Positions 1 to 64,000 of a DNA stretch of 64,000 bases are shown here, one piece after another. This DNA comes from Paracyclopina nana (lineage: Eukaryota > Arthropoda > Copepoda > Cyclopoida > Cyclopettidae). The DNA lies in assembly GCA_019096065.1 (NCBI GenBank), contig JAGUCH010000001.1, positions 14,880,001 through 14,944,000 on the forward strand, read 5' to 3'. A program made the position numbers and the translations under genes. Position 1 is the stretch's first letter, and each line of letters opens with the position of its first letter. Below the pieces are notes generated by a model. That model was not told the DNA's origin. It did not search any database and saw only the letters and a list, made by a program, of their open reading frames with translations.

Positions 1-75
1 GGTTTCGCGCTTTTCGCCCAGCATCACCTGATTCGGGCTCTGTAGTACATAAAGTAGCAACGAGCTTTTTTCTAG

Positions 76-230
76 GGGTAACACAAATGAGCTTACCCAA
101 CATGGCTGAGTTCCTGGTGGACAAAGGGGGCAGCCTCGATGGTTTTCCCGCCGAATGGGATCCAACAGAGGAAGAGCGATTGATGAGACGACTGATGTCG
201 TCAAGAGGAGCAACGACAACTGAAACCTGA
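76..230 (+). CDS. 3' terminal exon of an unidentified gene (partial)
   Basis: A pyrimidine-rich acceptor ending in CTAG at 75 is followed by an open frame that passes an in-frame ATG at 87 and stops at TGA 228-230. The 48-codon tail from that ATG is acidic and charged, with the peptides AEFLVDKGGSLDGFP and EWDPTEEERLMRRLM. I do not recognise the family. The upstream part of the gene lies outside the window, so the phase of the first codon is inferred. It could also be a tiny separate reading frame beginning at 87. The next gene, NDPK, is on the opposite strand and converges with it, which suits a gene end here. Confidence 0.4.
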
Positions 231-564
231 ATTATACAGCATAAGCATACCAATTGGCTGGATGCTTTCTAATTTGGCTTAAAATGAGCTGTGCACCTGT
301 GCTCCTAGCTATAATTACCGACCTCGTATTCTAAGTGGTGCTGATTTGGAGATCGTCGCTGGTTGTGAAAGATCGGTGCATCTGCAAACGAGTCTCGACG
401 CTTAGTGCTTGAGGCCGGCCTCGAATTGGAGTCCTCGGCCGTGAGAGGCAAGGAGGCCGATGAGTTGGACATAGTGCACGTGCTGTCCTGACCAAAACTG
501 TGCATGCTTTTTAATCTAGCGGAAAAAAGTACGAGATGATGATGAGGTTGACGTCATGTGTATT
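231..564. other. convergent intergenic spacer
   Basis: Spacer between the plus-strand tail exon and the minus-strand NDPK stop. It should hold both 3' untranslated regions. A TTTAAT at 510-515 reads ATTAAA on the minus strand and could be a weak NDPK polyadenylation signal. A 66-codon minus-strand reading frame across 305-505 is low complexity and has no recognisable domain. Confidence 0.4.
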
Positions 565-1020
565 TTAATCGTCATATATCCAGTGTTTAGCATCTTGCTC
601 CCACTCGCTTATGTCATCGCCATCAGAAAACCAAAGCGCAATTTCTCTAGAAGCAGATTCGACCGAGTCCGCGCCATGAATTATATTCCTCGCCGCAATC
701 AGCCCAAAGGTGCCCCTGATTGAGCCGACCTCAGCATTGCGAGGATTCGTTGCCCCAATCAAGCGTCTGGCCTCAGCGACGGCCTCGCGGCCCTGCCAAC
801 ACATGCACACCACTGGGCCCGATCCCACGTATGCCAGGAGATCCTTAAAGAAGGGCTTCTCCGCAAGCTCAGCGTAGTGTTCGCTGAGCAGCTCTTCGCT
901 CGGAGTGCGCATCCGCAAACCCACGAGCTGCATTCCCTTGTCTTCGAATTTTTGTATAATGCGGCCTACTAGGGCACGTTGAACGCCATCAGGCTTTACC
1001 ATCACGTAAGTTCGTTCCAT
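565..1020 (-). CDS. nucleoside diphosphate kinase (NME/awd family), intronless
   Basis: A complete 151-residue protein, close to the usual length of about 152 for group I NDPK, which transfers the gamma phosphate from NTPs to NDPs through a phosphohistidine. The N-terminal motif VMVKPDGVQR, the GATNP segment and the active-site motif RNIIHGADSVESA are visible; the catalytic histidine is H115. It starts at MERTYV, the normal family start, and reads through without an intron. Two positions depart from the usual group I pattern: the serine after the active-site HG is alanine, and the Kpn-loop proline before GTIRG is valine (AEVGSIRG). The absence of introns in an intron-rich genome suggests a retrocopy or a divergent paralogue, but the frame is intact and the catalytic residues are kept. 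Confidence 0.9.
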   Translation of the reverse strand: MERTYVMVKPDGVQRALVGRIIQKFEDKGMQLVGLRMRTPSEELLSEHYAELAEKPFFKDLLAYVGSGPVVCMCWQGREAVAEARRLIGATNPRNAEVGSIRGTFGLIAARNIIHGADSVESASREIALWFSDGDDISEWEQDAKHWIYDD

Positions 1021-1810
1021 CTCGACTAAGAATCTTCTCGTGATGCCGCCCTCTCAAGCTCAATTAACACGCCAACTAACGATTACTCTTTTATTGGAAA
1101 AAGTTTCGTAGAAAACTAAGTTGCGACACGCACGAACACTTTTGCGTCGGTTTGAATGATACTCACTATGTTGGTGGAGAAATGCACTCGCTTTTCCAAC
1201 GGTGGTTGGGGCCTCCTTCTTTTGGGACCTACTGGGAATGTCTTCCTGGGGCTACCACAGCTGCTTTTGAACGCGATCGGAGGCAAAGTTGGCACACGGA
1301 GATCTGAGCTGCGACTGCAATAGACGAGGCCCTGTTCCCTACGAGGTGAACGACGCGCTGACTCTGCAGCCATCCAGAGCCTTATGAGGTATAATTTTCT
1401 TCTCGATGAGAAAGCCCATGGCATGACAATGTTGATGACCATATCATCCAACTTCGATACTTTGAAATACAGCGGCGCTATCACGATACATAGAAAAATG
1501 TGTGTCCCCTCACAACGACATATTGAAGGCTAGGATCTTTATTACCGAAACCATTTCTGGATTTTCTCGACGACTGCAGCAATGGAATTCAGAAAAAAAT
1601 GATTACAAAAAGTGCGATTAGTGCAAAAATGATCTAATTGTTCGAGTGGTCGACGACAAAGATGCTAGCAGCAGCACAGTATGTATATAAGGAGATATAG
1701 TGCGAATGCTAATTACACAGCTATACTATCAACAAAGAAAGCAGCAATTTGTTTTCTCTAACAATTTTTACAGCTAATAATTATGGTAAATATGGTATTC
1801 TGACATAAAT
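1021..1810. other. spacer between NDPK and the zinc-finger gene
   Basis: About 790 bases holding the presumed NDPK promoter and 5' leader next to 1020, and the 3' untranslated region of the zinc-finger gene on the other side. A 122-codon minus-strand frame at 1116-1484 has no recognisable domain and I do not call it. Confidence 0.4.
1538..1543 (-). promoter_or_regulatory. candidate polyadenylation signal for the zinc-finger gene
   Basis: TTTATT on the plus strand reads AATAAA on the minus strand, about 270 bases past the zinc-finger stop codon. Position and sequence fit, but the hexamer is common by chance in AT-rich DNA. Confidence 0.35.
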
Positions 1811-4666
1811 CTACACCTCAGAGTTGACGGGCTCACGGGTGATGTGAGTGCGCAAGTGAGAATTGTAGTTGGATCGCGTGGCTGCAGTCTTTCCGCAAAT
1901 GGCGCACGAGTAGGGTTTGATTCTCGAGTGAACTTTCATATGGTCGGTCAGATAGTAGGACCGCGCGAATTTCTTCGGGCACTGGCGACACTCGAAGGTT
2001 CGCGCCCCAGAGTGCTCGGCTACGTGACGTTGCCAATTGGACTTGGTGGTAAACTGAAGGCCGCAATCATTACACACAAAAGGCTTGATTCCTTTGTGCG
2101 CCCTCATGTGAGCCTCCAACAAACTTTGCCTGTAGTAGGCTTTTCTGCAGAGCTGACACTTGAACGGCCTCGACCTGATGCCTTTGTGTTGCCACTGGTG
2201 ATTCTCGAGGTTGTTCTTGGTAACAAAGCCCATCTTACAGATTTCACACACGAACGGCTTCTGGCCTTGATGCTTGATACGTATGTGCTTATTGATGCTA
2301 GTTTTGTAGAACATTTGGTTGCAAATAGGACACTTTGCTGACAGAGACGCCTTTTTGTTGTCCGGCATGAAGCCAGTTTCATGCTTCAGGCGAATGTGCC
2401 TCGTTAGGCTGGTAGAGTGCACAAAAACTTCTCCACAAAAAGTGCACTTTTTGGGTACGCGCTCGTGGACTTCTTCGGTGTGCCAGTCCAGCGATCTTTG
2501 TGTGGAGAACATTTTGCCACAGTGGCAAAATATTTCTTTCTTCGATTTGGCAGGCCTGTTCGGCTCGTGAATGCGCTTATGCTCGCTAAAGTTGGAATGA
2601 CGCTTGAACCCTTTGCCACAAATGTTGCATATCAGCGGCGCTTCTCCAGTGTGAATTCGCACGTGCTCCTTCAACTTGTTGGGGGAACGAAAGAGCTTTT
2701 GGCAGAATGAGCAGGCGTAGTCCCCTTTTTCGAAATGTCGCTTTCTGTGATCGCGTAGAAGTGAAGCTTTGCTGAACTTTTTGCCGCACTCAAGGCATTC
2801 GAAGGGTTTCTCTTCATTGTGGCAGCTCATATGCTTCATCATCAGTTCCTTGTCACGGAACGCCCTATCACACTTGGGGCACACGTATTCGCCCTTTTCA
2901 TTCGGTAGCACGTCTTTCACATCACCTGATAGCTCGTTGTCTTCGGTCTTGATGCGAGGCAGCATGTTCAAAGATGACGAGTTAGTGGTGGCAGGCTGAT
3001 GATACTCTTTGCGATGGCTCTGAGCCATCTTTCTGTCGTCGAATATTAAATGGCAAGTGGCGCACTTGAATTGGGCTTCGCGGAGCTCCTCTTGGTGTCG
3101 AAACAAATCCAGGCCAGTGGTGAACACAACCAAACATGTATTGCACTTCCAGTGATCTTGATGGAACGAGCCCAGCGCTGGCTGTGAATCAGTTTCAAAT
3201 TTAAAGCTACTCGAAGAGGTCCCCGGTTGGGCCAAGTCAGCCGAGGAGAGCAACGACGAAGCCTCAGACTTCACCTCCGCCAGCCCTTCGAAGCCTGTGT
3301 TGGTGCTGGACTTTTTCGCCTTGACGCCTCCATTTTTGCTCATCTTGGTGCGGCACACGTCGGTTCTGTGAACAACGTACGCCTCGTGGGTGGGAAAATG
3401 GAGGCCGCAAGAGTCGCATTCGAACGACTCGGTTCGCTCTCGCAGGATGGCATTGACAAACGGCTCAAGGGGGTTTGCAGTTGTGCATGAAGCTAGAGTG
3501 AATAGTGGGTCTTCGTCGTCGTCATCCTCGTCATCATCTTGCTCCTCAAGCTGCTCTTCTTCCTCCTCCTCCTCAACTTCTTCGTCATTGTCTTGATCTC
3601 GTTCCATCGTCTCCAACGCCACGAGATCTTGCAAGCTGATATTATCTTCATTGTCGCTGCTGTCTGAGTTTGGCTGATTTTGCGACGAAGACGGCACAGG
3701 AGAATTCGCCGGGTTTTCCTCTTGAGCGGTCAATGGCGTGGTTGACGGAGGTCTAGTTGTCATCGGAGTGTTATTGGGGACGTGGTCAGCGCTGCCGTTG
3801 GCACCGTTGTCATGCTGTGGCAACAAATTCAAGTGGTTCATAAAGTCCTTGAACTCGTTGGTTTCCAATAGTTCATTAGCTACTACGATTTGCACATCAT
3901 CATTCGACTTCAAAAGCTGCTGTGCGTTTCTCAAGTCACTGATCGTTTGAACGGTCAGCTTGTTTTCAATTTTAGGCGTAAGTGGACCGCTGGCTTCATC
4001 GTCGATTGCGTTAGATGGTCCTGGCTTTGGACTAAGCAGACTGCTATCAAAGTCATGGCTGACAAGTTGAGGTTTGACATCTTGTTGGTCGGGATGCGAA
4101 GACAAGTCCACTGGCTGCTGCACCTCCGAAATGGTGGCACCCGAAGAAGAAGTTGACTGGAGCTCCAAATCCCGAATGTGGCTGCTCACCACAGTTAATG
4201 GCGCAGCACTCTTGCTCACCATCTGAATGGGCTGCTGTTGATTCAGCATGTTGGGATATACGTAGCTAGGCACGTTGATTATCAGTGGGGGGCCATTTTG
4301 CTGAGGGATCAGCACGGGGCTCATGACCATTCCCATGCCCATCATGGGCGGCATGATGAGGTTCCCAGAGCTTGTGGCAGAGGCCGCTTGAGTGGCAGCC
4401 ATAAAGTGGAGGCTGTTGTTGCTATAAGACGACGGTGGGATGCTGCCCGGCCTCGAGGGCTGGGACTGAGGCCGGGGTGAAGTTGTTTGCCTGAAGAGGG
4501 CAGCCACAACTTCCTCTTTTGAGTGGCTAGCCATATGAGTGTTCAAAAGGAGGGCTGGCACCCGACCCAAACATACTGGACACTGAGGCATGTCTAACGC
4601 CGCAGATGCTGCTCCTGCAGTGGCCTCCATCTTGAGGCAAACGTACTTGGCCTTTTCAGAGGCCAA
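1811..4666 (-). CDS. large C2H2 zinc-finger transcription factor, single coding exon
   Basis: A 951-residue protein starting at MASEKAKYVC. A lone C2H2 finger sits near residues 29-48 (CPVC...HMASH). A Ser/Pro/Gln/Met-rich stretch follows, then an almost pure Glu/Asp run near residues 360-385. Three further Cys/His modules lie between about 415 and 560, one of them ending in Cys rather than His. A tandem array of twelve fingers fills residues 592-940, several with TGE-like linkers such as HTGEAP and HNEEKPF. The array argues for sequence-specific DNA binding in the nucleus; the acidic and low-complexity N-terminal half may be regulatory. I cannot assign an orthologue, because such arrays are widespread in animals. 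It lies head to head with the PPM1G gene across a spacer of about 1 kb. Confidence 0.88.
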   Translation of the reverse strand: MASEKAKYVCLKMEATAGAASAALDMPQCPVCLGRVPALLLNTHMASHSKEEVVAALFRQTTSPRPQSQPSRPGSIPPSSYSNNSLHFMAATQAASATSSGNLIMPPMMGMGMVMSPVLIPQQNGPPLIINVPSYVYPNMLNQQQPIQMVSKSAAPLTVVSSHIRDLELQSTSSSGATISEVQQPVDLSSHPDQQDVKPQLVSHDFDSSLLSPKPGPSNAIDDEASGPLTPKIENKLTVQTISDLRNAQQLLKSNDDVQIVVANELLETNEFKDFMNHLNLLPQHDNGANGSADHVPNNTPMTTRPPSTTPLTAQEENPANSPVPSSSQNQPNSDSSDNEDNISLQDLVALETMERDQDNDEEVEEEEEEEQLEEQDDDEDDDDEDPLFTLASCTTANPLEPFVNAILRERTESFECDSCGLHFPTHEAYVVHRTDVCRTKMSKNGGVKAKKSSTNTGFEGLAEVKSEASSLLSSADLAQPGTSSSSFKFETDSQPALGSFHQDHWKCNTCLVVFTTGLDLFRHQEELREAQFKCATCHLIFDDRKMAQSHRKEYHQPATTNSSSLNMLPRIKTEDNELSGDVKDVLPNEKGEYVCPKCDRAFRDKELMMKHMSCHNEEKPFECLECGKKFSKASLLRDHRKRHFEKGDYACSFCQKLFRSPNKLKEHVRIHTGEAPLICNICGKGFKRHSNFSEHKRIHEPNRPAKSKKEIFCHCGKMFSTQRSLDWHTEEVHERVPKKCTFCGEVFVHSTSLTRHIRLKHETGFMPDNKKASLSAKCPICNQMFYKTSINKHIRIKHQGQKPFVCEICKMGFVTKNNLENHQWQHKGIRSRPFKCQLCRKAYYRQSLLEAHMRAHKGIKPFVCNDCGLQFTTKSNWQRHVAEHSGARTFECRQCPKKFARSYYLTDHMKVHSRIKPYSCAICGKTAATRSNYNSHLRTHITREPVNSEV

Positions 4667-5700
4667 AGACCACTGCGAAGCGTCCCTCCCCCAGAAAAAG
4701 GGAATGAGCTAGCCGAGCAAGCAAAAAAAGCCTGACTACGTCTGTCTCAAATTGCAGGAGTTATTATAAAGCTTTGTTGGCTGTCAGTCAACTTTTGTTT
4801 ACAAAAATGCCACTTTGCAAACTTTTCTTGAGTGAGAGTGGCCGAAAAATAAATAACTCTGCTGTGTTTTTCACAAAGAACGGGATCATGGTAAACGAGC
4901 TAGCTTTTCTGAGGCACTTTTGAGAACTATTGTAGTCTCGAGCATGAAGCAATGTTCCATTTTCATTGATTGTTATAGCCTTTCAATTGGACCTCATGGT
5001 CCAATTAAAATTGAATTGAAGTATTGACCAGTTATTTTCAACGCCTTTTCAATTTTAAGGTGCAATATTCGAGAGCACGGTCTCTTGTTTGATATATCCT
5101 CTTGAAGACGGTAATTTGGTGCTGCAAACTGTACTTTTTGGGGCAAAATATAATTGTTAGTTGTCGCTGTTTGTAGATCATTGGAGTCTCTTTTGCCTTT
5201 GATTGACGGAACTATTCAGAGCTAAATTAATGCTACTTACAAGTATCCTGCAATTACGATGCAACGAGAGTTTTATGTTTCCGGCATTTCTAAGATTGTT
5301 GGATGGTCCGATCTCGCACTGCGGCCGCCAATTGAAACCAAAATTCGTCAGAATGACCAGATTTGGCTTCTTTTCTTCTGGTTATGACATTCAGGCAAAT
5401 TTGGTTCCATCATCAAACACGCAAATTGCCTCAAGTTCATTTGGCTACAAAAGTATTCTTTTCGTCCCGTCGGAATTTTGCGTCGGGCAACTAGAAAAGA
5501 AACTACGTTTCAAATGAAAATGTCCACAAAATCCGCTAATTACCTGTATGTTACCACTTTCCTATTTGGCATTTTTACAAAACATATGGCTACATATTTA
5601 AAATGTCATCTGGTGACTCTGAGTCGCAAATTCGCTCACGTTGATTTCCGCGCTCACTTCTCGCTGCATAACAAATTTCCACTCATTTTCCCGCAACAAA
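4667..5700. other. divergent promoter region (zinc-finger gene / PPM1G)
   Basis: About 1 kb between two start codons that point away from each other, so both promoters or untranslated leaders should lie here. It contains a short perfect hairpin (4985-5006). Several short open frames near 5200-5760 lack recognisable domains. Confidence 0.45.
4985..5006. repeat. 9-bp perfect inverted repeat with a 4-base loop
   Basis: AATTGGACC at 4985-4993 and its reverse complement GGTCCAATT at 4998-5006 flank the loop TCAT. It is a small possible hairpin or dimer-binding site in the divergent promoter region. Confidence 0.5.
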
Positions 5701-7846
5701 ATGGGCGCTTACCTCTCCGAGCCCATCACGAAGAAAGAGCTCAGCGTGGACGAGGATGAAAACTTCACAGTAGCCTCGGCTTCAATGCAAGGCTGGCGAA
5801 TAAGCCAGGAGGTAATTGTGAATCATTGCTTAATTGGCTCATCAAGCTTCATTACCATTTCTCGAACAGGATGCCCATAACGCAATTCTGAAGTATGACG
5901 ATTACTCGTCGTTGTTTGCCGTCTATGACGGCCACGGAGGGCATGAAGTGGCAGTGTATGCGTCGAAAAAATTGCCTAACTTCATCAAGAGTCGAAAGGA
6001 CTACCGCATGGGCAAAATCAGCGAGGGCCTCGTGGACGCGTTTGTCGAGTTTGACCGCACAATCACGGAGCGCGATGTCGTTCGCGAGCTCCGTGTCATT
6101 GCCGGCAAGGAGGCCGATGGCACGGAAGAAGTGGACCACGAGGAGGTGGACAACCTTTATCAAGAGGCCACCATGCCCATTGAGGCTGTGATGGCGAAAA
6201 GCACCAGTACAACAACTACGACTGCGAATGCCGACGAGGAGAAGGCTGAAGAAAAAACCTCGTCCTCTTCGGCCGCAGCCACAGAAGAAAAGCCCAAGTT
6301 GAACTCGGCAGTGACTCAATTTAAAACGAGAAATGGGGGCAATAAACCCATTTCTCCGTTTCTGAGGGCTAAGCCCTGTGTTGGTGAACATTCTGAAGAA
6401 AAGAAGGGTGGCGACGACGAAAATGCTGCTGCCAAATTGTCTTTCGAGGAAGAAGAAGAGGAGAAGAAACATTTGACCAATGGCAGCACTGATGCTGAAA
6501 ACAACGGCCACAATGGCGAAAAACATTCAGAAAAAGAAGAAGAAGGAGCTGTGAACGGAGAGAGCAAAGTAGAGAACGGCAGTAGTAGTAGTAGTGGTAA
6601 GGGCAAAGGTAAAGGCAAGGGCAAAAGCAGCCAGATTGCCAAGGAGAAAACCGCAACAACGGCTGATGCGGACGCAGAGGCTGAGCCGTCCAAGGCCAAG
6701 AGTGAGGACTCTCCGAAGGCCGCCAAGAAATCGCCCAAATCTGCGGCTGAACTATACCAGAATCTGGTCAATGACGAGGTCATGGACGAAGAGTCCGAAG
6801 AAGACGAGGAAGACGATGAAGCTTTCGGAGCTGAAGACGACTCTGATGAAGATAATGACGAAGACAACGACGACGACGAAGCGGAGAGCGAAGAGGACTC
6901 GGATGAGGAAGAAGAGGACGAGGAGGACGGGGAGCAATTTATCGGAGGAGACTTTAATGAAGAGGTACGCCAAAATCCTCGGGATAAAGTTCTGTCCCTT
7001 TTATTTCTCCCTTTCTCCATCAACATAAAGTAAAGGGATCGATAAAGCTACTTTGTTTTATTGCAGCCTGGAAACGACTCTGGATGCACTGCAGTCGTTG
7101 CTCTGCTTGTGGGCCGCGAGCTTTATGTCGCTAATGCCGGAGATTCGAGATGCGTCGTCTGCAGAAACGGCAAAGCCATCGAAATGTCGTTCGATCACAA
7201 ACCGGAGGACGACAAGGAGCGCGATCGCATCTACAAAGCCGGAGGCCGCGTGACCCCCGACGGTCGGGTGAACGGAGGCCTGAACCTGTCGCGCGCGTTG
7301 GGAGACCACGCTTACAAAACCAACAAGTCTCTACCTCTCACAGAACAGATGATCTCGCCAGTTCCCGACGTGAACACGCTAACCATTGATCCAGAAACAG
7401 ACTCCTTCATCCTGCTGGCTTGCGACGGCATCTGGAATTCTCTTAACAGCCAAGAAGTGGTCGACTTCATCAATGAGAAACTCGAGGAGAAGAAAGATAT
7501 TGACGAAGAGCAAAAGCGCCTATCTAGCATTCTTGAAGAGGTACTAAATTTGGCCGTAACAGTGAGGCCGCACTCATATCTGCCCACCGCGAGCTTTCAC
7601 ATAATCAAACTCTTTTCTTTCTAGCTTTTTGATCACTGCCTGGCTCCAGACAGTATGGGCGATGGCACAGGATGCGACAATATGACCGCAGTCATTGCCA
7701 AGCTGAAGCCCGGAGCCTTTAAAACGAAGCTGGACAGTGAAAAGAGGCCAGCTTCGCCCGAGCTGGAGCAGCCCGCGGCCAAAAAGGCCAAGACTGAAAT
7801 CGCCAGTGAAAGTGATGATGTGAAGAAGGAGGAGGAATTGCATTAA
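5701..7846 (+). CDS. PPM1G: PP2C-family Ser/Thr phosphatase, PPM1G type
   Basis: Four exons, all phase 0: 5701-5811, 5870-6964, 7067-7540 and 7625-7846, giving 633 residues (human PPM1G is about 546). Splicing exons 1 and 2 restores the PP2C motif RISQE|DAHNA. The metal-binding motif YDGHGGHE lies at residues 56-62, ACDGIWN is in exon 3 and GCDNMTAV in exon 4. As in PPM1G, the catalytic domain is split by a long insertion; here it is Ser/Lys/Glu-rich and then strongly acidic at about residues 340-395. The protein starts MGAYLSEP, so N-myristoylation is possible. A lysine-rich tail (PAAKKAKTE) looks like a nuclear signal. PPM1G family members act on nuclear and splicing-linked substrates; the local sequence shows only the enzyme class. 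Confidence 0.93.
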
Positions 7847-10800
7847 CTTAAACCGTATTTTTGTACTACAACTACGCCATAACGATGACACAGGTAGCTC
7901 TCTGTAAGAAGTCCTTCATCATTATCTGGCAAATTCCCGTCGTCTACCGCAACAAGAAGACGTCTTCTGCTGCTACGCACTCTCCAGCTAACCAAGGGAT
8001 TTTACTACTACTACATCTAATTGCATTCCGTAAATCTGAAGATATGCTGCTTAAAGTCTAGTTTTTGGATGAATCACACACAGATACACGACACAGATTT
8101 TTGATGAGAAAAAAACGACTCTACCAGCTCGCTCCTTATGGTTTTTTTTTTTGCGCTGGCAGCTTCCGCCCAGTTTTTGCTGCCTTCATCGGTTTTTTAC
8201 CAGCGGCTTCTCATATTCGCCGAGAAAATTGGAGGACAGCTCAGTATATCACTGTAACATGAGCCTGTCAGCCTTGCTTCGCTCATCTACATCGTGGCTG
8301 AGGCTTTAATCATCGCTCTGCGTAAAGTAGAGGATCGCAGCCTTATGGGCACTTTGCTTCTGGAGCTTACTGGAGTGCAGTACCACCATTGTATTGCTCA
8401 AAATCTCTGAGACGACGCCAGTCAGGGAAATCCAGGCTTGAAAGTGGCTAAATGGCCTTCCGCAGTTTCACCAAGAGTTATATCTTGCCATCGTTGTCTG
8501 GGTGTAGTAGCGCTCTGCTATTTGTTTGGCATAATTTTGGGGGGCAGAGAGTACCTCTACAACGAGGCTGGAGCCGAGTAATTGAGAAAAGGATCCGTTG
8601 GAATTTTGTACCCGGAAAAGTGGAAGCAAGGACAGTCTCAAAAGCAGTCTTCAAATTACATCTTGTGTTGCATTTCCAAGAATTTTTGAGCAGGAAAAAC
8701 TGTAAGCTGAAAGTTTGCAAAAACAATCAAATTCTTCTTGCTAGCTATTTCCAGCAAAAAATGTGTAGGAACGCTCCAGTACTATTAGAATTCAATGCAC
8801 TTTTCAACATGAAAGCCGAAAAGAGTGCATAACCATCTGGGCACAAAGTCTACGCAGACTTTCAAATTGGGATTCTTATGGACAGCTGACCCTAATAGGG
8901 AATTTTTGCGCAAACGGGCATAACTTTGAAGGATAGTATTTAATGCGAAACAGTAAATTTATCGGAATTCGATGGAGGTCGTCGGCTTTTTTAAAGCACT
9001 GCTTCTTCTTGCAGGAGAAGAAGAGCTGGTTCTTCTACTTTTAGGCTGTTTGATAGTGTGAAGGTTGTTCAGAAAGTTGGTGGCCTCTCTACATATAATA
9101 CAGGCGCGAGCGCGAGGCCGCCAGTACTGTCTTGACTTGTTCTCTTTTTCCAATTTTTTCTCTTCAGTTGATGAGGTCGGAGGGCAGAAAAAAGGCTTTG
9201 TTTCTGCCTCAAGGGAGCCTCTTTGTGCATTTTTGTTAAGAAGGCCCAAGAGGTTGGTCATCAAAGGCTAACAAAACAGAAGTAGCACGTGTAACAACTA
9301 ATGGCCTATGCTTTTCCACGCACTAAATATTCCTGACTCAAGACCGATAATTTACTGCTTCCTCGCTCCTGCTTTTTTATTCACTACAAAAAAGATGTAC
9401 TTTTATGGTTGGCTTCAATTCTGGGCAACAATTTGTACCTACTAATTCCATTTGATTTCGGTGCATACTACATCTAAAATAACAGGTTTCTTTCACCTTA
9501 CGTGGGAAGCTATATTGTACGTGAGTGGAAAAAGCTTTCCATGGCAGAGCACATTATCTGGGGAGAAATGAATGAGTCAGGGTCAAGAGTTGCATCAGAC
9601 TCATTAACAGACCTTGCCATAATTGTTACTTATGCTCGCGGGTACTTCAGAAGTAGCAGTATATACAAATAGTAATTGCCTCACTCAGTTTCTTCCTTTC
9701 TGCATTGTGCGTACCCTACGCAATTATGTACGTTACATAGATTACTATGCTTATGTATTCCAATTACTCTTTTCTTCTTCGTATGAAAGGATACAATGAA
9801 CAGATGAAAATGTATAAATATGTTCTGGCTGAATGCACCTCAGAAACTTTGAATTGCTAAAAGGAAGGGAGCTTGAAGGAAAACGAGGGAGAAGTGTAAT
9901 TAAATGGATGGAATGCACCGCGGAACGCATCACGTCACGCCCTGTTGAGGAACTTTTATCTGCCCACCAAACACAAGAGGTTGAGGTTGACTTTTCCCCT
10001 CATTTGTCTGCGGTCTTCATTATTGACTCACCACATGCCAAACATTAGTAATTGCCCCAAAGAAATATGACTGTATGAATCGCTCTGCACACTCACAAAT
10101 AGTATGTAACCACGCTTATTTATTTTAGATCTCCCCCTGCGGACTTGCAATGACTTATGGGCTTAGCTGGCTAATCTACTATTTACTCGATTTGTTTCGG
10201 GAAAACCGCCAAGGCATCAATTGCCAACTTTTTTTCATCAATTGATTGCAAGAGTAAATACTTTTGGGCACAATTGACTTGGTCCATTTTTTGTGCTGCT
10301 GCTTCGGTAGCTCAGTTGGTTGCTGCTGCCGCTGCTACTGCTGCTGCCGATCCCAGTAGTAGTTGAGACGAAGCTCAATCCTCGGCCGTGGACGTCGAAG
10401 CAGCAGAGAAAGCCTCTCTCAACCTCAGTGGTGTGCTGAGCTCCTATTGGAAAACAACAAACAGTGCCGAAAGTGTTATCGTGCGAAAAATCTTCTAGTC
10501 TACTGCATTGTGTACATAATTAAGCGCAGAGCAAAAAAAGTAGCCACGTGGTTAGTGAGAAAACAGCGAGCCGGCATACTTAATTTGATCATCTCTTATA
10601 ACATACAAGGTAAGATATTTCTAGCACGTAATTATCTCCCGAGTTTGAAGGCTGCTGCAAATAAGAGTCAAAGGAGCCAGCAACTTTTTGAGTGCAACTT
10701 AAGCTTTTTTTCTGGGCTGAAAACCGAGGCATAACCTTAGATAATAACTTGAAAGTCCATTTTTCGGCGCGGCTACTCAAGTTTTGTGCACCTCCTTCAC

Positions 10801-13348
10801 TAGGCAAACTTTAAGTTTAGGGCCTCGCACCATCTCCTCAACAAGCATGGCCAGGAAAAAAGTCAAACTTTCAAGCTTGAACTTGTTTTCAATAACGAAT
10901 CCTTGATTCCTTGTTTTTCCGGGTCTTTTTTCGTGTTTGTTCACAGTTTGGCGCCTTTTTTTTTGGCTCCAAAACTGACCAATGTTTCCAAGGAGGGCCA
11001 AAAAAACTGTCATTCAAAGAAAGCCTTAAAGAAAGCTTGTGCCTTTCAATAACAAAAACACATTCTACAATTAGCTGAGCTAGCATTATTTTATATTGTT
11101 GTTGTTTCTAAAAGGTTTGCACCTCAAGTTGGGAGAGACTGAACCTTTTGGTACTATTCCCATGTGCTTTGACAGCAAAATGGTCTTGTTGTTTTCCTTC
11201 ACCCCAGGGCCCAAATTTAGGTCTTCACTGTCGTTTGTCTTAATAAAAAAGAGGCACGATGCAGCTATCACCTATGGTCATTGCCTTGAGTTTTCTATAT
11301 ACACGTTTGCTGATCGAAGCATACAACCATAAGAGATGGCATTATTCTGATGTGATTAGAAGCAGCATCAAACGTGGATAGCTTTGTAGGAAACGTGAAA
11401 AAGATATACTTTCCATTTTTGGCAATTGCTACGTTATATTTTATCACCCTTTTGTGGCTGTTATTGTTATGTGTTCTGTAAAAAGGGCCTGAAGTCCAAA
11501 TTTCGCCACGAGGAAGACAGCCACTCTCAAGACTACCTTTTGTAAATGGTTGACCAAAAATAGAGCAGTAAACGTCAGAAATACTATCTGCGTCCTAGGC
11601 GTCTAAGAAAAGCCTGTTCGTTTTGCTGCTTGATTTTAATTTTGTTTGCGCTATTAAGGCAGCCTTATGATGAGCCAGTTTGGAGACATGGCGAGATTGA
11701 GGTGTCTTTTTAGGCTTTGGCGAAAAGGTGCTTGTTTTCCTAGTTGTGCCAAAAATGCGATTTCTCAAGCCCTTTTCACATCAAAGTAAACCTGCGAAGG
11801 ACGATCAAAAGAAGTAAACGTCACAATTCCAATGATTTTTAGTTTGAGCTAATGGGGAATTTTGTTCACAGAAGCAAATTAGCGATTGAGATTTATTTTT
11901 TCAAGTCCAAAAGTCTTCTTCCTCTATTTGTCTCAACAAATCCGGCCATTTTAGATATTGTGCAATGTTGTAGGAACTATTTCTGGTGGACTCCAGAGGG
12001 GACAAAAAAATTGTCACTGAAGTTTGAAAACTTGAGGAAGGTCTTAAAGCCAATGGTCGATCCTGACTTTTTCCTGCAAAAGTTTGGCCTTCTTTGATTT
12101 TACGTCATCTCATCTTGTTTGCTTTTTCAACGAAATAATAATCAAAAACTCTTACACAACGTGTATTGCCTGGAGGTCTTTCTAATCAGATTATAGTCTT
12201 CTAAAAACTTTGGTTTGCCTATTAATATTGCCAACAGGGCTCAATCTTCGTCAGAATGAAGTTGATCGCCTTGCGCGTCCCAGCCCTCGTGTAGGTCGAT
12301 TTTCTATTGAGGCTGAGTGATCCCATTATTAGGGGTCACAATGTGAAACTTTGGAGTTGCTGTACTTCCCCGTGAAATATTTGACGTACAAGCCTTTTCC
12401 TGTATGAGGTTGAGACTCATAGCTTTCCGCAGATTTCACTACTGTGGTACGTTTATATACAGCCTCTCGCGCAAAAATAAATAAATAACGACGTTGTAAG
12501 CCCCACGCCCAGTAACTGCACTCAAGTTATCTATGACTCTAATATATTACGTTGTCTAGTCCAATTTATGCATTTCAGCACCACGCGATGTCCCATATGG
12601 AATGGAAGAGGCTACATCTACTGCTACCATAGCTTGCGTTCGAGGAAGGACATGCCTGCAATATGTCTGCTTTTCGTCCAAAAAGGCCTTAGTACGAGTC
12701 CACCTGAATGATTTTGCAAGCTGGCGTGTATAGTCGTTGGCCTGGTGGTGAACCTCACTGGTTTCCTCATCAGCTGGCTGTAGTGGTTCGAAAGAGAGCT
12801 GCTTCTTCACCTACTTCAACTTTACGGTATGTGCGCACAACGTCATGTTGAACAGGTCACACCATTAACTGATTTAGCGAAAACCAGCATGCAACAACGA
12901 AATCCAATATTTCAAATCATGTCATTTTCGTCCTGATGATTCGGGCTGATTAGGAATTCGTTCGTCTTGCAAGTTGGAAGCTATCTGATAATGAGGTTAG
13001 GGTATGTGTGCCATCCTCATTCTACTTGAGTTCAAAATTTGTAAATATGTCACACAAGTTCTGCGCGACGCGAAGGCCAAAAAAGTTTTCGAACGCCTCG
13101 CGCAATTCCCCAAGCTGAGATTGCCACACACATTTCAAGATGAAAGTTCTTAACACAATAGTTAATTTCGACCCCTTCATTTTAGATTCCCTCAAGGCAA
13201 AAGTTGAGAGGAGGCCGATGAAGAGAATCAGCTGGCAGGTGCGGAAAACCCTGACATGATGGTGACATCGCCCCGTTACTATTGAGAAGCCACTCAAGAA
13301 CGTGCCAAGAAGGAAGAATCTTGCAGTGCTCGGCCGTTATTCACCATA
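7847..13348. other. 5.5 kb spacer with no supported gene
   Basis: AT-rich DNA with short open frames on both strands, none with a recognisable domain or a convincing chain of splice sites. It begins with the PPM1G 3' untranslated region and ends with the promoter or leader of the coiled-coil/dipeptidase gene. A CTG/GCC-rich trinucleotide patch lies near 10316-10350. It may hold distal regulatory DNA or untranslated exons that cannot be seen from sequence alone. Confidence 0.4.
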
Positions 13349-16210
13349 ATGGATCAGGAAGGAGACACTGGCACCATCAGGCGCAAGATTCCCAAAATAG
13401 CCAGGCATGGCTCAAATCCTGACCTCTCTGGGAGCGAAAAGCGTGACACGAGGCCATCGAGGTCAAGACACATACAGACCCGAGTGGTGGCTCAGGCTCC
13501 GGTGGAACCTACTGGAGTCAGGGACGAGCTGCATAAGGAGCTTCAGAAGGCCCTGGATAGGCGGCAGCGCCGCCAACGATCCCAGAGTGTCAGTTCCACG
13601 AACGGTGAGCGGCAAAGATCTCCCGAAAAGTATCCGCGTGGTAGCCAAACGCAACCCCGAAGGCCTTCCTCAAGGCACACACCCGACGAGGCCACCGAGC
13701 GTTCTACCCCAAGTGTTCAATTTAATACTGGCAGTAGCAAGAAAAAGGAGAAGCCCGATGCCTTATCATTGGAAGGTAGCAAGGGTAGTAGTAGCTGTAA
13801 GGGTGCCAAAATGAGGCTTGATACTTTGCCCCCTCCTGAAGAGTTCAGTCAACAGGAAGAGCCACCGACTCATACTTGTGGGAGAGACTCTTCATTGCAT
13901 GGGGCACTATCGCCAACTTTCAAATCCAGAGCCGACCAACAATCACAGTTGCAGAAAGAAAGGCTTGAGCTGCTCGGCTCAGGCCTGACTTTTAAGCCGC
14001 CCGATCGGGTGAAAGACACAATCGAGGAGTCCCCGGTTAATGCTGCGGCAAATGTATTAAAGAGGCCGTCTACAGCGACCTCAAAGGCCTCCAGCAGAAA
14101 GCCTTCGTCTTCCAGTCATCATTATCATCACCACCATCATCATGCTGCCGCTAGTGAAGACATTGACCTAAAAAAGCAGAAAGAGAGGCTCCAGTATGAG
14201 CGGTATCTTCATGAGAAGCATGAGCTGGAGAGGGCCAAATTGGAAAAAGAAAGGCTGGAGTTTGACAGACAGCTACGGCAAAAGAGAGATGCGGAAAAAC
14301 GCATGGATCGAGAGAGACTCGAAGAAGAGCTGAGAGCTGAGCTGGAACGGCAAGAATTGGAGGAGCTCAAGAGGCAAGCTGAAGAGATTGAGCGCTTAAA
14401 GGAGCATGAGCGCAGGGAACGTAAAGAACGCGAACGTGAGCGCAGATTGGAGGAAGAGCGAAGGCAGAAAGAGGCGGAGCGCAAGAAGCAAGAACATATG
14501 GAGCGCGAAATGCAACGGCGCATCCAGGAGAAAATTCTGCGCGAGCAAAAGGAGCAGGAGCGCAGAGAGCAGATGGAGCGCGAGAAGCGAAGAAAGGAGC
14601 AGGAGCGCTTGGAGAGAGAGCGCAAGGAACGCAAGGAGCGCGAGAAGCGCGACAAAGAAGAGCAGGAGCGAAGAATGGCGGAAAAGCGGGAGCGGGAGCT
14701 TCGCGAAGCCGAAGAAAGGGAGCGCCGTGAAAAGGAGCGCCGAGAAAAAGAGCGCATGGAAAAGGAGCGCCTGGAATTTGAGCGCCGTGAAAAGGAGCGC
14801 CTGGAATTTGAGCGCAGGGAAAAGGAGCGCCTGGAATACGAGCGCCGAGAAAAGGAACGCCTGGAATACGAGCGCAGGGAAAAGGAACGCCTGGAATACG
14901 AGCGCAGGGAAAAGGAGCGCCTGGAATACGAGCGCCGGCTAGAATTTGAGCGAAGGGAGAACGAGCGGCTGGAGCTACTACGCAGGGAGCAAGAACGGCT
15001 AGAACTTGAGCGAAGGAAGGCTGACGCTGAGCGAAAGGAACACGAGAAGAAGGTGGAACTGGAACGCGCCGAGCGCGCAGAAAAACGTCGCAAAGAGAAG
15101 GCTGCAGAGGCTGAAGAGCAACAGCGTCGAATGCAGCAGCAGCAGCGCGAAGAATCCCTGATGATCGCGGAACGGGCCAGAGTGGCCGAGCTCCTGGAGC
15201 GCGAACAATTGGCGCGCGAAATCGCGGAAAAGGAGCGCATCGCCAAGGAGATGGCTGATCGAGAGCGTAAGGCTTTGGAAAAAGCCAAGAGACGTCGGAG
15301 TGCTCACGTCGTACCGGGTGGTTCCTATATGAATGGCGATGTCGTGGACAATATCGATCTCATGGGCTTTGCGACACGAATGTCCAATCAATCTGATGCG
15401 AGGCCAAGGCCTCATCATCCAACATCAAAGTCTGCTCGGAAGACGACGAAAAAGAAGTCCTACGACGAGGCTCTGTCCACGCTGGCCGCCACCCTGCCCC
15501 TCGTTTCGCCGAGGCGCCCAAGTCACTCCAGGGCCACCACAGCCTATAGCACCGCCCCGCGAGGCCGCCGCGGCTCACGAACTCCGATTGGCAAGGGCCG
15601 ATCGCGTTCTAACGAACAGAATGGAGGTCGTAATCAACCGGCCTTTGTTCAGTGGCGAGAAAGTTCCCTAGACTCAAGGCTACCGGCGGCCTCCTCGAAG
15701 CTGCGACCAGAGTCTCCTTTCAAGAAGAGCTCCGATAAGAAAGCATTGAGGCTTATACCGACACCCTCTTCTCCGCCATGCACTTGTGACGAGGAGGACG
15801 AGGAGGATGCCAATGGCCTGTTGGAGCCACCGCCGTGGGACCAGCGGAGTCGGGACTCGAGAATGAGCCGGGCGACCACGACGAGGACTGCGGGTAGCGC
15901 GGGCGGCTTCTCGTCCCTGGCCTCGAGCGCTTTCCAGCTGGCGGACAACGTATTTGCATCGGATGCCATCAGCCTCGAAGCCTTGAGCCCACGACCCAGG
16001 TCCCGCTCCAGGACACGCTCCAGGGCAATCAAGACCAACAATAGCAGTCGGAGGCGGAGCAGTTCCAGGCCAGTGGATTATCATTACCACCACGAGCTCG
16101 ATCGATGCAGGTCGTTTAGGCAAGGTGGCCTTGATCAGCATATTGAGTTTTGCAAATGCACGTGCGACGACGTTGCCTATTATGACGAGTTTGGCACCAT
16201 CCCCGAGAAG
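13349..16210 (+). other. giant exon 1: Ser/Arg-rich and trichohyalin-like charged helix
   Basis: 954 codons ending in GAGAAG|GTAAGC, a strong donor in phase 0. The region has a basic Ser/Arg-rich start, a His run (HHYHHHHHH), then about 380 residues (roughly 270-650) composed almost only of Glu, Arg, Lys, Gln and Leu with repeated KERLE and ERREK units. A second Arg/Ser-rich, SR-like stretch follows, and then a short Cys-containing segment, CKCTCDD. The charge pattern predicts a long coiled coil or a single stable alpha helix. If translation ran past the donor it would end at 16408, so a separate intron-retained product of 1019 residues is an alternative model. Confidence 0.75.
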
Positions 16211-19200
16211 GTAAGCCAAACGCAATTTTCCCGTTGTTGCACAATATGGCAACATCCTCCTCGCGCGCTGTACTACTTTCCGAAGAAAAAAGAGCTAGGT
16301 TTATTTTTTGCTCTGATGGCCAACAACGTTGAAGGCACTCACTATGTACGAGCTCTCCTCTATATATGGGCTTTCTCCCCATCATCCATGTACTGCTACT
16401 CTATATAGTACGTGGTAGTGGTACGCAGAAAGGCCGGCGCCAATCTCTTTCCATGCATGTCAGTTGCCAGTTTCATTTTTTAACAACCGTCGCGCGAGTC
16501 GTGACATTCAGTCAATAGGTCCTCTTCCTCCTCCTCTGCAATGCTCAATGCTGCTAAGAAAGAGACCAGGACGACAGTATTGCGATAAATGGCATTTCAA
16601 AGGCTGCTGCAACTTCCGCTCGCTCTTTATATGCTTAAACAATGAGCAAGGAAAAAGGAAAATTGTGGTCCTCCTGCACAGTACAATAGCCATTTGAATA
16701 TTTAGTTATGCAGATTACCTCGAAGGAAGGGCTGTAATTTACCGTCCATTCCTTGAACAAAGAGCCTTTTTATCAATTACTTTCTATATGAGATAGTAGT
16801 ATCTCCAAGAAATACGCGAGTAGAAAGGGGTTCATTGTTAGAAGTGTCATTTCATTTACGACTCGGTATCCGCTACACTTTGCAGCTACACCGCTCTAAT
16901 GAGGCCCATATACTTATTCCCACGCTCGTTCGCAGCATTCAGAATAAATCCCTGTGTTTAGTCGATGATGCAGCTGCAGCATGGCTTTCTCGCACCATTC
17001 GCGCAATAATAAATGGCCTCAGCTACCTCTTAAAATCGATAACCTTCGGTCGTGGCCATCATTTTATATGGGCCTCGCTATTTTGCGGATTTAGCTATTG
17101 ATTCCCATCGGAATGCCAGCTAGCTAGAAAACAAAGCTAGTGAGTGCCAGGGGCAAAACTTTTTAAATGGGTTTAGCAAAGCCACACTCTCCGATGGGAC
17201 CGCTATTCGGTTAGTAGGTCGCTCTATTCAATTCTAAGCCAAACTTAACTTCTGGAATCGGATATATGCTGCACAAATCTCTTCATCTAAGATGGCAAAA
17301 ACGCTTATTTGGTTCTAATCCGCGAGAACCGATCTTATCCCAGCATCTGTACAAATATAGTACAAGCAATCACCGATATATGCTTCACTATACCAAGTAG
17401 TGGCAATCTTGTTTGTGTAAGAGCCGTGCATGTAATACGTCCTTTAATTAGCATCAATGATGAGCCGTTCACCTATTGAGCATTGATTTTCCTTGCTATT
17501 TGGGCATTGTTTTCCTCGGAAAATAGCGCGGACGTTGTAACGAGAGTTTGATTCATTGTATCGATAAGACCTTGAACATCCTCGTAGGCTCATTTTTTGA
17601 CAGCTACATTCGCTTAGCTATACAGTAGAAGAATATCGAATATGGCTGATCTTTTGGGTCTGTTTTCCACCAAAGCTGTTTTGAGTCTGCTTTCTAATGT
17701 GTATCTAGGCAAGATCATTGCTGAAAAGTAGGAAACTGCCGGTGAGAAAAGCAAAAATGGATATCAACACTTTCAAGGATCATTTGGTAGCATTTTATGA
17801 GCAACTCATTCAGAGGATGTGCGCTTCCCTTTGTAATAATGGAAAGAAAAATGGAAGCATCTTACCTCAGAAGTGCCTCCTTCATGTTGGCTTCACTATC
17901 GTAGGTGGAATTCAGCAATATACCAAATGGTTAGACTTATCGGACTATCGTCTTTCAATTCTCGTAAAAATGAGTTCAAACGCCATATTGCCGGGCTTGC
18001 AGCTGTAACTGAAAACCATAACGTATAAAGAGGCACTTCGAGCACCCGTTTGTTTTTTTCAAGAGCGTCTGTGTAGTGTAAAAAATAGGGTGTCAGCTTT
18101 ACTCCTTTTCCTAGCCATTGTTATTCGAAACGCGGACTAAAAGCATCGGGACATACTGCAAAGCAAGGTGCAAACTAACCAAGAAGTTAGGTGAAAAATG
18201 CTAAGTGAAAAAATCGAGCTTCGATTGCACGCAAACAAATAAGCTAGCATGATCAAGACTAGAGCCAAGGCTGGCACAAATAAAAGTAGCACATCTACCA
18301 TCTGGTGGTGTTGGCTAATACCGATCCCAAAAAGGCACTTAACCTAGCTTTGCTGTAATACTATAAATAAGCTTTGCAGGGTGACTTTGATTGTTGCCAC
18401 ACCAGTGACCTTTGTAGAATAGTTGCAAATGCCACTAATCACGGCCAAAAATCCAGGATTGATTACATCTCGCACTTTCTGGCTCGCGCAAAAGAAAGGT
18501 GCGGGTCATTATATAGCAATTGGGCCAAAGTTACACTGAAATTGTGCTTGGGTTAGCCATTGCTCAGCAAAACCTGAAATATTCATCGCCGTAGCCAAGT
18601 GAATGTGTAGCGCAGCTTTCAACCTTTGCAGAAAGTCCACCTATCTAGCCATATAAGCTCAAATCTGGTAGCCGGATATTTCACCTTTTAGTAATTTAAA
18701 TAGCAGACCTAATTTAGATTGGAGCTCTCGATTTCACAATTGTGGAGCTGGAACTACCAAAATCCTTGCTTCCTTAATTCTTACTCTTTTTGTGAGTAGC
18801 TAGCGCGACTCCAAAAATAGCCTCGTTCTGGTTGCAGCAACCTCATCCGTTTCACTGTTCCCTTAACTTAGTTATTTGTGAAAAAGGACAACCTCGAGGC
18901 GGTACACTGAGATGTTTTCCTGACACACGCAGTTTTGTAATTCATTTGTCAGAGCTGCGCCATATATTAAAAAAAGGGGGAAGGAAGGAAAAATGGCTGA
19001 CCGCGCGCCACCAAAATATGAATATGGTCGAGTAAAGTTTATGGTGCTGTCAAGGCAAATCTAATTCACCGAAATGGCCTCCTTTCTTCTTGCCAGCTTT
19101 ATCGCGCTCCTCCCCACCCAACCCCAATTCACACTATGGAAGTCAGTCTTTATCTTGTATTAACATCACACAAAAGCTCGAAGTACTATTCCCCCAAGGA

Positions 19201-22200
19201 CTGATGATGGAAATGATATACTAATGGATGCAACCTCTTAATGCACGATGCATCAGGGAAGTCTAAAACCAACTTCTGGCTCAAGCTAATGTGCTTTCTT
19301 TGTTACATTTAGCGTTGGCACCGCAAGAACAAAGCACAATTGGAATTCAGCAATTCATTTCAACTGCCTTTTACCGATAGCTTTTGCTGCGTACGCGAGC
19401 AGACTGTAGAGCAGTTTATAAAAAGATACTCGTTGCCCCCTGTACTAGTAGCACAGCCAGCATGGCAAGGCTGAAAATGGCCTTTTAAACTTGAGTTGTC
19501 GGCTGCAAAATGGCTGCACCAACACTGAGGGACATTTCAATCGAAAAAGCTCCACTTTGGATGAGAGTAACTTCTATTTCGAAATTCCAAGTCACTCCGC
19601 CAAACTTTCTGCCACTCGCATGGCCGAAAGATACGCAAATTAAGGTCATAAAAGTTAAGCTGAGCGAAGCTGAGTTCTCTTGTTCCATTGAAATCACGTC
19701 ACTGAATCCCCGCTTGTTGCTCAACTAAGCCAGCCTTCAAAGCTCAAGTTATTTTGAATAATGTTTAAGGGAGCACATTGAGGTAGCAAAGGTTTAGCTA
19801 AAAGTGCGCACACTCATCACCTTTGTATCAGCAGCTGAGACTGAAAGTTAACTGTGCAAGCTGAGCTAGCATTGCAATGCGAGGTGCTGAGCAATGCTTG
19901 CAAATGTTCATGCCCACTGATGAACCTCCTAGCTAGTCTTTTATCAACATTTCAAGCAAAGCTTTTGTTGGGACCAACATGCAACTGTACAACCAACATA
20001 TTTTTCTTCTCTGCCTGTCTTGAAGCAATAAAATAAGGTCAGGGGTGGCTGTGACAGCTTTACGCTTCTCGCCTGCGAAAATATGAAGAAGAAGGCTCAT
20101 TAAACGACAGCAAGAATGACAGTGGCTAATTTCGCTCATCCTTAATTGTGGGCCACAGCTGAAACTTTCCAAATGTGTATGCTAATACTTTTTTGTTTGA
20201 CTCGTAGCCTTGCAATCATGCTGAATTCTTGATTAAAGCTATAAAAATCCTGAGAATGTTGCTGTTTTTGGTGCAACCTAGCATAGTGTCGCAGTGCAGG
20301 ATTTTAAGAAATGCCAGCATGCAGCCTGTACATTTATTTGTGCACAACAGATTTAAACGTGATCCAAAACAATTACGGCTTGCGCTGTGCTCACCAGTAG
20401 CTATACAAACTACCATAACTTCTTTTCCCCAGTTTTTTGCAATAGTGAGCACTTTTTCTTGTATACCAGAAAAACTATGAAACAAGACAGAATCTGGACA
20501 TTTCCCGTAATAATACTTTGGCTATTGCTAATGTTTACTCTAGTCTCATCAATTCTTCCACTAGTTCCGATATAAGTGTTGCAGAATACATACAAGCGGC
20601 AATTACATCTTCATTACTCTCATAAGATGTGTATTCATGTTCACGTGTTTATCTACACATGCAAACAAATAGCATTAGGCTTAGTTCATATACTCAGGTA
20701 ATTATGGTCACTACTTATGTAAAGCTTAACTGCTTCGCATCTCTCTCACTGGCTGAGCAAGATAAATGAATGTCTACGTTCGATCTAGCTTCCTTTGGGG
20801 TACAAAATTAAAAACGTCAAATGGCAGCCCTTTCTATTTATACTTTGACACTTGGATCTCTTTGAGCAAGCTTGTAGCATTCCAGAATTTGAATTTTCCC
20901 TTCATTAATCTTCGTTTCTGGAGCCATACAAGCTGAGAAGGAATATGTCAGTCTTTTGACAGACAAACAACATTAAATGGAAACACCAGGGTTAAAAGAG
21001 CTTGCAGGAAAGTTTTTTGCAATGCGTTGCAAGATGGTAGCAGCAAAGTGTACGAGCAAGGAAAAAGGAGTGTAACTTTGTGACAATTTCATTTCCCTCT
21101 CTGTGCTATGCCGAGAAATTGCAACCGTGACTCGTTCGGCTTGAACAAGCAAGTTTTGCAAATAGATACTACATATTTTTCTGGTACGTACCTAGATATT
21201 GCCGTTTAGCATGGCATTTCTTCCTCTTCAGCTTGGTTTTGAAAGCAACCAAGCGTATGGTCATGTCATTTTGGTGATAGCATAATCGACTGGCATTCAT
21301 AGCAGTTGTTGCCCAATATGGCATTAATTCCTGCTGCTGCTGCTGCAGCGTGCATGCAGCTGAAGCCACATGAAAAGCCTGGCCGAGAAAGTTCTTGCGA
21401 GGAAATGACTTAATCATGCTACTATGTTGTACACTAGGCTTATTGCATCTACCATGGGCGGATATGAGGTACTATTTTATCTTGATGGCAACAGCCTCAT
21501 TTAGCAGCATTTGTTTTCCTACCGTTTATGCGTTGACGTGCAGCTTATTATCACCTTAGGCCAATACATCCATTTGAGAGGAGGAAAAGTGAAAGACGCC
21601 AAAAGTTGCCGGATTTAGCCATTTTGGTCACTAACTCGATAGGCTGAGTAAATAGCTGCGGTTTTGCTCGTAAACAGGGCCATTTTTGACAAACATCAAT
21701 TTCTGGCCTTTGAAAAAGTAAAAAGTCAAATAGTTTATGGAAGTTGTTGGATGGTGGAGCCACGAAGAGCCACAAAGGAGCTTTTGCAGCCTTAGGCGAG
21801 CGTGGGTCTTTGAACAAGACTACTACTTCTAGATTTGGTCCTATACGAAACTGCTACTACTTCTCCTTTCACCTTTTAAATTATGTGTTATTCGTCAAGT
21901 TTCAGCACACAATCCGCGAAGCGGCCTAGACAAGAAAAGTTGGGCAGCAGAAATTAGACTCGTGGGGGCCATTATAAGTGAAAAACTTGCGTCCTCCACT
22001 GCAATTTTGAATTTTGGTCCATTTCCAGCTGCCAAGCTTCTCCTTTCTGGATTCTGGCGCCCCTGGTGGGCGTGATGTGAATCTGGGCCTGAACGGAAGC
22101 TCCAGAAGCCTAGCTTCGACCCATCCCATGTTGACATCGGTGCCTGCGGCCGCGAATGCCTCCACATTTGCAGCGGATGGAGCAGCCGCCCATCATCAGT

Positions 22201-25200
22201 ATGCAAGGGGTCAAAGTCCTCTGGCCTTGAGGGCGGCTCTGAGACATCATTTCACTTCGGCCGATGGCATCTCGAACAAAGTTCATACAGTCATCCTAAC
22301 AGGTACGATGTTCAAATGCAATCAAAGCAAGAGCATATAGAGGAATTCTCGTTAGCCTCGAAAAGCCCCTTTGACCTGACTTGCCTTTGACTACGCTACA
22401 ACTGAGGCGAGAATTGGGCTGGAAAGTACTCTGATGTTAACTTCATTTCAGGGCTCAAGCTTCGCCGCCAACACTGGTTCTTTTTGGGCTGCATCATAGC
22501 GTTATTGATCATCATTTTGTTTGTCTGGCTGCCAATCTCGAGCCAAGGGAGTCAAGGATCAAATCTCACCACCAACCTCATCATCTCACCGGAAAAACAG
22601 ATTGAAATGGTCTCGCTCCTCCTCAAAGAAGTTCCTCTCGTAGATGGGTAAGTCATGGTGAATTACTCCAACGTACGCTGTTCAAGCTGTATATTAAAGC
22701 TAAAGCATAGCTAAAATAGATAGCAATCATGATCAAGCTTGATTTTGCGCAAGAATTCTAGATGGGGAAGTGGGCAAACTTCTTACCATATTGCATTGCA
22801 AAGAAAGTAAAGGTGGCCAGTGTGCCAGCATGCTTTTTGATGCCGGCGGCTTAGTCTGTTAGCAAAAACTTTTGGAAGCTTTTGTGCCAGCACAGCCATA
22901 AGATGAAGACGATGATGGTGGTATAGTAGTGGTTTCCTGCTAGTGGTGCTGCGCTGAAGCCTTTGCAAGCTGCAGTAGTAGCTTTCTTTGACCAAGGATA
23001 ACTTTCTTGCGGTGAAGCTACCTAATCAATCTTTAGAAAGAGTGAAAATCCAATTACATTCTTTCTTCAAAAGTTTGTGACGTCGTTTTTCACCCGTATC
23101 TTTAAGGAACCACCATTTGTTTCGTTAAAGCACGGGCTTGAAATTGGCCCAATGCCGCAACAACTGACTGTAACTGAGGAGAAACCATGTGCAAATAATG
23201 CCACAGTAGCTTGTTCTCATAAAACTCAGTAAGGCAGGCAGTAAGCAAAGCAAGGCACTTTGGAAGCTCATAACTCAGTAAGTACAGAGCCGTTACCCAT
23301 TACTTTTCATTATTGCAGTGAAGTAGCTAGAAAGCTACGTGTTTTGCTAGTCGAGGAAATCCACTTTTGCCATCTAGAAATTTCGAGCACTTCATAAGTT
23401 TCTCTTTTGGGGCGCAGCCAAGAGTCAAGATCTTCAGTAGTAGTCTTCAACAAGGATAGGAGCCCCACTGATGCATGACTTCATACTATAAGCCAGTCGA
23501 CTCCTCTGGAAATGTTCCGCAGTGTACCATGCATGTGGTACAGTGGGAGTATGCAGGAGGAGGTCGGGTCTACTAACCAAAACTTAGGAAGGCAATTGTG
23601 TGGTAGTCTAAAGTGAGCTATGCATAATTGGCCATGACGACTGTGACAAATTGTTTTGTCGCTTGCAATGAGGCCACTTTTTTCCATTCACTCGCCCAGA
23701 TTATGCATGCCAAATACAGTTACGGTTGTTGCAACCTAATACATCTCGGGTCAACTACTGTGTCTGGGCTGTCTTCTTCATCTGTCAGCACAATACACAT
23801 GCTCATTCTGTGGCTACGTTTTGCAGGCACAATGATCTGCCCTGGAATATACGAAAGTTCGTCCACAACAAACTGGATACCGTGAACCTGACGCATAATC
23901 TCAAGTATGTGGATCCTTGGGCGAAGAGCAAATGGTCGCACACGGATATAGGCCGGATGATGGCCGGACAGATTGGATGCCAGGTAAAAAACCCATACTT
24001 AAACTACCTTGTTTTAGCTTCTAGTATAGTAGGTCTGATCCTTAGCAGGTTTTCTCATCACAACAAGGTGACGGGTATTTTAATACTCAGGCTTAGTCTT
24101 TCGCACTATTTGCATAGTCACACTATTTCAATAGCTCATGATAATGAAATAACAGCTATTTAAAAACATTCAGATGCTATTTAAATACATTCTGATGCTA
24201 TTTAAATACATTCAGATGCTATTTAAATACATTTAATGCTGTTAGCTATTTAAATAGCGTGACTATACAAAATTTGCGAAAGACTAAGTCCCTATGTAAC
24301 AAAAAGGTACTTAAATAGCAGAGTTTTCAGAAGTATCATATACGGTTTTGTGTATCAACGCATGAGAAATACGCCAGGAGGGCTCTAAATAAATAATGTA
24401 TAATACAGCATTGCATTGTGCTCAACCGAGATGCTCACGACTGAAATGTATCCATTGTGGAGCACAGTGCATTTTTTTATCCTCCGCACTCGGCCCATTA
24501 GTGACTCTGTATTTATACGTATTATGCTCATTGACTACAAATGGGCGTTGAGCATAACCTCATGCTAATTTTCCTTTCTCCTTCAGCTTTGGGTTGCGTA
24601 TGCGCCGTGTGGAGCTCAGCACAAAGATGCCGTTCAAGTGACTCTCGAGCAAATTGACTTGATTAAGCGAATGGTCGAAGCTTACCCCAACCAATTAGAG
24701 CTCGTTCGGTCTTCCCAAGGTGAGATGATTCTCAGGTTCAACTCGATCTCTAGTTAGATTCCTTTGCTTCTTGCGAGGCTTGCGGTGTTTTTGCAGAACG
24801 AGTTGCATCGCGTTGCAGCCATGATCATCAGAAGCATCTCTTTTGCCCTAGGCATGGTTTTGCATGTCATGTTTTATTATTACATGGCTTACCAGAGGGG
24901 GCTAAACCATAATTGATCTATTGGTAAAAGACCTCAGGAGCTAGCCTAGTTGTTCTAGCCATGAAGCATATACCACAATATATTCACTATGAAACGTCCT
25001 GGGATTTTTTATTATGATCGACAGGTCTATTCTGAAAAAGAACAAAAGCCTTGATCCATTCATATTGATGGGCTGTACTACCTGCAAAGTTTTCCGAGCT
25101 TTCCCTGTCAAAGGATGGTCCTTAGAGCTCCTAATTCGATGTATTCCATCAACGTATTTCCTGTTTGCTGTATGTGAAAGAACAATCCATTATCAGGGTC

Positions 25201-28200
25201 GAGTACGTCGTTGACCGGGCAAAGTATCCACATAGTACGCATATATCCATGTTCCTCAAGTTGCGCGCGCGTCAACTGGAAGGCATTATAGAGCCTCTTC
25301 TTGGGTTTACCAGCCCACATGTACCAAAGCAGATGTGTACTGTCGGTTTCCCTTTCCTAATGATTAATGCATCATTGCCTTGTTCGTTTTTGCACATTCG
25401 AGGCGCCCTAAAATCCAGCCAGCCATTCACAGTAGTGAAATGGATGGCGGGGTTCAATTTGTCAGCTGCACTGAGAGGCCAACAAAAAAGTCCTAAAAGC
25501 ATTTTATAGAGGGCTTTTCCCTGTCATGCGCTGTGCATAATGAAAAACGGGTCATGTCAAAGTGATGTGGCTACAAGAACCAGTTGAGAATTGGGCTGAG
25601 CTGGACTAGCTTTCGGGCAAAATGGCCAATTTGCCAAGTTCTCCCAAGTTGGAAACGCGCGACGACCTAACAGAATAATTCTGATCAGCACTTCTCTGTC
25701 GGGAAGCCAAGGCCATAATTTTGGGTGCGAAAGATGCCAAGATGAGGCTGTTCAATTTCTGGCTACTCTAGCGCGAAAAACACCCTTATAAAGCCTTATC
25801 TATTCCAACTTTATGGGGCCTTTTTTTAAAACTTAGTTAGGCCTAACTTTGAGAGATTCCTCTCTTCTTTTTGATCAAGTCTGGAGTGTGTGAGCTGGCA
25901 ACCGTGTCATCACTTCACGTAAAAATGGCCGTTTCGTGAAAGATGACAAAGAACGTGACGCTTTTCAGCATTGCCATCAAAATGCTAAGATGGTCGCGTG
26001 TGTGCGGCCAAGCCAATTTCTTTTTAGCACAACCGTATGGAGCCATATATGCTTAGGAGTGAAAATGCTTTTTTAGCCCAGGTTTATTAAGGGACGTTAA
26101 AGCTGGCTGGGATGACAAATCACGCTTCATCTATATGCATGCCATAAAAAATGCAGCGTTTTGTAAACAGCGGAGAATGACAGCGAAAACTGCACGTAGC
26201 GTTCCTGATATAGCAGCTTCTACAAAAAGTGACACTCCTTGAGGAATTGCACCCCAAATGGTTTATAGAAAAAGAGTTGACAATGGCTTAGTCTTTCGCA
26301 AGTTTTGCATAGTCACGCTATTTAAATAGCTCATAACATAAAACGTATTTAAATAGCCGCTATTTAAATACATGCAGAGGCTATTTAAATACATTTTATG
26401 CTATGAGCTATTTAAATAGCGTGACTATGCAAAACTTGCGAAAGACTAAGCCAGTGACAGAAAAATTAGGGCAAATCACGTCACCGTTTAACAGTGAAGC
26501 CGGGAGTTTTGCGACAGCAACTATGATATAAGGTTGTGTGCTCGCGCATTCGCTAGCTTGCCTTTAGTTGCTTTCACTACTTTGCTCTGGAGCCGTAAAA
26601 GCTAGAATGAAGTTGGTGGAGGAGAAAAAAGGCTGCAGAATGAAAAGCAAAGTCTTTCACCACACACACTCTTCTTCTGTGTAAGGGGAAATGAAGCTGA
26701 GACTATATTGACTAAAACACAAAATTGTGTGTACCAGATTCGACGGAAAAAACTAGAGGAGAAGCTGTATACGTACTGTGGCAGCATTTTTTTGTGCCTA
26801 GTCAATTTCACGCCATTAGTCGTCAATGCAGTGGGATTGCACTGCAAAAGTAGAGGGCTTTCTAGATTTTGCAAACAGAAATACAGCATAGCTGCAAGCA
26901 AATCTCGCATGGCCTAGATGTGTCCAATATCCTTTGAGTACCTTTTGGCATAACCATGATAATTGGGGAAGCTCTCGCAGAATGCTGTAGTAGTAGTAGT
27001 CTTGACATCTCAGTCCTTGCTTGAAGAAGGGCTTGTAGGTCTTTGTGTCCGCAAAATTTGCCCACAATTCTCAAGAAGCGCTAGCTCCTGATATGCAAGA
27101 GCATATACTATTCATTCCTTATTTCTTTCCTTGTTGGCAGCATCATCATATTAGGCCATTTAGAATGCATATTCCAGATTTAACGACTTTTCTTTAATGG
27201 CCACATTTCAGAGCTGGAGGCCGCGCACGCATCTGGCAAAATCGCCAGCCTCATTACCGTGGAATCAGGACACTCAATAGGCACAAGTCTGGCCGTGCTT
27301 CGGATGTTTCACCGTCTGGGTGCTCGATCTCTCACTCTGACCCACAACTGTAACACGCCATGGTATTAGATATGCGAGCTGCCAAATGCATGCCATTTGT
27401 TGTGTGCTTTTCTTACTCAAATACTTTCAGGGCTGACTGCTCGAAAGCGGATGCTCCTGGCAATGGCCCTGAACACAACGGATTAACCCAATTTGGCCGC
27501 GTAAGACAGTTTCTGCATTCAATGCTGTGCTTACAAAAATAGTATCCTCTTGCAGACTGTGATAGAAGAGATGAACCGTTTGGGCATGATTGTAGATCTG
27601 TCCCACAGCTCAATGCAAACCGCACTTGACACCCTGGCCGTCAGTGATGCTCCTGTGATATTCTCTCATTCTTCGGCGCAAGCCATGTGTAATTCCTCCA
27701 GAAACATACCAGACAACATCCTAAGGCTCGTGGTAAGGATTTTTTCTCCTTGAGCAAAAAAGTTGACTAGAATTTCGCATTGTCAAACGTGATGGATGAG
27801 GTTTCGCAGCTTGCTACTAGGTCGTCCTCATGCGGAGATTGTACTACATGCGTGTAGCAAAGCCGAAAAATGGATAAGCAGCCTGCCAAATGATATGCAT
27901 TTGCGAGCTTTTCCTTATTGATTTTACGAGAACATATCTTTGATAACAATTGTCACTTAAGAAGCACTGAAATCGACCATCTGTCTCTTTCCAGGGAGAG
28001 AAAAAGGGCCTTGTCATGGTTAACTTTTTCTCCTACTTCCTCACCTGTTCCAACCATTCCACCATAAATGACGTCATCAGTAAGATACATTTTATTCTGC
28101 GAAAAAACCGTACTTTTTCACAACTTGGCCATGTTCTAGCTCATTTGAACCATATACGAAGAGTGGCAGGCGTTGACCACGTGGGCTTAGGAGCCAGCTA

Positions 28201-29914
28201 CGACGGAATAAACTCGTGAGTAGTTGTGTCCTTATGATAATAATCAGTTTTCCGCGCCAAATGCCTATGGTCTCGAGATGCGTAGAAGGGTTGGAATGTT
28301 GAAAAGGAGGCCGGCTTGTCTGGAATGTGAGATAGACTCATGTGGACGATTTTTCAGACGTAAAAATGTCAATTCTCGACTATGTCACTCACCTCGCGCT
28401 GGCTTCCTCAAATAAAGCTAGAATTTTATTTTTCCTGCCGAAAAATTAGCATAACTAAAATGGCAAAATTCTGTAGCATTCCATCTCGAGCATATCATCA
28501 ACTTACGCTAACTGGTTTCACGAGCTCTGCCTCATAAACTGACGTTTCTGCTGATTTAGCTGCTAAGGAGCGTGCTCAAATTTGCATATCCTCAATTCAG
28601 CGGAAAAAAATAGTTATTTGTCATGCATCATCCCGCAAGCTTTGATCTTTAGTCCGGCAAAAAAAAATAAGCTTTGGCCCTGCCGCAAATCGCATTACAC
28701 CCATTCAAAGGGGTTAGTAGCGAATATTCACCGATCGCCTATTGCAGAACTCCGGTGGGCCTTGAGGATGTGTCGAAATACCCAGCTCTGTTCGTTTCCC
28801 TCCTCGCGAGCGGTTCGTGGTCGCCAGAGGACCTGAAAAAGCTCGCTGGACTCAACTTCCTTCGAGTTTTCAAAGAAGTCGAAAAGGTAGGAGAGAATAC
28901 CATCATCGATCTGCAGCTGCTACTCTATGCTTTTCTCGTTTTTGTCTGAAATCCTTGAGTTATTGCCGTCAATTTTGCTCTAGACTAAAGCTTTCGTTTC
29001 CGCCTTTGCTTTGGGCCTTTATGCCTGCTGGCAAAAGAGGCTGACATCCTTGTTTGTGTCGTGCCAATGCCTTAAGGCCGCTGGATCACGGAGAGTACAC
29101 TTGCCATCTAGAAATCGTAACAATTTTCGGAGGCAACGAATTTGGTTATCTGCACACGCTCAGCACATAATTCATGCTCAGAGCCCAAATTGTCTTCTTC
29201 GAAGGATGGCTTATTAGTGATCCCCTCGCACACATTCTTTTCCATGGGCAGCTTTTATTAAGCACTAGCGCAAATCTTTTGCCAGCTCATACTTGAAAAA
29301 GCTTATATTGATGGACAATTATGGGCAGTATCTCCCAGTTTGCATTGCATGCGTTTGGCAAGTTTAAAAGATGCTGTGCACTACGTAATTATCGGTTCGA
29401 TAATTGAGACGATAGAACCACACAGCAATTTTGAGTTAAGCAGGTCTCTAAAATGTTGCATTGCTCGAAGCATTTCTGAATAGGAAAGCTATTTCGCGAC
29501 AAGTAGGTTGCGTGAATGCAAAGCTTATTGTTCCGCTATGCCGCTGAGAGGAAAAAGCGAGCAATTTCTGTTGCATTATAAAATTGAAAGCGATTCACTA
29601 TTTTTAGCTCAATTTTCTCTTGTGTTGAAAGCTCCCGTAATAGACTTTTTGAATATTAGTCTTTCTTTATAGCTTAAAACAGTTGAAAATGTGCATCGAA
29701 AATGGAGCTAGTAAGAATAACGTGTAGTAAAAGAGCTAGCTTATGTCTTTGAGGATTTCAGATAAAAAATGGTCTCTTTTTTTTCTCTCTTGCTCGAAGG
29801 TGGCCATATCTTATTCTTCAGGTTAGCCGAGAGTACTACAAAAAAACGCCGCAAGAAAAGCAAATCCCGAGTAAGGACCTTGGTGACAATACTGAGTGCA
29901 AGACAGAATACTAA
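13349..29914 (+). CDS. membrane dipeptidase with giant Arg/Glu-rich helical N-terminal region (12-exon model)
   Basis: Exons: 13349-16210, 22029-22302, 22452-22647, 23827-23983, 24587-24719, 27212-27362, 27431-27500, 27556-27732, 27995-28079, 28140-28215, 28748-28886 and 29822-29914. Every junction is GT-AG and phase-compatible, giving 1470 residues. Exon 3 holds one hydrophobic helix ([19 protein letters not shown]). Exons 4-12 form a complete renal-type dipeptidase, a zinc enzyme that cleaves dipeptides: HNDLP (H1112, D1114), VESGH (E1225), VDLSH (H1298) and FSHSSA (H1319). The last two histidines are 21 residues apart, as in mammalian DPEP1. The C terminus (DNTECKTEY) has no hydrophobic tail, so a type II membrane anchor with an extracellular catalytic domain is inferred, unlike GPI-anchored DPEP1. 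The dipeptidase part is secure. Its joining to exon 1 across a 5.8 kb intron rests on phase match and the lack of an early start codon in exon 2. Confidence 0.75.
14761..14940 (+). repeat. six tandem copies of a 30-bp coding repeat
   Basis: Six contiguous 30-base units encode KERLE(F/Y)ERRE. The first two units carry Phe (TTT) at the sixth position and the last four carry Tyr (TAC). Other differences are mostly synonymous (GAG/GAA-CGC, CGC/AGG). This indicates recent in-frame tandem duplication inside the charged helix of exon 1. Less regular copies flank it on both sides. Confidence 0.9.
16211..22028 (+). other. intron 1 of the dipeptidase gene, or a spacer if there are two genes
   Basis: 5.8 kb of AT-rich sequence between the GTAAGC donor and the TTTCCAG acceptor. 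I see no exon with support. A 96-codon frame at 17718-18008 has no recognisable motif. If exon 1 and the dipeptidase belong to separate genes, this stretch would have to contain both a terminator and a new promoter. Confidence 0.45.
24090..24290. mobile_element. MITE-like inverted-repeat element, copy 1 (degenerate)
   Basis: The left end GGCTTAGTCTTTCGC... is mirrored at the right end by ...GCGAAAGACTAAGTCC. Further inside, AGTCACACTATTTCAATAGC on the left faces GCTATTTAAATAGCGTGACT on the right. No coding capacity. It lies in the intron after the exon ending at 23983. The same termini recur at 26283-26454, which supports a mobile family. The arms carry mismatches and no clear target duplication is visible, so this looks like the older copy. 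Confidence 0.75.
24155..24237 (+). repeat. four 21-bp tandem units inside MITE copy 1
   Basis: The unit GCTATTTAAATACATTCAGAT recurs four times head to tail (starts at about 24155, 24176, 24197 and 24218) with one or two changes per unit; the last unit is a base shorter. Copy 2 holds related but fewer units. The core ATTTAAAT is itself palindromic. Confidence 0.8.
26283..26454. mobile_element. MITE-like inverted-repeat element, copy 2 (well preserved)
   Basis: A 172-bp non-coding element whose ends are near-perfect inverted repeats of about 50 bases: TGGCTTAGTCTTTCGCAAGT on the left and its complement before 26453 on the right, continuing inward through CATAGTCACGC, ATTTAAAT and AGCTCATA. 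Both sides are flanked by TGACA (26278-26282 and 26455-26459), a possible 5-bp target-site duplication. It can fold into one long hairpin. It lies in the 2.5 kb intron after the exon ending at 24719, about 2 kb from copy 1. It belongs to a non-autonomous DNA transposon family that I cannot name. Confidence 0.85.
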
Positions 29915-30989
29915 TCAGAGCCATGCGTTTTTTTCAAATTGGTGCCAAACCCGATATTCTAGAAGAAGAGTGAATTTCTCACAAGAAACCGTCCACAACT
30001 TGAATGAAATACTGTATTAGCCTGTCGATAGTTAAGCTAGCAAACTGATGTTTTTGATACGGGACATACAAACTACAACAACCATAAACTATATGCCAAT
30101 TGTAGTAATTATGCTATAACTTATTACTGCCAATTACATGCAACTGCAATTCCTTAAAAGATTAAATGTTAACAACACTGCCAAATAAAAGAAGAATATG
30201 TAAATCACAAGGTTCAGAAATAGTACTTTCGTGCTGCAACAATACAACTGGCAACAACAGGAAATTCGCCTTCGTGACGCAAAGCCGCTATCCATAAGCC
30301 TTTTTTTCAAGGAAGAGCTTTCAGTCGTTCTTAATTTGCAGGCTAGGTGGCGCTATAGCTTCTACACAAGTACCCTCAGGTCCATATTTCTTTTGCCCTT
30401 TTAGCATCGGTTGATTGCTGACTGCGGCTGTATTTTTAGGGTCGCCTGTGCATGACACTTCTAATGGCCAGGGACTACCTTAAAAAATCTTATTTTTAAA
30501 ATCCATTCATTGCAACTTCATGAATTAGGTCTTTTGAAGGGCTCTCAGAAAAACTGAAAATGTCAGCATTGAGTCGTAGCAAGTAATATTCAATTTTCCC
30601 ATAATGATGATGATGGAGGGCGCAAGCGAATTCCAATACCTAGTAATAATATCTAGTGAAGCTTGAATGACTGTATGCGCTCCTTTCTCCTTTTCTTTTC
30701 ACAGCATATCTAACCCGATTTTCGATGAATTATCCTGCCACTCAACTTTGGAATAACTTATGGATGTGTGTGTATTCACAGGCTTAGGATAAAATCACAG
30801 TTGAAAAGGAATGATTAAAATTGATATAGAAGAATTGCTTTTGAGGCTGCAACAGTAGTCCTCACATTGAGCGAAAATTGAACTTGGATAGCGGAGAATT
30901 GGCAATGGTTTTTCTTGGCAATTCATGCGTACAGCTCGATTAATATCCCTCGTATTGATGCGGCAGTGAGGCAATTGAGCTGTTGATCA
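29915..30989. other. convergent spacer between the dipeptidase and SMYD genes
   Basis: 1.1 kb between two genes that end toward each other, so it should hold both 3' untranslated regions. AATAAA at 30184-30189 is a candidate polyadenylation signal for the dipeptidase gene. No coding feature is supported. Confidence 0.45.
30184..30189 (+). promoter_or_regulatory. candidate polyadenylation signal (dipeptidase gene)
   Basis: AATAAA, 270 bases after the TAA at 29912-29914. Position and strand fit, but the hexamer is common in AT-rich DNA. Confidence 0.4.
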
Positions 30990-33462
30990 TCAGTTATTCT
31001 TTGCGTTCTCGAACCTGTAGCATGTGATGAGGTCTTTGGCGAAATCCTTGGCGACATCTTTCTTTGAAATAAAGGTCACTTCGTCAATCTCTCCCGTCCG
31101 GAATCGGTATTCGGCGACCTTCACGAAAGGCTTGATCAAATCCTTGAGGATTTTCCCCCGGTTTCTGGAGGCACCCGGATCTAGGCTACTCAACGTTTCC
31201 AGCAAGTTTAAGGAGAGCACCGTCAACCGAATCCACTCGAAAATGGTTGGGTCTTGCTTTGACGATTGCACAACGAGAAGTTTCAGCAGCACAAACTTAA
31301 CCTAGGAAAACAACGCATGGGGGAGACGCATTTATTAATTAGGCAAAAACAGAAGTTATGTTGCACTCAAATTTCCTAAGATGGCAAAACATGTGTGTCG
31401 TCGCATAAAGCTGACTTCCCCTCGCGGCCATACTTTCTTTGTAACTACATGGGAGCATATTGCATTATTATTATTATGTATAGTGGCTCTTTGCAAGTAG
31501 CTAGTTTGCCGCGAGGTGCTACAACACCAATTGTCATTCAAATGACGTGGAGTGGGAAAAAGAAAAAGCCTACCGCTATATTGCTAGTATAAGAGCATAT
31601 CTTGAGAAGTATAGGGCTAGTGTAGCCTGACGTGGCAGCTACGTTTGCTGTACATTTGCCACCGCAGTACATTCCTCTTTGTCCTAATTGCGTGCTCACT
31701 TGGCACCTCTAACGTAGCGAAAAATCCGTGAAATTGCCACGGGATAATGACCGGCGCAAGTCATATAGTAAAAGGTAATGACATAACTAAGCCAAGGTGG
31801 CCAGAATTTTTTGGCCTGCTTAAGAGCAGTGCTAAAACTAGAATGCATCGATGCTTTTAAGGCCTAGCTCGTAATAAATGCAACACGAAAGCAAAAGATC
31901 GGAAGTGCGTAAAATACACCACTGTAATAAAGGTTGGGTATTATCCAGGCTCTCTTAACGCGCTGCATATAGTAGTTTATCATGTCCTTACATATGGAAC
32001 ATATTGTATATGGTACCTGCGTGACGAGATAATGCTTGAAGTGAAAAACAGACGTGAGCTCCTTGATAACATGCTCAAGTAATTTGACCTCAGGCGGATC
32101 TGATGTATTGTTCCTATAATCGAAAGCAGGCATATAGATGTATTTTTGTGTTGTGTCAATCATAATAAGCGCGAGAGATGATGCCATTACCTGATAATGC
32201 GCAGACCTTCCTCCAGCAGCACTTCTACCTGGCCTTTATCAAGGCTTGCGTCACAACTCGTGCACACCCATTTGGAAGAAGCCCCTGGCACAGGACCAGA
32301 AGGCAGGAGAAGACCTTTGTTCGACTCCATGGCTGTCGTAGGGTCATAGAGGCCACATGTGGTGCATCTGATGGCAGATGAGAAAGTGTCCAGCTCAGTG
32401 GGATCCAAGCACCTTTTGCATTGGCAGACAAACGACCAGTGCTCTTTCAGCAGTTCTCCTCGTGCAGGGGAGCCAATGTTGATGCCCACGTACCTATTAT
32501 CAAATCAGGATCATACCAAATCACCACTTTTTGCGTTTTAAATAGTACCTCGTGGTGATTTCCTCCCCTTTTGCAATTTTGACTTGAGCTCGCACGTCTA
32601 ACGGGAATCCTTGCGAGCTGTCATTGATGATGCATTTTGCGTTTGCCACGCAACAGTGGTTGAGCATGCAATAGCGTCCGTAAAGGCCAGAGCCATCATT
32701 GCCAGGCTTCTCCAGAGATTTCGCGTTGTTGAACAATTGGCCGATGGCAGTCCGCACTATGTCTTTCGAGGACAGAAATCGATTCATGCCCATATTGGCC
32801 CAAATCGTCTCCGTCATGTCAGCCTCAAAGTGCATTATTTTGCTCGTTGGCGCGTCCGTGCTGTAGAAACCATACAGTGGCCTCTCAGTTTCCAAATCCT
32901 GATAGCTCGAGTGGCCTTTGAGGCCGAGAAGTAGCAACCTAAGAGGGCTTATCGAGGCCAGTTGGACGAGCAGAGGTGGAACTTCGGTGTGCGAGTGTCT
33001 AGCGGGTTTCTGCGTTTTGTCCGCGGCTTTGAATCCGATTTGCGTGAATACAGGGCATTCCAGCCTGCGATGCCAGGAGTGTTCCTCGCGTTCCACGCAC
33101 TTGTCTCCGCACACGGGGAAATTGCAGTCGATACATCTCACGCTTCCATCCACGGCTTGAAGGCACTCGACGCACACAATCTGCTGCTGTCTTGAGGGGC
33201 CGACCACGAGTGGCATGTCTCTGAGGATGAGCTCCGTGACCTCTATGTCCCGAGTGGCCTCTGCATATCTCCCCTTGAGCGGGGACTGTCTGATCCGAAA
33301 CGGAAGGCAAGCACCGGTCACCTCGTCGTAATGGTTGCGAAGATGTGATCTTGAGCAGAAAGCCACGAGGCCGCATTGAGGACACTTTTGAGTGCATCGA
33401 GGTCGGCAGCACCAGACGCAGTCGTCCTCGGCTGCTGCTGATATTTGCTCCTGCTCTTGCAT
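30990..33462 (-). CDS. SET and MYND domain protein (SmydA-like)
   Basis: Four exons on the minus strand: 33462-32549, 32493-32191, 32113-32017 and 31301-30990, giving 541 residues with matching phases (2, 2, 0). It starts MQEQEQISAAAEDDC. A Cys/His cluster at about residues 15-52 (CVWC, CPQC, AFCSRSH) and a second one at about 95-137 (CVEC, CIDC, CGDKC, EEHSWHRRLEC) are MYND-like zinc modules. SET-domain signatures follow: LNHCCVANAKC near residue 268 and GEEITTRY across the exon 1-2 junction, then the post-SET Cys motif CQCKRC. SMYD proteins are protein lysine methyltransferases, but the Pro of the usual NHxCxPN motif is Ala here, so activity is uncertain. The split SET and C-terminal helical region fit arthropod SmydA proteins. 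Confidence 0.85.
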
Positions 33463-35009
33463 CCTCTAAGGCCGGGAATCAACAGAATACTGAACCAAGA
33501 AGCTCCTTGTCGCCGTCGTCGTCGTCGCCGTCGTCGTCGTCGTTGTTGAGGCCGCGGCCAACACTCCATCGAGGCCAGATCGACTACGCAACTGCGGCGC
33601 AAAGTATAGGGTGCCACCTCAAAGGCTTATGGGCCATGGTAGCAGGAGAAAGCTACATAAGCAGATACACATCTAGCAACTACTCGTATATGCTGCTACT
33701 CTATATGTTGTAGTAGACCTCTGCATGGCATATGGAAATTTGCGTGACCGCGGCGGCCGCGCCGCTTACAAACGTGTATTGTTGCAAGCATGCGAGACAC
33801 CCGATATTGTATCTTACGCGCGCAGCCAAGCTGCATCTCTGCAGCCTTTTGACAGCCTAAGGCTTCTCCTCGCGGCTTCTAGCCAAGTGTACTGCACTTG
33901 AAGGTGGTCATATGGAAGAGTGTCTTGAAATCTGCATGATATGATGATGATGTCGGTCACAAGACCACCGTCGACGATAGCTGCTGCTGCTACTTCCACA
34001 CCAAGGCCGACTAGCCAACAGCTAGCGTGTACGTGGTGGCCTTTCTTTTTCTCCGAGCTGTTGGAGCAAGCAGCCTTTCTACCACCAAACGCCGAATTTT
34101 CCGCCCAAAACCTAGTTGAGGCGGCGAGTAGGAGAGTGGCTCAAATATGCTTGGTGTAAGAAGGTTGACAGAGTTTTTAAAGGGACCCTCTGCATCATTT
34201 ATTCGACATGCTTGACGGATTGCCAAGGTTACACTTCCTTCATAGTGCAGGGCAATTTTCCGTCAAAGAAACCATAATACTCTAAAATATCGCTTGCGGA
34301 TTCACTGCTACGGTTTATTTTGAGAAAATACGGTAAGGTGAAACAACCTGCATGTTGTGTATCAAATAAAAATACCACTTCTCCTAATGGGCTTTTTTAA
34401 CTAGTGCTAACTAGGGCAGGGAGAATTAGGGATCTTTTTTCCGCCTCAAGCGTGTTTTGAAAAGTCTGTATTATGATTATGTGTACTAGAGCTGCCGGAT
34501 GAATACCTTTACAACGCAAATAGCGCGTTTTGTCAATCACCATCATCTCTTGCATAGCTCCGTGAGAAAGCATGCAGCCAGTAGTTGTTACTTGCAGTAC
34601 ACTATATTACATGTCGAGGAATATATCTGGAAAGAGAAAGTTGCACTCCACGACGAGTGTGGGTCAACCCAGCAAAGCGCACCAACGAGCACTTATTCGA
34701 CTACTATTTAAGACAGATATCTCTCCCTCTAGGTGTATTTATATACTCACTAGAAACCTGGCTGACTTTCCCACGAGTAGCAGAGAAGTGCGATTTTCCC
34801 GCACCGATTGGCGAATATCGAGAGCTTTTACATGTTTTGAAAGCACCGCAATAATCTTATCTTTGCCGCATTGCTTCAGTGTTGTATTTTCTTTTTTAAT
34901 AGCATTGCATGATTGCATGCACTCCCTAGGCCATATAATAGCTCGGCTAAATTGAACAACTTTTGATGACCGCATAGCTTTGCTTTGTTTTTTACCAACG
35001 CACACTTCT
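33463..35009. other. spacer between SMYD and COG2
   Basis: 1.5 kb between two genes in tandem on the minus strand. It should hold the SMYD promoter and 5' leader and the COG2 3' untranslated region. A trinucleotide repeat lies just upstream of the SMYD start. No coding feature is supported. Confidence 0.4.
33511..33548. repeat. CGT/CGC trinucleotide microsatellite
   Basis: About twelve consecutive CGT, CGC or TTG triplets, 50-90 bases upstream of the SMYD start codon, so probably in its 5' untranslated region or promoter. Confidence 0.8.
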
Positions 35010-37535
35010 TCACTCTTTATTCAAACTAGTTTTCTCTAAATAGACATCCAGACAGGATTTCGTAGCCTCAACGACCATATTGTCTAAACTTTTAAGAACC
35101 GTCCCGCCTCCCTGGTCGAAAATCTCATCCGGAGAAACCTCAAGATCTTCCACACTCTTGATGTAGTGCTTAACATCCACGAACAGCTGCAACCGGATCT
35201 TGTCATCATCCGAAACCCCCTTATCTCCTTTATCCACATTGGAACTTGAGCTGCTGTTTTTCTCTCTGACCCTTTTCAATCGCCTCAAAGACTCTTCCAT
35301 CTTTTGAACAGCATCCAAGACTTCGGCCACGATTGCAAAGTAATTGGTGCTCACGTTGCACACAATTTCGACTAACCACTTGTGCAGCGTGAGGGACGGG
35401 CACTCTTTCTCGTTAGCAAGCTTGAATTTTTGTATTGGATCCAATAGCGCCACCAAGTAGGTACAGGGTTTGCTAGGCAACTCCCTGTTGGTTCTTCGAT
35501 ACAGCCTCGGAATATCGGAGACTTGCTTCAAAAAAGAGCAGCTCGAGGCTGAGACTCTTTCTGTGATGACTTTAGAGAGGGCATCCAGCCTATTGAACAA
35601 ATCCTTGCGTGACTCCTCAAGGCTCTCGATGAAAAATTGCTTCCCTGATGCCTCCAAAGTCATGGTTGGCCAAATCAATTCGGGTAGCACACCAGGCAGG
35701 CTTTCTTTCGCCATTTTGCTCACATCCAAGTACACAAGGATTAGGGTGTGAGTCAGCTCCTCTTCCGAGTAAGCGCCAACAAAATCTTCTGTTTGCACCC
35801 CATCATCCTCATGATGATGTTTGTCTGTGACAAAAATAATACTCCTGCTACTATTTGAACAGCAATAATGACGAGCTTTCACATACCCACTCCAGTATCA
35901 GATGCAGATCTCGCATGGCCCTTTGAAAGTGCAGGTGTAGAAAGTTTTGACGCCAAAGGAGCTAAACTCGTTTCACTAGTTTTTAACGTGGATCGCGTCG
36001 AGGATGAGGCCTTAGTGGGCTTAAGTAAAGCTTTCAAATTCTCTTGAGAGCAACAAATCCCAACAGCCTTGCTGTATCTAAATAAAAAAGTTTTCCTTTG
36101 AAACCTTGGTCACAAAGAAAAGGGAGCTGGAGAGGTTCTTACCTTGCAATTATTTGAAGACTCAGCTTCCAGAATTTTTGAGCTAATGGCTGCAGGAAGA
36201 CGTCTGATCTCCAGCACGTTGTCAGAGCAAACATTACTGCATCCGAAGACTTGAGGTGGAAGCCAGTGCCGACTTGCTGAGCAAACATGTCCTGGCAATG
36301 GTCTTCCACTGGAACGGCGATCTCTTGAAACCGGATTTGGTAATAAACTGGCAGATTCCACTTCTGGATGAAGTTCTGGTAGAGCTTCGCCTGCCGGAAA
36401 GATTCCACATCGTGAATGTGGCCTTCAAGCTCCCTAATAAAATTCATGACAGTGATGTAGTTGTTATGGAAATTGTCCGGATTTCCAGCCGAGAAAATGG
36501 AAGGAAGGTTTCTCTCAAACTTTTCGACAATCTCAGGCCACAGTGCTCTCCCGACAATATCAAAGTCAGCCATTTTATTGGAGGCACTACTTGATTTTTT
36601 GGCCTTCTTCGTGAGCAGAAGCACAAGATCCAGCTTTTCAGGGATGATTTTGGCTGCCCGAAGACAAACACCCCTGAGGCCAAGTGGATCAGAATGGAGG
36701 CTCTGAGATGAAATTATATCTTCCAAATATGGAGAGACAATCTTAATCCGGATCAAATTTTCAGCATCCTGAATTCGATCAACGGCAGCGTAAATCCGGA
36801 GGAATCGCTTCAAAACTTCCTTATTGCTGGAGACTATTGCCTGCATTAGTTGCTTTTCCATGGCGGTATGTAGCCTATCACCTAAGTTATCAAAGTTGAA
36901 AAAATTAGTAACATCAAGTTACCATATGCGATTAGCTTTTTACCAATACGAGCAAGTCGAGGCTGAATTTCGTCCACAAAAGCCCTTGCATCACACTTGC
37001 CGACGCAAAAATTGAGGTAATTTACATCAGCAGCTACTCGTTCAACAAGGTCACCAGACAAATCACCAGCATTGTCATCGCCATCATTAAGGCAGAGCAA
37101 ACGTTCCACTTTGGTAAGTGAGTTTATGATGTGCTCCAGATTTCTCAGAGCTACTCGCTGCTCATGCCACATTTTCCTTTGCTCCAATTTAGCTTCCATT
37201 TGCTTCTTCGTCGATTCCAACCTTGACTGAAAGGAGCTGATTTGGAGCTTGTAATCATGCAATGGCTTCTGAACAGACTTGATTTTGTCCTCAGTGCCAA
37301 CTAGGTTGGATGACAGGTTGACGAAATCCGCATAGTCGTCATTGATCAGCTCAATCATAGCAACTTTAAGAACTTGTAGGTACATGCCCAGCTCATCGCG
37401 TAAGGTCTCCAGTCCATGGTTACCAGCGTACTTTGCGAGAAATCCATCAATTCCAAAGTCTGGCACAAGGAAATCTTCACGGGTGAACACGACTCCGGAA
37501 GGGCAAACTGGGACTATCATTGCTGACGACGGCAT
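35010..37535 (-). CDS. COG2: conserved oligomeric Golgi complex subunit 2
   Basis: Four minus-strand exons: 37535-36944, 36881-36143, 36077-35887 and 35824-35010. Phases 1, 2 and 1 match at each junction and the product is 778 residues (human COG2 is 738). COG2 is part of lobe A of the COG tether, which docks retrograde vesicles at the Golgi. Diagnostic segments are the N-terminal ELINDDYADFVNLSSNLVG, the mid-protein RFLRIYAAVDRIQDAENL and the C-terminal DIPRLYRRTNRELPS, KKMEESLRRLKR-like and SDDDKIRLQLFVDV motifs. The long helical N-terminal region fits the family. Exon 3 encodes a Ser/Thr-rich linker that is poorly conserved, so its exact borders rest on splice signals and phase. The gene is divergent from UBE2F. 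Confidence 0.93.
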
Positions 37536-38219
37536 TTTTACCTAGTCTTTTCTGTTTGACAAGTAATTTTGGATAAGCAAATGCAGCAGAGGCGGAATCA
37601 GAGCGAAGGCAGTCAATTTTGCGACAGTCACCTTCAAATTTTGAGGCTTTCGAGCCATAGCAACGCCTCAATCTTCAACAGGGCCTTTCTTGACGTCTCT
37701 GTTATTTTTTGTCTTAAAAATGTCCACGTTCCGATAAGGGGTCGAAAAGTACCAGTCAAAGCAACAGAAGTAAAGGCAGCAGCCTTAGAATCTTTCAACT
37801 CTATTCTAAAATGCCATGATTGCTATTGCGTTGATTTTCAAGCAATTCAAAGTATGTTCCGGAAATATGATCGAATTTTATCTAACGAAACTACAAAAAG
37901 TTATAATTTCTTGCCTTAAAGTTGCTTGCTCGTTTTCCTATCACTTGTAGACCTGAAATCGCTGAGAAAAGCCGAAATAAGTTGATTTTTCCGTTAATTC
38001 ACATGAATTTCACCACTCGCCCGAATCGGTCGAATTTTGAGCCTCGATACTAGTCCAACTTCAGGTAATTTTTTCGTTGACACTGAATTCAAAGGGGTTA
38101 AGCCTAGATGCAAGGACGATCGAACGGACGCCTCAAGTCAGCTGAATTTCAGCTGAAGCTCTCCAGCACAAAATTTCAGTCAGCCAACGAAGAAGGCCCA
38201 GAGACCAACTCAAAAGGCA
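37536..38219. other. divergent promoter region (COG2 / UBE2F)
   Basis: 684 bases between head-to-head start codons, so the promoters and 5' leaders of both genes should be here. Short open frames on both strands have no recognisable content. Confidence 0.5.
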
Positions 38220-38795
38220 ATGATAACGTTAACCAAGCGACTGCGCGGGGAAGCAGCCGCAGCCTCGACGGCGAATAGCTCAATCTCCACAGACTCGACG
38301 ACGAGTAAGGTGACTTCCCGCGTCTCCATCAGAGACAAACTGCTCGTCAAAGAAGTTCAAGAAATGGAGACCACCTTGCCCACGGGGTGCAAGGTGAAAT
38401 TCGACGACCCCAACGCGCTTCATGACTTTTGCCTCACAATCAGTCCCGACGAGGGCTTCTGGACGGGGGGCAAGTTCCGGTTTCACATACACGTTGGCGA
38501 GGACTATAACATTTCGCCCCCCACGGTGAAGTGCTTGACTCGGCTCTGGCATCCAAATATCAACGAAGAGGGCGACGTTTGCCTCAGCATTTTAAGACAA
38601 AACTCAATCGACGGCATGGGATGGGCTCCCACCCGGAGGTTGCGCGACGTGATTTGGGGCCTTAACTCGCTCTTCTCCGACCTCCTCAACTTTGACGATC
38701 CTCTCAACGTGGCCGTCGCTGAACACTACCAGCGTGACAAGGAAGGCTTTCGCCTCAAGGCCAAGCAATGGGTGGCCAAATATGCGAAACGATGA
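38220..38795 (+). CDS. UBE2F: NEDD8-conjugating enzyme UBE2F, intronless
   Basis: A complete 191-residue E2 (human UBE2F is 185). It carries NEDD8 from its E1 to cullins, with preference for CUL5 in mammals. The UBE2F-specific N-terminal motif MITLTKRL, then [14 protein letters not shown], is present. The E2 core shows the HPN motif at residues 111-113, the catalytic cysteine C121 in GDVCLSIL, and the family stretch [16 protein letters not shown] followed by [17 protein letters not shown]. No intron interrupts the frame, and its composition is more GC-rich than the flanking spacers. The BTB gene's first visible coding exon begins 86 bases after the end of this stop codon. Confidence 0.95.
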
Positions 38796-38884
38796 TCGAT
38801 AAATCTGAATTTGCTACTACCACTCCTACTCCAAGGAATAACGACCCAATAATAATCACTTTTCTATATTCATTCTTTCAGGAG

Positions 38885-41405
38885 ATGGGAGCCCATGTTG
38901 TCAACGAAGAGGCGTTCTGCCTTAAATGGAACGACTTTCACACGAGCTTAACGTCCACTTTTACGGAATTAAGAGCCGAGAGTGATTTGTTGGATGCTAC
39001 GATTGTTTGCGAAGGACAAGCCTTGAGGGCCCACAAGCTCGTTCTGTCTGCCAGCTCGGTTGTTTTCAGACAGCTTTTTCGCACCAATGGAGGCCTGGCA
39101 GTGAGCACGTCGCAAAGCGAGCCGGTGGTCCTAATGTGGGATGTGAAGGCTGATGACCTCAAATCGTTGCTTAACTTCATGTATGAGGGCGAAGTCAACG
39201 TTGGGCAGGACAACTTGAACTCGTTTCTGGCATTAGCCGAGAGGCTGCAAGTACGTGGCCTTACGTCGAACGTCCTGGCCAATAATAATCGTGATGGTGG
39301 CACAACACGAACTGGCCAAACCGCCACGAGGCCATTAATCAGGAGCAGTCATCCTCATCATCAAGCCAAAAGGCCCCGAACAGATGGACCGGGTCAGGAC
39401 CAGACAATTATAAAAGAGGAATTGCCGTCCGTTGATGGCGAGCATCCGACCGAGAATGCCATCTATGATAATGCTACGTCCACTACTGAGCCGTCTTTCA
39501 ATAGTCAATACCCGTATTATGAGGGATCCAGTGTTGAGCACCAACATGGGGAAGATGATCTACGACAAACCGGCGGGGTCGTTGCTGCGGGCACCTCTGG
39601 CACTACAGGAAACAACTTTGCTTCGACCGTCCCCATCGGAGCCGCTAATCATGCTCTGAATGCAGATTCAGCTAATCACGGACAAGAATTTGTTACTGGT
39701 GACGTTGATCAAGCTAAAGGTATTTATCGTTTGTTTATTATTTCCTGCGATCCCCGCTTCCCCAAAATCCAATCTAGGTAGCTCTAATGAGGTCCAAAGC
39801 AATTAAGTCAAGCTCTCCTAGCGTTGAGCTTGCTTGACGTTTCGTTTGTTTTTTGTATTCCTTGAACTTTTCCTTATTTTTGAGGCACTTTTGCTTTATA
39901 ATTGGTCGCTATGTTGATGCTACTTTTGCCTGGCTTTTGCGATTTAATTGTTAGCGCATTTTGGTATTTCAAGGTTAGACCGCCCGAATCCTTGGTCCTC
40001 TTCCCGACTAAATCTAAAGTTGTGCGTTTGTATGAAAATTTTTTAGGCATTGTTGCTGTCCTTAATTCTGCATCAACTGGGCTTATCATCCCTGCCCATC
40101 CAGTTAACATTTTAACTCCGATACAGCCTGCAAGCGCTGTTACTGCAAGTGCGACATCATCGACTGCGTCGTCTGACTCATCATCAAGTTCGTCCACTTC
40201 CACAAACGGAGGCCGTTTGCCAGCCTCTTCTTCTGCAACTTCGTCCTCGTCGCAGAACAATAGTGGAACTTGTATGCATTGTAACAAAACTTTTAGGCAG
40301 CTTCGTTCGCACATTCAAGATGTTCACTGTCCTACTCCGACGCCATGCCCCCTATGTGGGAAAGTGTTTAGCTCCAAACACAAAATGTTCGGACACAAGT
40401 ACAGAAGTTGTCCGAACAGGACAAGGAATTTGGTAAGGCATTTACAAGACCTGGAGCAGGTGCCTGGGTCTGCTGCTGCTAATCATCAGGATCCTCATCG
40501 AGGCGGAGAGTCTCCGCATGAGCAGCACTATTGAAGAAGCCACTGGTGATAGTTTCAGTCAAACTGGGCTCGACGTAACATGAATGTTGTTATTCTTGGT
40601 TAAGCAAACACTTAGTCGTGCCGTAATTTCAATGTAATACGAGTGCTACGTTTCAATGCAAGAGAGCTTTCTAATCATACATCTATCTATGTGTTTTAAA
40701 TGTGAGAGCACCTTTGACAAACTCATCTAACAGTTATTGGCATCGTATCTAAAAGCAGATTTTCTTTATAACTACACTCTACTTATATATAGATAATTAT
40801 GTAATACTTGACTAAAACATTGGTGTATAACGAGTGATACTGCAACGACACCCTACAACAAAAACTTATTACAAATATACAGCAGAACTGTGTTTAATCT
40901 CGAAATTTGTGTAGAAAGGTTTTTGTTTTTTCAAAGTTAGTAATAATCACTCGGATGAAGCGAGGCCTTTTCCCATTCACCAGTAGATGATTGATGAATG
41001 TTGGCGAATTTCGCATGAGCCGAGCAGCGCTTGTGTTATTGCTCACGCCTAACCTTAAACGATGCACATCTGATTATCACGCTCTTCGATTTATCCTATC
41101 GGCGTGATGCTATGTGTCGCGCGTCTCTGCTCGCTTCATAGCTAAAACGTTTGAATCTCGTAGATACTGAATCTGAAGAGGATGGAGATGTCGACTTATC
41201 CCCGTATGCGCCTGGCGAAGGAGTCTGCCCTTTTTGCTCGAAAAACTTCAAACGCCTCCGCACCCACGTGTCCGACATCCACCTGCCTGAGCCCCAACAA
41301 TGCCTCATTTGCCGCAAAATCATCCCTTCCAAGATCAAGTACCAGCGTCACAAGTCCAAATGCAGCCGCACCCAAAGTTTACTGAATAACAACCTCGGTC
41401 ACTAA
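38885..41405 (+). CDS. BTB (tramtrack-group) zinc-finger protein with alternative last exons
   Basis: A common exon 38885-39719 (acceptor TTTCAG at 38881) encodes 278 residues and ends in phase 1 (AAAG|GTATTT). Residues 9-115 are a BTB domain of the insect tramtrack/broad group: FCLKWNDFHTSLTSTF, then DATIVCEGQALRAHKLVLSA, then LLNFMYEGEVNV. The rest is Ser/Thr/His/Gln-rich linker. Two downstream exons each fit phase 1, carry a zinc-finger pair and have their own stop: 40047-40534 (440-residue isoform) and 41164-41405 (358-residue isoform). BTB-zinc-finger proteins of this group (Broad, Lola, Tramtrack) are nuclear transcription regulators with alternative finger exons. The upstream Met codons from 38768 overlap UBE2F and lie before the splice acceptor, so I start at MGAHVV. 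Any 5' untranslated exon is not identified. Confidence 0.85.
40047..40534 (+). other. alternative terminal exon B of the BTB gene
   Basis: The acceptor TTTTTTAG at 40046 opens with GC, completing the phase-1 G of the common exon to Gly. It encodes a Ser/Thr-rich linker, then finger 1 (CMHCNKTFRQLRSH...H) and finger 2 of C2HC type (CPLCGKVFSSKHKMFGH...C), and stops at 40532-40534. A GTAAGG at 40433 could be an internal donor, but it is phase 0 and would not join the next exon in frame. Confidence 0.8.
41164..41405 (+). other. alternative terminal exon C of the BTB gene
   Basis: The acceptor CTCGTAG at 41163 opens with AT, completing the phase-1 G of the common exon to Asp. It encodes an acidic lead (TESEEDGDVD), then finger 1 (CPFCSKNFKRLRTHVSDIH) and a C2HC finger 2 (CLICRKIIPSKIKYQRH...C), and stops at 41403-41405. 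The finger pair has the same layout as exon B, so the two exons are probably duplicates. Confidence 0.8.
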
Positions 41406-41887
41406 GACCTGCGTATCTTTCGAATTGCCTTCTTTCTTTTTCCCCTGTAGTAGTGCCGCGATGCAAAAGGTCGTCGACCCAGTCCGCGTGTCAGTGAGCA
41501 TATTTTCGGGCCCATCCACTCGGCTGCACCACCGTACGTCGTTGGGTGACCCCATTGGAGGTTGTGGTGGTAGTCTTCGGTGGTGGCGTGTTTGGCCGGA
41601 GAAACTTTGGGCCCTCCATCCCGTTTTTCCTTCGCGTCCGTCCATTTACCTGAGCCGGTTGTACCGGCTGCGGCGGTGCTGGGCTCGTCGGCTTTGGAGC
41701 GAAACTGAACGCCGCCGCCGCGGCTCTGTACCTGTCCGGACCTTCACAATAGCCAAGAGTGTCACGAGCAGTGGAGTGAAGGAACCACGTCAAGAATTAA
41801 CGAAGTCAAAAGAAAAGACGAGGGACACCAAAAAATGAGCCCGTGAACGACTCGTCATCGAAGACAGCGTAACACAACGACAGCAAC
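41406..41887. other. spacer between the BTB gene and the FN2 gene
   Basis: 482 bases that should hold the BTB 3' end and the FN2 promoter. Open frames exist on both strands (plus 41425-41838, minus 41491-41793), but they look like GC-rich low-complexity frames with no domain. Confidence 0.4.
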
Positions 41888-43174
41888 ATGAGGTGCTTCG
41901 CGGCCTCTTTGCTCTTCCTTGTGGCCAGCGTGTGGGCCCACGAGGACGGCACAGATCACGACCACGGTAAGCATGCGTTTCGCTATAGATGTGACAAGTG
42001 CTCTGCTAGCAGCGTTTCCTTCAAGCCACCGCTACCAAATGCCAGCCAAAGATCGTGGCCGAGAACTTCGGCCCCACGTTCGCCGGCACCGTCGGCCTCT
42101 ACGTGGAGCAAGAGTCCACCCTGTCCGAGGACGACCGAGGCTACTATCAGAGCGTAGCCAACCCCAATTGGTGCTTATGGTGGCACAAGCCATATCGCCA
42201 TTGGTGGATGGGACCCTGCTACAGTCGAGGCCAAAACAATGGCAACGTCTACCTCGCGCCCGACAAGTTGTGCCCTCACGACGGCCTCGAAGGAGAATGG
42301 CGTTCAGGTGGCCTCGACAAGGCTGTGCAGGGTTCCGTACGAGTTGCGACGGCGGACGACCTCATACCTACCCCCACTACGACCATTCAAGGTCTCTAGC
42401 CGATGACCTCAGCAGCAGCAGCAGCGGCCTCGCGTACTGCTCGACCATCTCTAACTTTTCTCCCTTTTCAGCCCCGGCGGCGGCTTCTGGAGCAGTGTGC
42501 ACAACAGAAAGTGGGGCCTCTCCGAACAAGCCGTGCATTTTCCCCTTTCGGTTCAATGGCGTGACCCACTACTCTTGCATTTGGGACATGGCCCATCTGA
42601 CAGAACACAAGGCTTGGTGCTCCACTGAGGTGGACGAGACCGGACACCACGTCGGGGGCCAAGGCAAGTGGGGCAATTGTGGGCCCGATTGTCCCATTCC
42701 CCCGGATAATCGAAACGACACGCTTCCAGGTAAGATAAATTTTGCATCCATTTCGTGGGAACTCCACGTATATAAATACCTGCTTGCCTCTAAAGAGACA
42801 AAAAAAACTAGTATGTGGCAAATTTGGCAATCATGGGCTAGAATATTCTCGCTCCTTATTGGCAATAGAGTAGCATTGAGAGAGAAGAAATGTTGTGCTA
42901 TCTGTTGGACAGGTCAGTGTGTGTGCAACATCGCATCGTCGTTCCAAAACCAGCTTTTCGTGTGACGACTGCCATGTCATGCCGGTCTTGGAAAAGTGAA
43001 CATGCATCCTATCCTATGGAGTAGTAGTTGAAGCAATAGTGAAAAACGAAACGTACCAACCTGTGCCAGGTTCTTTCACACACACACACACTCACATATA
43101 GCATAGGCTCTAGTCTCCTCTGGATTGCAGGGACGGACACGCTGCTGCTGCTGCTGCTGGTGTGTGCACTGTGA
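41888..43174 (+). CDS. small secreted or GPI-anchored protein with Trp-rich module and fibronectin type II domain
   Basis: Exons 41888-41966, 42026-42391, 42472-42729 and 43131-43174, all joined in phase 1, give 248 residues. The start MRCFAASLLFLVASVWA is a typical signal peptide. Exon 2 encodes an unrecognised module with four cysteines and many aromatics: WCLWWHKPYRHWWMGPC, then DKLCPHDG. Exon 3 encodes a fibronectin type II domain: CIFPFRFNGVTHYSC, KAWCST and KWGNCGPDC. Such domains bind collagen, gelatin or other ligands in known proteins. Exon 4 adds a tail ending TLLLLLLVCAL, which could be a GPI-attachment signal. One donor (AAG|GTCTCT) is weak. Alternatively, exon 3 could splice onward into the downstream megalin gene, which also uses phase 1; I judge a separate gene more likely. 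Confidence 0.65.
43077..43091. repeat. CA dinucleotide repeat
   Basis: Fifteen bases of alternating CA in the last intron of the FN2 gene, 40 bases before the candidate terminal exon. Confidence 0.8.
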
Positions 43175-44560
43175 GACACAAAGCGGCTAAAAGTCATCAA
43201 AGTTGGCCCGATTGGCGAAATCCCGCCAGTCATTGTCCTGGTCGCGAGGCTCCAGTTTTTTCACTAGATTTTCCCCCCGTTGTGACCCATGTATATAGCA
43301 GTTTCTAACCGCTCCTGATGGCAGCGGGCTCTTTCGTCGTAATGTGGCAGTTTATGTAATGCGAACTTGGTATATAACGTAAAGGACTAGTGGGCCATTT
43401 TTTGACTCTTGGAAAATTTACATTTTCTTGCCATTTGTTTAAGCATAGTAGCAAGAAACTTTTTTTTCAACTTTATTGCTCCTCATGAATAAGAGTAATT
43501 TGAGTCCCTCTTCATCGCGGTCATTTCATAACTAAGGCACAAGGACTCCCATTCTTTTGATGAAGCTGTCCTAGAAATCCTAGCTTGTAGTGCTGAAGTT
43601 GCATTCACTGCGTCACGTCTTAGATTTCCTTTACTGGGAACGAATGAAGTGGGAATCGAGTTAGGTGGTGCGCGCACAGGGGCAAAAGAAAATAGCTTAG
43701 GAAATTATGATTGGACCCTCAAATTATGTTCTTGCTGCCTCGTCAAGCCACATTCAGCAGTGGAGGATGATGATGATGCTTGGCTGGAAAAAATCTTCTT
43801 TCTTGGAGCACGCAAATCTTCCAACATTATAGTATTCTATGAGAGTGCAAAAACCATGGCTTTTTGCAGTCGGCTGGGGAAATTGGGATCGATGCAGTTT
43901 TCGGGCATAACTTTCATATTTTTATCCTTGGCTCGCGAGCAATTCAGTTTATTAGAGTGCTTACTTCCATATGCATCTCTTGACCTTTCTTCTAATGACA
44001 ACGCGTAAGTGCAGGAGCTACGAGCGTCGAATACCATACCTGCTTAGCGTTGTCCTAGTCAATTTGAAAGCTTTCTTTTCCTCGAGCCATACTATACACT
44101 CCGATGGTTGTGGTATAGCAGTACTTTGACTATGCAGCAGGTAAAGTAGCTGTGATTATACCAATGGACGAGCATGTGTAGAAAGCTGATCCACTTGCTG
44201 ATTCTGCATAAACGGTGCTGCTCCGTTTAGCTTTTTCGCATGATTAACCAATCAAATTCTGCCTGTACTGACTGCATAATTTTGCGGGAAGGGACACATT
44301 TTCTGCGCTGTAAACATGGAGGAAAAGAGCATGGTATAATAACCCGAATCGCTTGTTTTTGCACTTGGTGCCTCCTCACAATATTGACTACACAAAGCTA
44401 TACTGAAGCCGCATCTAAAGGCCGTTGACGGCGCCGCGAAAGCGGCCTTTGAGGTGAGCCTTGCTCCCAAACCAGAAAGAAAGTCCTCAGTTAACGATAG
44501 TGGCTCTGTGACTACCCACGTGCCCATTTGGCGTAAAATGACCAATTAGTGAAAGCTGTA
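43175..44560. other. spacer upstream of megalin
   Basis: 1.4 kb that should hold the FN2 3' end and a promoter for the megalin signal-peptide exon. A GC-richer patch at 44417-44540 reads open (AVDGAAKAAFE and onward) but fits no phase in the model and stops just before the megalin start; it may be 5' untranslated sequence. Confidence 0.4.
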
Positions 44561-44681
44561 ATGTGGATTTTTCTGCTCCTCGGCCTGCTTCAGGCCGGAG
44601 TGCCAAGCAGTGGTCAGGGTGGCCTTCACAATAGAACGGCCTTTGGCAAACAACAACAGCAGCAGCATCACATTTTCAAAG
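44561..44681 (+). other. LRP2: megalin exon 1 with signal peptide
   Basis: ATG at 44561 opens [19 protein letters not shown], a good signal peptide, followed by a Gln/His-rich stretch, and ends in phase 1 (TTCAAAG|GTAATA). That phase fits both the 45930 exon and the first class A repeat exon. Without it the class A repeats would have no secretion signal unless they borrow the FN2 gene's first exons. Confidence 0.65.
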
Positions 44682-47600
44682 GTAATAATAATGACTTCGG
44701 TTTCCCCGGGAGAAGGAATAATTGGGAATTCTCCATGTAATGAGATCATTGGATATGTGATGGCTTTCTCGTCGTTGCTGCAACATAATACTTCAACAGA
44801 GTTTTGCTACATCTTGCAAGATTTATTGGAAATATCGGCGCTGAGATCTTCAATTTATCACGCAGCATGTGTCAAGTTCACTTCTACATTGACTTTTCCC
44901 TCTTTTTTTGGCAGTCTCCCCATGGGACCTGGGGTAGACCACGGCCATCATCTTCTTTTTTTGTCATGGCGAACACAATGTTATCTCACATTAATTGCTT
45001 TGCGTGTGCGATTTGGCCGCTTTTTGGTCGTTCGTCGCGGTCAAAATATCAAGGATTTAGCGAAAGCTGCTTTCCTTTTTGCTCGCGAGCATTATTAAAT
45101 GATCCCGACATCCTGGACAGTTTCTTTTGATGGCTGATCAAAAAAGCCACTGCTGCTGGTGATGCCAACAAAAGGGTCAGAAATCATTTATCATCACATT
45201 GGCTGGCTTCTATTGAAAACTATCCGTCTAAAGAGCGCCTTTCAGCAGTCGGCAGTCGAATTTGTGACTTATTGAATTGAATCGGAGCAACTGCGACTGC
45301 TGCTGGTGCCATAGAAGAATTGTTATAGTATCTGGGCGGACTTGGACTGTCAGAAAGTGAAAGCACAACAAAAGAACTGGTATGGCAAAAAAGCATCCTT
45401 CCACGAAAAAAGGGGCCTTCTCAGTATAGCTGGGCAATCGGGGGATGTATATTCGAAGACGCTTCAAATCTGCCAATAGCAGCCTGCGTTGTCGACGTCG
45501 CTCGCTTTTGTTCGAAAAAATTTCGACAACTTTGCGCGAGGAGAGCATTTGTGAAATGCTTCTGGATCTCGGTCGGATGAGCATTAGGCAAAAAAAAACT
45601 ATGTAAAGTTTGTTCTGCTTCATTTGCTCCGGCATCATCAAAGATAGTACTTCTTATAATGTATAGGGAAAGAAAGACCAAGTTGAATTGAACTTTGCGA
45701 CCGAGAGAGGCTAGCCCACTTTGTTCACGTCAAGAAAGTATTCGCTTTTCTGCTGGTAGTAGTTGTACCAGGGTCCACAATCGATTCTGGCCTACATGCA
45801 GCAGCAACAAACTTGACTACTTAGGGAACGCGAATAATAGCAAAAATTGTTATTGTCCCATACAAGATTGATCTGCTGTAGTTGTCATCATCAGTCTCTT
45901 GAAGCATCATTTTGTTGTATACCATGTAGGTCCAGTCGTCCTCTCCTCCGCCGCTCAATTGGAGACCAATGCCAAGAACAACACCGCATTTAAGGCCGGC
46001 CAAGATTGGCTCCTAGGCCATGTATTAGGTAATTTGTCTACATTTTGTCCGAGCAGTGCAGCACAAAGGGGAGAGTGAGTAGGGAAAACTTTCGATTCTT
46101 CAATCAATTGCATGCGCGCGCGTGCGCGCCCTTGTATATCCTACCTAGTATATACGTATTGAACTTTGTTATCGGTTCTCGTCTGGCATGCTCCCACGTT
46201 GTCCGATTTGTCTGCTGTGATAAAAAAGGCTGTAAAACCTTGGTCCTGACAAGTTAAGCCAACCTCAGTACATTTTCGCGAGCAATCGCGGCTTCGTGGC
46301 AAAATGATTCTTTGTTCCTTCCTCTGCTATATAGTGGCACTGATATAAGCACACCATTAAGATCTGGCTGGGCAGCGTATCGCGCCAATTCGCCATTATA
46401 TTACATGAGAACAAATGGAAGGCAATCGTCTTCTAGGTCTGTGTACAATTTATCCCCTTTTCTCGCACTGTAAAAGAACTTTTTCCTCTCCTTTTTTGCA
46501 AGATTAATTTCAACTTCTTTTATTCTTAAACAAAAACTTTTTTGAAATACCCTTATGGCCTGCACCTCAGGCTAAAAAACTGCTGGTCCAATTATTCACC
46601 CTTTCTCTTTCTTCAGCCTGAAGAGTACCTTTTTTGAGGGGTTTTATTTATTGCTAAGGTCAATAACTTCATGCGTCCCTTGGGCTACAAAGGAAGGCTT
46701 TTATCAGTGATCGCTGCTTTGCAAAAATGCATATTTCTCATATACTACACCGATATAGTAGAGTAAATAACCAAGGTAGTAGAGACCTTGATCTAGTTAA
46801 GTAAAATGCAGTTTCTCGCTGCATATGGCACTATGATCGAAAATGGAGATAATCAGTATAGTCTAAACTGCACCACGCCCTCTTTGCATATTCGAAACTT
46901 GTTCGGTGATTTATATGGCGTTTATCTGGTATTCTTTCTTTTCTTATCAAATTACGTTCTAAAAGCAGAGCAGGCTCAGCATCAAGTTACGCTAGAAGTA
47001 ACTCTCTTCTTTCTTTCGTTTTTTACATTGCATGAAGTGGCTTTTTCGCAAAATGGAAAGCACGCTTTGTCGTTGTTTATTTGCCTCCAAAATAAGAGTC
47101 CATTTAAAAAGATGGATACACTCCATGTGTAAGAGCCCTTTTGAAAGCGTTCAAATTCCAAGAGACCCACATAGAGCAGCAACAACAACGACCATAATGT
47201 AAAGTGCAGCTATTAATGTCGTCCATCCGAACTCGTGCGTAAAATGCATCTTGTTTTCGAAAGCAACCATGGGTCCATGAAGATAGACGATCTCCTTGCT
47301 TGAGCTTTTATCTGCAATGTGTTTTAAACAAAAATAATGATGGCCAATCTCCGGAAGAGTGATGATTCTGCAAAAAAAGAACCAAAACTATACATGTCAC
47401 CAAGGGGAAAACTACGATATGAACTTTTTATTTCTTCCTTTATATATCACGGAGTAGTGCAATTACAGTAGTAGTACAAGCAGGCGAGCTAATCAAATGA
47501 ATCCTGGTATAAGGGCTGTGCTAAGGAATGCTGCAACAACCTAATTATTCTGCTTTTGGAAGATGCCAAAAGCAGAAACACAATTATTGCCATATAACTA

Positions 47601-50600
47601 TAGCTGGCATCGTTCCTCATTTAATTAACGAGCCAAAATGAGAAGGATTGAATGAAGCCTTGATGAGGCTATGATATTTCCCTTCAAGCCATCCTCTCAC
47701 TGCGTAGATAAATCAAACAACTAAGTAATCTAATAGACAAAGCTGACGACACTGTCTGTTTGTGTACATTGAAAACTTTTGGCATGCGAGAAGTTAGAGA
47801 GATAAATTAAATGCATCTACTAATACGCTAGTTAGGCTTGCTTACTATGCTTCTCGTAATTATGGGATTCCCCAGCTTATCTGGAATGCCACTCTTTTGC
47901 CTTCAACTTTGGAGGTGTGCTTAAACTGTGATTTGGAGTTCTCTCTTGGCGCTTATGCATCCTCTTGATGATGATGATGTTGGTCTTCCTTGGGAGAAGT
48001 TGTTCTTCTTCTAACTTAATTGTCCCACTTCTGGCTGTGGCAGAAGAAGGATCCTTCTTACAAATAGTTTGAGATTGTGCAGCAGCAGCCAGCTAGCTCG
48101 CTATATACTGCTGCTGCTACTCTCTTTCCCGTTCGGCTTAGCACCAAATTGAGCATCTCTGAGTGCCACTGTAACTAGCCGGGGCTGAAAAAAAGGTCTA
48201 CAGCTTGGCTCCATGTCACTCCTTAAAATCAGCTATTTTTGCCTCAGAATACAGAAATTGCAGAGTGTATCCAAATGCCTCTTGAAAAATGGCTGGCAGT
48301 TGGGCCTCTGTATAAATTCGTTTGCTCGAGCGAGATGGAGGCTAAACTTCATCGAGTAGATACAAAACGGCCGACCATCCGGAAACCTTCTTATCTCCTT
48401 CCGACCCGACTGAAAGCTAAAGTTTGTTCGTCTATTTGGACGGATGAAGCCTTTTTTCCAAAAATGATGCCAAAAAAGTCTTGCTCGGTGATCACTTATT
48501 TTGCGGCTTATTTCATGTGCAGCGACTTTCTCTACGGCAAAAGTTCTGAAATGAGGAAAAAAGTGTATGAACTTATTACCACAGACTAATGGTAAGTAGT
48601 CAGGCTTATGCTTATCCATTTAGCATGTTGGGGAGAGCCTAATAGCACATTTTGTCTGGTTCTTTGTAATTATTTCTTTGATCATCAATCTTGCAGTTTT
48701 GCTGCTTTGGGCTCAAAGCCGTTTTTTCTCGCACCAAAAGCCTCTTAAAGTAACTTCAAGGTTCTCACCAATTTTGAAAGGGAGTGCTCAAAGGAAAAAA
48801 AGGGGGGATATGTTTTACTTACACTATCTGTAAAATTAAGAAGCTTTTTAATCCAAACAAAGAGGTACGTTTGTCGAGCTAGTTTTTCTTTGGGGTACGC
48901 TCCTCTCATTTTATCACTGTCCAGCTTAATTGACCTACTAGGGCTCCGAAAGTGATTTCTCCTTTTGAGCCCTAATTTCTGTTGTCTGCCCCTTAAGGAT
49001 CTTGTCCTAGCCTCCTGCTGATCCCCGATTTGCTCTATAGCGCAAGCAAATTCTGCAAATATCGGTCAACGAAAATTGGAAATCGAACAACAACATGACA
49101 GTAGTGTTAGCCCAAAATGGCAGTTTAGGAATTCTTCCTCCTGGCTGGTATAAGCGCAACCATAGCAGTCTTGATCTTTTCCAATTTCTGGGGGGAAAAG
49201 ACAGAACGAAGTCAGAGACTGACGAAGCTTTCCCTTGGGAACCCTTGGTCTTCTTGCTTTCTACCGCAATTTGTGATGAATTTTCCAACAAGTCTGGCCA
49301 GGAATTTAGGCGCTGAGAAAAGATAAAAGTGACATGGCATCCTTTTGCCAGCAGGATCATGGAAAAGGATTACTGTCACCAACCATCAGCTCCAATCCTT
49401 TGAGAGCCGGTTTAGAATGCCAGAAGAAAGCCAACAACTTTTCGTTCAGCACTTCTAGTCCTTTATTTCGTCTCTTCTCTTACGAAGCGACGTCGGTCGA
49501 TGATGATACCATAAAATTCACTTTATAGGGAAAACAGAATGGGGTACAGGAAATCATTGCTTCTCGCATAAAAGCTTTTACGTGCAAATGTGTTTTCCAC
49601 CATATTGGATGCCATTGCTCTGGAGGTATTTGGAGCCCTAGAATAGGCTCAATAAAAAGTAAGCATGTGACTTTAGGCAGGCAGGCTAAGAGTTTGGCAT
49701 TTTTTGTCTCTGAGCTTCCAGCACCCAATCAGCCCTTTTCCCCCCGTTTTTTAAGCCCAATTTAATTTGGGCAAGCGTTCACTGATTGAGCTCAGTAAAA
49801 CTTGGCTGGCTAGGCGTCAGCTGAGCTGTACTTATTACGCCATTAGTTAATCAGCATCATTTGTTTACATTTCAGGTGAAGACTCTGAAGGTGCCGAAAA
49901 GTGTAGTGATGAGCAGTTTCAGTGTGGTGCCAATGGAAAGTGTATTCCTAAGCGCTGGCAATGCGATTACCACAAAGATTGCGTCAACGGAGAGGACGAA
50001 TACGATTGTCGTAAGTATTGAATCAGCCCTTTTCATATACTTCAATGGGAAAAAAGCAAAGTTTGCCAACTCGCCACGTAGGACTTTTGCGATGGAACTT
50101 TTTCGTGTTCTACCTCCTTTTTTAGTAGCCTATAGAAATGTTGGCTGGTAATTGTTGAAGCAGGGTTAAAAGCCCTTACGGGCAGTGATTTACGAGACTG
50201 GAAGTTCTTTCCGTAGCTCCAAGCTGTTTGCGTCGCAAAAACGTATAATTTATTTGCCCAGATAGACCTTAAATGGCCTCTGGTATGGCTCTAATTTGTA
50301 GAAATTTACGGCCCTTTGGAAAAAGCCGTTTGGCTTTCTTATTGCTTTTACTCTGATGCACAGCGACATATGATGATGCTTTTTGTTCGCATGTAAACAT
50401 CGCATACACACACACATCTGAAAATGGTGCTTGGAGGGTTACTTAGGCCGAATTAAAATTCAGGTCACGAGTGCTCCCAAAACGCAGAGCCTGGTTTTTG
50501 GCCTTCTTTTGTTGGCCTTTTCTCGGCTATCCGTACTTGTGTGCTGGGAATAATAAGTCATCCCTGGTTTGGGTGGTGGTGGTGCTGATTTTTTTTTGCT

Positions 50601-53600
50601 CCGAGTCCGTGTCAATTACCATAAAAGCTGTGTCATTTGCATACTTACCTCCACAAGAAATCGTTTGGCAAATGGACCACCAACTCCTTCTTCTCTCCAA
50701 GTTTCCAATATGAGAGAAACGATGGGGTTTTTATTCGCTGAGATTTGAACCTGGCCGTGGAAGTGCAAAGCCCTCTTAGTGTATATATGGTAATGGAGCT
50801 AAATGTCTCCCCTTGGAGCTGCAAGCTTTGGCCCTCTAAATCTCCTCGCGAGAAGACAGATGTCAAAAAGAACAACTTTGAAACTCAAGTCACAACTATG
50901 TCGAACCAGTTGTTCTGAGCGAAACAGATTGACAAAAGTTTAGCTTTTTTATACTCTTTTGTGTACACATTGCTTTGTAGCAGGCTACAAAAGTCCAGAG
51001 AAGAAAGAGGGGAAAAAGTTCGCAGTAGCCGCCATAGGATATTCATAGCTTTGTGCACAGTGGGAGATTTCTCCTTTGTGGTTCGGCCTCGGTAGCTCAG
51101 CCTCAAGAAAGCTTGTGAATATTCCCTTACATGTAAGTGTGTGTGCAAACGAGATATAAAGTACAATAGTCGCGCATTTTATGTGGAGAAAGATAATGTT
51201 ACTTCTTCTTCTTCCACTGTTGTGGCTCGCCAGGCAAAACTCAAAACTTGCTCAAAACGACAAAGGCTGGCTCGTAAAAGAGAGGAAACTTGGCTGTTGT
51301 CTGTCATTGCATAAAAAGCATGGAATTTTTTGCCTGTTAGCCTCTTCTTCGTCAGTTGACCGCCATACGTTGAGCATAGCCACATTTTTGGTAAGCTCGC
51401 TAGTCAAAGCTCTGGTGGAGATACTGAGCGCTTTGCCCGAAACTTGCACTGCTCAAAAGCTAACTTTCTTAGATTTACGTTAACTTTCAAAACTTTTTCT
51501 GGCCTAATATTACCAAAGCAGCCTCGAGTCATAAGATAGACTAGCGGAAATGTACACTGCTTTTCTTCGCCGTCGTCGGGAAATCTGAGAAAATCGAGCT
51601 CTCCCCCAATTGTTGTCCAGCGTCATATCCTCTTTGCCATCATTAGAAATCAGGACAGGTTTTCTTCAGATGTCACGTCCTTCATAGAAAAAGGCTCTTA
51701 TGAAAGCACTTGATTTTTGTGATGCAAATGCCAGAGTCATACGAAAAGGACCTCGTCGATCTCACAATGATGATGTGATAACATGCAACTTCTCCTGGAA
51801 GTACAAGGATGATAATCCCAAAATTGGAGAGCCAAAGCCTCTTCAAAAGATCTGATGGCTTGGCATGTAACTACATGGATGTTAATTTTTCTGCGCATAA
51901 AGTTTGCCATATAATGGCCAGTTTGCCACACTGGCTTAACGTTGGCCTGGATCTAATGGACCTTTCATATCCTGCCTATTTTCCATCCCTGGTATTTTGC
52001 TAGAAAATATCGTGGAGGCTTCAAGCAAATTCCTCGCGCGGTGTTTTTGTGGAATTTCGTTGTGGAAATGAGGTGCCAAACGGCCTCTCAACTTGGCTAT
52101 GTTGTACTATAAGGTCATATTTGGAGAGATGCTTTTTGCATGTAATGGTAGAAAAGGCTGGGCAGCAAGAACTTTTATGGCTCGAGAACATTATATGCGC
52201 CACTTGCCAGGTTCTTTTTCCAATTTTTGGGACCTTGCCAATCGGAAGTTAATGTCCCATTGAGGTTATTTCTAGGGAACCATAATCACCCTACTTGATG
52301 TTTTCCAGCAATAGCTCTCTCTCTCTCTCGTTGGCCATAGGCAAAATAGACTAGTTTGGCTTTCCCTGCTACTTCAGTATATGACGTCCATCAAAGATTT
52401 GATGGAGCAATAGTAAGTGGATTCAAGAAAATGAGTTCTATTTTTGCTTTTTTCCCATCTTTTGATATGCATCTCTCAATCTTAAGCCGGGCATATCTCA
52501 TCTCTAAGCATTGCATATCTAATCTCAGATAGCATGCATAGCTGCTACTACTAGCTGTCATATGCGACTGGTGCTGCTACTACGCAGCTCTGAAAATATG
52601 GGCTGAAACAGGGCAATTATTATGTCCATTTTTTGCGTGTTTTGCAGTCGTGGGAGTCCATGCAAAACTGCATGACTCTGACATTGTGACATAAACCATT
52701 TTATGGGCGGAAAAGTCCAACTGCAGTCGAGCTCATGTATTTTCGCCTAGCTTCTTTCAAAAGTGCTTTCACTTTAATGAATTTTCCCATCTTGTTGTTC
52801 TTTCAGCTGCTCCGGAATGCGAGGCTGGACAATTTTCGTGCCAGTCCTACAAATTCAACCATACAAACTGCATTCCAAGCCACCACCGATGTGATCGAGA
52901 GCTGGATTGCCACGACGAGTCCGATGAGCAAAATTGCAGTAAGTATCCTCTTCAGCACGTTACTTCCCGACAATTGAGCACGAAACGAGCTTTATAATTG
53001 GCTCTTGCCAAATGCTCCAAGTTTGAATGCCCCATATTCGTATTGCGCCCGCTGCCAACTTTCTTCTTCTCCTTCCAATCAATGGAGTTTCGAGCTTTCT
53101 TTTCGCCACCACCACGATGATGTGGGACGTTTTCCCTAATGATCCTTGCGATCACCGAGGCATGAGTGATGGTTGAGCCCAACATCACTTCGTTATGCCA
53201 GCTAGTACGATTTTTCCCATCAAATTTTTTGGTTTTTCTCAAGTCTTGAGCAACCCCTTCCTACTGACATCATTTGCATTTCAAATGAGCCATTACCATA
53301 TACTACTACAAGGATAAAGCCAGCTACGTTGATAGCAGCTCCTCTATGGCAGTACCTATGATTTTCACGTTTCGTTAAGCCTCGTAATCTCGGGCTAATT
53401 TAAGGCTCGTATTTCTAAGGGCAGCAGTCATTGTGCACATCTTATACAACTCAGTGCATGGTAGCAGCTCAAAGTAGCAAGAATATGGAGCGCATGGTGA
53501 GATGATTTTTTGGCTGCGAGAAAAACAGGTTCCAAGATGAAAAGTGCCACCGAGTCGAGCTCGCACTGCGGGAAAGTTGTTCCATCAAAGGGCTAGATTA

Positions 53601-56600
53601 TTACTATTCAAGGCCATCTTTTTGCAGAAAAATGTGCACTAATTAGCACGACATTGCATTAAGCCGTCCATTTATGGTATGAATCAAAGTCACGACGTGA
53701 AATTGTTCACTGTGGCATTTTTGTTGCTAACCCCTCGCTCGAAGTTTGAAGAAATGACGATGGTCGTCAGTGCATTTTTCCAATAACTAGCAAAGATTGC
53801 ATGCATCCACCTTTGGTATAAATGCCATGCTTATAGCTGCATAAACTCTGATCCTTTTCCTCGCGGATGCAATGGAAAACTTTCCTGCTCAAAGTCGTCG
53901 TTCAACTGTTGTTGGCGACGACAGCTTTGGCTTTTCCTGCATTTGAAAACCCACCGCTGAGTTAGCTTCCCACTCTACTTTTTTGGCCTTCATAATGTAA
54001 TTGCAAAAGAGGAGGGGGGACGAGGAGCCCCATATTTTGACAGGACTTTATGTGATGAAGAGCTCTTTCTGCGCACGGGGAAAACTTGCGACCTCGTGGC
54101 CGCCGCAACTTGATGTGAAAACTTTTGACGATGATGAAATTGGTAACGACCTCATTATTGCAGATTATCGTACATGCCAGCCGAGTGACATCAAGTGCAC
54201 GAACGGCCTTTGCGTGCCGTCGGAGAAAAAGTGCGATGGCTACTTCGACTGCAGGGACAAAACCGACGAGACGGGCTGCACTGGAATCTCGTGCGACCTC
54301 TCAGAATTCAGATGTGCCAATGGCGAAAAATGCATTGCTGAGTTCCAAAAATGCAACCACCGCAAGGAGTGCTCCGACGGGTCCGACGAGGAGGATTGCA
54401 GTAAGTTGATGGCAAAACAAGGCTTTTTCAGTTTTGGCCCAACAATGGAATTTTAATCAGCAGAGCATAGTGCGAAAAAAGTTGAGGGGAAAGTTTTGTT
54501 CCAGCAGTGTTCAAAACTCAATTTGAACTTGGGACCCCTTGCTGGTGCTGATGAGGCACTAAATTGACTAAAAAAGACTTTCATCTCTTCAAAAGCCCAA
54601 TTCTGGTCACATCCTCTGTAAGAGAAATCTGTATTTTCCAGACTTCCCTCCTTGCCACAGTGGGCAATTCCGGTGCGAAAACCACCGCTGCATTCCTGCC
54701 AGATGGCACTGCGACGGCTACAAGGATTGCACTGACGGCACCGATGAGAACAATTGCACGGCCATCACCTGCCCTGACAACAAGTTCGTGTGTCCGAAGG
54801 GCGGGCCCAACGCCACGCCCAAGTGTATCGACAAGACGAAGCTGTGCGACGGCCAGAAGGATTGCGAGGATGGCGCAGATGAGATGACTGCATGCTGTGA
54901 GTATTAAAGATTGATGACACGATGCCTTTCAAGCCAGGCTATTACGCGCCACTACCTGAAAAATCTTGTAGTAGAGCTTTTTCACTCAGTGGTGCTATTT
55001 TGGCTGCAATCATTTATCACCGCGCCACTATTATCATTATTATCACAATCATAATCATCGTCATAATGCACAAGTGTAAGCCGAAAAGGGGGGGTATTTG
55101 CCTCTTCAAAGCATATAGGTTAAGCCTCGTTAATGCAAACTAATGGCAGCAGTTTTCACATTACTGCTATAATTCACTCTAAATGTGATGTTTTTCTCCC
55201 TGCAGCCACAACGTTATGCTCATCGCTATTGTGCGAGCACGAGTGTCGATCCTCTTTGGAAGGAGGCGTTTGCGTTTGTCCCGAGGGAAAGAAAGTTGCC
55301 AACGACTCAAGGACTTGCATAGGTAAAGCATAATGATGCATCCTCCCAAGGGATATTCCGACACTGTATTGCTTTCAGATCAGAACGAGTGCGAGGAGTG
55401 GGGCTTTTGCGATCAGCTATGCTCCAACAGTTTCGGGGGCTTCAAATGCTCATGCGTGGATGGATACATCAAGAGTGCCGACGACAGGTGTATCGCCGAC
55501 CCTGCCTCCCCACAAATGCTCCTGTATTTCGCCTACCACAACAAAATCGTCGTGATGGACCAGACGGGCAAGTCGGTGAGAGAGGTGACCAACACCTCGG
55601 AAGCAAGCGGCCTTGACTTCCACTTGGCGAGCAAAAGCCTCTTCTATGCTGACACCGAGGCCAGAAAAGTGTTTAAGCTGAAGCTGCCCAACGGCGAGGA
55701 CGTTTTCACCCAATCCATCACGCCAGCCAGCCTCAACCCTATTCCGCTCGTGGAGCCGCCCAACACGGGGGCGTGGTCGCCCTCGGCGGTCGCCGTTGAC
55801 TGGATTGGCAATAACCTCTACATTGTGGACTCGCTCGGCCAAAAAGTCAACATCTATGATATTGACGGCCTTTATTGGACAATTGTCGTGTCCTCCAATC
55901 TCACCAGCCCTGTGGATATTGCGCTCGACCCCCTCATGGGAGTTATGTTCATCACCGACAATAACCGTGTCGTTAGGGTCAACATGGACGGAACACATTT
56001 GAGACCGCTCGTCGAGGACGCCGTTTATAAGGCCTCCGGCCTCAGCATCGACCTAACGACGAGGAGAGTCTTTTGGTCCGACATCCTCCTCGACTACATC
56101 GAGACCGTGGACTACAACGGCTTGAATCGCCAGCAGATCATCCGAGGACCTACGAATGTGCCTGCCCCCTCCAGGATCGCTGTGTTTGAGCGGTCCGTGT
56201 TCTGGACTGACGGCTCGAAGCAGGGCGTCTTTTCAGTGGACAAATTCGGAGGAGCCTCCACCAAAAAGTCCATCTACTCCATGGCCACTCAAACTGGAAA
56301 GGAGCCGAAGGCCATCAAGGCTGTCCACTCGCTTGTGCAGCCCGAAGGATACAACCCATGCAAGCAGAACGACTGCGAGCATCTGTGCATCGTGACCTCG
56401 ACCACGCCGGAATTGGGCAGCCAGCCCAGCCTCGGCTACAAGTGTGCCTGTGACATTGGCTACAGGCTCAAGCCCAACCGCAAAGGCTGTATCCGAGTGA
56501 CTGAGTTCCTGATGTATTCGCAGCAAAAGTTCATCAAGGGCAAAGTGCTGGATCCTGTGTCGTCGACCTTCAACGATGCCATCCCTCCAATCGTGTCGAG

Positions 56601-59600
56601 GTCAGCCCGTTTTGTGGGCCTGGACTTTGACGCCTACCAGGAGTTCATTTACTACTCTGACGTGATCCTCGATGTTATCTACAAGGTCAAAAAGGACGGA
56701 ACTGGCCGGGAAAACGTGCTCGCTAGCCAAAACGAGGGCGTCGAGGGACTGGCCGTGGACTGGGCTTCGAAGAATCTCTATTACATTGACAGCCGTAAAG
56801 GCACCCTAAACGTATTGAGCACGAGTAACCCCGAGTACCGGCGAACCCTTTTGAAGGACCTGAAAAGGCCGAGAGCGATCGTCGTCCACCCCAACAAGGG
56901 TCTCGTTTTCTTCTCCGAATGGGACCGTCCGGCCAACATCTCGCGAGCCAACATGGACGGCACCAACGTTCAGGTACTGTTGTTCATTTTTTCGGCTGAA
57001 AACATATAGGCTAAAAAATGCTCTTGATTCTCAGGTGTTCAGGAATGTCCTGTTGGGCTGGCCCAACGGCCTTTCCATGGATTACGAGCAGGATAGGCTG
57101 TATTGGTGCGACGCTCTGCTCGATCATATCCAGCATGCCAAATTGGACGGCACTGACGTGCAAACCATCTCTTCAGGCATGATCCGCCACCCCTTCAGCC
57201 TCGTTGTCTTTGGCAACAATCTGTTTGTCACCGACTGGCGCCTCGATGCCATCATTCAGATGGAAAAGACGACGGGAGCCAACGAGAAAATCGTGGAAAA
57301 AGTGGAGGAGAGCAACCGCTTGTATGGCATCAAAATCTACGCGAAAGAGGCTCAAGTGATCATCGACGGACATCCTTGCCACACAAATAATGGCGGCTGC
57401 CAAAAGCTGTGCTTTCCAATCCCAGACAACTCGACCAAAACTGGAATCACTGCAAGGTGTGCAATCAGTTGTATGGTAATTGTTAGCAGCTTGCTCATCT
57501 CCCCATTTTTCATTTTCAGTTGTGGGTGTCCCTATGGAGAGAGGCTGACTAGTGATGGAAAGACTTGCTCCTCAGACCCTTCTGCTGAGCCGCCAGTTCA
57601 AGCTTGCCCTAATTCCTGGGATTTCACGTGCGACAACCAGCGATGCATTCCCAAGACTTGGGTTTGCGACGGAGACGACGACTGCCTGGACAACTCTGAT
57701 GAAAACCAAAATTGCACCGCTCCCACCTGCTCCACGACAGATTTCAGGTGTGCCACGGGCAGGTGTATTCCCAGCTCCTTCAGATGTGATGGAGAAAACG
57801 ACTGCGGCGACGGTTTTGGTAAGCCCCTTTTCGACTTTGAGCACCCATGCAATGGTTTCGCTTCTGCCGCGAGTGAAACGAGCTTTCAACTTAAACGAGG
57901 CCATAAAATTTTCCATGCTTATTTTTTGATGGCCGCAAGCCAGCTCTAAATTGAATTAATTTGAAAAATGGCCCCCTTTACTGCATCACCAAACTCTTTA
58001 GGCCATGTCATTCCTCAAGCTCCTCTATGAATAATTCAGAGCTTTTGTCCAGCATTTGGATGCTTTATCTTGCGTCGTTGTTGTTGTTTTTGTAAAAAGG
58101 GGGTTAGAATTATGATGCTCCGGTTTGACTTTACGCTCGCCATTTTTGAAAAATTGCCCACAGACTTGACACAATGCGTTTTTGACTGCTGCCGCAGGAA
58201 AAATCCTCTGAAGATTTATGCTTTGAAGGGGGGAAAGTGAAAGCTTGCTTTTGGAGCCACTGCTACTGAGGGAGAAAAGACACGATCACGGTTGGCCTCC
58301 TCATGCATAATTCCATTTTCCCATAGTTGGCCGATTTGTCAACCGCCTCAAAAGCCACTTTATTACCGCCACCGTTTTTTTCCTCCATTTTCAGACGAAC
58401 AAGGATGTTCCAACGTGACTTGCGAGGCGAGCCAATTCAGATGCGACAACGGAAGATGCATCCCTAACACATGGAAATGTGACGGAGAAAATGATTGTGG
58501 AGATGCTTCCGACGAGGGCGATTTCTGCGCTGAAAAGACTTGTGCTTATTTCCAGGTGAGGCCTAGTTTTTTTTTATCTACTTTAATTGACCCTCATTAT
58601 TTATGCGCATTCGTGCATTAGAATTTTTAATGGTCATGCTCTTAATGGCTGTAGTTATTAGGCCAATTTTTGCTAGCACATACAAAAAAAATCATCATAT
58701 ATTCCTCTCCTGTTGCTCGTTTTCGTGCTCCGGTACAGGCAGGTACAAAAAGTTGACAGAGCACTTTAGCTAGAAAAAAAAGGTGAACTCGAATGGGGAG
58801 GCCCTTAGTCAATAGGCACGTTTATTGACACACATGCGCTGTTGGCCAATAGCAGCAGGCTGGAGTGAGCTGCCATTTACATGATTCCATGCTGCTTGAA
58901 CGGCCAGCTCTTGTTGGCTTTTATTGATTTTGCCTGACAACAACCAAGTTGAGCTCTTGTGAAACTATTCTGACTTGCATTAATGCTAGCCTCGAGGGCC
59001 TATTGATGAAATGCAATCACGCTATAGAGCTTAGCAGTCAAAGCCATCATCTACGTGAATCAAATGCACTTCTTATCGTTTTTTTTCCAAGAAACGGCTC
59101 ATAAAAGTCAGCCTAGTGTAATTAAAGTAGGAATATGTTTTAGAACCGGTATGAAGTATTTGTAGGTCTAGGCCAACTGTTATCGATTAAACACAGCCGT
59201 CAAAACAAAAAAAATTATATTGTTCAATAATTATTCCCTTTCCATTGCAGTTCACTTGTGAAAGCTCTGGCCATTGTATTCCACAATCGTGGAGGTGCGA
59301 TGGCGACAATGACTGCTTTGACAACGCCGATGAAAAAGATTGTCCACCCATCACTTGCTCGGGGTCTCAATTCAAATGCTCGAATTTGAAACAATGCATA
59401 CACGAGTCGTACAAATGCGATGGGATTCCAGATTGCGACGACGGCTCAGATGAGCTCGGGTGTCCCTCTGTGGCCCCCAACCAATGCTCAGACAAGCACT
59501 TCAAGTGCAAATCTTCCGGCATCTGCGTTCCCCAAGGCTGGTACTGCGATGGCACTTCCGACTGCGAAGACAACTCCGATGAGCCTTCATCCTGCGGATC

Positions 59601-62600
59601 GGTCGACTGCGCGGACAATTATTTCAAGTGCGACAACAAAAAGTGCATCTACAAGAGCTTTGTGTGCGACGGCGAAGATGACTGCGGTGACAACTCCGAC
59701 GAGTCCTCCAAGCACGGCTGTGGCGCACCTGAAATCAGGTGCAAATCAGGCGAATGGGAATGCCCAAGTCTCAAGGGCGTGTGCATTGATAGCGCCAAGA
59801 TTTGCAACGATGAACTCGATTGTCCCAATGGAGCTGACGAAGGGCCCGGATGCGATAATATTGACTGCGAACGGTTCGGCTGCTCCAATGGTTGCCTCCA
59901 GACACCTGTTGGACCCTTGTGCACGTGCCCTCAGGGCGAAGTCCTCAACTCGACAGATTCCAGAGTTTGCCAAGATTTCGACGAATGCTCTCCTCCTGGC
60001 ACGTGCGCCCAGAAGTGCACAAATTTGAAAGCTAGCTACTACTGCTCGTGTGAAAGTGGCTACACTTTGGAGAACAAGCACAACTGCAAAGCCAACAATC
60101 ACTCTGATGCATTTTTGGTCATAAGCAACCGCAGATCCATTCTGACTGCTGACATTGAGCAAAAATCCATCGAACGCGTGCCCGTCCAAGTGGATAATGT
60201 GGTTGCCACCACATCAGACATGAAGAACGGAATCCTTTACTGGTCTGATATGGACACGAAGAAGATCATGCGCATGAAAAAGGGCGGCTCTGCCCCAGAT
60301 GTCTTGGTCGAATCTGGCCTCAGCCTGGTGGAAGGATTGGCCTATGATTGGGTGGCGAAAAACCTCTACTGGCTGGACTCTAAATTGAACACGATCGAAG
60401 TGAGCACCATCAACGGCCACAACAGAATGATCTTGGTGAACCAAAATATTTCCCAACCACGTGGGCTCGCCCTGGATCCAGCTGAGGACGCCAGATGGCT
60501 CTTTTGGACCGACTGGGGAGAATACCCGAGAATCGAGAGAATTGGCATGGATGGAACGCACAGGTCGGCCATCATCAGCACCAAAATTTATTGGCCCAAT
60601 GGCCTCACCTTGGACATACCCAACAAACGAGTTTACTTTGCTGACTCCAAATTGGATTTTATCGATTTCTGCAACTACGACGGCACTGGCAGGCAACAAG
60701 TTATTGCCAACAATCACCACCTTCTTCATCCTCACAGCCTGGCCGTTTTCGAGGATCAAGTCTACTGGACCGACCGTCAGCTCAATCGAGTGATGAGAGC
60801 CAGAAAGTTCCAGGCTAAAAACACCACTGTGGTATCGCATTTGGTCTCTCAGCCTCTATCGATCGAGGCCAACCACCCGGTGCTGCAGCCTCAAGCCGAA
60901 AATCCTTGCGAAAAAGCAAAATGTGAGCAATTGTGTCTCTTGGCCCCCGGAGTCTCGAGCCCAGTGGGATTTTCATGCAAATGCAGGCCAGGATTCAGGC
61001 TGGGTGATGATGGCTCGTGCATTGAGAAGGATGATCCTTTCCTGATGGTGATCAAGAAAGACCAAATTGCAGATATCAGCATTCAGTCAGAGGAGAAGAG
61101 CGTAGCTGGTCATTTCACGCCTGTCATCGGCATCGAGTATGGCGTGTCAGTGGACTATGACACTAAAACGCAGGAAGTGTACTGGGTTGAAACAAAAGCT
61201 GAGGGCCAAACGAACGGAACTCTGTTCAAGACTAGCCTTGGAGGCGGCGAAAAAATCGACTTTTTCAGCGATGTCGACTCCGGCTTCGTGGGATCGCCCT
61301 ACTGCATTGCATTTGATTGGGTGGGGCGAAACATGTACATTGGCAATGTCGAGGCTTCAGAGATCAGCCTTATTCGCGTTGATGGCAAAACCAAGTACAG
61401 GATGCTTGTGCTTGACAGTCGAGGAGGTGAATCTGGAGTGGCACAGCCGATTGGCCTCGCCTTGCATCCCTCGTCAGGACAACTCTTCTGGCTTGACCGC
61501 GGAGGCACTGGAGTACCAACCAAAGTGGGCAAAGTCAACATGGATGGAACTGGTGCCAAAGTGATTATCAAGGACAACCTCGAAATGCCCGACTTTTTGA
61601 CGATTGATATCCAAAAAGAAGTTCTCTACTTCTCGAGCTCGCACAACCCCAAAATTGAATCATGCAATTTGGATGGATCCAACCGAAGGACAATATTGAG
61701 CAGTGAAGGAAACAACCCAGTGGCAAAGATCACTGGCATTGCCGTCTCTGATCGCAGACTCTACTACATGGATACCAAGTTTGAGAAGGTTGCTCGTGTG
61801 GACTCGTCCGATGGATCAAATGAGCAAATCCTCTTGGAGAACGAGCAGGATCTGAGAACCTTGAATATATTTAGGAAAAGACAGCGATCTCTGGATCATC
61901 CGTGCTTAACCAACCGTGGAGGCTGTTCACAAATTTGCATTCCTCATGAGAGAAATCAGCGCAAATGTGGCTGCTCCGTGGGATATCAAATTGGGGACTC
62001 GGAAACTGAATGCAGGCCATACGACTCTTATGCAGTGATTTCCCAGCTCAAAATGGCTCGTGGATTTGATGTCAGCTCGAACGCCGAGGCTATGGTACCC
62101 ATTTCAGGCAAGGGTCACAATATCCTCCACATGGATTTTGCTTACGAGTACGACGACTCCAACACTGTGAAGCCCAACGTGTGGATTTACTGGGTGGATT
62201 TCGAGACTGAAGATGATGGACACAATGGAATTTTCAGAGTTCGCCCTGACGGCACTGAGCTGACACATGTTATCAAGGATGGCATTGGCAAGTCTGGGCT
62301 CAGGGGAATCGCTATAGATTGGGTGGCTAAGAATCTTTACTTCTCCAATGTTTTCCCCCATGAGACGTTCATTGAAGTTTCATGGCTGGATGGGCAGAAT
62401 CGTAAAGTCATCTACAAGTCCACTACAGACAACCCAAGAGAGCTTGCAGTGAACCCGATCAAGAGGTACCTCTACTGGATCGACTATGGACAGTTCCCCA
62501 TGATCGCAAGGTCTTGGCTAGATGGGACCCACCGAGTGCCAATTGTTACTGATAGAATCTCCAATCCCACTGATATTTCAATCGATATCATTACCCATGA

Positions 62601-64000
62601 TGTTTATTGGGTAGACTCAACTGAAGATGCCATTTTCAAGGTTGACTACAAGGGTGAGCAGCGACAGATGATCCGCAGAAACCTTCCCAGTCCTCGAGGC
62701 CTGGCAATTTTGCACGGTGATATTTATTGGGTGGACCGGAATCTGGGCCATATTGCCAAAGCTTCCAAATTGCCATCGCAAGTGGCTGCTCCCACGATTG
62801 TCAAATCCGGACTGGATTCTTTGCGCGATATTATGCTAGTGGACAAGCAAAATCAACCAGTGGACAAAAACAATCCATGCAACCGACTTGGCAATGGGAA
62901 CTGCGAGCAGCTTTGCTTCACCTTCCCTGTTGACACTCCCAATGCTGATGCTGGCTCCTTTGCTGGCAGGAATTGCGAATGCGCATTTGGCAATTTGATC
63001 AATGGCCGCAAATGCGCTGTGAGCTCAGAGTACTTGGTGTTCTCCACAAGGACTGAGTTGAGGTCGGAGCACATCAGTCGCGAAGGCAACGAAGAGGTTG
63101 ACTCAGCCAACCCGTTCCAGGCCATCACCAACTTGACTAATGTTGTGGGTGTGGACTTTGACTACAAGGACAATTTGCTCTTTTTCACCCAGATTGGTAG
63201 CGAAGCTCGCATCGCCAAAATAGACAGCAAAAACCCTACAGCTTCTGGCATCTCAGATGTGTTGACAGATGGTATCAATCCAGAGGGCATTGCCTACGAC
63301 TGGGTCCACAAAAAGATCTATTGGACGGATAGTCGCAACCGGTCAGTCTATGCTATGAATGTTGATGGCAGCCAAGTGGTGGACATTGCCCATGTGGACC
63401 GGCCTCGCGCCATTGTTGTTCACCCATGCCGGGGCTATCTTTTCTACACTGACTGGGGTCGATTTGGCGAGACTGGATCCATCGTTCGTACCACCATGGC
63501 TGGAACGCTCAAGAAGGAAATCGTGTCCACCAACTTGACCCAGCCCTCTGGCCTGGCCTTGGACTATGAGGAAGATATGCTCTATTTCACCGATGCAGTC
63601 CGCGAAGTAATTGAGCGAGTCAACATTGAAGGAGAAAGGAGGCAGATCCTCATTTCCGCTACCATTTATCCATTTGCCATTACTGTTGACAAGTCATTCA
63701 TTTATTGGACAGATCTCCAGCTTCGAGGTGTGTACAGGGCTGACAAGCACACCGGGTCAAATGTGAAGGAAATAGTCAAGAGGCTGGATGACTCTCCTCG
63801 AGGAATTCAAGTGTATGCCCCTGAGAGACAATCTTGCACTGTCAACGTGTGCAAAATTAATAATGGAGGCTGTGCTGATTCCTGCCACCCTGGCCCTGAT
63901 GGAGAGGCTCTTTGCCTTTGCTCAAACGGCCTCACCTCAGTCAACGAAGGCAAGCAATGTGTCAATGCCACCGCAGCCTCAAGTTGTGGCCATCTTGGAC
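44561..64000 (+). CDS. LRP2: megalin, LDL receptor-related protein 2 (partial, N-terminal part)
   Basis: Exons: 44561-44681, probably 45930-46028, 49876-50010, 52807-52938, 54164-54400, 54642-54896, 55206-55322, 55379-56973, 57035-57456, 57520-57818, 58395-58555 and 59251-64000 (open). About 2.7 thousand residues are visible. Order: signal peptide; six LDL-receptor class A repeats; EGF and calcium-type EGF; two YWTD propellers with EGFs; eight class A repeats; two EGFs; four propellers separated by EGFs. Megalin is a giant endocytic receptor. LRP2 rather than LRP1 is favoured by the large first cluster (six here, seven in human LRP2, two in LRP1) and by close remembered matches such as [26 protein letters not shown] and CGCPYGERL. 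The membrane span and cytoplasmic tail lie beyond the window. All junctions keep phase. Confidence 0.9.
45930..46028 (+). other. candidate extra megalin exon (phase 1 to phase 1)
   Basis: The acceptor CATGTAG at 45929 and donor TTAG|GTAATT at 46028 bound 99 bases with no stop, encoding [20 protein letters not shown] and a further 12 residues. The block is clearly more GC-rich than its surroundings and has matching phase on both sides. It has no counterpart that I know in megalin, and could be an alternative exon or chance. Confidence 0.45.
46029..49875 (+). other. long intron of the megalin gene
   Basis: 3.8 kb of AT-rich sequence with no supported exon. It contains an alternating purine-pyrimidine tract at 46109-46129 near its start. 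An overlapping pair of open frames at 48233-48619 on both strands has no recognisable domain. Confidence 0.5.
46109..46129. repeat. alternating purine-pyrimidine (GC)n tract
   Basis: 21 bases of strict alternation, mostly CG/CA dinucleotides, with two CATG/CGTG steps. It sits in AT-rich intronic DNA. Such tracts can adopt left-handed Z-DNA under supercoiling. Confidence 0.7.
50011..54163 (+). other. megalin introns around the second class A repeat
   Basis: Two introns, 50011-52806 and 52939-54163, on either side of the short exon 52807-52938. No further class A repeat pattern (paired Cys with a DxxDE-type end) is visible in them, so the first cluster stands at six repeats. A CT dinucleotide run lies at 52315-52329. 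Confidence 0.5.
52315..52329. repeat. CT dinucleotide repeat
   Basis: Fifteen bases of alternating CT in a megalin intron. Confidence 0.75.
59251..64000 (+). other. LRP2: giant megalin exon, open to the window edge
   Basis: From the acceptor CATTGCAG at 59250 the frame [12 protein letters not shown] continues for 4750 bases without a stop. It covers the last five class A repeats of cluster II (the first of them from its second residue block), two EGFs, and four YWTD propellers each closed by an EGF. The last visible EGF ends near 63960. The 5' part of the same gene is cut into exons of 117-422 bases plus one of 1595, so intron loss is likely here. Confidence 0.88.

Follow-up and report, generated by a model that had tools for sequence, protein, structure and literature searches.

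Gene structure

The window, the whole 64,000-nt stretch of Paracyclopina nana DNA that was analysed, comprises bases 14880001-14944000 of contig C1 in a genome of 92 Mb and 10 contigs. Under the predicted splicing, 12 exons on its + strand (Table 1) give an uninterrupted reading frame of 1470 aa; the best parse of the - strand between 9001 and 31000 reaches only 7.7 nats. Exon 1 has Met first and is open throughout, within a stop-to-stop frame that opens at 13286. An in-frame stop lies before its start Met, which by eye has A at -3 and G at +4. Donor-like and acceptor-like sites at 10609 and 13185, also found by eye, would place an untranslated 5' exon, with its end near 10609, upstream of exon 1.

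The original prediction described a 954-codon exon with a phase-0 donor at 13349-16210, and both the frame and the coding score bear this out. It is likewise correct that the exon at 22029 is entered in phase 0 and has its first Met at residue 34; this exon is left in phase 1, and the start context of Met34 appears weak by eye (C at -3, T at +4). Exon 2 was further said to lead straight into the transmembrane (TM) helix and the dipeptidase. This holds for the mRNA but not for the genomic DNA, in which an intron of 149 nt lies between exon 2 and the TM exon.

Table 1. Exons and related features of the window gene (positions within the window) and of paralogue A (positions on contig C1)
Feature	Position	Strand	Description
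Exon 1, coding part	13349..16210	+	954 codons; predicted cytoplasmic tail; phase-0 donor AAG|GTAAGC
Exon 1, layout			Disordered Ser/Arg-rich part, then long charged helix (aa 270-647), then disordered part with Cys near its end (predicted)
Region coding the charged helix (aa 270-434, 450-647)	14156..15289	+	Contains 30-bp tandem repeats, 14720-14935
Intron	16211..22028	+	5818 nt; no exon inside in the best + strand parse
Exon 2	22029..22302	+	91 codons + 1 nt; predicted cytoplasmic part next to the membrane; first Met is residue 34
Transmembrane exon	22452..22647	+	LKLRRQHW, hydrophobic helix, stalk, up to VPLVDG before the HND motif
M19 exon	23827..23983	+	H and D of the HND zinc motif
M19 exon	24587..24719	+	
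M19 exon	27212..27362	+	Zinc Glu (VESGHS)
M19 exon	27431..27500	+	
M19 exon	27556..27732	+	Two zinc His (DLSHSS, FSHSSA)
M19 exon	27995..28079	+	
M19 exon	28140..28215	+	
M19 exon	28748..28886	+	
Last exon	29822..29914	+	Stop TAA 29912-29914; product end ..DNTECKTEY, without hydrophobic GPI tail
Paralogue A, exon P1	13522651-13522953		101 codons, Met first, phase-0 donor
Paralogue A, exon P2	13533614-13533869		Phase 0 in, phase 1 out; no Met
Paralogue A, TM exon	13539693-13539864		No Met before the TM helix

Coding statistics

Coding character was scored with a 3-periodic Markov model, for which 26.8 kb of further open frames from the same genome served as the training set. Exon 1 has a log-odds of +150.9 nats in its own frame; the two remaining frames give -180.5 and -280.6. 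Beyond the 16210 donor, a read-through of 198 nt scores -21.2 nats, and exon 1 therefore most likely ends at 16210. Exon 2 scores +14.8 nats, which is reached by none of 45 stop-free non-coding segments of equal size. The 99 nt (33 codons) before Met34 score +6.7 nats, which is reached by 5 of 844 stop-free non-coding segments and by none of 111 within the interval 16501-21950; the training sequence of the non-coding model includes the source of the 844 and the 45 segments, and not that of the 111. The coding look of these 99 nt suggests that exon 2 continues a reading frame begun in an exon further upstream. The coding model is blunt, as the TM exon, which is real beyond doubt, scores merely -1.1 nats.

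Between 10000 and 22028 there are 43 candidate initial exons with a phase-0 donor and a score above 3, starts inside 13300-16210 being counted where they end at 16210. Fifteen of the 43 end at 16210. Exon 1 scores 157.9 as an initial exon, and the best candidate outside it 4.6.

One gene or two

Whole gene structures were compared with a small gene finder, whose splice models were built on homology-placed sites (13 donors, 12 acceptors), none of them from the 16210 and 22029 junctions. The best parse joins 16210 to 22029 and stands 11.2 nats over the best two-gene parse, which needs a last exon of 18 nt (18064-18081) and a first exon of 15 nt (21454-21468). In chimera controls, nine other genes were set before the dipeptidase region and the gene boundary was tried every 120 nt. 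The joining advantage in these nine ranges from -0.0 to 7.8 nats and is positive in 6/9, so the gene finder is biased to merging; the real case exceeds all nine chimeras, by a margin that is not wide. The real neighbours in the window, a UBE2F-like and a BTB gene, are correctly separated. Local errors of the finder include a split of exon 1 at 13604/13842, a TM exon started at 22500, and several missed exons at the end of the dipeptidase.

The interval 16211-22028 holds four AATAAA and five ATTAAA hexamers. Together with the tendency of the finder to merge, they favour two separate genes, namely a soluble charged-helix protein ending in the 5.8-kb interval and a dipeptidase with its own small first exon. 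Such an arrangement is unlikely, as it requires the 18-nt and 15-nt exons at a cost of 11.2 nats, the sequence past 16210 scores as non-coding, and paralogue A (see below) likewise requires an upstream exon with Met. Given the four AATAAA, some transcripts could end within the intron.

The original prediction also drew on the lack of a Met before residue 34 of exon 2. The observation is true but is a weak argument alone, since a start at Met34 still gives an N-terminal anchor. Stronger arguments for the fusion are the coding scores ahead of Met34 and the absence of Met from the matching exon of paralogue A. A start at Met34 would belong to one gene with two promoters, in which an extra short form has a leader near 22029 and the long tail is optional; this is a possible arrangement, though not the expected one. 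The short form would be a dipeptidase with a cytoplasmic tail of ~65 residues and can exist alongside the long form. A parse starting at Met34 reaches 37.6 nats, little less than the 41.6 of the best parse without exon 1 (a parse with a 15-nt first exon), and short tails exist in the family, for example in paralogue B. Opposed to this are the coding look of the 99 nt before Met34, the weak start context, and the choice of the exon 2 acceptor and not of Met34 by the finder in 9/9 chimera controls. These points leave room for a possible additional minor short form.

The fusion of the helix exon and the dipeptidase in one gene, by a predicted splice across 16210-22029, is supported by the gene-structure comparison, the coding statistics and the equal intron phases of a paralogue. 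The exons thus probably form a single + strand gene for a type II membrane protein with a charged cytoplasmic tail and an M19 ectoenzyme.

Paralogous genes

The genome contains 16 M19 matches at four places, which are the window, C1:13.54 Mb (paralogue A), C8:2.536 Mb (paralogue B) and C1:0.711 Mb (paralogue C).

Paralogue A lies at C1:13522651-13550033, ~1.35 Mb from the window gene, and the HND exons of the two are 70% identical. As P2 has no Met and the TM exon has none before its helix, paralogue A must, to judge from these exons, have an upstream coding exon that supplies the start. The finder, with splice models from the window only, joined P1, P2 and the TM exon at 6.3 nats above its alternative; it ended P2 early and missed P5 and P6. 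The equal phases at equal places in both genes suggest that they share a plan of tail exon, juxtamembrane exon and TM exon. In sequence, the first two exons of paralogue A do not resemble their counterparts in the window gene (shuffles equal the score in 235/500 and 381/500), and it is intron phase and position alone that would point to a common descent of the tail exons. With an equal gene plan and a tail of ~190 residues, paralogue A is the natural comparison for the window gene.

Paralogue B, inspected by eye, has its TM anchor after ~12 residues. In C8:2535846-2536897 its frame seems, by eye, to be broken in two conserved places, ahead of the HTDLP-like motif and again at the FSHSS-like one; decay of this copy or an error of assembly may be the cause. 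Paralogue C begins, by eye, with a signal-peptide-like stretch.

Charged tail

The tail has 403 residues without P or G (aa 253-655), and 64% of them are E, K or R. In the charged region, residues of opposite charge are overrepresented at i+4 (z 4.6 and 7.3), and those of like charge underrepresented (z -6.7). Hydrophobic residues occupy 2.34 of 8 a/d positions per 28 residues, compared with 2.53 in shuffles, and there is no peak at period 3.5. The high E/K/R content, the opposite charges from i to i+4 and the lack of a hydrophobic heptad are the criteria of a single alpha-helix (SAH), and all three are found in aa 253-655; the pattern fits an SAH and not a coiled coil. AlphaFold, run on the single sequence, predicts helices at aa 270-434 (165 residues) and 450-647 (198 residues), plus a short one at 58-74, with the rest disordered. 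The mean pLDDT is 52.5, with ~70-89 in the helices except for 401-470 and the C end, and alignment-free models of this kind are weak evidence. The charged helix spans ~378 residues (aa 270-647) with a weak spot between the two helices and, if straight, would be about 57 nm long at 0.15 nm per residue. The presence of 30-base tandem repeats at 14720-14935 points to growth of the helix through repeat expansion.

Mammalian M19 dipeptidases are dimers, and a coiled coil in the tail might dimerise the enzyme in place of a monomeric SAH. The long AlphaFold helices agree with such a coiled coil and equally with an SAH. The coiled coil is quite unlikely, given a/d hydrophobics no commoner than in shuffles, the missing 3.5 period, and the excess of opposite and depletion of like charges at i+4.

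The 954 residues of exon 1 contain no Pfam family at E<=1 and have no solved-structure relative at E<=0.001 among 177635 distinct sequences. Against its own genome, exon 1 finds itself and six weak matches with E from 0.0018 to 0.64 (48 of 174 candidates scored). The helix had been called trichohyalin-like. Trichohyalin has Glu/Arg-rich helical repeats, and set against this general description the likeness is one of composition. It does not extend to identity, as exon 1 has no Pfam family, lacks by Pfam the N-terminal S100/EF-hand domain of S100-fused trichohyalin, and has the salt-bridge pattern of an SAH. The name should be dropped.

Dipeptidase domain and membrane anchor

The Pfam M19 match covers profile positions 3-319 of 319, with E 4.2e-112 and 374.9 bits against a cut-off of 26 (the query missing one Ser near the C end). 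Human DPEP1 matches with E 3.1e-101, and HND, VES, DLSHSS and FSHSSA align with its zinc residues. The five zinc ligands H, D, E, H, H are all present, according to the M19 ligand list in PMC6372189. The full dipeptidase of the original prediction is found as a complete Pfam M19 domain closed by the stop codon at 29912-29914, and it is probably an active, complete zinc dipeptidase of family M19.

Hydrophobicity on a Kyte-Doolittle-type scale (KD-19) peaks at 3.0 at aa 1056, while the maximum in exon 1 is 0.8. The TM helix has a basic flank, KLRRQH, on its N side, which fits an N-in, C-out orientation and thus a predicted type II protein. The predicted product (gene model ending at 29914) ends in ..DNTECKTEY and lacks a C-terminal hydrophobic GPI signal. 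The expected contrast with the GPI-anchored mammalian dipeptidases, that is, an N-terminal membrane anchor and no GPI tail, holds.

Comparison with known systems

Human DPEP1 (renal membrane dipeptidase, PDB 1itq/1itu) belongs to M19 and has the whole catalytic domain in common with the window gene. DPEP1 carries a signal peptide and a GPI anchor, whereas the product of the window gene is predicted to have a TM anchor on its N-terminal side, preceded by a tail of ~1050 residues, and to lack a hydrophobic tail at its C end. The dipeptidase genes of the fly include CG42750 and CG44837. Drosophila CG6154, a putative DPEP1 orthologue, has 434 residues with the zinc residues H71, D73, E184, H257 and H278, as given in PMC6372189. 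CG6154 is an arthropod M19 dipeptidase like the window gene, but its 434 residues leave no space for a long tail.

The SAH domains of INCENP and myosins are rich in E, R and K, with charged residues from i to i+4 and no heptad core, as is the tail of the window gene. Natural SAH domains have up to 80% E/K/R according to PMC5812594, compared with 64% in this tail. The INCENP helix, of 213 residues and ~32 nm, was at first interpreted as a coiled coil; it binds microtubules and has been proposed to act as a leash (PMC4571873). INCENP is the closest described working model for the tail, and any binding by the window gene is putative. Unlike in INCENP and myosins, the helix would here belong to the intracellular tail of a surface enzyme, with a span of 378 residues. 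A literature search by titles and opening lines, with few subscription journals covered, found no dipeptidase with such a tail, which is weak evidence that the predicted protein is an M19 family member with a tail architecture new to that family.

Proposed function

The first ~1050 residues would be cytoplasmic and consist of the charged helix flanked by disordered segments. They would be followed by one TM helix and, outside the cell, by the M19 zinc dipeptidase, so that an N-terminal anchor would replace the GPI anchor of the mammalian dipeptidases. The ectoenzyme would most likely cleave dipeptides, or leukotriene-D4-like substrates as DPEP1 does. The likeliest role of the tail is that of a rod or leash: contacts of the helix or its flanks with the cytoskeleton or a scaffold would hold or position the enzyme; a cytoskeletal role is hypothetical.

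A wider and rather doubtful idea is that the arthropod surface dipeptidases of this group swapped the GPI anchor for a TM anchor with a fast-changing tail. In the window gene, this tail would be an SAH of ~57 nm that couples the ectopeptidase to microtubules, actin or a scaffold, and the cytoskeleton would position hydrolysis of peptide or leukotriene type. If the transcript is real, this well-known ectoenzyme family includes a protein held from the cell interior by a very long charged helix. It would then suggest that the cytoskeleton can set the place of dipeptide hydrolysis on the surface, and would provide a test case for an SAH as the leash of a membrane enzyme.

Other features of the window and genome

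Two related palindromic elements lie in the dipeptidase introns at 24090-24288 and 26278-26459, and their inverted arms measure 45 and 84 nt. Over stretches of 50 and 92 nt the two elements are 90-92% alike, and both carry TATTTAAATA repeats. The elements look like a small inverted-repeat transposable element.

A search for the nematode SL1 leader with a pattern allowing <=2 mismatches gave one match with 2 mismatches and none better, with 0 in the control; a nematode source with trans-splicing is not supported.

Open frames recur at a distance of 2482 bases in C1:697513-705341, as a tandem copy. The same stretch has two near-identical frames of 371 aa at C1:697513-698625 and 699089-700201, which look like DEG/ENaC channels. 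The genome has 80 matches to the cuticle family Chitin_bind_4, which speak for an arthropod. In the window, 54001-64000 is occupied by a large gene with long exons that runs beyond the window and that, from its translation, we take to be LDL-receptor-related (LRP/megalin-like).
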